The notes under the pieces are model-generated. The model did no database searches and was not told the DNA's origin. It saw nothing but the letters and a program-made list of their open reading frames with translations. 64,000 nt of DNA, taken from the NCBI RefSeq assembly GCF_000226095.1, contig NC_016473.1, positions 1 to 64,000 on the forward strand. The letters run 5' to 3'. A program made the translations under genes and the position numbers. Source of the DNA: Thermothelomyces thermophilus ATCC 42464 (taxonomy: Eukaryota > Ascomycota > Sordariomycetes > Sordariales > Chaetomiaceae). This document shows, piece by piece, positions 1 to 64,000 of this stretch; position 1 is the stretch's first letter; each line of letters begins with the position of its first letter.

Positions 1-132
1 CCCTAACCCTAACCCTAACCCTAACCCTAACCCTAACCCTAACCCTAACCCTAACCCTAACCCTAACCCTAACCCTAACCCTAACCCTAACCCTAACCCT
101 AACCCTAACCCTAACCCTAACCCTAACCCTAA
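1..132. repeat. Telomere, 22 perfect CCCTAA units
   Basis: Twenty-two uninterrupted copies of CCCTAA read inward from the first base, the C-rich strand of a TTAGGG-type telomere. The array is uniform and stops abruptly at base 132, where sequence of a broken retroelement begins. No subtelomeric helicase gene or other telomere-associated repeat lies between them. This marks the left edge as a true chromosome end. Confidence 0.98.
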
Positions 133-2851
133 TCTTCCACGGGTATCTACGTTTCGTAATATAGCGTTCCGGCTATTCGTTCCTTGAATAATAGTAGCGT
201 TATTTCCGTTTGTCCTTCTATATGATCCGTTCATCAGCTTAAGGCATCTGCTTATACGTTCTCTTTACCCTTCTTATAGCAGATCTTAAAATTAAATTCT
301 ATAAGGAATTCTACCTATCGTATTTATCGTCTGTTAAGCTCTTTTGTCATCGTAAAGTACTGTAAATTCTTATAATCCATATATACTTATACTAGTTCGA
401 TTATACTACTAAGGTATAGTTACTATTCCTTAAAAGCTTTGACAATCGTAAGTAGTTCCTTGTTATAGATCAGATAATTAAGACATAGTCCATCGAGCTT
501 CTTTGAAAAGAAGGCTATAGGATATAGCTTCCCTTGTTCGTCTCGTTATCCTAATTGTCCTCCAATAGCGTAGTCTAAAGCGTCCGTTTCTACCTCAAAT
601 GGCTTCTTAGGGTCTAGTAATACTAGTACTAGATCTTTAGTAATGGCGTTATAGATCTATGTAAATGCTTACTTATATTACTCTTCCTATTAGAATTTAG
701 CGTTCTTCCTAGTAAGTTCGTACAAAGGTTATATAATCGCTCCGAAGTTCCTAATGAACATCTAGTAGAAGTTTGTAAACCTAATAAAACTTCGTACTTC
801 CATAACTAACGTCAGTTATAGCTAATCCTTAATAGCTTCGACCTTTAAAGGTTCTATCCGGATTTGTCCTAGGGATATTTCGTATCCTAAAAATACCGTC
901 TTTCTAACGTAGAATTCGCTCTTTTCCTTGTTAACTGATAGCTTATACGTGTATAACACGTCTAGTACTACTCTTATATACTTCTGGTATTTGTCTATTG
1001 TCTTAGAGAAGATAAGTATATCGTCGAGATAATATATCGTAAATTTGTTAAGAAAGGGTCGGATAGCTTGATTAATCAGGGCTTAGAACGTTACTAACGC
1101 GTTTATAAGTCTAAATAGCATGACAAGGTACTTATAGTAGCTATAGGATATCCTAAAGGCCGTTTTCCACTTGTCGCCTTCTTTAATCTATATATAGTTA
1201 TAGGCTAATGGCAAGTCAAGACGCGTAAAATATTAGGCTCCTGCTAACTAATCTTAGAGCTATAAGATTAGCAATAACAGGTATCGGTTTTTCATAGTCT
1301 ATTTGTTAAGTTACCAATAATTAACATATAACTATAGCTTTCTATCTTTCTTAGGCATAAATAGGATTAGGTAGCCTGCTAGTGATATTAACAGGTAGAT
1401 ATATCCTCTTCGAAGGTTCTCCTCTAAATATCACTTAAGTTCTTCGTTCTATATCTAGCTCATATAGTAAATCTTAAAGAACTTTAGTCGTACTCCTTTC
1501 TTAAGCTTGATCTCGTAATCTTATAGGCCGTACTCTAGTAATCCTTTTAGATACTTCGGTTCGAATGCTAGGTATCCTTTGTATTCCTTTAGTACTTCCC
1601 TAGTCTTGTCTTATCTCTTAGCTTTCTAATAGTATACGAACTTAGTTCTGTCCATAGCGATGCTAGTGATTTCTCCTATCTTAACTTACTACTCTAGTTA
1701 TAGTGCTCTGCATTTGTTAATAGAGAGAATAGCTATTAGCGGTTTAGCTCGTTCCTCCTGTCGTAACGTTGGTGTCGTTATACCGCTTCTTCTAGAGTCT
1801 GTAGTAGTCTGCCTGCTATTGTCTGTCTCTTGTAGTAGATCCGTAGGATATGCCTTTCCTTGAGCATTGTCTGCTTGTAATCCTTATATACTCCTTATCT
1901 TACTAGTCAAATATAACTCCATTTAGGGTCGTAGGTAGCTACCATTTTTCTAGCTAATGTCTGGGTTATAATCTTCATACTATAGTAATCCTAATATTAT
2001 ATCTTTGTCGTTGCCTATATCTATAATACTAAATACGATTGCTATAGTTTTCCCTGCTATAGTAATATTAATCGGTTCGGTCTCCTTATATACCTATTAT
2101 ATTAGAAATGGCCCTTTAACTATACTATACTTCTACTTCATTCTCTAAGGTATCTATAGCTAATTTACAAATATTGGCGAAATTAGGTTTATCTCTACTC
2201 TACTATCTACTAGTATAAGCATTTTATACTGTCTCTATTGTGCTATTATCTATAGTCGCTTATCTTACCGCCGTCGTCCAAAGATTATAGCGATTTCCTA
2301 TATTTCTGCCGGGAGGTCTCGATATAATAGTCTCTTATGCCAGTTCCTCCTATACTATGCTACTACTTGCCGCTATACAGGCATTAATAGTTTTCAGGCC
2401 CCTTGAAGGGCCCTAACCCGTTTCCTAGGTTAATACTAACCTCTTTGGTTATTTAGCTAATAGTAGCTTTGTCGATTATACTCATTTCTATAAGCTATTA
2501 AGTACTTATAGCTTCCTACTATTAGGTCTGTTCTGCTTTTCGTCGTACGTGCCATAGCTTTATCTAAAGCTCCTAGATCCGCGATTTCTTTTCGTCTACG
2601 TAGTAGAGGCAGTCGTTACTCCGGCACGAGTCCTATATATCTCGTCCTATTCTATAGTGCCTAGGCTAGGCTCGTTTTGGTACTACTATAATGCCTTCTA
2701 GATTACGGGCTTCGATCTTCTAGAGTAATTTGGCTACTCTATTTCCTATATCATAGACCTATTCTATAGGGTAGAGGCTTCCGTTCTCATTTCCTTATTA
2801 GGTTAGCTAGTGATTGTTTTTAAATTTGTTATAAAAGTAGTATTAGCATTC
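133..2851 (-). mobile_element. Ty3/gypsy chromovirus fossil A, outer part
   Basis: Minus-strand remnant closely matching element D (19995-27594). It covers the region from the integrase N-terminal part of pol back to the gag 3' region and is cut off at the telomere, so the end of pol and the 3' LTR are missing. It continues at 17940-19765 after the insertion of element B. It is AT-shifted in a RIP-like way and carries many tens of breaks. It is the oldest of the four related copies by nesting order. Confidence 0.9.
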
Positions 2852-3270
2852 TGTCATAGAAATATACATGTAGATACTGCCTAAGCCACTGGCACAAATA
2901 GGCCAATCAAGTCAAAGGAACAAAAGGACCAATCATAGCATGGGAAGCATAATAATCACTACGCTTACCAGTGATCAGGGTAATTATCGCCATACGATCA
3001 CTTACAATCACCGTAATTAGGAATGATCACTAGGATTATATATATATATAGATAGTCACTCGTTATAGTAGACTCTAGGAGTTTACTAGTAGTAATAATT
3101 ACAATCATAGTACTTATACTAAGCATTACTAATTACTATAAGAGACAACTCTAAGTATTATTATAAATCCTTTAGCTTTACCAAATCCCTTAGACAACCT
3201 ATACGCCTATCCTACTTTACCTACCTCCATCTAGACCCTTTTAGAAGAAATCTAAGTTAGGTTCGTTACG
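2852..3270 (+). repeat. 5' LTR of element B (about 419 bp)
   Basis: It pairs with 17521-17939. It shares the second half, including the 3' terminal block ending near TTCGT(C/T)AC, with the LTRs of C and D. Its first half diverges, so it represents a different LTR subfamily of 419 bp rather than 448-449 bp. A TATATA-rich stretch lies near 3038-3050. Confidence 0.88.
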
Positions 3271-5952
3271 TATTATTACTACTCCCTTTGTTCTATCATG
3301 GTTCAAAACAGAGGTAACTTCGACCTCGACATCGATATAGCTACTAACGTCACGGCCAAACAGCTGCTCACTTAGCTTAGTCAACTCTAGCAGCGGATCT
3401 AGGAGTTAGACCAGAGAGATAAGGCTGCTTAAGCTTAAATCAAGGAACTCGAGAACCACGAAAAGTACTTGTAGAAGCTAGTTAATGAGGCCTACACTAA
3501 AATCGAGACGCTCGAGACTACTAAAGCGAGCTACATCAAGATCGAACTACCTGGTAAATATAGAGGAACTAAGGAAGATCTTGTAGGATTCCTAATAAAC
3601 CTCTGATCCTACTTCTGGCTTAACGACAATAAGTTTCTAGATAATAAAGCTAAAGTTCTCTATATAGCTACGAGACTAGAGGGTAAGGCACTTAGATAGT
3701 TTGAGCCTATATAGAATGACTATCTTATTGAGGAAGACGAAGACGACCGAGACACGTTTATATAGGCAGTCTTCTAATCTTACGACCGTTTCGAAGAAGA
3801 GCTTTAGAAGGTTTTTAGCAATAAGGACAAGAAGATTTATATATAAGAAAGACTCGCTAATCTCCGACAGACCAAGTTAGTAGCCTCCTATACTATATAG
3901 TTTAGATAGGACATACTTAAGTCTTAGCTTAATGATAAGGTATTAATATAATTATTCTATAATAGCTTAAAGGAAAAGGTTAAGGACAAGCTATATAAGT
4001 GTAATCGGCCTAAGACCCTAGACAAATATATTATATAGGCTATTAGAATTAATAATTAACTCTATATATAAGAGCAGCAGAAACGAGGTCAAATAAACAG
4101 AACTATAGTTAAGGCTAATAACAAGAAAAAGCGAGTATATATTAGTACCTTATATAGGATATACCCTAGAGCTATAGATATAGATATAGCATAGAAGCAA
4201 GACCGGAAGAAGACGACTAAAGACAAGTCCAATGTTACCTACTATAACTATAGAAAGAAAGGGCACTATAAACAAGAATACCAGAGCCTAAAGAAAGAAT
4301 AGAAACTAACCCCTAGAAAGGAAATTACGACTATTAACGAAACTACTAAGGACGTTATCAAAGTAGCGACTATAAGCTACAAAGACAAGGGCAATAATAT
4401 AGATAGTCTTAGATACGACAGCGACAGCGAAGACAAACAAGCATCGTACTCCGAACTAGTCACTATAGACCCAGAGACAGGTCTTGCCGAATGGGACATG
4501 GCAGGAGAATATGCACCGCCAGTTTCGATTCTCCTAGTCTTGAGGCAGTGGGGTTTTACAGTTATACAGAGGCGGGATAGATCGTAGATAACCGACACCT
4601 AAGGAATTGGAAGACCTAGACCTAATGTTCTATTCCTCTAGGAACGAATTAAATAGTATTATAATAAAGTTTTTCGGCTTAATATAGAACTATACGAACA
4701 GGATGGACGCTTGATTTGACTTGCCTATTAGAGCGATAGAATGAGGGACGAAATGAGGGAACTCTAATATATTATAGAAACTATCAAAGGAGAACAGCCT
4801 ATAATATACGATAGGCCTGATAGCTATACTAAGTATCTTAATAGCTAATAACTTAGTAACGACATATAGAACCTAGAATACTAGTTTATACAAGCAAACT
4901 ATAGAAAAGACAAGCGTACGTGGGAAAGCTACTAGAAGAAATACTCCTATATTAGTACTAGAGTACCTATAGTCTATATATAATGGGAAGGATTTGGGAA
5001 AGAATTCTAATACCTCCTAGGTGACACTACGCAACTATACCCTCGACATAAGGCATATACGCAAGTGCCCTAGTTCTAGTGTATAGCACACGAATGCCAA
5101 TACCACTTCTATGACAAATTCGAAAATAATCACTAGCTAACCTGGCAAGGAAATAAGGACAGAAGTTCACGCCCTATAGAATAGGTCTATAATATAGGAA
5201 ACAGAGTAGCCGAATTGCTCTAGAAGATTAAAGCCTACAATTTAGAAAGCATTACAATAGTTTTAAAACAAGCCTGGCCTAGGCACTACGGAACCAGACA
5301 AGATATATAGGACTCGTGCTAGAGTAACAATTGCCTCTATTACACGGATAAAAAGAAATTACGAATTCGGGAGCTTTAGATGAAGCTATAGCATGTATGA
5401 CGGAAAGTAGAATAGACCTAATAGTAGGAAGCTACAAGTACTAAATGGCTTATAGAAATAAGTACGATCGATAAAGCCGCTATTAGCCGAACAATTAAAG
5501 AGGTTAGTACTAACCTAGGAAATAGGTCAAGGCCCTTCGAGGGGCCTAGAAACTATTAACACCTGTATAGTGGCAAGTGGTAGCATAGTATAGGAAGGAC
5601 TAGCACAAGAGACCACTATATCGAGACCTCCTAGTAGAAACATAGGAAATCGCTATAATCTTTAGACGACGGCGGCAAGACAAGCGATTATAGATAATAG
5701 TATAGTAGAAATAGCACAAAATGCTTATACTAGTAGATAGTAGAGCAGAGATAAATCTGATTTCGCCGACACTTGTAAATTAGCTACGAATACCCTAAAG
5801 AATAAAGCAGAAGTATAGTATAGTCAAAGGGCTATTTCCGATATAGTAGGTATATAAGGAGACCGAACCGATCGATATTACTATAGTAAGGAAGACTATA
5901 ACAGTTATATTTAGTATCATAAACATAGGTAACGATAAAGATATAATATTAG
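2852..5952 (+). mobile_element. Ty3/gypsy chromovirus fossil B, left part
   Basis: Plus-strand element inserted in fossil A. It starts with a 5' LTR (2852-3270), then a gag region beginning near 3299 and the start of pol. It stops where element C is inserted and resumes after it at 13548. The flanking 5-mers in A, at 2847-2851 and 17940-17944, are CATTC and CATTT, a target-site duplication altered by one transition. It is RIP-like throughout and heavily broken. Confidence 0.92.
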
Positions 5953-6400
5953 TGTGACGAACCTAACTCAGACTTCTTCTAAAAGGGTCCAGACGGAGGT
6001 AGGTGAAGCGGGACAAGCAGGCAGGTCGTCTAAGGGATTCGGTGAAGCCAAGGGGTTCATAACAACACTTAGAGTTGTCTCTCACAGTAATCAGCAATGC
6101 TTGGTATAAGTACTGTGATTGTGATTGTTACCACTGGCGAACTCCCAGAGTCCACCATAACGAGTGACTAGCTAGCTATATATACACAATGGTCTGTCCT
6201 TCTTCAATAGTTATCACCAGTACTACTTCTCCTTTCACTTCGTGATTCTACGTTGTCGACGGTGATATGTTATTATCACTAGTGAAGACCTTAGTCTTGG
6301 CGGTGATAATCTTCTGATTGGTCCGTCGAGTGATTAGCTGTCGGAATGTCCCGTGTCCTAGCTGTAGCCTGCTAGGCCGCCTATGTGCTTATCCGTGACA
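5953..6400 (-). repeat. LTR of element C (3' LTR in element orientation)
   Basis: A 448-bp copy bounded by TGTGACGAAC and CCGTGACA on the plus strand. It is nearly identical to 13100-13547 and collinear with the 449-bp LTR of D. Confidence 0.93.
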
Positions 6401-6747
6401 CGATGCCCCTCCTTTAAGGCTTTCGACCCGAAAGCCCTCTTAGGTCGTTTCAAATAGCGCTAATAGCCTTTCGCTTGTAAGTACTACATTCTCCCTGTTT
6501 CTATATTGTGGTCGCTATGCTAACAAAATGCTAATAGAGAAACGGAAGTCGTATTCTATACGTTACCATGCTTCCCTTGCTTAGAACATCGCTAAGAACG
6601 GTTTTGTTGTTATGCCTTGCTCTTAGTACGCGTCATAAGGCCTCATCTATAAAATGATCGTGTATATAAAGTGTTACGAGGCCTGTGTTTGTCAGGGTCA
6701 TTCTTGCGATGGCTCTAGCATCCTGCTTTCTTCTTATAAGCTTGTCT

Positions 6748-6749
<2 letters not shown>

Positions 6750-6777
<28 letters not shown>
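6750..6777. repeat. T28 homopolymer in element C
   Basis: A run of 28 T on the plus strand. It corresponds in position to the A24 run of element D (26767-26790), the pyrimidine tract of the putative intron of the antisense gene. Retention of the tract in a RIP-degraded sibling shows it predates the divergence of C and D. Confidence 0.85.
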
Positions 6778-6780
<3 letters not shown>

Positions 6781-9700
6781 ATGATTCTTGATGTTTGTTC
6801 TAGTAGATTGCATTCTTTAGGAGTAGCGTCGTATCAAAGATGCTGAACGTCGTGCCGAACTTGAGCTAGATAAATCCTAACGCCGTCTAGAAGAGGCCTA
6901 GTGTAAGTTATCCGAAAAGCTTATACGGCTCCGGCGTCTTCGTTAGCAGAAGGAGTTTTTGGTAGAGAAAGGTGCCGATATAGTAGCGTGTAGTCTGTTA
7001 ACCTTAGACGAGTTGGAGGAGGTTGAGTGGCAAGAGATGCCTGCTATGCCCTCGTTATAGATTAATAATGCCGTCGATGCTATCGACTAGGGCGCTATCT
7101 TTAGTCCTGTCCTGGGTTTTCCTTTAGTCGATCCGGGTTCTACTAGTAGAACTGTTCCAGTTTCTTAGGGCAGTTCAAATTCTTGACTAGTTCCTATAAG
7201 TTGTCTTCTAGTCCGAAATCAAGCTATTTGACCAGGTACTATAGTTCCCCGTTAATAATATATGAATCTAGAATTTCTTCGACGTCCTATTCTTCCTCTT
7301 TGTCCTCTGCTTCGATGTATATAGCAACCTTGGCGTTCTTTGGTGCTAGTTCGAGAAGTGAAATATGAAAAACATCCGTCTATAGTCGTATAGATAACGG
7401 TAACGATAGTCGGTAGTTAGATGTCGAAATTCGTTCTTTGATAACGAAGGGTCTGACCTTCTTGAAGTCTAGCTTCGTGCTTGGTCGTTTGGTTCGTAAG
7501 TTCCGTATAATCAAGTAGACTTTGTCTCCCCTCTCTAGGCGAGGTCCTTCGAGCCTATGTTTGTCGTAGTAGTTCTTTATTCTGGTCTTGACAAACTCGA
7601 GTTCCTTTTTAAGCTTTTCATGCAGTGTATACATTTGTTCCGCTTTGACTGCTACTCTCGGCACTGTAACCCCTGGTCCTTGCCTAAGGTCTGCTTTATA
7701 TCCGTAGTTCGCGAAGAACGGTATGACTTTGGTCGTTTCTGTTAGCGTCGTGTTATAAGCGAGTTGTGCTATTAGTAATAGTATGACCTAGTCGTTTTGC
7801 TGGTAGTTGATATAAGAGCGGAGGTACTGCTTAATAACTTGGTTTAGTCGCTCCGTTTGTCTATCAGTCTGTAGGTGATATGCCGTTAATAACTTACTGT
7901 TAATGCCTAATCGTTATATTAACGCTTGCTAGAATTTCGACGCGAACTTGGTGTCTCTATTGGTGATCTATTCTTGTGGCTAAGCATATACTGATGTAAC
8001 TTGCCGATAGATTACGTCTGCTAACTATTCTACTGTCTAGGACTCCTTATAGGGAAAGAAGTATGCCCACTTAGTCAGGCGATCTACTATAGTAAGAATA
8101 CTATCGTAGGTCACTCCTATAGCTATGTCCTTAGATTCCGGCAGCTTTATAATGAAGTCTATTATGACTAAACTCTATAGTTTATTAGCTGTTAGTAGTG
8201 GCTAAAGTAGCCTATATAGCTTATGTTATGCCGTTTTGCTCTAATTATAGATATTATAGTTCCGTACAACTTCCTTAACTTATACCGTTAACTATAGAAA
8301 GTCGTAGTGTTTCTTAACTTATATGACAGTCTTCGTAACTCCTTTGTGTCCTCCGAGTTTTGACTTATAGAGTTCTCGAATCATTCGTAGCTATTGATCT
8401 TTATCATGGATATATACTTTGCCTTGGTATCAGAGTTTCCCATCTTTTTCTTCTACTCCGTTAGGTACCAGTGGTCCGGGTGCTACTTGATACTATATCT
8501 CGTTGATCCTTTCTTTTTGAAAGATTGCGTAGCATTCTAGGAACGAGTCGAGTGGATTATCTTCTACGGGTGTCTGCGTCTCGTGATGTAGCGTTCCGTC
8601 TGTCCGTTCCTTGAACAACGGTGGTGTCGTTCCCGTTCGTCCTTCCGTGTGATCCGTTCGTCGACTTAAGATGTCCGCTCGTACGTTCTCTTTGCCCTTC
8701 TTATAGCGGATCTCAAAGTTGAATTCCGCGAGGAATTCTGCCTATCGTATTTGTCGTCCGTTAAGTTCCTTTATCGTCGTAAAGTATCGTAAATTCTTGT
8801 GATCCATATATACTTGTACCGGTTCAATCGTGCCGCTAAGGTATAGTCGCCATTCCTTGAAAGCTTCGACAATCGTAAGTAGTTCCTTATTATAGATCGG
8901 ATAATTAAGACGTAGTCTATCGAGCTTCTTTGAAAAGAAGGCTATAGGATGTAGCTTTCCTTGTCTGTCTCGTTATCCTAATTGTCTTCTGATGGCGTAG
9001 TCTAAAGCGTCCGTTTCTACCTCGAATAGCTTCTTAGGGTCTAGTAGTACTAGTACTAGGTCTTTGGTAATGGCGTTCCGGATCTACGTAAATGCTTACT
9101 CGTGTTATTCTTCCCATTAGAATTTAGTATTCTTCTTAGTGAGTTTGTATAAAGGTTATACGATCGCTCTAAAGTTCCTAATGAACATCCGGTAGAAGTT
9201 TACAAATCCGATGAAGCTTCGTACTTCCGTGACTGACGTCGGTCGTAGCCAATTCTTGATAGCTTTAACCTTTAAAGGTTCCATCCGGATTTGTCCTAGG
9301 GATATCTCGTATTCTAGAAACACCATTTTCCTAACGTAGAATTCGCTCTTTTCCTTGTTAACTAATAGCTTGTACGCGTATAGTGCGTCTAGCACTGCTT
9401 TTACGTACTTCTAGTATTCGTCTATCGTCTTGGAGAAGATGAGTATGTCGTCGAGATAATATACCGCAAATTTGTCGAGAAAGGGTCAGATAGCTTGATC
9501 AATTAGGGCTTAGAACGTTGCCGGCGCGTTTGTAAGTCCAAATGGCATGACGAGGTACTCATAGTGGCTATAGGGTGTCCTAAAGGCCGTTTTCCACTCG
9601 TCGCCTTCTTTAATCCGTATATAGTTATAGGCTAATAGCAAGTTAAGACGCGTAAAATATTAGGCTCCTGCTAACTAATCTCGGAGCCGTGAGATTAGCA

Positions 9701-12700
9701 GTAACGGGTATCGATTTTTCACAGTCTGTTTGTTAAGTTACCAATAGTCGACGTATAACTATAGCTTTCCGTCTTTCTTAGGTATAAATAGGATTAGGTA
9801 GCCTACTAGCGATGTCAACGGGCGGATATATCCTCTTTGAAGGTTCTCCTCCAAATATCGCTTAAGTTCTTCGTTCTATATCTAGCTCGTATAGTAAATC
9901 TTAAAGAACTTTAGTCATGCTCCTTCCTTAAGCTTGATCTCGTGATCCTATAGGCCGTATTCTAGTAGTCCTTCCAGATGTTTCGGTTCGAATGCTAGGT
10001 ATCCTTCGTATTCCTTTAGTGCTTCCCTAGTCTTGTCTCATCTCTCGGTTTTCTAGTAGTATACGAACTTGGTTCCGTCTATAGCGATACTAGCGATTTC
10101 TCCTGTCTCGACCTACTACTCTAATTGCAGTGTTCCGCATTCGTTGACGGAGAGAACAGCTATCGGTAATTTAGCTTGTTCCTCCTATCGCGATATCGAT
10201 ATCGTTATGCCGCCTCTTCCAGAGTCTGTAGTGGTCTGCCTGCCACTATCTGTCTCTTGTGGTAGATCCGTAGGATATGCCTTTCCTTAAGCATCGTCTA
10301 CTCGCGATCCTTGTACGCTCCCCATCTCGCTAGTCAAATACGACTCCGTTCGGGGTTGTAGGTAGCCACTATTCTTCCAGCTAATGTCTAGGTTATAGTC
10401 TTCATGCTATAGTAACCCTAATATTATATCTTTGTCATTGCCCATGTCTACGATACTAAATACAACTGCTATAGTCCTTCCTACTATAGTAATATCGATC
10501 GGTTCGGTCTCCTTACGTACCTATTACGTCGGAAATGGCCCTTTAACTATACTATGCTTCCGCTTTATTCTCTAGGGTATCCGTAGCTAATTTACAAGTG
10601 TCGGCGAAATCAGATTTATCTCTACTCCACTATCTACTAGTACGAGCATTTCGTGCTATTTCCACTATGCTGTTATCTATAATTGCTTGTCTTGCCGCCG
10701 TTATCTAAAGATTGCAGCGATTTCCTATGTTTCCGCCGGGAGGTCTCGATATAGTGGTCTCTTACGCTAGTCCCTCCTATACTGCGCTACTACTCACCGC
10801 TACGTAGGCGTTAATGGTTTCTAGGCCCCTCGAAGGGCCCTAACCCGTTTCCCAGGTCAGTACTAACCTCTTCGGTTGTTCGGCTAATAGCAGCTTCGTC
10901 AATCGTACTTATTTCCGTAAGCTATTAAGTGCTTGCGGTTTCCTACCATTAGGTCTATTCCGCTTTCCGTCGTACGTACTATAGCTTCGTCTAAAGCTCC
11001 TGAATTTGTAATTTCTTTTCTTCCGTATGATAGAGGCAATCGTTACTCTAGCACGAGTCCTATATATCTCGTCCGGTTCCGTAGTGCCTAGGCCAGGCTC
11101 GTCTTAGAACTATTATAATGCTTTCTAAATTATAGGCTTCGATCTTCCAGAGCAATTCGGCCGCTCTGTTTCCTACATCGTAGACCTATTCCGCAGGGCG
11201 TAAGCTTCCGTCCTCATTTCCTTGTCAGGTCGGCCAGTGATTGTTTTCGAATTTGTCGCGGAAGTAGTATCGGCATTCGTATGCTATACACTAGAACCAG
11301 GGCACTTACGCATATGCCTCGTATCGAGGGTATAGTCGCGTAGCGTCGCCTAGGAGGTATTAGAATTCTTTCCCAAATCCTTCCCATTATACGTAGACTA
11401 TAGGTACTCTAGTACTAACATAGGAGTATTTCTTCTAGTAGCTTTCCTACGTACGCTCATCTTTTCCGCGGTTCGCGTGTATAAACTAGTATTCTAGGTT
11501 TCGTACGTCGTTACTAAGTTACTAGCCGTCAAGATACTTGGTGTAGCTATCAGGCCCATCGTATATTACAGGCTATTCTCCTTTAATGGTTTCCACGATA
11601 CGTTAGAGTTCCCTTATCTCGTCCCTCATTCTATCGCTCTACTAGGCAAGTCGAATCAAGCGTCCATCCCGTTCACGTAGTTCTACGTTAAGCCGAAAAA
11701 CTTTGTTACGATACTATTCGATTCGTTCCTAGAGGAATAGAACATTAGGTCTAGGTCTTTCGATTCCTTAGGTGTCGATTGTCCACGATCTATCCCGCCT
11801 CTACGTGACCGTGAAACCCCACTGCCTCAAGGCTAGGAGAATCGAAACTGGCGGTGCATACTCTCCTGCCATGTCCTATTTGGCAAGACCTGTCTCTAGG
11901 TCTACAGTGACCAGTTCGGAGTACGGTGCTTGTTCGTCTTTACCGTCGCCGTCGTGTCCGAGACTGTCCGTGTCACTGCCCTTGTCTTTATAGCTTGTAG
12001 CCGCTACTTCGATGACGTCCTTAGTAGTTTCGTCGATAGCCGTAACTTCCTTTCTAGGGACTATCTTCTATTCTTTCTTCGGGCTACGACATTCTCGCTT
12101 ATAGTGCCCTTTCTTTCTGTAATTGTAGTAGGTAACATTAGACTTGTCTTTGGTCGTCTTCTTCTGGTCCTACTTTTGCGCTACGTCTATATCTATAGCT
12201 CTAGGATACATCCTATACAAGGTACTAACGTACGCTTGCTTTTTCTTATCGTTAGCCTTAACCATAGTTCTGTTCATTCGACCTCGTTTTTACTACTCTT
12301 ATATGTAGAGTCGATCATCGATTCTAATAGCCTATATAATGTATTTGTCTAGGGTCTTAGGCCGGTCGTACTTATATAGCTCATCCTTAACCTTTTCCTT
12401 TAAGCTATTATAGAATAGTTACATCAACGCCTTGTCGTTAAGCTAAGACTTAAGCATGTCCTATCTAAACTATATGGCGTAGGAGGCTACTAACTTGGTC
12501 TATCGGAGATTGGCGAGTCTTTCTTATATATAAATCTTCTCGTCTTTATCGCCGAAAACCTTTCAAAGCTCTTCTTCGAAACGGTCGTAAGATCGGAAGA
12601 CTGCCTATATAAACACGTCTCGGTCGTCTTCGTCTTCCTTAATAAGATAGTTGTTCTATATAGGCTCGAACCATCTAAGTGCCTTACCCTCCAGTCTTAT

Positions 12701-13099
12701 AGCTACGTAGAGGACTTTGGCTTTGTCGTCCGGAAACTTGTCGTTATTAAGCCGGAAGTAGGATCGGAGGTTTGTCAGGAATCCTACAAGATCCTCCTTA
12801 GTTCCTCCGTATTTACTAGGTAGTTCGATCTTAATACGGCTCGCCTTGGCGGTCTCGAGCGCTTCGATTTTGGTATAAGCCTCGTTAACCAACTTCTACG
12901 AGTACTTTTCGCGATTCTCGAGTTCCTTGATTCGAGCTTAAGTAGCCTTGTCTCTCTAGTCCAACTCCTAGATCCGCTGCTAGAGTTGACTAAGCTAGGC
13001 GAGCAGTTATTCGGCCGTGACGTCGGTAGCCATGTCGGTATCGAGGTCGAAGTCACCTCCGTTCTGAACTATGACAGAACAAAGGGAGTAGTAACAATG

Positions 13100-13547
13100 T
13101 GTGACGAACCTAACTCAGACTTCTTCTGAAAGGGTCCAGACGGAGGTAGGTGAAGCGGGACAAGCAGGCAGGTCGTCTAAGGGATTCGGTGAAGCCAAGG
13201 GGTTTATAACAACACTTAGAGTTGTCTCTTACAGTAATCAGCAATACTTGGTATAAGTACTATGATTGTGATTGTTACCACTGGCGAACTCCCAGAGTCC
13301 ACTATAACGAGTGACTAGCTAGCTATATATATACAATGGTCTATCCTTCTTTAATAGTTATCACTAGTACTACTTCTCCTTTTACTTCGTGATTCTGCGT
13401 TGTCGACGGTGATATATTATTATCACTAGTGAAGACCTTAGTCTTGGCGGTAATAATCTTCTGATTGGTCCGTCGAGTGATTGGCTATCGGAATGTCCCG
13501 TGTCCTAGCTACAGCCTGCCAGGCCGCCCATGTGCTTATCCGTGACA
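13100..13547 (-). repeat. LTR of element C (5' LTR in element orientation)
   Basis: A 448-bp copy next to the reverse-oriented gag start near 13060. It is followed immediately by the ATTAG target duplication and then by resumed element B sequence. Confidence 0.93.
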
Positions 13548-16500
13548 ATTAGGGTTACTATAGTATAAAGACTACGACCTAGACATTAGCTAGAAGAATA
13601 GTAGCTACCTATAACCCCGAATGGAGTTATATTTAACTAGCGAGATAGGGAGCATGCAAGGATCGCGAGTAGATAATGCTTAAGGAAAGGCATATCCTAC
13701 GGATCTACCGCAAGAGACAGATAGTGGCAGGCAGACTACTATAGACTCTAGAAGAGGCGGTACAACGATATCGATATCACGACAGGAGGAACGAGCTAAA
13801 TCGCCAATAGCTGTTCTCTCTATTAACGAATGTAGAGCACTATAATAGGAGTAGTAGGTTGAGATAGGAGAAATCGCCAGCATCGCTATAGACGGAACCA
13901 AGTTTGTATATTACTAGAAAACCGAGAGACGAGATAAGACTAGGGAAGTACCGAAGGAATATAAAGGACACCTAGCATTCGAACCGAAACATCTAGAAGG
14001 ACTACTAGAATATGGCCCATAGGATTACGAGATCAAGCTTAAGGAAGGAGCATGACTAAAGTTCTTTAAGATTTACTATATAAGCTAGATATAGAACGAA
14101 GAACTTAAGTGATATTTAGAGAACCTTCGAAGAGGATATATCTGCCTATCGATATTACTAGCAGGCTACCTAATCCTATTTGTGCCTAAGAAAGATAGAA
14201 AGCTACGGTTATATATTGACTATTAGCAACTTAACAAACAGACCGTGAAAAACTAATACCTGTTACTACTAATCTTACGGCTCTAAGATTAGTTAGTAGG
14301 AGCCTAATATTTTACACGTCTTGACTTGCTATTAGCCTATAACTATATATAGATCAAAGAAGGCAACAAGTGGAAAACGGCCTTTAGGATACCCTATAGC
14401 CACTATAAGTACCTTGTCATGCCATTCGGACTTACAAACGCGTTAGTAACGTTCTAAGCCCTGATTAATCAAGCTATCCTACCCTTTCTCGACAAATTTA
14501 TAGTATATTATCTCGATAATATACTTATCTTCTCTAAGACGATAGACAAATACTAGAAGTACGTAAAAGTAGTACTAGACATACTATATACATACAAGCT
14601 ATTAGTCAACAAGGAAAAGAGCGAATTCTATATTAGGAAGACAGTCTTTTTAGGATACAAGATATCCCTAGGACAAATCCAAATAGAACCTTTAAAGGTT
14701 AAAGCCATTAAGAATTAGCTATAACTAACGTTAGTTACAGAAGTACGAAGCTTTATTAGATTTGCAAACTTCTACCAGATGTTTATTAGGAACTTTAGAG
14801 CGATCGTATAACCTTTATACAAACTTACTAAGAAGAATGCTAAATTCTAATAGGAAGAACAATATAAGCAAGTATTTACGTAGATTCGTAACGCCATTAC
14901 CAAAGATCTAGTACTAGTACTACCAGACCCTAAGAAGCCATTTGAGGTAGAAACGGACGCTTTAGACTATGCCATCAGAGGATAATTAGGATAACGAGAT
15001 AGATAAGGAAAGCTATATCCTATAGCCTTCTTTTCAAAGAAGCTCGATAGACCATGTCTTAATTACCTAATCTACGATAAGGAACTACTTGCGATTGTTA
15101 AAGCTTTCAAGGAATAGCAACTATACCTTAGTAGTACGATTAAACTAGTACAAGTATATATAGATCATAAGAATTTATAGTACTTTACGATAACAAAGGA
15201 GCTTAACAGACGACAAATACGATAGGCAGAATTCCTTATAGAATTTAACTTTGAGATCTGTTACAAGAAGGGCAAAGAGAACGTATAAGTAGACATCTTA
15301 AGTCGACGAATAGATTATATAGAAGGACGAACGGAAACAATACCACCATTGTTCAAGGAACGTACAGACGGAACGCTACATCACGAAACGTAGATACCTG
15401 TAGAAGATGATCTACTTGACTCGTTCCTAGAATGCTATACAATCTTTCGAGAAGAAAGGATCAACGAGGTATAGTATTAAGTAGTACCTAGACTAGTAGT
15501 ACCTAACAGAGTAGAAGAAAAAGATAGGAAACTTTAATACCGAGGCAAAGCGTATATCTATAACAAAGATCAATAGCTATAGATGATTCGAGAACTCTAC
15601 GAGTCGAAACTTAGAGGATATAAAGGAGTTACGAAGACTATCGTACAAGTCAAGAAATACTATGACTTTCTATAGTTAATAGTACGAGTTAAGGAAGTTA
15701 TATAGAGCTACGACATCTGTAATCGAAGCAAAACGGCACGATATAAGCTATATAGGCTACTTTAGCCACTGCTAATAGCTAATAAACTATAGAGTTTAGT
15801 TATAATAGACTTCATTACAAAGCTGCCAGAATCTAAGGACACAGCCATAGGAGTAATCTATAATAGTATTCTTACTATAATAGACTACCTAACTAAATAG
15901 GTATACTTCTTTCCCTATAAGGAGTCCTAGATAGCCAAATAACTAGCAGACGTAATCTATTAGCAAGTTATATTAGTATATGCTTAGCCGTAAGAATAGA
16001 TTACCGATAGAGATACCAAGTTCGTGTCAAAGTTTTGGCAAGCGTTAATACAACGATTAGGCATTAATAGCAAGCTATTAACGGCATATTACTTATAGAC
16101 TAATAGACAAACAGAGCGACTAAACCAAGTTATTAAGTAGTACCTCTGCTCTTATGTCAACTACTAGTAAAACGACTAAGTCATGCTATTGCCAATAGTA
16201 TAACTCGCTTACAACACAATGCCAACAGAAACAACCAAAGTCATACCATTCTTCGCGAACTACGGATATAAAGTAGACCTTAGGCAAGGACTAGAGGTTA
16301 TAGTGCCGAGAGCAGTAGTCAAAGCGGAACAAATGTATACACTATATGAAAAGCTTAAAAAGGAACTTAAGTTTGTCAAGACCAGAATGAAGAACTACTA
16401 TAATAAATATAGGCTCGAGGGACCTTACCTAGAGAGGGGAGACAAAGTCTACCTGATCGTACAAAACTTATAAACCAAATGACTAAGCACAAAGCTAGAC

Positions 16501-17939
16501 TTTAAGAAGGTTAGACCCTTTATTATTAAAGAATGAATTTCGACATCTAACTACTAACTATCGTTACTATTATCTATACGACTATAGATAGATGTTTTTC
16601 ATATTTCACTTCTCGAACCAGCACCGAAAAACGCTAAGGTTGCTATGTATATCGAAGCAAAAGACGAGGAAGAAGAATAGGACGTCAAAGAAATTCTAGA
16701 TTTATATATTATCGATAGGGAACTATAGTACCTAGTCAAGTGGCTTGATTTCGGACTAGAAGATAACTTATAGGAACTAGTTAAGAATTTAAACTGCCCT
16801 AAGAAACTAGAACAGTTCTATCGGCAAAACCTAGATCGGCTAAAGGCAAATCTAGGACAGAACCGAAAATAGCGCCCTAGTCAATAACGTCGATGCCACC
16901 ATTAAGCTATATAATGGCCCCCGATTCCTGCTATTCTACTACCTCTAATTTGTCTAGATTTGACAAACCCTATATAACTATATCTACCCCCTTCTCTACT
17001 AGGAACTCTCATTATTTATAGACCTAAGTTAGACAGGCTAATGCCTTAGAAGCTTTATATTAATATTCTTATAGCAAGGCTTTGGCCTCTTTCTCTTTAG
17101 CCTTTAAACGACGTTGCTCGCGTATAATACGATTTACTACGTTATAATCAGAGATATACTCTTATAAGGAAACGGGAACTTACAAGAAGAAACTAGAACG
17201 CTAGAACTATTATAAGCATGACCCCGACATATATAAGCCTTATAGCAATAAGATTTTTTAATCATCTTATATACTCGGTTATACTCCGTGTAATAAGAAC
17301 ACGCTATTACTGCAAACCTATAATCGGAAATAAACTAAGCTAAACGCTCACAACAAATAGATGCTAGGGATCTATATACATTAGACAGTATAACTAATAG
17401 CACAAAGGGCAATAAGAGGCTAAGGAGAAAAACACGTACAAGGAATGTAAGGGATGTTAGCGCTATTTAAGACGGCCTAAAGAGGGCTTTCAGGTCGAAA
17501 GCCTCGGAGGGAGGGCATCGTATCACAGAAATATATATACAGATGCCGCCTAAGCCACTGGCACAAATAGGCTAATCAAGTCAAAGGAACAAAAGGACTA
17601 ATCATAGCATAGGAAGCATAGTGATCACTACGCTCACCAGTGATCAGGGTAATCATCGCCATACGATCACTCACGATCACCGTAATCAGGAATAATCACT
17701 AGGATTATATATACATATAGATAGTCACTCGTTATAGTAGACTCTAGGAGTTCGCCAGTGGTAATAATTATAATCATAGTACTTATACCAAGCATTGCTG
17801 ATTACTGTAAGAGACAACTCTAAGTGTTGTTGTGAACCCTTTGGCTTTACCGAATCCCTTAGACGACCTGTACGCCTGTCCTGCTTTACCTACCTCCGTC
17901 TGGACCCTTTTAGAAGAAGTCTGAGTTGGGTTCGTCACA
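13548..17939 (+). mobile_element. Ty3/gypsy chromovirus fossil B, right part
   Basis: Continuation of element B after the insertion of C. It carries the pol region (protease remainder, reverse transcriptase, RNase H, integrase, chromodomain), a 3' region of about 0.6 kb, and the 3' LTR at 17521-17939. It aligns throughout with 23120-27594 of D, except that the post-pol region and the first half of the LTR are clearly more divergent. It is RIP-like with many breaks. Confidence 0.9.
17521..17939 (+). repeat. 3' LTR of element B (about 419 bp)
   Basis: It matches 2852-3270 along its whole length apart from RIP-type transitions. It ends in TTCGTCACA and is followed by CATTT, the target duplication, where element A resumes. 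Confidence 0.9.
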
Positions 17940-19765
17940 CATTTGTATAATATATACTAGAACTAGGGCACTTATATATATGCCTTGTATTATAAGTATA
18001 GTCATATAACGTTGCCTAGAAGGTATTAGAATTCTTTTCTAAATTCTTCCTACTATATATAGACTGTAGGTACTCTAATGCTAAGGTAAGAGTATTTCTT
18101 CTAGTAGTTTTCCTATATACGTTTGTCTTTTCCGTGGTTTATATATATAAACTAGTACTCGGGGTTTTATATGTTGTAGCTAAGTTACTAATCATTAAAA
18201 TGCTTAGTATAGCTATTAGGCCTATCGTACATTATAGGCTATTCCCCTTTAATAGTTTCTATAATACGTTAAAGTTCCCTTATCTCGTCCCTCATCTTAT
18301 CGCTCTACTAGGCAAGTCAAATTAAGCGTCTATCCCGTTCGTATAGTTCTATATTAAGCCAGAAAACTTCATTACGATACCATTCGATTTGTTCCTAGAG
18401 GAATAGAATATTAGGTCTAGGTCTTTCGATTCCTTAGGTATCGGTCGTCTACAATCTATCCTACCTCTATATAACTATGAAACCCTACTGCCTTAGGGCT
18501 AGGAGAATCGAAATTAGTAGTGTATACTCTCCTACCGTGTCCTATTTGGCAAGACCTATCTCTAGGTCTACTATGACTAGTTCGGAGTATAGTGCTTGTT
18601 CGTCTTTACTATCGCCGTCGTATCCGAGACTGTCTATATCGCTGTCCTTGTCTTTGTAGCTTGTAGCCGCTACTTCGATAACATCTTTAGTATTTTCGTT
18701 AATAGCCGTAATTTCCTTTCTAGGGACTATTTTCTACTCTTTCTTCGGGCTTTGACATTCTTACTTATAATGTCCTTTCTTTCTATAGTTATAGTAAGTA
18801 ACATTAGACTTATCTTTAGTTATCTTCTTTTAGTCCTACTTCTATACTATATCTATATCTATAGCTCTAGAATATATCCTATATAAGGTGCTAACGTATA
18901 CTCGTTTTTTCTTATCATTAGCCTTAACTATAGTTCTATTTATTTAACCTTATTTCTACTACTCTTATATATAAAGTTAATTATCGATTCTAATAGCCTA
19001 TATAACATATTTATCTAGGGTCTTAGGCTAGTTATACTTATATAGCTTATCTTTAACCTTTTCCTTTAAGCTATTATAAAATAGTTATATTAATACCTTA
19101 TTATTAAGCTAAGACTTAAGTATATCCTATCTAAACTATATAATATAAGAGGCTATTAACTTAGTCTATTAAAGACTAGCAAGTCTTTCTTATATATAAA
19201 TCTTCTTATCTTTATTACTAAAAACCTTCTAAAGCTCTTCTTTAAAATAGTTATAAGATCAAAAGACTACCTATATAAATATATCTTAGTTATCTTTATC
19301 TTCCTTAATAAGATAGTCATTCTATATAGGCTTAAACTATCTAAATACCTTACCCTCTAGTCTTATAGCTATATAGAGGACTTTAGCTTTATCGTCTAGA
19401 AACTTATTATCATTAAGCTAGAAGTAAGATCAGAGGTTTGTTAGGAATCTTACAAGATCCTCCTTAGTTCCTCTATATTTACTAGGTAGTTCGATCTTAA
19501 TACGGCTCGCTTTAGCGCCTTCGAGTGCCTTGATTTTGGCGTAGGCCTCGTTAACCAGCTTCTACAAGTGCTTTTCGCCGTTTTCGAGTTCCTTAATCCG
19601 AGCTTAAGTAACCTTGTCTCTCTGGTCCAACTCCTGGATCCGCTGCTGGAGTTGACAGAGCTAGGCGAGCAGCTGTTCGGCCGTGACGTTGGTAGCTATG
19701 TCGATGTCGAGGTCGAAATCACCTCTGTTCTGAGCCATGATAAAACAAAGGGAGTGATAGCAACG
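17940..19765 (-). mobile_element. Ty3/gypsy chromovirus fossil A, inner part
   Basis: Continuation of element A beyond the insertion of B. It contains the rest of gag in reverse orientation, with the gag start near 19738, and the short leader. It ends at a rearranged LTR stub (19766-19809). The stretch nearest the gag start (about 19500-19765) is noticeably less decayed than the rest of A. Confidence 0.88.
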
Positions 19766-19809
19766 TGTGACGAACCCTTTTAGAAGAAGTCTGAGTTGGG
19801 TTTGTCACA
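19766..19809. repeat. Fold-back LTR stub joining two LTR ends
   Basis: Forty-four bases that begin as the reverse complement of an LTR 3' end (TGTGACGAACCC) and pass directly into a forward LTR 3' end finishing in GGGTTTGTCACA. The two ends form a near-perfect inverted repeat of 12 bp around a 20-nt loop. A full LTR of about 448 bp would be expected here for element A. The join falls in a shared ACCC, consistent with a microhomology-mediated deletion between oppositely oriented LTRs. The mechanism is inference. Confidence 0.7.
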
Positions 19810-19994
19810 TGCCCTAGCTTATAGGGCCTCGAACTTCTATAAGCCTACTAAGCTAGGGGGTAAGCTAGAAGGCCTTACTAGGGAGCTATTAAGGGCCTAA
19901 TATAGGGCCCTTTAAGTGGTTACTAGGGCCTATAAGGCTACCCCTATCTGGTACCTTAAAATAGAAGCCTAGGTACCGCCCCTTGACCTCTATC
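19810..19994 (+). mobile_element. Tad-like LINE fragment, left part
   Basis: Conceptual plus-strand frames give fragments resembling the RNase H/C-terminal region of fungal Tad1-clade LINE proteins, such as KATPI followed a few residues on by VPPLDLY, in a sequence full of stops. It is interrupted by element D inside the Asp-Leu-Tyr-Leu stretch and continues at 27595. The LINE is 5'-truncated; its left limit coincides with the LTR stub. AT-biased CpA-to-TpA changes suggest RIP. Confidence 0.7.
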
Positions 19995-20443
19995 TGTCAC
20001 GAATAAGCACATGGGCGGCCTGGCAGGCTGCAGCCAGGACGCGGGACATTCCGACAGCCAATCACTTGACGGACCAATCAGAAGATTATCACCGCCAAGA
20101 CTAAGGTCTTCACTGGTGATAATAACATGTCACCGTCGACAACGCAGAATCACGAAGTGAAAGGAGGAGTGGTACTGGTGATAACTATTGAAGAAGGACA
20201 GACAATTATGTATATATAGCTAGCTAGTCACTCGTTATGGTGGACTCTGGGAAGTTCACCAGTGGTAACAATCACAATCACAGTACTCATACCAAGCATT
20301 GCTGATTACTGTGAGAGACAACTCTAAGTGTTGTTGTGAACCCTTTGGCTTCACCGAATCCCTCAGACGACCTGCCTGCTTGTCCTGCTTCACCCACCTC
20401 CGTCTGGACCCTTTCAGAAGAAGTCTGAGTTGGGTTCGTCACA
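19995..20443 (+). repeat. 5' LTR of element D (449 bp)
   Basis: It begins TGTCACGAATAAG and ends GGGTTCGTCACA, giving the usual TG..CA termini. Two CCAAT boxes lie at 20058-20062 and 20074-20078, and a TATATATA box at 20210-20218. I read no difference from the 3' copy. Confidence 0.96.
20058..20271 (+). promoter_or_regulatory. LTR promoter of element D with inferred start at 20261
   Basis: Two CCAAT boxes (20058, 20074) precede a TATA box (20210-20218). The 11 bases at 20261-20271 (AGTGGTAACAA) are exactly complementary to the 11 bases just inside the LTR (20446-20456). In Tf1-type self-priming the 5' end of the RNA anneals to that site, so transcription, and hence R, should begin at about 20261, some 45 bp after the TATA box. 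The motifs are seen directly; the start site is inferred. Confidence 0.65.
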
Positions 20444-20445
20444 CG

Positions 20446-20456
20446 TTGTTACCACT
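20446..20456 (+). promoter_or_regulatory. Self-primer binding site of element D
   Basis: TTGTTACCACT begins two bases after the 5' LTR, where tRNA-primed elements have a site starting TGG. No such tRNA-type site is visible. Instead the 11 bases are the exact complement of AGTGGTAACAA inside the LTR (20261-20271). The 11-base length matches the self-primer of the fission yeast element Tf1. The same complementarity can be read between the 5' LTR and leader of fossil B. Confidence 0.7.
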
Positions 20457-20470
20457 CCCTTTGTTCTGTC

Positions 20471-22732
20471 ATGGTTCAGAACGGAGGAGACCTCGACCTC
20501 GACACCGACATGGATACCAACGTCACGGCCGAACAACTGCTCGCCCAGCTTGGTCAACTCCAGCAGCGGATCCAGGAGTTGGACCAGAGAGACAAGGCTG
20601 CTCAAGCTCGAATCAAGGAACTCGAGAACCGCGAAAAGTACTCGCAGAAGTTGGTCAACGAGGCCTACGCCAAAATCGAGGCACTCGAGGGCGCCAAAGC
20701 GAAGCGCATCAAGATCGAACCACCTGGCAAATACGGAGGAACCAAGGAGGATCTCGCAGGATTCTTGACAAACCTCCGATCCTACTTCCGGCTCAATGAC
20801 GACAAGTTTCCGGACGACAAAGCCAAAGTCCTCTACGCAGCCACGAGACTAGAGGGCAAGGCACTCAGATGGTTCGAGCCTACGTGGAACGACTATCTCA
20901 CCGAGGAAGACGAAGACGACCGAGACGCGTTCACGCAGGCAGTCTTTCGATCCTACGACCGTTTCGAAGAAGAGCTTCGGAAGGTCTTTGGCGACAAAGA
21001 CGAGAAAATCCATGCGCAAGAAAGACTCGCCAATCTCCGACAGACCAAGTCAGCAGCCTCCTACGCCGCACAGTTCAGACAGGACATGCTCAAGTCTCAG
21101 CTTAACGACGAGGCGTTGATGCAATTGTTCTATAACGGCTTGAAGGAAAAGGTCAAGGACGAGCTGTACAAGTACGATCGGCCTGAGACTCTGGACGAAT
21201 ACATCGCGCAGGCCATCAGGATCGATGATCGACTCTACGCACGAGAGCAGCAGAAACGAGGTCGAATGAACGGAACCACGGTTAAGGCCAACGACAAGAA
21301 AAAGCGAGCGTACGTCAGTACCTCGTACGGGACGCACCCCGGAGCCATGGATGTGGATGCAGCGCAGAAGCAGGACCAGAAGAAGACGGCCAAAGACAAG
21401 TCTAATGTTACCTGCTACAACTGCGGAAAGAAAGGGCACTACAAGCGAGAATGCCGAAGCCCGAAGAAAGAATGGAAACCAACCCCTGGAAAGGAAATTG
21501 CGGCCATCGACGAAACCACCAAGGACGTCATCGAAGTAGCGGCCACGAGCTACGAAGACAAGGGCAGTGACACGGACAGTCTCGGACACGACGGCAACGG
21601 TGAAGACGAACAAGCACCGTACTCCGAACTGGTCACTGTGGACCCAGAGACAGGTCTTGCCGAATGGGACATGGCAGGAGAATATGCACCGCCAGTTTCG
21701 ATTCTCCCAGCCTTGAGGCAGTGGGGTCTCACAGTCACGCAGAGGCGGGATGGATCGTGGACAACCGACACCCAAGGAATCGAAAGACCCGGACCCAATG
21801 CTCTATTCCTCCAGGAACGAATCGAATGGTACCGCAACGAAGTTTTCCGACTCAACACGGAACTGCGCGAACGGGATGGGCGCTTGACTCGACTCGCCCA
21901 GCAGAGCGAAGAGATGAAGGACGAAATGAGGGAACTCCGACGTATCGTGGAAGCCATCAAAGGAGAACAGCCTGTGACATATGATGGGCCCGATAGCTAC
22001 GCCGAGTACCTTGACGATCAGCAACTCAGCAACGACGTGCGGAACCCAGAATACCAGTTCATGCGCGCGAACCGCGGAAAAGACGAACGCACGTGGGAAA
22101 GCTACTGGAAGAAACACTCCTATGTCAGCACTGGAGTACCTACGGTCCACGTACAATGGGAAGGATTCGGGAAAGAATTCCAATACCTCCCAGGCGACGC
22201 CATGCGACTGCACCCTCGACACGAGGCACATGCGCAAGTGCCCTGGTTTCAGTGTGTGGCACACGAATGTCGATATCACTTCCGCGACAAATTCGAAAAC
22301 AATCATTGGCCGACCCGACAGGAAAACGGGGACGGAGGCTTACGCCCTGTGGAATGGGTCTACGATGCAGGAAACAGAGCGGCCGAATTGCTCTGGAAGA
22401 TCGAAGCCCGCAATTCAGAAAGCATCACGATAGTTCCAAGACGAGCCTGGCCTAGGCACTGCGGAACCGGACGAGACACATGGGACTCGTGCTGGAGCAA
22501 CGATTGCCTCTATCACGCGGACGAAAAGAAATTGCGAATTCGGGAGCTTCAGACGAAGCTATGGCACGCACGACGGAAAGCAGAACGGACCCAATGGTGG
22601 GAAGCCGCAAGCACTCAATGGCTCACGGAAATGAGCACGATCGACGAAGCCGCTATCAGCCGAACAACCGAAGAGGTCAGCACTGACCTGGGAAACGGGT
22701 CAGGGCCCTTCGAGGGGCCCGGAAACCATTAA
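20471..22732 (+). CDS. gag: Gag-like protein of element D, 753 aa, with long C-terminal extension
   Basis: Structural protein of the chromovirus. The N-terminal ~75 residues are coiled-coil-like (QQRIQELDQRDKAAQARIKE). A retrotransposon-gag domain follows at about 80-230, including an FLTNLRSYF...ALRWFEPTW core. A CCHC zinc knuckle (CYNCGKKGHYKREC) sits at about residues 315-328. Beyond the knuckle lie another ~420 residues, unusually long for gag: an acidic segment, a second coiled coil near 460-500, and two Cys/His clusters (about 595-613 and 663-688) that could bind zinc. The start is the first ATG after the priming site. The end overlaps the pol frame, which lies one base back. No breaks are seen. 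Confidence 0.9.
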   Translation: MVQNGGDLDLDTDMDTNVTAEQLLAQLGQLQQRIQELDQRDKAAQARIKELENREKYSQKLVNEAYAKIEALEGAKAKRIKIEPPGKYGGTKEDLAGFLTNLRSYFRLNDDKFPDDKAKVLYAATRLEGKALRWFEPTWNDYLTEEDEDDRDAFTQAVFRSYDRFEEELRKVFGDKDEKIHAQERLANLRQTKSAASYAAQFRQDMLKSQLNDEALMQLFYNGLKEKVKDELYKYDRPETLDEYIAQAIRIDDRLYAREQQKRGRMNGTTVKANDKKKRAYVSTSYGTHPGAMDVDAAQKQDQKKTAKDKSNVTCYNCGKKGHYKRECRSPKKEWKPTPGKEIAAIDETTKDVIEVAATSYEDKGSDTDSLGHDGNGEDEQAPYSELVTVDPETGLAEWDMAGEYAPPVSILPALRQWGLTVTQRRDGSWTTDTQGIERPGPNALFLQERIEWYRNEVFRLNTELRERDGRLTRLAQQSEEMKDEMRELRRIVEAIKGEQPVTYDGPDSYAEYLDDQQLSNDVRNPEYQFMRANRGKDERTWESYWKKHSYVSTGVPTVHVQWEGFGKEFQYLPGDAMRLHPRHEAHAQVPWFQCVAHECRYHFRDKFENNHWPTRQENGDGGLRPVEWVYDAGNRAAELLWKIEARNSESITIVPRRAWPRHCGTGRDTWDSCWSNDCLYHADEKKLRIRELQTKLWHARRKAERTQWWEAASTQWLTEMSTIDEAAISRTTEEVSTDLGNGSGPFEGPGNH
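22690..22720 (+). promoter_or_regulatory. Programmed -1 frameshift signal between gag and pol
   Basis: GGGAAAC (22690-22696) is a canonical X_XXY_YYZ slippery heptamer and sits in the gag reading phase as G GGA AAC. Six bases downstream a GC-rich hairpin begins: arms GGGCCC at 22703-22708 and GGGCCC at 22715-22720. The pol frame is one base back from gag and is open from this point. Ty3/gypsy elements are known to make Gag-Pol by frameshifting or read-through. Sequence and phase are seen; function is inferred. Confidence 0.7.
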
Positions 22733-22737
22733 CGCCC

Positions 22738-25700
22738 GTGCAGCGGCAAGTGGTAGCGCAGTACAGGAGGAACTGGCGCAAGGGACCACTATATCGAGAC
22801 CTCCCGGCAGAAACATGGGAAATCGCTGCAATCTTTGGACGACGGCGGCAAGACAAGCGACTGTGGATAACAGCACAATGGAGACAGCACGAAATGCTCG
22901 CACTAGTGGACAGTGGAGCAGAGATGAATCTGATTTCGCCGACACTTGTGAATCAGCTACGGATACCCTGGAGAATGAAGCGGAAGCATGGCATAGTCAA
23001 AGGGCCATTTCCGACGCAATGGGTACGCAGAGAGACCGAACCGATCGACATCACTGTGGCAGGGAAGACCACAGCAGTCGTATTCAGCATCGTGGACATG
23101 GGCAACGACAAAGACATGATATTGGGGTTACCATGGCATGAAGATTACGACCCGGACATCAGCTGGAAGAATGGTGGCCACCTGCGACCCCGAACGGAGT
23201 CGTATTCGACCAGCAAGATGGGGAGCGCGCAAGGATCGCGAGCGGACGATGCTCAAGGAAAGGCATGTCCTACGGATCCACCGCAAGAGACGGACAGTGG
23301 CAGGCAGACCACTACGGACTCTGGAAGAGGCGGCACAACGACATCGATATTGCGACAGGAGGAACGAGCTGAATCGCCGATAGCTGTTCTCTCCGTTGAC
23401 GAATGCGGAGCACTGCAATTGGAGCAGTGGGTTGAGACAGGAGAAATCGCCAGTATCGCCATGGACGGAACCAAGTTCGCATACTATCAGAAAACCGAGA
23501 GACGAGACAAGACTGGGGAAGTACCGAAGGAGTATGAGGGACACCCAGCATTCGAACCGAAACATCTGGAAGGATTACCAGAACACGGCCCATGGGATCA
23601 CGAGATCAAGCTCAAGGAAGGAGCACGACTGAAGTTCTTCAAGATTTACCACACGAGCCAGACGCAGAACGAAGAACTTAAGCGATATTTGGAGGAGAAC
23701 CTTCGAAGAGGACATATCCGCCCGTCGACATCGCCAGCAGGCTACCCAATCCTGTTTGTGCCAAAGAAAGACGGAAAGCTACGGTTATGTGTCGACTATC
23801 GGCAACTCAACGAACAGACCGTGAAAAACCGATACCCGTTACCGCTGATCTCACGGCTCCGAGATCAGTTGGCAGGAGCCCAATATTTCACGCGTCTTGA
23901 CTTGCCATCGGCCTACAACCACATACGGATCAAAGAAGGCGACGAGTGGAAAACGGCCTTTAGGACACCCTATGGCCACTACGAGTACCTCGTCATGCCA
24001 TTCGGACTTACGAACGCGCCGGCAACGTTCCAAGCCCTGATTGATCAAGCTATCCAACCCTTTCTCGACAAATTTGCGGTATGTTATCTCGACGACATAC
24101 TCATCTTCTCCAAGACGATGGACGAACACCGGAGGCACGTGAAAGCAGTGCTGGACGCGCTGCACGCGTACAAGCTATCAGTCAACAAGGAAAAGAGCGA
24201 ATTCCATGTCAGGAAGACAGTCTTTTTGGGATACGAAATATCCCCCGGACGAATCCGGATGGAACCTTCAAAGGTTGAAGCCATCAAGAATTGGCCACAA
24301 CCAGCGTCAGCCACGGAAGTACGAAGTTTCATCGGATTTGCGAACTTCTACCGGATGTTCATCAGGAACTTTGGAGCGATCGCACGACCTTTGCACGAAC
24401 TCACCAAGAAGAATGCTGAATTCCAATGGGAAGAGCAACACGAGCAAGCATTCACGCAAATCCGCGACGCCATTACCGAAGATCCAGTACTGGTACTGCC
24501 AGACCCCAAGAAGCCATTCGAGGTGGAAACGGACGCTTCAGACTACGCCATCGGAGGACAATTGGGACAACGAGACGAACAAGGGAAGCTACATCCTGTA
24601 GCCTTCTTTTCAAAGAAGCTCGACGGACCACGTCTCAATTATCCGATCCACGACAAGGAACTACTTGCGATTGTCGAAGCTTTCAAGGAATGGCGACCAT
24701 ACCTCAGCGGCACGATTGAACCGGTACAAGTGTATACGGATCACAAGAACTTGCGATACTTCACGACGACGAAGGAACTCAACGGACGACAAATACGATG
24801 GGCAGAATTCCTCGCGGAATTCAACTTCGAGATCCGCTACAAGAAGGGCAAAGAAAACGCACGAGCAGACATTTTAAGCCGACGAACGGATCACACGAAA
24901 GGACGAACGGGAACAACACCACCGTTGTTCAAGGAACGAACAGACGGGACGTTGCACCACGAAACGCAGACACCCGTGGAAGATGATCCACTTGACTCGT
25001 TCCTAGAATGCTGCGCAATCTTTCGAGAGGAAAGGATCAACGAGGCACAGTATCAAGCAGCACCCGGACCAGTGGTACCTGACGGAGTGGAAGAAAGAGA
25101 TGGGAAACTCTGGTACCGAGACAAAGCGTACATCCACGACAAGGATCAACAGCTGCGAATGATTCGAGAACTCCACGAATCAAAACTCGGAGGACACAAA
25201 GGAGTCACGAAGACTGTCGCACAAGTCAAGAAGCACTACGACTTTCCACAGTTAACGGCACGAGTTAAGGAAGTCGTACGGAACTGCGACATCTGCAATC
25301 GGAGCAAAACGGCACGACACAAGCCGTACGGGCTACTTCAGCCACTACCAACAGCTGACAAACCATGGAGTTCAGTTGCGATGGACTTCATCACGAAGCT
25401 GCCAGAATCCAAGGACACAGCCACAGGAGTGACCTACGACAGTATTCTTACTGTAGTAGATCGCCTGACTAAGTGGGCATATTTCTTTCCCTACAAGGAG
25501 TCCTGGACAGCGGAACAGTTGGCAGACGTGATCTATCGGCAAGTTGCATCAGTGCATGCTTGGCCGCAAGAATGGATCACCGACAGAGACACCAAGTTCG
25601 CATCGAAGTTCTGGCAAGCGTTAATGCAACGATTAGGCGTCAACAGCAAGCTGTCAACGGCATATCACCCGCAGACCGACGGACAAACGGAGCGACTAAA

Positions 25701-26481
25701 CCAAGTTGTTGAGCAATACCTCCGCTCTTACGTCAATTACCAACAAGACGACTGGGTCATGCTGTTACCAACAGCACAACTCGCCTACAACACGACGCCG
25801 ACAGAAACGACCAAAGTCACACCGTTCTTCGCGAACTACGGATATGAAGCAGACCTTAGGCAAGGACCAGAGGTCACAGTGCCGAGAGCAGCAGTCAAAG
25901 CAGAACAGATGCACGCACTGCATGAAAAGCTCAAAAAGGAACTCGAGTTTGTCAAGACCAGAATGAAGAACTACTACGACAAACACAGGCTCGAGGGACC
26001 TCGCCTAGAGAGGGGAGACAAAGTCTACCTGATCGCACGAAACTTGCGAACCAAACGACCAAGCACGAAGCTGGACTTCAAGAAGGTCGGACCCTTCGTT
26101 ATCAAAGAACGAATCTCGACATCCAACTACCGACTATCGTTACCGTCATCTATGCGACTACGGACGGATGTTTTTCATATTTCACTTCTCGAACCAGCAC
26201 CAAAGAACGCCAAGGTTGCCACGCACATCGAAGCAGAGGACGAAGAGGAAGAATGGGACGTCGAAGAAATTCTGGATTCACGCATCATCAACGGGGAACT
26301 GCAGTACCTGGTCAAATGGCTTGATTTTGGACCAGAGGACAACTCATGGGAACCAGTCAAGAATTTGAACTGCCCTGAGAAACTGGAACAGTTCCACCGG
26401 CAGAATCCGGATCGACCAAAGGAAAACCCGGGACAGAACCAAAGACGGCGCCCCAGTCGACAGCATCGACGGCATCATTAA
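22738..26481 (+). CDS. pol: Pol polyprotein of element D with C-terminal chromodomain
   Basis: Numbered from 22738, the domains in order are: aspartic protease with catalytic DSGA at Asp58; reverse transcriptase with YLDD at 450-453; RNase H around Asp599 (ETDASDYAIGG); integrase with an HHCC zinc finger (HESKLGGHKG... CDICNRSK) and a DDE core at Asp883, Asp949 and Glu985, the last two separated by 35 residues as expected; and a chromodomain at about 1172-1212 (EWDVEEIL...YLVKWLDF). The chromodomain defines a chromovirus and in relatives directs insertion to modified histones. The frame has no ATG at its head and remains open upstream into the gag overlap, fitting frameshift expression. It looks whole. 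Confidence 0.93.
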   Translation: MQRQVVAQYRRNWRKGPLYRDLPAETWEIAAIFGRRRQDKRLWITAQWRQHEMLALVDSGAEMNLISPTLVNQLRIPWRMKRKHGIVKGPFPTQWVRRETEPIDITVAGKTTAVVFSIVDMGNDKDMILGLPWHEDYDPDISWKNGGHLRPRTESYSTSKMGSAQGSRADDAQGKACPTDPPQETDSGRQTTTDSGRGGTTTSILRQEERAESPIAVLSVDECGALQLEQWVETGEIASIAMDGTKFAYYQKTERRDKTGEVPKEYEGHPAFEPKHLEGLPEHGPWDHEIKLKEGARLKFFKIYHTSQTQNEELKRYLEENLRRGHIRPSTSPAGYPILFVPKKDGKLRLCVDYRQLNEQTVKNRYPLPLISRLRDQLAGAQYFTRLDLPSAYNHIRIKEGDEWKTAFRTPYGHYEYLVMPFGLTNAPATFQALIDQAIQPFLDKFAVCYLDDILIFSKTMDEHRRHVKAVLDALHAYKLSVNKEKSEFHVRKTVFLGYEISPGRIRMEPSKVEAIKNWPQPASATEVRSFIGFANFYRMFIRNFGAIARPLHELTKKNAEFQWEEQHEQAFTQIRDAITEDPVLVLPDPKKPFEVETDASDYAIGGQLGQRDEQGKLHPVAFFSKKLDGPRLNYPIHDKELLAIVEAFKEWRPYLSGTIEPVQVYTDHKNLRYFTTTKELNGRQIRWAEFLAEFNFEIRYKKGKENARADILSRRTDHTKGRTGTTPPLFKERTDGTLHHETQTPVEDDPLDSFLECCAIFREERINEAQYQAAPGPVVPDGVEERDGKLWYRDKAYIHDKDQQLRMIRELHESKLGGHKGVTKTVAQVKKHYDFPQLTARVKEVVRNCDICNRSKTARHKPYGLLQPLPTADKPWSSVAMDFITKLPESKDTATGVTYDSILTVVDRLTKWAYFFPYKESWTAEQLADVIYRQVASVHAWPQEWITDRDTKFASKFWQALMQRLGVNSKLSTAYHPQTDGQTERLNQVVEQYLRSYVNYQQDDWVMLLPTAQLAYNTTPTETTKVTPFFANYGYEADLRQGPEVTVPRAAVKAEQMHALHEKLKKELEFVKTRMKNYYDKHRLEGPRLERGDKVYLIARNLRTKRPSTKLDFKKVGPFVIKERISTSNYRLSLPSSMRLRTDVFHISLLEPAPKNAKVATHIEAEDEEEEWDVEEILDSRIINGELQYLVKWLDFGPEDNSWEPVKNLNCPEKLEQFHRQNPDRPKENPGQNQRRRPSRQHRRHH

Positions 26482-27018
26482 TCTGTGACGAGGGCATAGC
26501 AGGCGTCTCTTGCCGCTCAACCTCCTCCAACTCGTCCAAGGTCGACAGACCACGCGCCACCATGTCGGCACCTTTCTCCACCAAAAACTCCTTCTGCTGA
26601 CGAAGACGCCGGAGCCGCGCAAGCTTTTCGGACAACTCGCGCTGGGCTTCTTCCAGACGGCGTTGAGATTCATCCAGCTCAAGTTCGGCACGACGTTCAG
26701 CATCCTTGATACGACGCTGCTCCTGGAGAATGCGATCCACTAGAACGAACATCAGGAATCACATTCAAAAAAAAAAAAAAAAAAAAAAAAGAAGAAGAAA
26801 ACGTGCTTACAGGAAGAAAGCGGTATGCCAGAGCCATCGCAAGAACGACCTCGACGAACGCAGGCTTCGCAACGCTTCGTACGCGCGATCATTTTGCAAA
26901 CGAGGCCTTGCGACGCGCACCAAGAGCAAGGCATAACGACAAAACCGTTCTCAGCGATGTTCTGAGCAAGGGAAGCACGGTAACGTGCAGAATGCGACTT
27001 CCGTTTCTCTATCGGCAT
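26357..27018 (-). CDS. Antisense two-exon gene in element D: Zn2Cys6 plus coiled coil, 196 aa
   Basis: On the strand opposite gag-pol, exon 1 (27018-26811) and exon 2 (26739-26357) are separated by a 71-nt GT..AG intron containing a 24-T tract. The lengths sum to 197 codons including the stop. Exon 1 starts at an ATG in good context and carries Cys at residues 31, 34, 41, 50, 53 and 60, exactly CX2CX6CX8CX2CX6C, the Zn2Cys6 signature of fungal Gal4-type DNA-binding domains. Exon 2 encodes a long charged coiled coil (RIKDAERRAELELDESQRRL) and an acidic tail. Exon 2 overlaps the last ~41 codons of pol in antisense. The protein may bind DNA and regulate the element or host, but no function is shown. 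I recall similar Cys-rich hypothetical proteins in other Sordariomycetes. A regulator captured by the element is one explanation; a domesticated silencing or control factor is another. Confidence 0.65.
26767..26790. repeat. A24 homopolymer in element D
   Basis: Run of 24 A on the plus strand. On the minus strand it is the pyrimidine tract of the putative intron 26740-26810. The matching tract in fossil C is 28 long. Confidence 0.95.
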
Positions 27019-27109
27019 TTTGTCAACATGGCGACCACGACGCAGAAACAGGGAGAATGCAGTACTCACAAGCGAAGGGTTGTTGGCGCTATTTGAAACG
27101 GCCTAAGAG

Positions 27110-27140
27110 GGCTTTCGGGTCGAAAGCCTTGAAGGAGGGG
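27110..27140 (+). promoter_or_regulatory. Conserved hairpin and polypurine tract before the 3' LTR of D
   Basis: GGCTTTCG-GGT-CGAAAGCC (27110-27128) is a perfect 8-bp stem with a 3-nt loop. The purine run GAAGGAGGGG (27131-27140) follows and lies 5 bases before the 3' LTR, where a polypurine tract primes second-strand synthesis. The stem can also be recognised in fossil C (near 6418-6436) and fossil B (near 17483). It lies in the leader side of the antisense gene, so it may act on either strand. Confidence 0.6.
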
Positions 27141-27145
27141 CATCG

Positions 27146-27594
27146 TGTCACGAATAAGCACATGGGCGGCCTGGCAGGCTGCAGCCAGGACGCGGGACAT
27201 TCCGACAGCCAATCACTTGACGGACCAATCAGAAGATTATCACCGCCAAGACTAAGGTCTTCACTGGTGATAATAACATGTCACCGTCGACAACGCAGAA
27301 TCACGAAGTGAAAGGAGGAGTGGTACTGGTGATAACTATTGAAGAAGGACAGACAATTATGTATATATAGCTAGCTAGTCACTCGTTATGGTGGACTCTG
27401 GGAAGTTCACCAGTGGTAACAATCACAATCACAGTACTCATACCAAGCATTGCTGATTACTGTGAGAGACAACTCTAAGTGTTGTTGTGAACCCTTTGGC
27501 TTCACCGAATCCCTCAGACGACCTGCCTGCTTGTCCTGCTTCACCCACCTCCGTCTGGACCCTTTCAGAAGAAGTCTGAGTTGGGTTCGTCACA
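27146..27594 (+). repeat. 3' LTR of element D (449 bp)
   Basis: It reads the same as 19995-20443 and is followed by the CTATC target duplication. Its U3 on the minus side lies about 130 bp upstream of the antisense Zn2Cys6 start codon and could supply that gene's promoter (inference). Confidence 0.96.
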
Positions 27595-28556
27595 CTATCT
27601 TAATAAGAGGTTAGCTGACTTCGAAGCCAAACTCGACTAGCTACTCCTATAGACTAGGGCAGGCCTAGGGGCCTCCCAGGTCCCTACAAGGGCCCTTATC
27701 TAATAGGCCTATAATAGGCTAAGCTAGAGGTTCTAGAAGAGGAGGGCTAGGGCAAGGGGCTAGGAGCCAAAGCCTATAGCCCTAGAAGTAATAGGGTCGA
27801 CAGTCTAGTAGTAGGTTTAGGAGGGCTATAAAGGGGGTTAACCCCCCCTATAGACCCTATAAAGAAGGCTATAGGCTATAGAACTAGCTATGTTAGCTAG
27901 CTAGAGCAACTAATAAAGCGCTAACCAAGCCGGTAGGAGGATATAATATATATTAGATAAGGACCCTCTATACCTAATTTTTATAAAAGAAGGCTTATAA
28001 AGGTACTAGGGCCTAATAAAGGCCTAGAGCTCCCTATTAGTATAGGCCTATATAGGAGTTATTAGCCTCTATAACTTCCTTTTTAGGGTTTAAGTCCCAG
28101 GGATTAGTACCCCTTACTATACCTATAGCTAGGGGAGGGAAACTGTAGAGCACCTAGTCATATAGTACCTAAACCTACTAAGAAGCCGAACGTAGGAATC
28201 CTAGGAAATATAGTCGTAAAGGGACCTAGACCTCGTTCTACAGGGTATAGGGACCCGTAACCATCGTTTGGCAAGGAGGGTTCTATAGTGGCTAATAGAC
28301 CTAGGGAGACTCCCGGAATACCACCTCGTAAGGAGGCTAGACCGGGAGGGAAGGCCTCTATAGGGCTATTCTAGCCACTTCTCCTTTTCTTTATAGTGTA
28401 TTAGTACTCCGGATTAGGTGTTAGAGGCGGGACAGAGGTTTTTATCTGGCCTATTAGGCACGGTTTCCTTTATATATAACTAGAGAGGCTCTGGCATGTT
28501 TATTAGTATAGCGGTATAGGACTAATAATGATAATAATAATAATAATAATAATAAT
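27595..28556 (+). mobile_element. Tad-like LINE fragment, right part with 3' end
   Basis: Continues the LINE interrupted by element D. Fragmentary frames read NKRLADFEAKLD, then near 28120-28170 a Cys/His motif region (GRETVEHLVI) typical of the C-terminal zinc motif of Tad-clade ORF2. The element ends in a TAA-rich simple repeat near 28522-28556. Many stops from RIP-like transitions make it a dead 3' fragment. Together with 19810-19994, about 1.15 kb of LINE is preserved. Confidence 0.65.
28522..28556 (+). repeat. (TAA)n tail of the LINE
   Basis: TAATAATGA followed by about eight ATA/TAA units. Short A-rich microsatellite tails are usual at LINE 3' ends. It marks the likely right boundary of the LINE. 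Confidence 0.75.
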
Positions 28557-28959
28557 TTTCTTATGTTTGCTCTATTTTAGCCTTTTATATACACTTTTAG
28601 GCTTTGCTATATCTAACGGGACTTACTCCATATATATAGTAGAAACATATAGTAGAAAGGAGCTATAAAAAAGTAGGGTGGAATGCAATCTAGTTATCTT
28701 TAGGTTTTGCTCTATCTGTATGATTCTTCTCTCGTTTTGTTCGTATAGTGCTTCTTCTAGCCAATGTATCGACCGTATCACGACACGTACCTTGGACCGC
28801 TCACCTTCTTAACGTACGGCGTCCTAGTGTTCAACCATGCCGACCTGATTGAAAGTTATTAGGCTTCTTTCACAGTTATGCGCATGATTCTGAGGGCAAC
28901 ACTGTCGGCACGGTTATCGTTCTTGCTGGTGTTACCGCCAATCAGCCGACGGGGCATTT
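28557..28959. other. AT-rich spacer, no gene recognised
   Basis: AT-rich to about 28750, then shifting to normal composition. A short relic of possible coding sequence begins near 28760, with GTLV-like fragments ahead of the F-box pseudogene, but no open frame or motif could be identified. Confidence 0.5.
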
Positions 28960-30340
28960 AGGGCAGGATGGCGGCGTTGAACTCTCAGTTACCACCGATA
29001 CCTACAGTACCGCTACCAAAGGTCCCAACATCGACGAGTTCGGTGTCGGCAAAAACGATGCGGGCATCGACATGTCACTGTCGACTCAGTCCGGCCCTCC
29101 GCATGCTACAAAGCGCCCGCCTACCGCGAGCATGCTGGAAACATTGCCTTCTGAGCTGAGACTTGAGATTCTTTCTCATATTGTTGACCTCGATGACCTA
29201 AGGGTGCTCGTGCTTGCATCGCCCTTCTTCCCCTAGCAGTACCACTTATATGGAAAACATGTGCTTAGCCGGGTGCTTGCTTCCACCGTTGGTAACCTTC
29301 TGGTCGAGGCTCACGCCGTCCAGAGGTCCACCATGTTCTATACCCTTCCTCGGCAGCTTTCCGAGGATGCACTATGGCAGTCATCCAAAGCGATACCTCA
29401 CAGCGCCCTGCTACACCCGAGGTTGTCCTCTAAGACTATACTATTGCCGACCTAGTCGATATGACCGTGTTCCATCGCACTGTCGCTCGGCCTCTGGTGC
29501 TTAAGTGCGCAGCCCTGTTCCTGCAACGTTTTGATCCTTCGCTCCAGCCCGGCAGCCTACCCGGTACGGAACAAGCACATCTTCTACGAGGTCTGTACCG
29601 CTTTCAGCTTTACTGTAACCTCTTTGGCAAGAGTCCCAAGCCTGGGGGGTACTACGTGGTGGGGAGGCTCTCTGCTGCCGACATCTTGGCTCTCTTCTTT
29701 GTCTCCTTCAGCCCATGGGAAGTAGAGGAGATTGACTGTATCTACACAATGATATGGAACAAGTACAATGTAGTCCTTGACGTCGTCCGGTACAACCTCG
29801 CCAAAGTCAACAGTCCAAGGCTTGACAATAGGGGCCGAGCAAGAACGCCTCCCGGATCATGAGACTATACTCAGAAATGTAAGTGGCCTTCCTCCAAACC
29901 AGCTCTCCTCCCTCTCTTCAGACTTCAAAGATACCTTATCGAGGTCCCGGGTGTGGACTGTTCTAACTAACACCACACGTTATCAGCTGATCGTCAACTC
30001 CTAAGGCAGGGCATTGTCTTAAACGGGCTTACACTATTCTCCGAGGTTTTGGAAATCTACGACCACAAGGTGCTAGTCAACACAATGGAACAATACCTGG
30101 TTAAGTCGGGCGCACTTGAGCGCGTACTAAGCTAGGAGGCGTAGCATAGTAGATGGGCTCTCTATCCTTCGGAGGGAGACCTAGCCGAAGCTCGGGGTGA
30201 AAAGCTAGCATTTGCCCGCGACACCGAGAATAGGCCGCCACTCGCTTGGGTTATAGGATGGTGTAGAAGGTATGCAAACACCTATAGATCTATTATTCCC
30301 GCTTCTCTTAAGGGATGGGGCCATGTATTTTAAGACTTTT
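28960..30340 (+). pseudogene. Decayed F-box protein gene
   Basis: From ATG 29132 the frame reads MLETLPSELRLEILSHI, a typical fungal F-box start, preceded in frame by a Pro/Ser-rich stretch from about 28980. Downstream fragments (ADLVDMTVFHRTVARPLVL, YDHKVLVNTMEQYL, LAWVIGWCRRYANTYRSIIP) are collinear parts of one large F-box-family protein. The gene is broken: an in-frame TAG at 29234-29236, a frame change near 29440, another at about 29770-29830, a likely intron at 29880-29990, and further stops near 30140. F-box proteins normally present substrates to SCF ubiquitin ligases. The TAG-type stops fit RIP reaching a gene next to repeats or a member of a multicopy family. Confidence 0.7.
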
Positions 30341-31335
30341 CGCCGCTTGATCGAGATCAAGGCGAAGGATGCGATTCTCTATACAAGGGAGAGAGGACAT
30401 ATTACCGATATCAGCTTTATTTCTCAAGATGTACCCCTTCCGTACACGAAATACCGGCCGCCTTAGCGTGGACCCTGATATCCGCAAATTCTACCTACCC
30501 CAGGCCCTGTAACCCAAGATGATCGAATTCGACGCGGCCTAGCCTTTGCCACCGCAGATCGCGCTTGGCCTAACTATACTCGACGAAGATAAGACAGCCA
30601 ACATCCGTATCCGTGTATGTACATACGCCACCACAAAGCCAGCTGACTGAGAAGAGTTTTGTATTAAACCTAGACGCGTGGGCAGATACGAAGCTCTATA
30701 ATGCTGGCGCTACGTGGCTTGAGTTTGCTAAGAGTGAAGTCGACTTTGAAGGTTCTACAACTCTCCTCGGCCTCTCCTTAGCTCCTTTCTTTTACTTACC
30801 AGTAATAGTAGGCCAGTTTGACCGACTGTCAACGGCTTATTTGAAGATCTACGGCTTAATGTCGTTGGGAGCAACTTCCGGCGCGACGTGTAGCACATCA
30901 ACCTCCCGCCCGGCAAGTATGCCGAATAATTATTTGGCTAAACGAACTAGACCTAAGCAAGGACTTCAAACGTATGTGACAATTTACATTAGTTTGGGTT
31001 TCCCCTCTCTTTATAGTTACTGTTCTTTCCGAAACACCTCCCCTATTAGCTCCTAAACCAAGGGAGGTATATAGAGCATCGAGTGGGTAGCTGACACCGA
31101 GTGATATGGGGCGAATCCGCGCTACGGCGGACGGAGTAACGCCGTCCGGATTTGACCTTGTTATTGAGTCGTAGGACGATACTGTGGTCTACAGCGCGTC
31201 GGTTGCCTGGGTCGGTTACCCAAGGAACCACCCATGCGTCGCTAGCGGTACTATCAGCACGCTAGAGCTCTTACTTGCGGTCTAGAAAAAGGACTTTGTG
31301 AGTACATACGCAATCTCCTGGCTCGAGAAGAGGGA
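30341..31335 (+). pseudogene. Relic of an unidentified protein-coding gene
   Basis: Several short coding-like segments in shifting frames with interspersed stops: LDPDIRKFYLPQAL near 30460, LPPQIALGLTILDEDKTAN near 30550, and FDLVIES...YSASVAWVGYPRNHPC near 31160. They seem to come from one or two degraded host genes. I do not recognise the family. The first part may still be the C-terminus of the F-box pseudogene upstream. Confidence 0.4.
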
Positions 31336-31630
31336 AAGGAAAATATATAAACGATAATTAAACCATCACGGAGACCCGGCACTTTCTATGTCTCAGAAGA
31401 GTAGGGGCCGTACTAATACGTTGAATTTTTGATATAAGGCCAATCCGTATGTTAAGCCGAGTGTGCAAAAAGTGTTAAATGCTCACTTGTTTCATTTGTC
31501 CGTTTTCATACAGCTAGAAACATTGCCGTTGCCTATTTGTAAGTTGCAGCTTGTAGCCTGCAATGCCGAGTCCGAATCCCTGTGCCATTGTAAATTAGCG
31601 GTTCTCCCCCTCTCCGAGCCGCTACGCTCC
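31336..31630. other. Short spacer, nothing recognised
   Basis: AT-rich spacer between the relic and the convergently read secreted-protein gene. No gene, repeat or RNA seen. Confidence 0.5.
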
Positions 31631-32467
31631 TCACTGCGCCGACGGAGCCATGACTCCCCTCAACCTCCTCCTGGTCGTGCTCCTGCCGTTCCTACTCGCG
31701 GTCATGACTGTCATGGTATGCACAAACCGCAGCTTGCCCTTTTCTACTCTAAAAGCATGAGAATCCGGTATGGCGTTGAAGCTCAGGAAGACAGAGACGG
31801 CGCCAATTGTCTCGTCAATGACATATCGTCGGTTAGTCAGGTTCACGCCGCTGGGGATGCCGACGTCACACCTGTCGTCGGGACCGCCATTGCCTGTGTA
31901 CGCGCCGCCTTCAAGTCTGGCACAGGGATATCCCCACGGCACTTGGACGCTCTTGTCGCTGAAGATATCGCAGTAGGCGTCGGCAGCAGCCTGGATGACC
32001 TCACGAGAGTCACGCTCCTCCTCCGGGATGGTGCCCCAGTCTTCCTGGCTAGCCCAGTAGAGCGTGCCCGTGGCGTTGAACAGCCAGTCGCCGGTGGTGG
32101 TAATGAGGGTGTCGATCTTGGAAACGGAATTGTCTGTGAAGTACATTTGCACGCCGATCACGTACGGCTTGCTGCCTGTGGCCGAGATCAGCTCCGTGAA
32201 GGTGGCGCACTGCGTCGTGTCGAGGTAGTGCCGGCTAAAGTCTATCTCGAGCGGCTTGGACAAGATTCCAGACTCAAAAGTTGCCGTAGCATAATTCTCG
32301 TTATAGTCGAGTGCGTCCGAGACAGGCTGAAGCAGGCTGGGATCTCCCGCAGTCTGCGCGGCCACCAGGCTGTCCGCGCTATCCTGGAGGAACTCGCGGG
32401 TACAATCGGACGCAGAAGTCACTAGGGGGGCTAGGGCCCCAATGGTGAAAATTGGCAAGGTGCGCAT
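31631..32467 (-). CDS. Secreted protein, DUF8021-like, 278 aa
   Basis: A single open frame without visible introns. The N-terminus has a signal peptide (MRTLPIFTIGALAPLVTSAS, cleavage likely near residue 19-20). The mature part is acidic with conserved-looking cysteines and a run ending HAFRVEKGKLRFVHTMTVM. That pattern and the overall layout recall secreted fungal proteins of the DUF8021 family, whose function is unknown. The last ~20 residues are basic and low-complexity and may be a changed C-terminus. It is the first apparently intact host gene from the telomere. Its position next to pseudogenes suggests a lineage-specific gene. The family call is from memory. Confidence 0.7.
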   Translation of the reverse strand: MRTLPIFTIGALAPLVTSASDCTREFLQDSADSLVAAQTAGDPSLLQPVSDALDYNENYATATFESGILSKPLEIDFSRHYLDTTQCATFTELISATGSKPYVIGVQMYFTDNSVSKIDTLITTTGDWLFNATGTLYWASQEDWGTIPEEERDSREVIQAAADAYCDIFSDKSVQVPWGYPCARLEGGAYTGNGGPDDRCDVGIPSGVNLTNRRYVIDETIGAVSVFLSFNAIPDSHAFRVEKGKLRFVHTMTVMTASRNGRSTTRRRLRGVMAPSAQ

Positions 32468-33929
32468 GATATCTTATAGACACGTTGGGTGGGAGAAGAT
32501 CAACAAGGTGAGTTCGTCTGCTGCTGCAAATTAGAACGAGTTGAGCTGGTTGCTAAGTATTGCAAGACAGGAAGTTAATATATACAGTTGAGGGACTGGA
32601 GCTCAGGCTGGCATCGGTTAATTGACGAGGTGACCATTCGTGATATTTAGCAGTTCAATAATTACTCTGAGAGGAGTTTGCTTTCGGCAGTTCGTTTCTG
32701 CCAAGTGATTGGCACGGATTAGAGTCGAGATGGATTTCCCACATCGTGGGCGAATTAAATGTTACCTTAATAAGGGAGCCAGGCAAAACGATCGACGCGA
32801 CATCACGCGGCTTAAGGCCGGGTATTCTATCGCTCCTCTTTTCATCTGGATACTTAACAAACATGCATCGTATGTTAGGCAACTTCCTGTATGTCAGCTA
32901 AGAACTATTATCTTTTAAAGATTCGGAATTGATAGTGGTCTTGGACACGGGAATGAGACTAGTGAGTACCTAGAATGCCAGCTATAATCGCGAGGTCAAA
33001 CGTCAGCTTCCGTCCGACACGGACTGCTCAGTTAAGATTTTAACATCTTAACTTCAAAGTAGTAAAGAAGGGTGAAGAATATGTGACGTTGGCTAATTAG
33101 GAAGTGGGAATCGAAACTGCCATAAAATGATTACAAGAGCTCTGGGTGTTTGTATAAACCTTAATTACCTGGAGAGGAAAAGTCATCCCTTGGCGGCATA
33201 ACCTACACTCACAACACTCTATCAATGACAACCGGGCTCTTTCAATAAGTGTTGTGAGTAGCATATCAATCAGACTTTTATTACCTGTTCTGTCTTTTAC
33301 TCGATCCTTGTCAATAGCTAATAACGCCATGACACGCCCTCTCGGGGGATTCAAGTCTTATTAAGGCCCTGTAGCTCTTAGATCCTGATACGGTAGTAAA
33401 CCGGAGAAGTTGGAGCGTGACACAGCAGCAGCTATAGACTATCCTATGTCTATCAGACTGGGGGGGGGGGGGGTAGGTATTATGCGTGCTATTACGTCGG
33501 AGAATGATGCTAGTGTTTTTTTTTTTTTTTTTTTTTTTCCCTCGTTCTCTTTGAAAATATCAGCATCAGCAATTCCACTAGCCGTAGACCAGCCATGGAG
33601 GTCCTGTTTAAACACCTATCTCGTCCATTGCTAAGTAGTATACACAATGTTGTGAGCCATATTACAGGAAAACTCTACGCGACATCCAGAGTCTAATATT
33701 TAGAACTGATTGTCTTGTCTAGGTAATTCGACAACACCTCAATTTTGACCATTACACCATACGCCGCGGTAGACTTAATCTCCAAACATTGGAAGTCGTC
33801 TCGCCGCCTGCTTCTGCCCACCAAACTTAAAGCTGAACTAGAACGTATGGCCAGGGCCTGCCTCCTATGATTATCTCGCCAGACGCCTCGAGCACCCCGC
33901 AGATCGGACAGAGCTCGTCAGCCTTCGTC
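32468..33929. other. Intergenic region with G14 and T23 homopolymers
   Basis: About 1.46 kb without a supported gene. It contains runs of 14 G (33460-33473) and 23 T (33516-33538). The part up to about 33400 is AT-rich, the transition zone from repeat-dominated to gene-dense sequence. Confidence 0.6.
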
Positions 33930-35405
33930 TCATACTGCATCGGGCAGTCGGACGGCAATGTCACCGGACTGCGTGATGTATCGCACCCATGGTAGTGAAG
34001 GGTATTGAAGCTGTGATATGCACCGCGTCAGCCGGGAGCGAAAAGGACCGCGTTGTGAAACTGAACATACCTTTGGCTCCGTGATCTTCAGATACCGTAC
34101 CTGGATCCCGCTGGTCGTAAAGTATGGGATCTCAAACTTGACCTGAATCGGCCTCTTAGCTCCCTTTCCGGGCCCACCAATGCCACCCATGCTTCCTCCA
34201 AACCCGCCAGTCATGCCGCCACCATGCTCGTCATCACCCCGGACGCTGGGAAGACCCAGCTCCGCACGCATGAGGAACTCCTTGCCACCTCCGAACTGCT
34301 TGATCTTCCACACGATCGCGCTTTTCTCGGGAGCGTAGTGCACCGACCCGACATTTGTGCGGAAACGCGGAGAATCCGCGTCGTCGGGAACAGGGACGAT
34401 GATCTCGACGTTGTTGGCGGTGCTGCGGCGCTTGAACTGGGCTCGCGCCTTGAGCATGTATTCAATGCGGGACCCGCTGTGCGATTCGACCACGCACTCA
34501 ACCCAGATGAGCGGCTTAACTTGGGTGTTGAGGCGATACGACATGAGCTCGAACTCGCCATCGGGCGGGATGAAGCTGATGGTGCGATCGTTCTCAAAGC
34601 GCGACAGGCGAACGCACTGGTGGAACTTGACGTCTTCCATTTCGATGGCCTTGCCGCGGGTCGTCCGGCCCGTCGTCTCAAACATGACCTTGTCGTTGAG
34701 GCCCAAGCGCAGCTCGGGCATGCCTGACAGATAGCACTTCATCTTGATGGCACCCAGGATTTCCGACCGCAGCACGTTGCCGTTGGCCGACACGAGCAGA
34801 TTGAGCGACTCGATAACGTCGAGAAAGACTTCATTCTTGCGGTACCGTATGCCTTCAGAGCGCCACGAGACGGCGTTGGTCACGGCAATGGGCGGCCGGG
34901 CTTGGATCTCAAGCTTGTGCGACTCTTGAGTGATGTATTCCTGCAGGATCTTGGACTCGGTCGTTTGCGGGTAGCCAAAGTCCATCATTTCGTCGAGGAG
35001 CTCGTAAATGATGACAAAGTTGTCTCGGATGGATTCCTCCTCGAGCACCTTGAAGTACTCGGTAAAGACCTCGACGATCTTGTGGAGGAAGAGGAGGATT
35101 TCGGCGGCATTGGTGTTTCGTTTTGTGAGAGCGAGGAGGTACAGGTTGTTGTGGCGGATGTACAGGTACTGCGGAAGTCAGAGTCAGCCAACCTCTTGTC
35201 AAGTATGGCCAAGCCAAGTCGATCATGGAGTCGTTACATTGATGCCTTCGTGGGAGAAGCAAGGAGGTACTGCTGAGGACTCTTCTTCGGCTTCACTGAG
35301 GAGTATTGGGAACTTCTCGACCGCTGACATGGGGATGTCTCCCCTGTAGTTGCGGGCAAGAAGCGTCTTGCCCTTAAGGTCGAGGAAGAAGATGGCCGAC
35401 GCCAT
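33930..35405 (-). CDS. apm1: AP-1 adaptor complex medium chain mu1, 448 aa
   Basis: Mu subunit of the clathrin adaptor AP-1, which sorts cargo between trans-Golgi and endosomes. Three exons: 35405-35238, 35168-34071, 34010-33930; introns of 69 and 60 nt. The start MASAIFFLDLKGKTLLARNYRGD is a longin-fold N-terminus typical of mu1. The C-terminal mu homology domain begins near residue 165 (RYRKNEVFLDVIESLNLL) and binds YxxPhi sorting signals; a core FIPPDGEFELMSYRLN is present. A Gly/Met-rich insert (GGGMTGGFGGSMGGIGG) lies near residue 375. The second intron is a multiple of three with no stop, so an unspliced form would add 20 residues in frame. The family is certain; mu1 rather than mu2 follows from the N-terminus and EILLFLHKIVEVFTEYF. 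Confidence 0.93.
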
Positions 35406-38064
35406 GGTGGGTGTTTGGCGGGTGGGGGGGGAGAAGCTGGGCGTGGTCGGCGCTCGGGATCGGGAATTCGTTACGGTGACGGGGAGGGCCGACGCCCAGT
35501 AGATAGGCGGTTCGGTAAAACGGTGCAGGCCAAAACGCCGGTCGGTCGCGCCTGTCACCTCATGTAGCGGAAACGTGGTTCGAAGTTTGGCGCTGCAGTT
35601 CCGGAACGCGAATCGCAACTTGCCCGTCGAAGTATCGCTCTCCCAAATGCGATGTACTGGTATGCCACAGTTGATGCGGGCATGAGTGCACAGACCCTAA
35701 CGGCGACTGGCAGGGACCCCACATGGGGTCATGGCAGGGCTCTGAATGGGTTGAATGGAGCCAAGTTCCATTTCAAGGTTAACTAGTTAGTTAGTCATGT
35801 TGGCCCATCGGGCGGCGCTGAAATTAACCCTAACCCTGACGCTCGGACTCCTCGGGAGCAGGCAAAACTTGGCTCCGTAGTGGAGCAAATATTCTCGCAG
35901 CCAAAATTTTTCTGGGGCAAGAGCGCTCCTGCTCTTGTCTTTTCCTTCTGTTCTCTCTCCCCAACGCTCTCAATAGACAGTGCAGTCCATCGTACGCACA
36001 ACAGGTACTCGGCATTCTGTCGAGTCTCCGACCCGTGTCGTTGTTGATGATGTCTGCGATTCCGAGGTGCGGAGAGGAAGTCCTTGCGACGCCATAAGAG
36101 CTGCCCGAGCACTGCTCCCCTCAAGGTGCTTAATTTGTTGCTTGGGCAGCGTCAGAGGCGCCGAACATTCTGAGCATGAAAATGGTGACCATTTCAATCG
36201 CATGTGCACACAGATCCGTACATTTTTTTTCATGCTGTGGCGGATCGTGGGCTGCTTCGATTCGTGCAAGTACGTCCTCTCTCGGTCAATTTGAACGAGC
36301 CTGGGAACCAGCAAGAAAGCTTCTTTTTTTCTTTTACCAACTCAATGGCACGGTTGATTGAAAGAATAGCCAACGTCCGGTGAGGGGGAACTCGGGAACA
36401 ACCGAGCTTGTTAGATGCCGGCTAGAGGGTCCTTGTCAACTTCAATCTGCGTGCACTACGTTATCATCTACCATCGTATGATCTGAATATACTCTCGATA
36501 GCCGGCAGACTGTCATGTGCCAACACACAGGGACTCTGAGAGTGAACGGGGGACGCCCCAACCGCCGCATTCTTCTCTCCTGCAGGCCGCGGCGATGTTG
36601 AGTAATTGAACGGGGCCGTAACCCGCTCGTCGCATGTGAAGGTGGGTCATGAATGGGGCCAAGCGCTTTCGAAGCCGTCTGGTGGAGGCATCGGGCTTGG
36701 ACTCTGTTTGCTCCGCTCTGACACGTGCTTGGTGTCGACTGCCATGCCAGCATTTCGTTCGGCAGGGACGACCGCCGTTCTGTTTAATGGCGCCTGAGAC
36801 TATTGATTGGGACTATTGAATTATTTTGCAGTGCTGGCCGCTGACCGATTTGCCTGACAGGGAGATAGACATGCGTGCTGCGAGTTCTCGACGAGGAACC
36901 CGTAGTAGGGCATAAATCGGTCTTTGACTCTTTAGGGGCCCAGGGCAAAGAACAACGCCCATCCATGTGATACTGCAATTGGGCCCCGCCGCCCGCGTCA
37001 AAATGGAGCTGTGGCGGGACGATACCAAGGACTGACAGCACGTCTGTATCCCGTATTTGATGCTGAGTGCAAGAGCCACCCTTGTTGACTGGATTATCCA
37101 GAGCGTGATTGTGGGTAGAGGCAAAGGTTTGCGTTCTTCATTTAGCGTGCAGATCGGGTAGATTCTAGTTTGGAAGCCTCAGCTGCCAGTAGGTCCTCTG
37201 CATAATGACTTGACATCTGAATCAATCCTGCACAGGCGACACTCGGTCAGAGCGCTGTGAGGAGTTGGCTGCGATGCCTCGGCCGCTGTTGACAGACAAA
37301 GGCGGGGTTCAGGCCCTGGACCGACCGCGCCTGACCTCACAGTGACATTCCGGGCTAGTGGTTCCAGGATGCGCGGGTAGTTACATAACTAACACTGGAA
37401 GCCACCCAACCGCGGGCTAGCCACCAGGGCAGCGGGGCTTTTTGGACGGTTTTCCCACCCTTCTCAGCTGACGCTGCCCTTGCTACTGGAGACCCCAAAG
37501 TTCCATTGTTCCTCTCGTTTGGCATCTGAGCTCCCCTGGGTACCTCGCAACAATCCTCAATATCCGACCGAGAACCCTCCGTCGCAACCTTTCCTGAGCA
37601 CAAATCCGCGATCGCAGAACCCTGGCGTCGAGGCTGCCCTGCAGCGCAGACTTCAGTACCGATCATCGGTCTCATCATCAACACCACCACTACCCTCTGT
37701 CGTCGGTAAACCCGTCGGTAAACCCGGGGCCTGCCTGAATCACCGAGCGACCGTCGAACCGACCTTCCACGCCGCGCAGGCGAGCAGCCGTCAGTGAAAG
37801 CAAGCAGGGCGACTGCTCTGTTCGTGCTTGACAGTACCTAACCGAAAGTTTGGACGACACGAGGGGGAAGATTCCCGTGCTGCTCGCACCACGACATTGA
37901 CTGGGTGGCCGAGTGAGGAAGAGAGTCGAGCGGATGCAACAACTGGAACAATAGCATCACATGGACGCGCTGTTGGCCTGACTTGCAACACCAATGCCAA
38001 CTCGTTCCTGACCGCCGGCGCTGTCGTTTTCGGATTTCAGTTCGTTGGTCGACGAACAACCGAC
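35406..38064. other. 2.7-kb divergent intergenic region between apm1 and opi1
   Basis: Promoters of apm1 (leftward) and the Opi1-type gene (rightward). A short interstitial telomere-like motif lies at 35824-35837. No protein gene could be supported. The frames found here lack motifs and codon bias. The last ~500 bp probably form the 5' leader of the Opi1 gene. Confidence 0.6.
35824..35837. repeat. Interstitial telomere-like motif (telobox)
   Basis: TTAACCCTAACCCT, two telomere units plus flanks, about 420 bp upstream of the apm1 start codon. Such motifs in fungal promoters can be bound by Tbf1/Teb1-type factors, or may be scars of break repair. Both readings are inference. Confidence 0.7.
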
Positions 38065-39966
38065 ATGGAGCACAATCACATGCCAACCGACGAGCGCCCG
38101 CCGCAGATTTCACCAACGCAGCCCGGAGCAGGTGCAGCGCTGCCCGCTCCTTCAATGCAGCAATCCACCGACGCGGACAATGCAGCTGCGGATGCTTTGG
38201 GATCGGACCGGAACCCGTTCTCACCGGACCATCGCCCTGCAGTAAATTCGACACCCTCCTTACAACTCCCACCCCTCTCGGTCTCATTCCCAAGCGACTC
38301 GACAACCGAACTGGCGCCCATACAATCGTCGCGAGACTCGACTTCCCTGCCTTCCACTCAGACTTTGCCGCCATTGTCATCTGTGACCGGCGCCCAAAGC
38401 CATGCTCCTCTCCCTAAACCTCCCGAGCCGTCGCGTCCTGCCCCCTTCACCGGGCCGACAAATCCCTGGCCCAGCCTCAACCCGTTTACGACATACTACA
38501 AACCTAGCTACCTTGAGTCGGCCGAGTCGCCGCCGAGCATGACGTCGGAGCCTGGGCCCAGCCGGAGCGTGAGCTTGGATGATCCGGACGTGAGGATTGC
38601 CGCCGAGGCACTGGGGCAGATGAAGACAGGTGCGTTCTCAAGGCCCTCGAGAACATCTGGTTTTACAGGCCATGGCCGCTAACGTTCCGTTTCTCGTGTA
38701 GAATGCGCCTCCTCCCCCCGCAACCGAGGGTCGACTCCCAACACCCGCGCATCATCCAGAGACTACAAGACAGCGAGTCCTCCGCCGCGGAACCACACCG
38801 GCAGAAGAGCAGAGCCCCTCCTGTCACTTATAACGACAACGTATCCGCTTTTGGGCTCCACCATTGAAAACGCCGCTTCTGCTTATAACACCGGTAAGAA
38901 CTATTCGCCGCATCTCAAAACTGGTGCCGAATACGTCGAGAACCTCGTCAAGCCAGCAGTCGAAACCGTGGGCCGCAAGACGGGGGTTGAAGGGGGTATG
39001 AGGTGGCTATTTTCGATGCGAGGCAGAAAACAGCGTCCGTCAACAGACATCGAGACCGACGAGCGGGGCAACGGCAAACGCCGCAGGTCGGACCGGAATT
39101 CCAAAGGCGAGGAGACGCCACACACGTCGCCGCATGACATACACACCGATAGTGTGGACCGGCGCATGTCTATCAGCACCGTCGACACGCTGCCGGCCTA
39201 TGACGACCAAAGATCGCCAGCATATTCCGAAGTTGTCGAGAACCCGCCGCCATCGGGTCCGGGCGCTGCCGTCACGGGACAGCAATGGGGCCAGCGGTTC
39301 GTCGTAACCACTTCCGGACTCGGTATTGCCATGAAGAAGGAGAGCATCAAGAGCCTGAAGTACTGTCTTAAGGTGGTTAGGGACACGAACAGCTACCTCA
39401 GCGATATTCTCGTCAAGCTCAAGAGCGTCATTGAAGAATACGACCTCGCATCGCAAACGGACGTGGATGACCACAGCATGACAGACGGCGACCCTCCCGC
39501 TCCGCACACGGCCGAGCAACGCAGCAAGCTGATCCAGCGCATGTCTGAGCTTCGCGAAGATCTCTTCCGCGTCATCCAGCGTACCGTGCAGACAGTCTCC
39601 AAGTACGCCGGCGGCGCTCTTCCCGAGAACGCAAGGAACCTGGTGCACAGCCAGCTCATGAGTCTGCCTGGGCGCTATCAGATTCATTACGTGCGGGAAA
39701 CCGAGGGGCGGCGGAATCGAGAGAACAGCAGCCCGGACGCGTGGACGCGGGATAGCGCCCATTTGGCCCTGCTCTTTGCGAAGGAGGCACTGCAGATGAT
39801 GACCCAGGTCGGCGAGGTTCTAAACAGAACCCTCGTGAGTGCGGAGGAGTGGTGTGACACACTGTACGGAAAGAAGGGGCAACCTATTCCGTCGCTCGGT
39901 ACTGACCAGTCCTCACCGGCCGCGCCGGTTCCTACCATCGACCAAGATGTTCAGATGTCTGGTTAA
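38065..39966 (+). CDS. opi1: Opi1-type transcriptional repressor of phospholipid genes, 609 aa
   Basis: Homologue of yeast Opi1, a repressor that senses phosphatidic acid and controls inositol and phospholipid synthesis genes. Two exons, 38065-38629 and 38702-39966, with a 72-nt intron (donor GTGCGT, branch GCTAAC). The N-terminus is Pro/Ser-rich; a conserved start of the repressor domain (DDPDVRIAAEALGQMK) spans the intron. After it come a Ser/Pro linker, then SLITTTYPLLGSTIENA and GAEYVENLVKP, typical of the Opi1 family. A basic stretch (GNGKRRRSDRN) may bind lipid or act as a nuclear signal. The C-terminus contains FVVTTSGLGIAMKKES and a helix-rich region. The ATG is the only methionine in the upstream open stretch. 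Confidence 0.88.
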
Positions 39967-40449
39967 GCGTCATGGATTTATTGGCGTTTGGGAGGTTGGA
40001 GTTCCGGGATAGCAGCGCGGGGTTAGAGGAAGGAAAGAAAGAGTAAGATATACGAAGGATTTGGCGGTTTGTTGCGCAGAGATCAATCACGGTCACAGTT
40101 CCTTATTCCGCCGACGTTTATTGGCAACTTCGGGATACCCCATCTTCAGACGCACCCAGCGACCTTTTTCATTTCCTTTGCTTTCAAGGCGTCGCCAGTT
40201 GGCAGCCTCGACACACTCCCTCCATATTCCTTTCTTGTCAAATTCGGTCACGCTTGTGTTGCGCTAATACTCTCAACTCGATATACCTCAGTTTCTTCAA
40301 ACATTAGGTGCGTTTGCTGTTTCTTTTCTTTTTGGACAGAGTTGATCCTCCATAGCCTCTCTTTTACAGCGAGAGAAGCTTCAGTTTCTACTGAATAACT
40401 TGAATTTAAAGGCGGATCGCGTAGATGTGTGTGTGTGTGTGTGTGTGTA

Positions 40450-40526
<77 letters not shown>

Positions 40527-40799
40527 TCGTGCAATCATAGTGTTGTTGTACAGTATATGCCCGGTGCTGGCAAAGTGGTGGAAAGAGTCTAGTTTCAGCT
40601 CCCTGATGGCTCCGCCGGATCCTCCGTCTTGCTTCAGAGCGCTGCTGTCTGTTTAGTTGTTTACCTATTTTACTGGAGGAGAGGCTATCGGCACCTATGA
40701 AGATGGAGTGCTCCATCCTAAGCTCGGCTGGCTGAGAGCGCTGGCAGCTGTGCAACAGGACTGAAAAGTGCGGTCTGTTAGGCTTTGCGGCTTCCACCC
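39967..40799. other. Convergent intergenic region with GT microsatellite
   Basis: Separates the 3' ends of the Opi1-type gene and the HAD-like gene. It holds the GT array at 40425-40524. No coding region is supported. Confidence 0.7.
40425..40524. repeat. (GT)n microsatellite, about 100 bp
   Basis: Near-perfect alternating GT for about 100 bp with a TATTT interruption near 40448-40452, ending in GCGCGC. Alternating purine-pyrimidine of this length can adopt Z-DNA and should be length-polymorphic among strains. Confidence 0.97.
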
Positions 40800-41794
40800 T
40801 TAGTACTCTATTAGCCACTCAAGCACCTCCTGGGTGCTGTCTGCGTGTATCGTCAATGGGGGACCATCTCGGTGAAACACTTCGTCGAGCCTCTTGTTCC
40901 GCAGCTGATCCAAGTCGAGTACACTGTCCTGACCGGACACTTCTTCTTTGGCGCCAACAAAGATCGGATTCCACCCCGCACCGCGTGCTCCGACCACATC
41001 TTTCTCATACTCATCACCAACATAGAGTTTCAGCCAGGGTAATGCAGGCTGCGCCCGCTCGACGTCCCGGCCATGCTCGGCAGCTTCCTGTGCCATGACA
41101 AGCTGGACGGCCATCTCCTCGGCGGCGTCAAAGATGCGCCTGTCCGGTTTCGTAACTCCGACGTCGTAGGACATGCAGTGCAAGTCGACGTCATAGTGCT
41201 CAGACGGCCCTCCTCTGGCCGAGTTCAACGGGGCTCCGAAGCGCAAGGGACTGACGTGGAGACCCAGGGAGGAAAGGATGCTCGGGACTCTGTCGTCAGA
41301 GTTGGTGATGACGCCGACGATGAGCCGAGAGGACTTGGGCCTCCGTTCTTGCTGCCGCTGCCTGAGTGACCGGAGGAGGGATGCCACGCCGGGCGAGAGG
41401 CTGTATCCCTCCCCGGAGCTGAACCTGTGCCAGAGCTTGGGAGCAAGGTCATTGGGCAGCTCCGTCCCTTTCCCAATGAGCGGCTGGAACGTCTGGGTGA
41501 TGACCTGGCAAGCTGTTAGCGGATGATGCCTGAGCCCGAAATGATGACGGGCTTATCTATCCTTACATTAGTCCACCACTTTAATGCGCCCATGCCGCTG
41601 GCCCTGCCGTAATTGGGATGCAGCTTTGACTGGCGAGAGAAGGCAGCTTTGAACGACGCCTCGACGTCTTGGGCGCTGAAACCACCAAGGCCGCATTGTT
41701 GCGCGACCGCGACGTATTGCTCCATGACAGGACCCTTCGGGTGGAAGAGGGTCCCAAAGGCGTCGAAACAGAGTAACAGGTTTCTCTGCCCCAT
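40800..41794 (-). CDS. HAD-superfamily hydrolase, 310 aa
   Basis: Two exons, 41794-41567 and 41504-40800, with a 62-nt intron. HAD motif I is at the N-terminus (LLLCFDAFGTLF, nucleophile Asp near residue 10), motif II is likely in VGVITNSDDR, motif III is the Lys in VGVTKPDRRIF, and motif IV is in LYVGDEYEKDVVGARGAGW. The cap region is the helical C1 type. Closest in layout to the HDHD3-like subgroup of phosphatases of unknown substrate; cytosolic, with no signal peptide. The substrate cannot be read from the sequence. Confidence 0.87.
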
Positions 41795-42381
41795 GGCTCA
41801 CTCTTTGCGCGAGCGCAACGGGGCGTACCGTATGAGAACAAGTGGTGGGATTGCTGATTTATTTGTGGTTTCTTAAGGAATTTGTGATTTCTCGGTCCCA
41901 GTATTGGCCGTGGCCAGAAATCCTGCAGCCAGTTTGGTAACTTACCATAATAACTAAGTGGAGCTGATATGCATAAAGCCGTTAGTTCTCCCGGATGACA
42001 TTAGCGGCCAAGAGAGCACGCATGTAATTAGGTAAATACCACGGGGCGGCGGAGGGCGAGAGAGGCCCTTTGCTCAGCCGAAGATCTGAAAAAGACATCG
42101 ATGTGACATTTACCTTTCGTTACTTCTTACAGTACTCAAGGTAAGGTACCTTATTAATAAGTTGCCTATGTACCTATGTGCATATCTACAATACATTATA
42201 TACCTACATATACACGTAACAGCCACCACCGAGGACTCCAGAATCAGTAACATCTTAGTCCAAGCTTAGGTCGAAGCCTTGGCGCTTGACGGAATCGGCA
42301 GGCTTCACGCCAAACGCGTAAGATGAGAGTCATGACTGGAGGAAACCGTGCGCTCAGGACATCGCGAGAATATCTACCTAA
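41795..42381. other. Intergenic, nothing recognised
   Basis: AT-rich in its second half, with scattered TACCTA/TAGGTA words common in the intergenic DNA of this genome. No gene or RNA seen. Confidence 0.5.
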
Positions 42382-43971
42382 TTAATTACTCCCCGTGCCG
42401 TGGTCCGAGTCGAATATCAAATCGAGTCTCCCTTCTAGAACGCCGTCCACAGCAGCTTTGATCTTGGAACACAACTCGCGGCTTTGAAACAAGATACCCA
42501 ACTCCTGGCTGGTGAACCAACTCGCGCGGTCAAGATTACCTGAGCCCAGCAACGCATATTCTGCGTCAACGAGGGCCAGCTTCAGGTGCGAGTGGACCGG
42601 TTCCTCTCCCTGTGGCCGAGTAGCGACCGCGGGCTGCCCCTCCAAGACCCCGGGAGAACTGGGATTCTTGGCATGAAAGTACCATATCAGGAGGCGGCCA
42701 ACTCGAGTGCCCGTGTTTGGTAGTCCAGCTTCGAGGTCGCGGGAGGCGTCGCCGCCACCGCTCTGAGCCTTTTGCTTGCCACCGAGTGCGGCCTTGGGCC
42801 GACAGAAGCGGCGAATCAACGACCTGATACACCAAGATGTGGTGGTCCCTGCCGTGACAAGCTGCTCAAGCAGCATCATGTTGCGGTTTGTCACAATGTT
42901 AACTTCTACGCCCCTTGCTAGGGCGTCCAAGAGGGCGATAATGACGCTCTCGCAGGTGAGGTTAGGTGTCTGAATATAGATTGATCGTTGCGCTCGCTCG
43001 AAGAGCTGCATGGACGCAATATTGAGAGGGGTGTCGGGCGGCGGAGGGGACCTCTGCCAGGGGAACGGGCGGAAGCGCGGGTTACGATGGTACGATGAGG
43101 GAAGGACGAGCGTCGCAACCGTGTCGTGCGACTCGAGGTCTACGCAGAGACGAGCGGTGCTACGTACCATGACAAGGCCGGCTTCGGCCCCGTCCCAAGA
43201 AGTGCCAGCTGCCTCCGAGTCTCCGGGGACTCTGTCGGACCACGCATCGCGAGCTGGCTCAGTATCGGCCGGATCCTCCCAAGTGCGCGAGTAGAAGGCG
43301 AACAGGGCGCGAACCGCGTCTCCCGTAATCTCTACACAGCCCTCGAGCCAGGACTCCCAGCTGACGTTGCAACTGGGAACGAATGCTCTCTGCCTGTCAA
43401 TGATGACAAATTTGGGATGCATCACGCTGAAGGGCAGGAAAAACAGACTCTTGGCCTCGAGGCGGATCCCTCCGGCTTCGAGCAGCGCGGGTTCAGGCAA
43501 GCCAAGCTTCTTGTGCCACGAGGCAGGCGGGTAGGTATAGCCGCTGCGAGATTGCGGATGAAGGAGCTTCTGAAGCAGGGAGCGCGACGACAGACAGATG
43601 CGGACGTGCAACGGCGGGATGGGAGTCGATCCCGTCGCTCGTGCCTCCTGAACCAGACGGCGACGGTGTGCGGCGAGCTTGCTTAGGGCCTCGCACAGAG
43701 CCGTCAACGTTCTGGAGGGCGCCCAAAAGCAGGTGACCAGAATGACCTCATGCTGGGCAGAGGTGATGGCGGGTATCAGGTAATTGGTAAATATCGAAGC
43801 GCCGGTGCCCAGGAAGAAGCGCTGGGGACGACTGCTCGTCACGAGCAGCCCCCGGTCAGTTGGGTTCTGAACATCGTAACGCGGCAGGTCAGGGTTGGAT
43901 TCGGAGTGAAGCGACTGTCTGGACTCGAGCTGTCGAAGGAATTCGTGGATTAGGCCCGGGGGCCGAGTCAT
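42382..43971 (-). CDS. Phospholipase-D-fold protein with two HKD motifs, 529 aa
   Basis: Intronless. Two PLD catalytic motifs are visible: HPKFVIIDRQRAFVPSCN near residue 190 and HLKLALVDAEYALLGSGN near residue 455, each with the H-x-K-x4-D pattern and the following G/S-N. This arrangement is shared by cardiolipin/phosphatidylserine synthases, nucleases and related transferases; the actual reaction is unknown. No signal peptide is evident. A low-complexity insert (GGKQKAQSGGGDASR) precedes the second motif. The open frame extends 9 codons upstream to a GTG, but the first ATG (MTRPPGLIHEFLRQL) is the likely start. Confidence 0.87.
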   Translation of the reverse strand: MTRPPGLIHEFLRQLESRQSLHSESNPDLPRYDVQNPTDRGLLVTSSRPQRFFLGTGASIFTNYLIPAITSAQHEVILVTCFWAPSRTLTALCEALSKLAAHRRRLVQEARATGSTPIPPLHVRICLSSRSLLQKLLHPQSRSGYTYPPASWHKKLGLPEPALLEAGGIRLEAKSLFFLPFSVMHPKFVIIDRQRAFVPSCNVSWESWLEGCVEITGDAVRALFAFYSRTWEDPADTEPARDAWSDRVPGDSEAAGTSWDGAEAGLVMVRSTARLCVDLESHDTVATLVLPSSYHRNPRFRPFPWQRSPPPPDTPLNIASMQLFERAQRSIYIQTPNLTCESVIIALLDALARGVEVNIVTNRNMMLLEQLVTAGTTTSWCIRSLIRRFCRPKAALGGKQKAQSGGGDASRDLEAGLPNTGTRVGRLLIWYFHAKNPSSPGVLEGQPAVATRPQGEEPVHSHLKLALVDAEYALLGSGNLDRASWFTSQELGILFQSRELCSKIKAAVDGVLEGRLDLIFDSDHGTGSN

Positions 43972-46378
43972 CTTGTGAAATCCTCGGGCATTAGGCACTA
44001 GAGTTTAGCGAAAAGGTTTTTACAGTACTCGGTAGTTCGTCGCCTTTTTCGTGCCGCTGACGGGGAGCGTTTCCAAGTTTTGGTGACCAAATCAGTGACT
44101 GAACGCCAAGAAACTCCTGTCAACCAAGCAGGCGCACCGCTGAACCCGCCCACGTGGGTCCGACCCCCGTTCACTGCTTTCGATGAGGTGGTTCCATGGA
44201 CCAAGGAAACACTTGATGGCGCTCGTCACCAGAACGACGAAGGCTTCTCGACTTCGATCTCAATGTCGTTCCCTATATGTACTGTACTGATACATACATA
44301 CCACGTAAAGGTGCCCCTTAGCACGTCCTGCAGCAATCCTCAGAGCTCCGGTCTCATCAGATGCATACCGCAATTGATAAGTGGCTACGGAGTAGTTACG
44401 GGCGACATATCAAGCGTAGCGACCTTGATTCCCAGTACCGAGCCTATACCTATTGAAATAATCTGCATTATCCCATCACAGATCCTCCTTAGCCAGGCTT
44501 ACCTGGGGCCGCTTCTGGAGCTTCACATTCCCATCCAACCCGCTGCCGCTGTAAACTGCGAATGGGTTCATTGTATTTTTTTTTTTGTTGTTGTTTTGAA
44601 TAGAAAACTCTGATTCCGTATCACCCATTCATACAAACCACTAGTCCCTTATTCGAGGCGACCGGCTCCTCTCTGCAGAAGATGCCTCCTCTCTCCCACA
44701 GTCACGGGCCAGAGAACTCGAAAATTCTCGCAGTACAAGATCCCCCTAGAGATTAGTCTAATTTAACTCGAATCGCGACCATAACCGAGTTGATGGATAT
44801 TCACCCTACACGCCCAATGCTCGAGCTTGCTCGACGATGCGTCTCGTGGAAAGTTAGGCACCTCCCCCCTTTCGGGGCGAGTAGCCGAAGCGGGGGCATC
44901 AACTGATTAACAGGCTTGTTAAAGGAAGTCTTCACGGTCGGCATACAAGTCGGCCAAGACGTTGAAGATGCCATAATACATAATATGTATGTACAATAAC
45001 CGGGCACATACGGTGCAACTGCTAGTCAGCAATTGCGCCTCGCTTTTTGACACAGAGGGCAATGCAGAACGTCGAATCGACCGAGTCAGTTGCTGTTGGC
45101 GTCATGATGGCTCTAGGGTCAGACAGAAGGTCAGAGAAAGCATGCCTTAGCTCGAAGCCGCTCAGATGTAATTACGCAACGCTCGGCGTTCGAGTTTACG
45201 GAGGACGACGGCTACAAGATGGGGCTGCTTAAAGTTACCTTAAATAGAAAATAGTGCCTGGCTTAAGAGATCATGTCCGCGGGGCTAGCAAGGATGTCGG
45301 GTCTTAACTCGACGGCTCGCCTAGATTTCGTGAAAAGGGAACTCACTCCCCGACAGGCCCGCAAGTGAATATGTAATTACTCAATGGAAGTTCTCGAAAC
45401 GGAGTCCAGAAATGATGTGGTTCTGTGGGAATGCGGCAAGAGGCGACGTTGCCGTGAATGCGTGAACATTCCCGCCTCTTCTTCTTCTCGTCTTCTTCCT
45501 TCTTCTTCTTTCGGGTCGCGGATTTATCGAGCGTCGGTACGTCTAGCCAACATCCCGTAGACACGACGACCAAGCGTCTTGAGAATGCAACAACGTCTCG
45601 GAACCTGGCACGCATCTTCCGCCGCAGGTCGGCAGACGCCGCCTGGGCAATACCACCCCTGTCCAGGCCCTTTCCCCGCAGGCAGAGCCGCGCTCTTCCT
45701 TTCATGGTTATTCAGGAACGTGGCTTCCGAGATTCTCGCCTGTTCTCCCCCAGTCAACCTGCCGACCGTAACCCGGTTCCACCACCGCGGACTGTCCGCA
45801 AAACCTGGTTCGCCCGAGATTAATATGCTATTTCCGGACTAAGTGCACAACACACAAGCACCCCTTCCGCCTCGCGCTCTAGAATCTGCTTTCTAACCCG
45901 GTTCTCGGGCCCTTCCCTTTCGCGACGCCTCCGCTCTCCTTACCAGGCACCATCCGCAATAGGTAAGGTAGCCAACCGTTTTGGAGCGTGATTCTGCCAA
46001 GGACCGCATCCTTGCATTCGCCATCTGGTCAAGGACCCCTCTTTCCCGCTCCATTCTGGTGGCTCTATCGGGACGGCGTTCCCCATGGCTCTCCAGGAGA
46101 GTGATGTGCGAGTCTGGAGAGCCGGGGTTGGCGTCACGATGCTGCCCACCTAGGGCCGGCCAGCCCGGCACTGCGCTCCCGTTGATCCGTCTATCCCCGT
46201 CAAGAGCACCAGCCCCGGCGCTCGTGAATTTTCGACTTGTTCGACTTGCTACAGGTGATAAAGAGGATGCACGCCGCCCTCGATCGGCCTGTGTGGTTTC
46301 TCTCCCTCGTGCCAAACCACTCCCACCTCCCGCCCCGAGATAGTTGCTTGTTTCGCTCCGTGAGAGGGACACACACCA
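43972..46378. other. 2.4-kb intergenic region upstream of cel6A
   Basis: No gene supported. It contains a T-run near 44577-44586 and a pyrimidine tract with CTT units at about 45478-45512. The right part is the promoter and leader of cel6A and should hold carbon-control elements, but I could not assign specific binding sites with confidence. Confidence 0.55.
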
Positions 46379-48180
46379 ATGGCCAAGAAGCTTTTCATCA
46401 CCGCCGCGCTTGCGGCTGCCGTGTTGGCGGCCCCCGTCATTGAGGAGCGCCAGAACTGCGGCGCTGTGTGGTAAGAAAGCCCGGTCCGAGTCTCCCATGA
46501 TTTTCTCGTCGAGTAATGGCATAAGGGCCACCCCTTCGACTGACCGTGAGAATCGATCAAATCCAGGACTCAATGCGGCGGTAACGGGTGGCAAGGTCCC
46601 ACATGCTGCGCCTCGGGCTCGACCTGCGTTGCGCAGAACGAGTGGTACTCTCAGTGCCTGCCCAACAGCCAGGTGACGAGTTCCACCACTCCGTCGTCGA
46701 CTTCCACCTCGCAGCGCAGCACCAGCACCTCCAGCAGCACCACCAGGAGCGGCAGCTCCTCCTCCTCCTCCACCACGCCCCCGCCCGTCTCCAGCCCCGT
46801 GACCAGCATTCCCGGCGGTGCGACCTCCACGGCGAGCTACTCTGGCAACCCCTTCTCGGGCGTCCGGCTCTTCGCCAACGACTACTACAGGTCCGAGGTC
46901 CACAATCTCGCCATTCCTAGCATGACTGGTACTCTGGCGGCCAAGGCTTCCGCCGTCGCCGAAGTCCCTAGCTTCCAGTGGCTCGACCGGAACGTCACCA
47001 TCGACACCCTGATGGTCCAGACTCTGTCCCAGGTCCGGGCTCTCAATAAGGCCGGTGCCAATCCTCCCTATGCTGGTGAGTTACATGGCGACTTGCCTTC
47101 TCGTCCCCTACCTTTCTTGACGGGATCGGTTACCTGACCTGGAGGCAAAACAACAACAGCCCAACTCGTCGTCTACGACCTCCCCGACCGTGACTGTGCC
47201 GCCGCTGCGTCCAACGGCGAGTTTTCGATTGCAAACGGCGGCGCCGCCAACTACAGGAGCTACATCGACGCTATCCGCAAGCACATCATTGAGTACTCGG
47301 ACATCCGGATCATCCTGGTTATCGAGCCCGACTCGATGGCCAACATGGTGACCAACATGAACGTGGCCAAGTGCAGCAACGCCGCGTCGACGTACCACGA
47401 GTTGACCGTGTACGCGCTCAAGCAGCTGAACCTGCCCAACGTCGCCATGTATCTCGACGCCGGCCACGCCGGCTGGCTCGGCTGGCCCGCCAACATCCAG
47501 CCCGCCGCCGAGCTGTTTGCCGGCATCTACAATGATGCCGGCAAGCCGGCTGCCGTCCGCGGCCTGGCCACTAACGTCGCCAACTACAACGCCTGGAGCA
47601 TCGCTTCGGCCCCGTCGTACACGTCGCCTAACCCTAACTACGACGAGAAGCACTACATCGAGGCCTTCAGCCCGCTCTTGAACTCGGCCGGCTTCCCCGC
47701 ACGCTTCATTGTCGACACTGGCCGCAACGGCAAACAACCTACCGGTATGTTTTTTTTTCTTTTGTCTCTGTCCCCCCCTTTTCTCCCCCTTCAGTTGGCG
47801 TCCACAAGGTCTCTTAGTCCTGCTTCATCTGTGACCAACCTCCCCCCCCCCGGCACCGCCCACAACCGTTTGACTCTATACTCTTGGGAATGGGCGCCGA
47901 AACTGACCGTTCCACAGGCCAACAACAGTGGGGTGACTGGTGCAATGTCAAGGGCACCGGCTTTGGCGTGCGCCCGACGGCCAACACGGGCCACGAGCTG
48001 GTCGATGCCTTTGTCTGGGTCAAGCCCGGCGGCGAGTCCGACGGCACAAGCGACACCAGCGCCGCCCGCTACGACTACCACTGCGGCCTGTCCGATGCCC
48101 TGCAGCCTGCCCCCGAGGCTGGACAGTGGTTCCAGGCCTACTTCGAGCAGCTGCTCACCAACGCCAACCCGCCCTTCTAA
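46379..48180 (+). CDS. cel6A: Cellobiohydrolase II, GH6 with N-terminal CBM1, 482 aa
   Basis: Secreted exo-glucanase that releases cellobiose from the non-reducing ends of cellulose by inversion. Four exons: 46379-46470, 46567-47075, 47160-47744, 47918-48180; introns of 96, 84 and 173 nt. A signal peptide ([17 protein letters not shown]) is followed by PVIEER and a CBM1 cellulose-binding module ([12 protein letters not shown]...QC). A Ser/Thr-rich linker of ~50 residues leads to the GH6 domain. The conserved catalytic-acid segment [10 protein letters not shown] and the IEPDSMAN motif are intact, as are the WGDWCN and ...[10 protein letters not shown] loops. The deduced protein matches my memory of Cel6A/CBH2 from Myceliophthora thermophila. 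A GC-rich codon pattern suggests high expression on cellulose. Confidence 0.97.
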
Positions 48181-48575
48181 ACCTCGTCATAAAGAGAGAG
48201 AGATGGCGGGCATGGGCCTGATTGGGTTCATTGACCATGCGGCTCTTCTGGGGGTACATATTTTACCTACCTACCTATAAATAAGGCGGCCTATCGGGCT
48301 CTCGCTTCGTTTATTAGGTACTTGTTCTTGTACATACTTTGTTTATACATACAGCAGTTAGCATCCACTATTCGTTTCGACAAAGCGGAACTTTCCAGAA
48401 AAAAAAAGGTTGTACATAATTAGTCTTTAGGCTTCGATTCTTTGTGCCTTTCTTTTTGGTAAAAAAAAAATTTTTTTTGAGGCATGATTACCTTAGGTAC
48501 GTTCGTCGTTGTATTGGTCCCCCTGCATTTTGGCGCGAGAGCAGCTCAGCCCCTTGCAAATCCCTCAACGGGCGT
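48181..48575. other. Convergent 3' region of cel6A and the ThuA gene
   Basis: Holds the 3' UTRs of both genes. A-run at 48400-48407 and T/A runs at 48461-48478. Nothing else seen. Confidence 0.6.
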
Positions 48576-49358
48576 TCAATTCCCTCCACTCGGGTCTTCA
48601 GCGAGACCAGCCGTCCAGAGTATCCCACCGTGTAGTTGCCCCACGAACCAGTCGTCCTCGTAAGCCTCGTCAAAGTGTCCAAGAGCAGTATAGAAGCAAC
48701 GACCTCCGTCAAAAGTCTGGCACCATGCGATCGGGTGGTCCTCCCCGTGCGCCCCGCCCTCGTAGGACTTCTCATCCACGCCAAGGAGCACGTGCAGGCC
48801 GTCGGACGTCGCCCGCGGGTGCGCCTTGAAGTTGTACCATTCGTCCTTCCAGACGCGCTCCAGCTGCGCCTGCTTGGGTTCCTGCGGTTCCTGCGGTTCC
48901 TGCGCTGGCCGGTCGGCGCCGCCGTCTTGGTCACACGCCCGCAGCGACATGACTGGGTGTTTCGGGTCGAGCAGCTTGACGAGCCCGACCTGGGGTTCCG
49001 GGTGGTTGTCGAACACGGCGCCAATGAGGTGGCCGTACCATTCGGATGACTGCATGGCGAAGCTGGCGCAGTGTACCGCCACGATCCCGCCGCCCGCCTG
49101 GACGAAACCCCGCAGGGCGCCCAGCTGCGCGCCGTCCAGGAACTCGCCCGAGCACTGCAGGAGGACGATGACGCGATACGCCGAGAGGGAGCCGGGGCTG
49201 AACACGGCGGGATCCTCGCTGTCGTCCACCGTAAAAGGGTGCCGCCCGGCAGCCGAAGCGGACGCGAGACGGTGCAGAGCCCGGATGCCGGCTGGGATCG
49301 AATCGTGCCTGTATGCCGTCGTCCGGCTGAAGACGAGAACCCTGAAGGGGTCGGGCAT
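48576..49358 (-). CDS. ThuA-domain protein, 260 aa
   Basis: Intronless. The N-terminus (FRVLVFSRTTAYRHDSIPAG) and the segments VIVLLQCSGEFLDG, GGGIVAVHC, WYGHLIGAVF and the terminal GGRCFYTALGHFDEAY define a ThuA-like class-I-glutamine-amidotransferase fold, named after a bacterial trehalose-utilisation gene. Biochemical activity is unproven for the family. An EPQEPQEPK repeat (about residue 153) is an inserted low-complexity loop. No signal peptide. It is convergent with cel6A, and any link to polysaccharide or sugar metabolism is only suggestive. Confidence 0.85.
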   Translation of the reverse strand: MPDPFRVLVFSRTTAYRHDSIPAGIRALHRLASASAAGRHPFTVDDSEDPAVFSPGSLSAYRVIVLLQCSGEFLDGAQLGALRGFVQAGGGIVAVHCASFAMQSSEWYGHLIGAVFDNHPEPQVGLVKLLDPKHPVMSLRACDQDGGADRPAQEPQEPQEPKQAQLERVWKDEWYNFKAHPRATSDGLHVLLGVDEKSYEGGAHGEDHPIAWCQTFDGGRCFYTALGHFDEAYEDDWFVGQLHGGILWTAGLAEDPSGGN

Positions 49359-51482
49359 GATGACTTAATAGTTGCCTAGTTTTGGATGCTATCAAGCCAG
49401 TTCTGCAGCGGCTTATAATAGAATTTTCTGCCCCTGGACTCCAGAGCGAATCGTCGAGAGGTTGTTTATTTAACTGATAATTAGGCACTTATCACCAACA
49501 ATTTGCGGGGACAACTTCATCCCTTATTATCGACAACAACAAGGAACAACCATCCGGCAGAAATGGTGCGGGGTAAGTGAATGCTCTGAGAAGTGGAACC
49601 CTCGGTTGGTAATTAGCTATCACTAGGTAAGCTCTCCGAAAGTGACGAGTTCAGAAATTGCTTGCTGTCTAGGGAGTCTGGCTAGCTGAGCAACATTATG
49701 CAAACCTTGGAAATCGTTGAAGGGGTAAGTCATTAGACACCCCCCACTGCCTCATAATAGGATGTAAGTCCACCACTAAAGAGGGCGCCCATGTTCCAAG
49801 TAAGCATAATTAGGAAACAGCAGCAGCAAAGTAAGGTACTGGAGAGGGGCAGGAGTGAAGATCAAGCAGAACGCTCGAGTTCTGACTTTCTTTCTTGCCT
49901 CCTCCAAAACAGCTTGAGGTATAGCATATACTATTAGTGGGAGGAAAGAGACATTGTTGATTCGTTCCACTCTGATTGGACGGACGACTTGGAAGCGTAG
50001 CATCAAACGCTTCCAACAGCGTCCCATTACCTATATATTCAAAGCTTCCAAGGCGCAGAGTCACTCGAGCGTGATGCTCAGTGCGTAATAATAGGATTTA
50101 TCTGCTCCGTACGCAAGGAGTCTGATTGAACAACTCGGGGAAGCTGGAAGCGGTGCTTGGGAGGCTGGGTGATAGAAGATGGTTTCCAATAGATGGAAGA
50201 AAGTTGGTAAGTTCAAAATAGTTCAAAAGTGCGATGTCTCCTTCCTACGTTTGCTGGCCCTGTTGGCTCTGTATAAGTAGAGGATAGGAACAAAGAACAC
50301 TCCGTTTGCCAGCCCGTTTGCCAGATCCACAGGGCTTATCTTATCCATCCTTACATGATGGACGCGTCCGTAGACAACGTACTGCATCACTGGGTTAATA
50401 TGGGATAAAACTGGACAGAACATTCTGGCCTAAATGTTTCGTAGAAAAGGTTGGACAACCCGGGCCTTATTCTAAGGTAATTAATTTCTAGGTAGGTAGG
50501 CAAGGTGTCTTCTACGGGCCTCTGGCGTTGCCTTTTGTCCACTTAATACGGCTGAACTCTTCCAAGCTCTTGGTCAACAAACCAACAATCGCCGGCTTTG
50601 TTGTCGAGAACCTCACTATTGATATTCCTAACGGCTTCCTAACGGTTCTCAGTCATCGAAGCGGTGAAACGACCACTAGGTGGAACGGCCTATTATCTTA
50701 GGTCAGGTAGGTATGTATGTGCCGTAACAGTTCCCCAAGGTAGTCGACGTTGAACTCCCCACTCTCAACGGTTCATTGATGATCATCATTGCTCGCCACG
50801 TTTCCCCACGGGCTCGGAGCACAGTAATTACTAATTACCTATTACGTACCTGCACACATACTTAGATACACTACTAAGGGAGTGAATGTACGTAGGTCGG
50901 TCGCCACCAAGGCACCGTAGCGTACGAATTACATATATAGGTGTCACGCACATGATTGCACGGGTGAATTTCACATTTTCAAGTACCGAAACCGTGGATT
51001 CGCGATGTCGTGATTGGTATCCTTGTATGGCCAACCCTCGTTTGGAACTCTGCGTGGGGGGCTGCGGCCCAATGATGTTGACTGAACCGCCATGTCGCAA
51101 TTCTAGCGGCAATGAAGCCATAAAAACATGCACCGAGTTGCACCAGGGTCCAACGTGAACTGTGGAAAGTGCCTGCTGCTCCCTTCCTGTCCAGGACCTT
51201 TGGCCGGCGACTTGTCCGCATGCAAGAGCGGCCATGTATATTTAAAGGGAAAGGAAGCGTCACGGAGGAAGATGATGCGCTATATCCTTCTTGTATGTAG
51301 GTAACAGCGTACAGCCTTGCAAGCCGCGGCCGGCCGTTACTCCCCCGATTTCTAGGTGTCTTCTCTGTCACCATTGACCGGGGTGCGTCTCCCAGGGAGA
51401 GAGAGGCCGGAGGTCGTGGGCTTGGAAACAACGAGATTACTCCAATAACTTTGCTGCCACCTCACCAACCGCCCTCTTCACC
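49359..51482. other. 2.1-kb intergenic region, no gene recognised
   Basis: Contains repeated TAGGTAGG-type words (near 50500 and 50700) and AT-rich patches. No protein, tRNA or repeat family could be assigned. The right end is the promoter of the MFS gene. Confidence 0.5.
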
Positions 51483-53284
51483 ATGTCTGCGGAGACACCA
51501 AGTAAGCTGGCAGAGACCGGTGGTCCGGTTCTGCAGACGGAAAATGATTCCAACGTTGGCGGACTCAACAAAAAGTTGAAGAACGAGCCGGAACCGTCTT
51601 CCGGATCGGAACTGGAAGAGGTCGAATCCGGGACGGTGGACAAAAAGGCGCTGCTCCGGAAGCTTGACTGGCGGCTGCTTCCTGCTGTCGGTATCTTGTA
51701 TCTTCTTTCGTTCCTCGACCGCAGCAATGTCGGAAACGCTCGTATCGAAGGTCTTGCCGACGACCTCCACATGACCGGGAACCAGTACCTGACCGGGTTG
51801 ACGCTGTACTTCATCGGTTACGTTCTGTTTGAGGTAACCGGCTGCCGTACTCAGAGACGCCGTCTTGTCGAAAACCAAGCTAACAGGAAGCGGACTTGTG
51901 CGCTCTAGATCCCATGCAACATCATTCTCAAGAGGACAACGCCTCGGTTTTGGCTGCCCACCTTGACCATCGCGTGGGGTGTCGTAGCCACCCTTATGGG
52001 CATCGTCCAGAACCTGACGGGCTTCTTCATCGCCCGTTTCTTCCTGGGTGTGACCGAGTCCGGCCTCTTCCCCGGAGTGGTTTATTACTTCTCCATGTGG
52101 TATCAGAGACGGGAAAGGCAGTTCCGCATCTCGCTGTTCTTCGGTTTCGCCGCCCTGGCAGGCTCCTTCGGTGGCATCCTCGCCTACGTGAGTGATCATG
52201 CCGGAGAGAGAGACGGCGTAACATGCTGACTTTGAATCGGATAGGGAATCGGGAAGATGGCAGGCGTCGTATGGGAGAATGGCTGGCGATGGATCTTCAT
52301 CCTCGTGAGTCTGCTCTGGTGCACGCAATCCAGGAGATTTCCCGATTAACCGAGCTGCAGGAAGGTATTGCCACCGTAGTCGTGGCTATCACCGCCTACT
52401 GGTTCATCCACAACTACCCCGAGACGGCTGGGTTCCTCTCGGATAAGGAGCGCAGTTTTATACTACAGCGCCTCGCAGCAGACAGTGACGCAACCCGCGA
52501 CGAGCGCTTCACATGGGGCAATGTGAACAAGGCGCTACTCGATCCAAAATGTTGGCTGTATGGGTTCAGCTTCCACGCCATGAGTCTTCCGCTGTATACC
52601 TTCTCCCTCTTTCTGGTACGTAATCAATCAGCAGCGCCCCCCGGATGTTCTCCTGAACGTAATTATGCAGGCTAACTAAGCCCGGTCACCGTCCAGCCGA
52701 CAATTATCAAAGATCTCGGCTATGAGGCGGCGAGCGCGCAGCTGCTGACGATTCCCCCTTACGCGTTGGCCTTCATCACGACCCTGGCCGTTGCAACGGT
52801 CTCGGAGCGGACAGGGCAGCGTGCCCTTCCCCTGATCGGGTCGTCACTATTTGCCATTATCGGGTACATCATTCTCTTGACAAATTCGGACCCCACAAAC
52901 CGGCCGGGCGTGTCGTACCTGGGTACGTTCTTCGCCGCCGGGGGGATCTACCCGGCGACGGCACTGGCCCTGTCATGGCCTGCCATCAACGTCTCGGGCC
53001 AGACAAAGCGAGCCGTTGCCAACGCCATGCAAATCAGCATAGGCAACCTCGGCGCCGTCCTCGGTACGCAGCTCTATCGAGCCAACGATGGCCCTCGTTA
53101 TTTTGTCGGTCACAGCTTCGCCCTGGGCTACTTGGTAGGCGAAATTGTCGTCTCATCGGCGCTGTACTTCCTGCTCAAGAGGGAAAATGAGAGGCGGGCA
53201 GCAATTAGTCCCGAGGTCAAAGAAGTGGGCGAGTTGGAAGATTGGAGCGGTGATGATGATCCTAGGTGGAGGTTCCAACACTGA
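51483..53284 (+). CDS. MFS permease, Dal5/TNA1 (anion:cation symporter) family, 510 aa
   Basis: Five exons: 51483-51833, 51909-52187, 52245-52304, 52361-52615, 52697-53284, all with GT..AG introns of 57-81 nt; exon 3 is only 60 nt. The cytosolic N-terminus is acidic and about 60 residues long. The first helix follows RKLDWRLLPAVGILYLLSFLDRSNVGNAR, the hallmark of the Dal5-like ACS family. Other signatures: GVTESGLFPGVVYY, the loop RRERQFRISLFF and a C-terminal FLLKRENERR. About 12 membrane segments are expected. Relatives carry nicotinate, allantoate, pantothenate, biotin or small organic anions; the substrate is not predictable here. Confidence 0.9.
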
Positions 53285-54585
53285 TGGCGAGGCGAGTGGT
53301 GATGGTGGAAGGAGACGGAACCCAACAGTTCATGCACACCTTCCTCGGTAGGCTGGTCATTTGTGTAGCTGCCTTGATGCTAAAGATCAGCCAGCTTTGT
53401 CACAGTGTGTCACAGTGCTTTTGTGCCCAATTTTGCACCTCTAACTCCGGTCAAGGGCCTACACAGTAGTGTATACGGACGTAGTTTACTCCGTAGTGTA
53501 TGTGTAATTACCTCGTACAGTACATGAAGAAACATGACCACTCTCCGCAAGCACGAAGGATGGCTAGTGTAGTCCGTAGAGTCGCAAAATATTCGCCATA
53601 CGAACCTTGTCATTTCCGTCGTGGAGTGCGCTGGCGCCAAAGGCCTCTGGTGGGTCCACACCCGGTTTACGCCGTTGGGCTAGGCCTCTTGGCGCGGGTG
53701 GTGCCGCTCTATTGCCGCGAGCGATCGGGGGACTGGCGCGATCAGCCAACTGGTTTGACAGCACAAATGATGACTAGAAGTGTAATCCGTACCCTACACT
53801 AACTCTGGAGCGTAAACTACCGGGTATTCCATCTCGAAGTGTATCCATCGCGCAGCGGAGGGCAGGCTAGACGTGCATGTGTTCGGGGCTGTGGCTGCGC
53901 AGGAACTTTTCGAGATCGCGCCGCAGACCCCTGCTCATCGCGGAACAGCATCAAAAAAGCGGCATTGTTCTCCGCGGCGGGGACGCAAGAATGGGCCCCA
54001 GGCGCAGAATGTTTTTTCCGCACATCCAATCGCAGAATCGGATGAAGATGACGCAGGGGTCCGGGCGACATTTCCGGTGGTCCTCGAATCCGTTCGACGT
54101 TCGACACGAGGCCAGGCAACACCCAATGGTCTGGGGTTGGTACTGGGGTCAGGTAAGCTCGCTGCTCCCCGTTGGACAAGATCTGTTTCAGCAAAAGCTT
54201 TCGCAAAGCCTAGAACCACGTGGCGCAGCGACCGTTGGCCCCTGAAACTCGCACCTTTTGAAGAGAACCCCGAGTGCTTGGCAGGGGATACCCGTGTTAG
54301 AAAATAGAACGCCTTTGTGTCCGTGTCCGCGCTTTGACGGCGACTCACACCATCTTCTTTTTTTCAACATTATTTTATCTATTTTTTCTTGTTTCTTCAG
54401 TTCTCTTTTACAGTGTCCCTCGTTTGTTCTTTCCCATCCTTGCCCACAGCTATCTTATCATTCCGGCTCCCACTTTTTTCATTGGGTAATTACGGCACCT
54501 AATTAAACCGCACCTTCTTTTTCAACTACCGGGTGTCCTTCCCATCAGCGGGAGCAACCGCTCGTCGATCCTTGAAGGCAGCATC
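53285..54585. other. Intergenic, nothing recognised
   Basis: 1.3 kb. The overlapping frames at 53.8-54.3 kb on both strands show no family motif. A T-rich stretch (54355-54400) lies upstream of the bestrophin-like gene. Confidence 0.5.
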
Positions 54586-56268
54586 ATGGCCGAAGAAGGA
54601 GGTCACGGTGCTGTTGTAGCCCCGAACGCTCATGCTCCCAGTGCTCCGGGTGGCGGTCATCATGGTCCCGCCGAGAACCTCGTCATCAACACGCAAGGCG
54701 CCACGACAAACGGCAACGCTACGAAAAACCCTCCTCGCGAGGAGATCGCTTCCTTGACATCTCCGCGTCTCATCACGCCGAACCCCTTCAGCCGGAAGAA
54801 CACGTCTCTGGAGATTGACGATTACTTTGTACGAAACTAACTCGGTCCCCGGTTCTCCCTTTTTTTTTCCGCCTGTTATTAACAATCCCTGTGGCATAGA
54901 CCGGGCCCCGTGACATCCAAAAACACTCGAAATGGCCCATCTTCCTCCAGATGCACGGGAGCATCTTGCCCAAGCTTATCCTCCCACTGCTCGCTGTTGC
55001 CATGTGGTCGACCTGGATTACGTGTATTCACGTCTTGGTCACTCCAAGTAAGTTCCAACCTCACCATTTCCTCAGTCTATGTCTCGGATTGTTGACCTGA
55101 CTCGACGCGAACAGTCAGCATCGGCAGCGTTCTGCTTACCGTTCTCGGTTTTGTGGTCGGTCTGGGGCTCTCGTTCCGCAGTTCCACAGCATACGAACGC
55201 TACGCCGAGGGCCGGAAATACTGGGCACAGCTCATCCTGGCAAGTCAGAATCTCGGGCGCACCTTCTGGCTGCACACGGCCGAGCGCAGTGACGTTCCCG
55301 AGGATCAGAAGGAGGAATACAAGAGGCGAGACGTGCTCGAGCGGTTGACGGCCATGAACCTGATCGTCGCGTTCTCGGTCGCGCTCAAGCACAGGCTCCG
55401 GTTCGAGCCGTACACATGCTACGAGGACATTTCCAGCCTTGTTTCCCACCTCCGCACCTTCGCTCAGGCCGCGACCCAGGAGGACCACGACAATGCTCAG
55501 CGAACACTCAGGCGCCACGGTTTCTTCAAGAGCGTGGGCGAGTACCTCGGCGTCTCCTTCGCCGAGAGCAACCCGCGCAAGGCCGTCAAGAAAGCCGGCC
55601 GCCCCCTGGGAAACTTGCCGCTCGAGATCCTCTCGTACCTCGCCAGCTATGTCGACGAACTGGCCCTCTCTGGCCGACTCCCCGTCCCGATGCAGCAGAC
55701 CAATGCCTACAATAACATTGCCGCCCTCAACGACGTGCTGGTAGGGACGGAGCGCGTGCTGAATACCCCTCTGCCCATCGCCTATTCGATCGCCATTGCG
55801 CAAATCACGTGGGTGTACATCCTGGTCTTGCCGTTCCAGCTTCTCGCGACAGTTGGCGATCAGACTTGGATCACGATCCCGGCCACGGTGGTAGCCGCGT
55901 ATATCATCCTCGGCATCCTCTTCATCGGCCGCGAAATCGAGAACCCCTTCGGACAGGACGTCAATGACCTCCCGCTCGAGGCGTACTGCGCTCAAATCGC
56001 GTCCGAGATGGATATCATGGCTAGCCTTCCCAAGCCCAAGAGCAGCGAATGGATGGAATCCATCGATAACCGCGTCCTCTGGCCTCTCTCCAGCTCCGGC
56101 TGGCCCGTGTGGATGAGCCGGGACGAAGATAAGATTCGCGAGGCTATCATCCACAAGGTCGAGGCGACGTTCATCAGCCAGAAGGGCGAGGAGGCGGTAT
56201 TGAAGGGTCAGTCCAGCTCGGAAAAGTCGGGACATGAGCATTCCAAGAGATCCATGAGCGACGTTTGA
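54586..56268 (+). CDS. Bestrophin-like anion channel (UPF0187), 514 aa
   Basis: Membrane protein of the bestrophin/RFP-TM family, probably a chloride or other anion channel. Three exons: 54586-54828, 54900-55047, 55115-56268; introns of 71 and 67 nt. The N-terminal ~80 residues are disordered and His/Gly-rich. Family features: LPLLAVAMWSTWITCIHVL (first helix), LLTVLGFVVGLGLSFRSSTAYERYAEGRKYW (the conserved second helix and RSSxAYxRxxEGRxxW motif), ILVLPFQLLAT and a final helix with GREIENPFGQDVNDL. The tail is hydrophilic. The subcellular site is unknown. Confidence 0.9.
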
Positions 56269-57179
56269 GGAGCAGCACCTTTGCATCTTTGCACGAGAAA
56301 ACAAAGCAAAAAATAATTAGAGGAAAAACAGGTTTTTGGGCGGCAGGAACTGGCGGCTTAGTCACTGAGGATTCGGCTGGCAGGGGTCATTAAAAAATAA
56401 GCAGGCGGTCGGGTGTTTATTAACCTGTGATAGAGTTGCGATTAATCTTTTTTTATTTTTTTTATTTTTTTATTTTTTGCTTTACCGATTTCAAATCCAT
56501 TCTTCATTAGAAGTCTGTAACTACCGGAGATTTATTCGAAGTCTAGTCTGATCAACCATGTTATGAATGGACACCCGACATATGCAATGAAAGCTGAAGT
56601 CACAGTTGTGAATGTTGCTCATTTCGAAGTTGCTGATGGCCGGGAGACCAACGAATGACCCTATTCGCAGTCCCGCCGTGTTCTGAGACCACTAGCTCTG
56701 TACACACAAAGACCTCTTTATCGGCCGGCCTGCTACCAAAAAGGCAGAGTCTGATTCAGTTCTCTGATGTCCGAGTCGCCCTCGTACTCGGCTATGCTAT
56801 GACTGTTTGTTTCGTGGCTCACTAGACCCTCCTCCGAAGCACAGAGAGTATCACAGTCCCGGTGAAGCAAACACGGGTAGCACGCGTACCCGGGCCTTTC
56901 CCGAGGACACTTGAAGATGAAGCGCCTGGTCAAGAGGAACGTCCGGACCATGATGGCCTCAGACTCACCATCTCTGCCCGAAGTATATCGGCGATCTGCC
57001 CGTTCCGAACCCCGACGCCGAACAGCCACCTCCTTCTCTACCCTCCAAGACCGACAACCACCTTCTCCCTCTCGCCCGCCAAATGCCGCACCACATGCCG
57101 TGCAAACCGTCGACGTGTGCTCGGTGGCAACAAAGCTGTCCAATGACCTTCAAGCAACATGTTGCGCTTCTTGGGTATA
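56269..57179. other. Intergenic with a doubtful Cys/His-rich frame
   Basis: An AT-rich stretch with T-runs (56448-56478) terminates the bestrophin-like gene. On the minus strand an open frame at 57143-56733 has clustered cysteines and histidines (FKCPRERPGYACYPC, then TLCASEEGLVSHETNSH), reminiscent of C2H2-type fingers. It may be the 3' exon of the uncertain gene at 57180-57748. Evidence is too weak for a separate gene call. Confidence 0.4.
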
Positions 57180-57748
57180 TTAGCGGCAATGTAAGGGACT
57201 GGTGTCGCTGTTGCTCGGTGGGTTCTGTTGAGACCGCGGGTAATTAGCTTCAGCCGGAGGTCGTTGAGTCCTCCCGGAGCGAGGGAGTGGACGAGGTCTT
57301 CCTGACAGGGCCTCTTGGTCGTCGCGGTATCGGCGCCGATTCCAACAGGCGTTGATATTGTCAGTAATACCCTGAAGTGCTCGGATGCTTCCGTCACCTG
57401 CAAACTCGGAGATATTGTAGAGACAGTTGATGTCGGGCATCCCGCCGGTAAGGAGGGCTTCCTCGAGGAGTTTGATGACGCTGCCTTGGAGAAGAATGAT
57501 ATCTGGCTCTGAATCTGGGTTTGGGCCACCACTGGAGGCATCATCGGATGTTCCGGTTAATTAGTAGCCGTGCTCACTTCCGTCTTGCTAGCAGCCAGCC
57601 GTGACCCGAGAGACTTACAGTCGCCCTGAGCAAACCTGGGACCTAAGTTCGCGAAGTGACGGTCGTATTCGTTCTGAACCATCTTGCCGCTCTGCTGCAA
57701 GGTAGTCCTGAGCCCGTCGTCTGCGCTGCCACCCGGGACCTGCATCAT
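57180..57748 (-). CDS. Uncertain two-exon gene, about 154 aa, no family recognised
   Basis: Model: exon 57748-57619 and exon 57514-57180 joined by a 104-nt intron with donor GTAAGT, branch CTAATTAAC and acceptor CAG; phase and stop are consistent. The protein begins MMQVPGGSADDGLRTTLQQS, then helix-rich ILLQGSVIKLLEEALLTGG and LYNISEFAGDGSIRALQG. After that point the frame turns Pro/Arg-rich and another frame looks more protein-like (HSLAPGGLNDLRLKLITRGL), so a second intron or a frameshift is possible and the C-terminus is unreliable. Function unknown. Confidence 0.35.
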
Positions 57749-57790
57749 CCCCTCCCCCCCCCCCCCTTCCGTTCTTGATCCGTTTCTTTT

Positions 57791-57933
57791 ATTCCTCGGC
57801 TTCACTCAGCCGCTCCTCGAGCTCCTTGATTCTCTTATTCTGACCTCGGTCCAACTTCTCTTGCCGCCGCTGTTCAATAAGACGGTCGTAGAGATTGATC
57901 ACAGTTGAGACTAGGGTTGCGAGGACGAATCCT
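57791..57933 (-). CDS. Short membrane/coiled-coil reading frame, fragment
   Basis: The minus-strand frame reads GFVLATLVSTVINLYDRLIE, a probable membrane helix, followed by the coiled coil EKLDRGQNKRIKELEERLSEAEE and a stop. No upstream exon in matching phase was found, although a GCTAAC branch-like site precedes it. It may be the C-terminal exon of a small tail-anchored protein or a gene fragment. Confidence 0.3.
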
Positions 57934-58907
57934 TGCGATGTTCGACGAGACAGCGTTAGCAACTACGCATATGCAACATCTTGCTTTGCCTCTCTTCGCT
58001 GCGCTCTACGTACCCTAAGCTCCTTCTCGTTGATCATCTCGGCACAGTCCATCGCAGATGAACGGAAAGACGGGTGCGAGTTTGGTCACCTCGAGGAACT
58101 CTCCACCAGCGTCCGAGGTTCTCATCTTGAGCGTTCCGAGTCACCTTTTTCCTTCTTAATAGTTTCCTCGTTTCCTCACAAACCAAGGCAAGGATACTTG
58201 GACGAAGAAGAGGGGAGAGAGAAAATATTTTAGTCTTGAAAGATGTGCTACGAAATAAATTTCGAAGCTCATAAGGTTTATCCTCTCCTCTCGAGAGCTC
58301 TCGCCCAAGGGCCGACTTAATTACAAGTTTACAACGAATACCCAAAGTGCTGCCCCATGACATCACCCGACGTTGCTGGCTGCTGGTGAATGGACGCCGT
58401 GTGCACTTGGTTCAGCCAGCGCCGATCTGCGATAGCAGCTAAGGTCCGTGGGCTTCCTTCATTTGTGTGACCGGAGGCCACGTGCAGCCGAAACTCACGA
58501 TCTTGGGCCCTTTAGCACTGCAGCCGTCAAGAGAGTTCTCAATGTTCCGCCAACCCTCCCAAGTAAGCTGAATTAGCAAAATGCGTCCCTCTGCTGGTCG
58601 GTTTTGGCGGGGCCGGTGCTAGCGGCCCCAGCGTTCAGCGTTCCCGTCAGAGCGCATGGGGAAGACAAGAATGGCAAGAGTGCTGTGGGTGCAATGGACC
58701 CATGCCAACTCGCGTGCAGAGAGGTTGCAACTAACGTTAACCCCTTGCTCGGCGCCCCAGTTCTCGCCGCGGATTCTGCCGGCTCCGCACCGCGAGACCC
58801 GCTCCTGGACTCCCTACCACTGCGCAAACTGGGCCTTAGCCGCCGCACGCATCATTACGTTCGACCTGCCGACCGGCCGTCCCGTGCGCGACGCGAAGCC
58901 CGCCAAT
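57934..58907. other. Intergenic, leader of apm4
   Basis: About 0.97 kb without supported coding sequence. The GC-rich final 300 bp lies directly upstream of the AP-2 mu start and stays open in its frame, but shows no homology to mu chains. Confidence 0.5.
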
Positions 58908-60367
58908 ATGTTGTCCGGCATCCTCATATTCAATCAGAAAGGCGAGAACCTCATCTTCCGCGCCTTCCGCAATGACTGCCGCCCGCGACTCGCCGACGTG
59001 TTCCGCATTCAGGTCATCAGCAACGCCCAGGTCCGCTCGCCCATCCTGACCCTCGGCAGCACCACCTTCAGCCATGTCAAGCATGAGAACATCTACCTGG
59101 TTGCCATCACAAAGAGCAACGCCAATGCCGCTCTCGTCTTCGAATTCCTCTACCGCCTGATCCAGCTGGGCCGCGGCTACTTTGGCAAGTTCGACGAGGA
59201 AGCCGTCAAGAACAACTTCGTCCTGGTCTATGAGCTCCTGGATGGTTTGTCACCACAACCATGTGTTGCCGGCACTTTTTTTTTTCCTTTTGCGCTGGCA
59301 TCCTGCTGACCACCCGCATCGTCCAGAGATCATCGACTTCGGCTATCCCCAAAACACCGAGACCGACACGCTCAAGATGTACATCACGACCGAGGGCGTC
59401 AAGTCGGAGCGCGCCATCGAGGACTCGGCCAAGATCACGATGCAGGCGACGGGCGCCCTGTCTTGGAGGAAGGCCGATGTCAAATACCGCAAGAACGAGG
59501 CGTTCGTGGACGTCATCGAGGACGTGAACCTTCTCATGAGCGCAACCGGCGCCGTGCTGCGCGCCGACGTCACTGGCCAGATCATCATGCGCGCCTACCT
59601 CAGCGGCACCCCCGAGTGCAAGTTCGGCCTAAACGACCGCCTCCTGCTCGACAATGACGGGCTGCTGAGCCTGCCCAGCGGCAACAAGATGGGGAGCAAG
59701 GCGACCAAGGCGGCGGCCGGGAGCGTCACGCTCGAGGATTGCCAGTTCCACCAGTGCGTCAAGCTCGGCAAGTTCGACAGCGACCGCATCATCAGCTTCA
59801 TCCCGCCCGACGGCGAGTTCGAGCTGATGCGCTACCGCGCCACCGAAAACGTCAACCTGCCGTTCAAGGTCCACGCCATCGTCAACGAGGTCGGCAAGAC
59901 AAAGGTCGAGTACAGCATCGGCGTGCGCGCAAACTTTGGCTCCAAGCTCTTCGCCACCAATGTCGTCGTCCGCATTCCCACGCCGCTCAATACTGCTAGG
60001 ATCACGGAGCGTTGCACCCAGGGCAAAGCCAAGTACGAGCCGTCCGAGAACAACATTGTCTGGAAGATTGGCCGCTTCCCCGGCCAGAGCGAGTTCGTCC
60101 TGAGCGCAGAGGCCGAGTTGACCAGCATGACCAACCAAAAAGCATGGAGTCGGCCGCCCCTGAGTATGAACTTTAGCCTGTTGATGTTTACGAGCTCTGG
60201 TCTGCTGGTGCGCTATCTCAAGGTATTTGAGAAGAGCAACTACTCGAGTGTAAAATGGGTGCGGTACATGACTCGAGCTGGAAGTTATGAGATTAGGTTC
60301 GTCATTCCCGTTGCTTTTCATGACATTTTGTCCTCTAGTTGCTAACTATAAGATCCCTAGGTTTTAA
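58908..60367 (+). CDS. apm4: AP-2 adaptor complex medium chain mu2, 437 aa
   Basis: Mu subunit of AP-2, which links clathrin to cargo at the plasma membrane. Exons: 58908-59244, 59327-60296 and a 7-nt terminal exon 60361-60367. The start MLSGILIFNQKGENLIFRAFRND is diagnostic of mu2. The longin domain is followed by the mu homology domain from about residue 155 (KYRKNEAFVDVIEDVNLLMS); FIPPDGEFELMRYR is shared with mu1, and the lysine/basic patches expected for phosphoinositide binding are present. The last intron (donor GTTCGT, branch GCTAAC 14 nt before CCTAG) gives the C-terminus YEIRF. Without splicing the protein would end 13 residues later. The long open frame upstream of the ATG is ignored because the family starts here. 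Confidence 0.92.
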
Positions 60368-61713
60368 CATCTCAAGTCTGATTTGTCTAAGCGTTTTAAT
60401 CCTGCATAGCATCGGCGTTAATGTCTTCAGATTTCAAAAGGGTGCTAGACTAACTTAGGGTTCCTCGAGCTCTTATCCGTCGTATTGACCGAGTCCTCCT
60501 CGACCTTCTCGAGGGCGGCAGCTTTCCTCTTGTCCATCTTGTCACTTGCTTGACGGTTGACAAGCTCCGCATAACGACTACTGTATTTGAGTTCCTCCCT
60601 ATGACATGCAAGGCCAAAAGAAAGAGAGGACGTTTCGGACCGCAGTGTCTGCCCATGTAATTATACCCCATATTTATGTACTTAATAGAACATGACCTGT
60701 TCCCACGTATATACCTCACTATCGCCTCCCGGGCCTACGCCTATGCACGCTCTCCCTTTCGCTCCCTAGAGCGGTCAGTTGAGTGAACCGATCAATCAAT
60801 CTATCTTCTGATAATTAAATCACTGAGATATGCAACGACATTGTTTGGTAGATTGTATTTCATTCTAACTAAGCAACCCATCGCTAAAGCGCGTTCAGAG
60901 TATTACCACCACGACCTATACAAACCCTCTAGTTTTGTGTCCCCTATCTATATGGCCAACACAAGCCCCTTTCCTTGGTCTTAGTTCCTTATCTTCAGCC
61001 TGCCAGCCGCAGATTGGTCACTCCGTGACATGACGCTGTTACCCACCATATTACATCTCAAAGACACGAGACTGCTATCTGATTAGGAAGGAGTGCGGGC
61101 TTAGAGTGCCCAGTGTGAAAATAATAGGAACACAACATACAAGGATATTGACTATATACAACGCAATATACAGACAGCGACACCGATATCTATCTGGGCA
61201 GATTGAGAGGAACTTACCTCAAGAGGAGCGTAGGCTCACAGTGACTAGGGAACACAAGCTGGCAACGGATGCCCTTATGGGAAACAATCCGTACTTCACG
61301 GCTATATCTGTCCTGCTCCTTCCTCCTTGGACGCAGTGAAAATCAAAAAACAACACCATAATGGCAGGCGTATTCGGGGATGATGCATTGATATTGAACT
61401 TAGAGTCATCTTGAGACTTTTGCCTCTCGCTCCTGCAGCCTCTGAGGTCAGGGTTACCACATGGAGAAGAATATGAAGGTGCTCCCTCCACATTAGTCGG
61501 GAACCCGTCAATGTGCTACGTCTCAACTAAATGACTGAAGGAAATTGCGAGTCTGTTAATTAGACAAATGTCGTCTAGCATTTAAGCCTCGCGTTCCTGG
61601 CTGACCATGCACGTAAAGTATTGTCAAGCTTGCACACACACGCACGCACACGGCGAGAAGAAGAAAGAAGTATCACCAGCACCACCAGCACCAGCAACAT
61701 CAACGACAACAAC
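60368..61713. other. Intergenic, nothing recognised
   Basis: 1.35 kb, fairly AT-rich, no motif-bearing frame on either strand. The last ~100 bases include a CA-rich, then CACCAG/CAACAA-rich, leader of the following small gene. Confidence 0.5.
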
Positions 61714-62012
61714 ATGCCTCTGGGGCTGGACGTGTTAGGCGTTGTGGTGCAGTTTGTAGGCATCTTCTTGGCCCTGGCGATCGCGTGGCGCCAGCACCGC
61801 GAATTGGCGGACTCGCGGCGGGCGCTGAAGGCCGCCGAGGAGTGGAGACGGCGCGCCGGGAGTCCGAGGTGGCGCGCCAGGAGGCCAAGGGGGACCGCGA
61901 CCAGCAGCGGGTCGAGGAGGAGCGGCAGCAGAGGAATGAGATAGCGACGGAGAGAGACCGGTTGCAGGGGGTCCTTCATTCCGTCATTGGGGCCGCTCAG
62001 TCGGCACTCTGA
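61714..62012 (+). pseudogene. Small membrane plus coiled-coil gene with a frameshift
   Basis: ATG 61714 opens MPLGLDVLGVVVQFVGIFLALAIAW, a single N-terminal membrane helix, then RQHRELADSRRALKAAEE. The same helical, charged pattern continues in the next frame from about 61850 (RRESEVARQEAKGDRDQQ... to a stop at 62012). The first frame instead runs into low-complexity Arg/Ser until 61944. A one-base frame change near 61840-61850 (or a sequencing error) is the simplest explanation; the interval is too short for an intron. Intact, it would encode a protein of about 100 residues of unknown function. Confidence 0.5.
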
Positions 62013-63119
62013 CCTCGGCCGGGAAGGGGGTTGAGGAGAGAAGAGATGGGAGAGGATGGGGCGGTGGTTAGCCGGATTGGCTTATTAGTAAAGACGAATC
62101 TAGCTTTGTTTTAAGACGACCTATGGTGCTGTAGTGCCATAATGCTGTGCCCAACATGGTAACGGTTCTATCCTCTTTGATACATTGAGTGCTAGACACC
62201 TCTAATAGTAGGCTGGGGTACATGCTTCTTGGTGTCACCGGAGGGAGCGAAGGGGCGCATCTATGTTTCTCCAAATCCGTATACATAGACCGTAGATATT
62301 AGACGTTTATGGGCGTCCGCACAGGAGAACAACGAAGCCAAGTTGCCCAAGACAGAATACGCGTAATAGACTTTCTTTCCGAGCTTTTGGGATGTGCTTT
62401 CCTTTCTCACTTAGGTCTAGGCTCCCTTGCGTTTGCCTAGAGGGGCATTGACATCGTCGTCTTTTACGTTTCGCTAATTGACCACCGCAAATACGATTGG
62501 CAGCCATGCTTGCCCTCGGTTTATCTTTCCATTCTGAAATCAAGGAGCTTCCATGTTGTGCGGTCATCATGCATAATATGTACAGACTCAGGACAGGAGA
62601 GGAGTCACCCACCCCGTGCGTTGCAAGCCTTCGTCCCCAGTTACTGCAGGTACATGCCACGAGAGGGGAAGAGCCACCGTACTGAAGGACGAGGTGTGTC
62701 TTCGAGGCCATCAACCGCGAAAGGTAGGTATCAATTGCGCCTGTCATAATAAAAAAAGGACAAATATTCTGGCCCTAATTATTCAAAAAGTTGCCGTTGA
62801 ATGGTATTAGTGCTTATCGAAAGGCACCTTTCAGGACGACTCCGTCGAGGAAACGTGTTCCTTCTTCTAAGGTAGGTACCGCTCCTAACACGCACCGGCC
62901 TAGAGTGATCTCAAGGGAAAGATGGTCGTAGGTATTCAGCTCATCCAGAGAACTCATGCACAGCGGTGAGCCAAATCCTAAACTTCGTTATTCAACGCGA
63001 CGTCATCTTCCTCTGCCGCCCCCCTTCATTCCATCACTCATGCTTGTAAGCTCGGCCATACAGTTGCTGCAGTCAACACAACTGCCTAGATATGCCGTTA
63101 TGCCCTGCATGGACAATTC
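62013..63119. other. Intergenic, nothing recognised
   Basis: 1.1 kb with no supported gene on either strand. TAGGTA words and an A-run near 62751 are the only visible features. Confidence 0.5.
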
Positions 63120-64000
63120 TTAGATCCTCGTTTGTCTCTCCGCAGCAGAAAGCGCCTGAGCCGCTTCAGTATTCTTGGTCATTTCGGTGTAGCTTTTAAC
63201 CGCCGATAGAGCAGCTCGTGCTCGGACCACCTGTAACGATGCCTCGCAGCTTAGGGGAGACTTGTTGCAAGTGCATTTAGTAGCCCCTGGCACTGCATTG
63301 GCTACATCGGGTAGACCAGAGCCGGCAGCTACGGCAGCAAGGGCTCTTTCCGCCTGGATATGACCGGCCGTTGCGGCATGTGCCCGGATAGCGTAAATAA
63401 CCGCCTGCATTCTGGCCACCCGCCGTACCGCCTCGCAACTTCCATATTTGCTGCGTGTATCGGCGCTTGAGCTTTTGCTAGAATCAGGGTCGGGAAGCTG
63501 CTCGGGAAGTTTCTGAGGACCGGAGCGGGTGCTGGCAACGCCGCGGTCGGGGACGCCGTCAGCCGTAGAGTTGGCGAGGCGAGAATACATGTCAGCCCTC
63601 CACGTCCCGCCATCCAAGGACGCAGCAGCCACATCGTCGGTGACCTTGGCGACGGCCTCTGCAATGGTAGCAGCGACACTGTCACGTAGCCATGGAACAA
63701 CAGAAGATAGAGCGTGGTCAATGTTGCTGAGAGCCTTGGGAAGACCTTCGGCAAGAGCAGGCATTGACGCAACCGGTACCGAGGCGAGAGCCTGATCATA
63801 TATGGTGACAGAGGGAACCCCTGGCCCTACTTGTACGACCCTGGTCGCAAACTTGATGACAGCGGTAGTTATGGCACTGACAGTGGCTGGTCTCTCGTCT
63901 TTCGATACGTTGGCGACGGAGTGGGAAACAATGCTGATCACGGTAGCTACCGCTCTAGCGGCAGCTGGCCCACCGGTGACGCCAGCAACGCATACGGCAG
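63120..64000 (-). CDS. Ala-rich protein, partial, runs off the window
   Basis: The minus-strand frame is open from the window edge to the stop at 63120-63122, so the true start lies beyond 64000; a GTG at 63941 is not a credible start. The ~293 visible residues are Ala/Val-rich and helical (VPSVTIYDQALASVPVASMP, SVAATIAEAVAKVTDDVAAA), with a polar Ser/Asp-rich middle and a short Cys motif (TKCTCNKSPLSCEA). The C-terminal part shows loosely repeated helices (AVIYAIRAHAATAGHIQAERAL; ALSAVKSYTEMTKNTEAAQAL). No family recognised and no signal peptide visible in this part. Confidence 0.6.
   Translation of the reverse strand, partial: AVCVAGVTGGPAAARAVATVISIVSHSVANVSKDERPATVSAITTAVIKFATRVVQVGPGVPSVTIYDQALASVPVASMPALAEGLPKALSNIDHALSSVVPWLRDSVAATIAEAVAKVTDDVAAASLDGGTWRADMYSRLANSTADGVPDRGVASTRSGPQKLPEQLPDPDSSKSSSADTRSKYGSCEAVRRVARMQAVIYAIRAHAATAGHIQAERALAAVAAGSGLPDVANAVPGATKCTCNKSPLSCEASLQVVRARAALSAVKSYTEMTKNTEAAQALSAAERQTRI

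Follow-up and report, generated by a model that had tools for sequence, protein, structure and literature searches.

The window, by which we mean the whole stretch of 64,000 nucleotides analysed here, corresponds to the first 64 kb of contig C2 in a genome of 38,744,216 bases and seven contigs. It opens with CCCTAA telomere repeats (1-300), and one of its retrotransposons, element D, sits in a subtelomeric, RIP-rich region and carries a gene on the strand opposite gag-pol. The features of element D, together with the antisense-gene remains of two other elements in the window, are as follows:

19995-27594, gag-pol on +: element D, with two LTRs, CTATC target duplication, gag and pol
19995-20443, +: 5' LTR of 449 bp, identical to the 3' LTR, with CTATC at 19990-19994 (sequence)
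20471-22732, +: gag, 753 aa, Retrotrans_gag/Ty3_capsid and zinc knuckle (ORF, Pfam)
22738-26481, +: pol, with protease-like region, RT, RNase H, integrase and chromodomain (ORF, Pfam)
26357-26739, -: antisense exon 2, a charged coiled-coil-like helix followed by an acidic/aromatic tail over the pol end (26357-26481)
26740-26810, -: predicted intron of 71 bp, GT-AG, with a T-run of 19-33 in 17 near-identical copies (sequence, alignment)
26811-27018, -: antisense exon 1, with a basic N-terminus and the six-cysteine cluster CX2CX6CX8CX2CX6C (sequence; silent-site excess)
27019-27145, no strand assigned: spacer, containing the antisense 5' leader, a possible antisense promoter, the block GGCGCTATTTGAAACGG (27085-27101) and the polypurine tract
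27146-27594, +: 3' LTR of 449 bp, with U3 taken as 27146-27375, a boundary that is assumed (sequence, alignment)
6528-7186, +: type-1 antisense gene, with stops, of the RIP-marked nested element C (element on -)
16784-17137, -: exon 2, with stops, of a diverged antisense gene of the RIP-marked element B

Element D has the LTRs, the gag and the pol with RT, RNase H, integrase and chromodomain that define a Ty3/gypsy chromovirus; the integrase core (PF00665) scored 30.5 bits versus a cut-off of 32.6, and the integrase zinc-binding domain lay above cut-off. A reading made beforehand from the sequence alone had taken the host element to be a young chromovirus, and the identical LTRs, the CTATC duplication and the chromodomain in pol bear this out. 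The pol frame is open for 1264 codons from stop to stop and overlaps the end of gag in another frame (22687-22738), an arrangement that would fit a -1 frameshift, and about 420 residues of gag past the zinc knuckle (21460-22732) had no Pfam match above cut-off. Elsewhere in the window, element B (+, 2846-17940) is interrupted by element C (-, about 5952-13546), and from 29000 to 64000 the GC content is mostly 0.45-0.63, a part that may contain host genes.

The antisense gene starts with an ATG at 27018, its first exon ends at the donor GTAAGC, the intron has a CTGAT branch-like site and a TAG acceptor, and the stop codon TGA lies at 26357-26359. Joined, the two predicted exons give a reading frame of 591 nt (196 residues plus stop), so that the two exons, the GT..AG intron and the 197 codons described by the sequence-only reading were reproduced at 26357-27018 on the reverse strand, as was the spacing CX2CX6CX8CX2CX6C of the six cysteines in exon 1 (residues 31, 34, 41, 50, 53 and 60). 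Of the coiled coil that had been assigned to exon 2, a heptad pattern is indeed seen; however, it is modest, with a best hydrophobic fraction of 0.52 at the a/d positions and a shuffle p of 0.011. A further point needed correction: the last 125 bp of exon 2 (26357-26481) also belong to the end of pol.

A DNA search of the same genome gave 40 scored copies of the gene; 18 of these, counting that of the window itself, were 99-100% identical. A protein search with exon 1 gave at least 150 matches. For the study of selection 79 loci (L009-L087) were aligned, and removal of five repeats (L048, L049, L050, L079 and L087) resulted in 74 copies; in the case of L079 and L087 the alignment had picked a nearer copy already counted, and their own more diverged copies are absent from the counts. 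Seventeen of the 74 copies have at most one exon difference from the window sequence, and in the remainder most differences are C>T/G>A changes, which we take to be the mark of RIP. Given that this one type of change dominates, non-RIP changes were counted apart, and the expected silent counts were obtained by placing identical changes at random on the same bases (20,000 permutations). In exon 1 and the coil, 27 of 37 distinct non-RIP changes were silent versus 10.5 expected, a count reached by none of the 20,000 permutations, and for the changes shared by at least two copies the figure was 15 of 19 (5.1 expected). The RIP-type changes serve as an internal control and show no bias (65 of 196 silent, 64.9 expected). 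This combination leads us to conclude that the protein was maintained in the source elements. In the tail that overlaps pol, non-RIP changes in the same 74 copies showed no silent excess (4/11, 4.3 expected).

The length variation gives a similar picture. Among the 17 near-identical copies every length change falls within the T-run of the intron and no exon indel is present; their intron lengths fall in all three classes modulo 3, and the exons keep their frame. The sole recurrent exon indel is an insertion of 9 bp (17/74 copies), and the single-copy ones occur in diverged copies (1 bp in L026, L031, L039 and L083; 116 bp in L053). Sense coding was rejected as the source of the codon periodicity, as each sense frame contains two to four stops across 26482-27018. 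The antisense gene is thus a real gene with two exons, whose protein is under purifying selection. A dN/dS near 1 together with unconserved cysteines had been named in advance as what would speak against the gene; when tested, silent changes were in excess and the cysteines were kept.

The genome has at least four versions of the gene (types 1, 2, 3 and 5, type 1 being that of element D), whose cysteine exons are 35-59% identical. All six cysteines are kept in all four despite this divergence; types 1, 3 and 5 have the spacing CX2CX6CX8CX2CX6C, and type 2 has CX2CX7CX9CX2CX7C, that is, one residue more in three of the intervals. Type 2 was found through a second stop-free pol group in a Pfam RT search, for which six loci were fetched. 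Its pol is 97% identical in protein to that of element D (residues 341-1241), and its antisense gene, located in the same place and orientation, is intronless, has 212 codons, is 28% identical to the element D gene (tblastn E 4e-9) and is present in at least 15 copies without stops. Types 3 and 5 are likewise homologous to type 1 and occupy the same place and orientation. In type 3 (L094-L096) a predicted intron of 47 bp matches that of type 1 in position and phase, with an unusual donor, GTCCGT; 75 of 147 residues are identical between types 1 and 3, with 88, 95 and 54 identical bases at the first, second and third codon positions, respectively, the third being the least conserved. The type-5 gene was found in L097 and L098 and is closest to type 3 in the cysteine exon (59%), both having the GGATCAC motif in U3. 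The heptad pattern recurs, with shuffle p values of 0.008 in type 3 and 0.027 in type 2. An antisense position within 200 bp of the pol end was found in 46 of 46 loci (L048-L093), of which 40 had been chosen by an antisense-gene match, five of these repeating other copies, and six by RT. Two observations concern the sequence upstream of the gene. An upstream ATG lies about 15 bp or less before the antisense start in types 1, 2 and 3 (27016-27029 in the window), which may point to translational control, and in type 5 the nearest one seen lies further up. The spacer block GGCGCTATTTGAAACGG is identical in types 1-3 and is a candidate antisense promoter core or part of the priming region.

Between types 1 and 2, the pol dS is only 0.137 (866 codons), the antisense proteins are identical at 48 of 126 residues, and the boundary near 26420 is sharp. 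Rapid drift of the gene alone is disfavoured by these observations, and exchange with a more distant element is the likelier origin of the difference.

We then compared the segments of types 1, 2 and 3 (pairs 1-2, 1-3 and 2-3, in this order). The pol end is 98, 94 and 94% identical and R-U5 97, 95 and 95%, versus 54, 59 and 55% for the antisense core and 57, 60 and 59% for U3, where shuffled sequences reach about 51%. The antisense gene and the LTR promoter region U3 are thus the most divergent of the compared segments. The spacer between them is better kept (72, 82 and 70%), so that two diverged stretches flank a more similar one. For the part of the antisense tail that overlaps pol, the values are 51, 88 and 49%. 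The U3s of types 1-3 have CCAAT and TATA boxes in common, and between these boxes sit repeated sites, which in element D are:

27237-27244, -: U3 repeated site TTATCACC (5' LTR copy at 20086-20093)
27266-27273, +: U3 repeated site GGTGATAA (5' LTR copy at 20115-20122)
27328-27335, +: U3 repeated site GGTGATAA (5' LTR copy at 20177-20184)

The type-1 U3 therefore holds TTATCACC once and GGTGATAA twice, which amounts to three copies of one 8-mer (shuffle p 0.001). As an array it is weak (shuffle p 0.027 for 7-mers and 0.26 for 6-mers), without regular spacing, and in 35 loci the sites, which make up 10% of U3, showed no significant depletion of non-RIP changes: none of the 17 shared changes fell in them (1.8 expected), and 6 of the 71 changes overall did (7.4 expected). 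The other versions have stronger arrays. In type 2, GATCGCA occurs five times (0/5000 shuffles). In type 3, five exact copies of GGATCAC (0/5000 shuffles) and a near-match, GTGATCT, form half-sites at U3 positions 91, 108, 125, 142, 159 and 176, on alternating strands and with a step of 17 bp; five exact copies in this register compare with a longest run of three in 3000 shuffles. As the 6-mer test missed this array with its strand-alternating half-sites, the 7-mer test was used. The 17-bp spacing is held in all five type-3 loci, with variable spacers and some RIP-altered half-sites, and in L104 the sixth half-site is an exact GTGATCC. The sites in the type-5 U3 resemble GGATCAC but are not regularly spaced as in type 3, and the U3 of element B (about 17520-17720) has GTGATCA-like repeats. 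None of the motifs of types 1, 2 and 3 is present in either of the other two U3s, and within 6.0 kb of the element D interior they occur 0, 2 and 4 times, respectively.

By best match, the version of the gene agrees with that of the adjacent U3 in 88 of 90 distinct loci (75 of type 1, 6 of type 2, 5 of type 3 and 2 of type 5), many of which are close copies and not independent, the short flanks of L009-L047 reaching only part of U3. L093, which contains a second LTR, was counted as concordant based on its adjacent type-2 U3. Of the remaining two, the gene of element B in the window is unclassified, and L055 (2671-3489), a RIP-marked copy, has a type-1 gene beside a type-2 U3 (86.8% identity); as a natural recombinant, it indicates that template switches do take place between gene and U3. 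Neighbouring segments would travel together even without a functional tie, and since adjacency alone would give such agreement, we consider it a weaker argument than the spacer and the site arrays.

The cysteine cluster, the helix and the acidic tail suggest, from sequence, a small dimeric transcription factor. The sequence-only reading had called the cluster Gal4-type, a label that is not supported in this form. Against a cut-off of 21 bits, the Pfam Zn2Cys6 profile (PF00172) scored types 1 and 5 at 13.3 and 13.4 bits, respectively, and did not match types 2 and 3. The cysteine spacing of Zn2Cys6 proteins ranges over CX2CX6CX5-12CX2CX6-8C; types 1, 3 and 5 fall within it and type 2 deviates. 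In Gal4 a basic stretch between cysteines 2 and 3 reads CGG. The antisense proteins have at most two basic residues there (ASQGLV, ESKGLSS, FSRGLC, FKRNLA), with more of them between cysteines 5 and 6 (VRRGRS, VRNKRSN), an arrangement in keeping with the candidate U3 sites not being CGG. The likeness to Gal4-like activators thus lies in the six-cysteine spacing, the coiled-coil-like helix and the acidic tail, whereas the scores below the Pfam cut-off, the missing basic stretch and the non-CGG sites set the antisense proteins apart. Similar proteins are presumably to be recognised in many ascomycete proteomes. No relatives were confirmed in viral contigs searched with P0001, the type-2 protein, a pol segment and alignment A1, where a degenerate codon pattern gave four loci whose translations around the match were not relatives, nor in genome contigs searched with alignment A1. 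Among solved structures, 17 weak profile matches were obtained (best E 0.2), none of them a zinc cluster, and P0001 had no match.

Considering the divergent gene and the version-specific sites together, we think it probable that the element encodes its own antisense transcription regulator, which acts on the U3 of the element. Regulation of its own LTR had been one of the suggestions made from the sequence, and the pattern in the U3 promoter fits self-regulation by this candidate regulator. Under this reading, an antisense promoter in the spacer or the 3' LTR would give rise to a spliced antisense mRNA, and the protein would fold around zinc, dimerise through its helix and bind the repeated U3 sites. 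Binding in the U3 of the 5' LTR would set the level of gag-pol RNA. As the same sites in the 3' LTR lie just upstream of the antisense gene, the protein would also adjust its own level. The antisense intron would not be removed on retrotransposition, since the genomic RNA is the sense strand. Whether the regulator activates or represses is finely balanced; we lean slightly towards an activator because the tails of all four versions are, by eye, acidic and aromatic, a reading that is weakened by the lack of antisense-frame constraint on the type-1 tail over pol (4 silent of 11). The version-specific differences in gene and U3 sites are as expected if the protein controls its own element, although there are only three site classes and host factors could bind them.

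The strongest competitor, to which we give a clearly smaller though real chance, holds that the selected protein works at another place, be it host genes or chromatin, the preintegration complex or nuclear import, and that the U3 arrays are host-factor sites linked to the gene. Gene and U3 are neighbours, so that exchange of one block is expected from template switching, but such a single block gives no simple explanation for a spacer that is 70-82% identical between a gene and a U3 at 54-60%. Use of U3 by host factors is suggested by its CCAAT and TATA boxes, which are conserved; the arrays, however, differ from one protein version to the next where these boxes stay the same. Plant antisense proteins lend this alternative some weight, as Grande GENE23 is nuclear and its role is given as unknown in the parts of the report available to us (PMC7264820). 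It is improbable that the antisense transcript itself is what matters, through double-stranded RNA silencing or interference, with the protein secondary: antisense RNA regulation is discussed for retroelements in the accessible parts of the same source (PMC7264820), but the selection acts at codon level with a large silent excess, and all six cysteines persist in versions that share little at the nucleotide level. Still less credit goes to a host Zn2Cys6 gene fragment captured by transduction and standing outside the biology of the element, since, abundant as Zn2Cys6 genes are in ascomycetes, the protein is under selection and diverged versions share place and orientation (46/46 loci). A relative of the gene in the host remains conceivable, as the genome searches with antisense proteins scored up to 150 candidates each and only part of these were placed inside elements. 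Finally, long frames are common (96 ORFs of at least 100 aa on both strands of the window), but a chance antisense frame with a fortuitous cysteine pattern can be set aside, given the silent-site excess with its RIP control, the homologous genes at the same place in diverged versions of the element, the intron length changes without damage to the exon frame in 17 near-identical copies, and the absence of an open sense frame across the region.

Self-regulation by an antisense gene can be placed next to several known systems. An additional antisense gene, brtn, was reportedly found in Botrytis cinerea, in its Boty-like Ty3/gypsy elements (Zhao et al. 2011, Virology 417:248). In the parts of a later source available to us, brtn is located on BcGypsy1 (PMC8365987). 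Judged by title and description, it resembles the present case as an additional antisense gene in a fungal Ty3/gypsy retrotransposon. An antisense gene in such an element is therefore not new, brtn having preceded it. In plants, antisense ORFs between pol and the 3' LTR are described for the Ty3/gypsy elements Retand (TRP28), maize Grande (gene23), RIRE2 and PvRetro13, in the same place and orientation as the element D gene; according to the portions considered, they are present in most copies, and nuclear or DNA-binding regulators were proposed and are unproven (PMC11963269, PMC7264820). They differ in having other domains and, in Retand, a region of 2.9-6.6 kb, and the parts of these reports considered pair no protein versions with U3 site arrays. 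Among the matches listed from the open-licence literature, as far as these sources were accessible, we found no zinc-cluster gene lying antisense in a fungal retrotransposon (nor was the brtn paper among these matches), nothing relevant on transposons of this fungus, and no gene versions paired with U3 site arrays. HTLV-1 HBZ, located at the 3' LTR, is a bZIP protein with a dimerising helix and, unlike the antisense proteins, without a six-cysteine cluster; common ancestry is not claimed. Besides location and helix, the likeness is that HBZ is an antisense regulator gene of a retroelement with a nuclear product, as stated in the accessible portion of the source (PMC11963269).

A further parallel concerns the exchange of gene and sites. 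Phage immunity regions consist of a repressor and its operators, and, as there, elements that are otherwise alike differ here in a regulator-like gene and in repeated sites close to it, which have been replaced together. In contrast to phages, element D is a eukaryotic retroelement, in which binding and immunity are putative. By this analogy it is conceivable, and we put it forward tentatively, that the versions form specificity groups like phage immunity groups, in which each antisense protein would recognise only the U3 sites of its own version, the element would sense its copy number, and an element with swapped gene and U3 would escape. Group-specific self-control is known from phages and plasmids, and we know of no example from LTR retrotransposons. 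If the proposal is true, a relative with swapped gene and U3 would be able to multiply in genomes where the other version is already present, and the 3' LTR would switch in two directions, towards genomic RNA or towards regulator. The role of antisense genes in LTR retrotransposons is described as open in the parts of the literature available to us (PMC7264820, PMC11963269). Here, the likely targets are legible in the sequence as short, repeated, version-specific sites of the element's own promoter, and the role of the antisense gene is therefore directly testable. If the sites are indeed its targets, retrotransposons would have evolved element-specific pairs of regulator and site that diversify and are exchanged.
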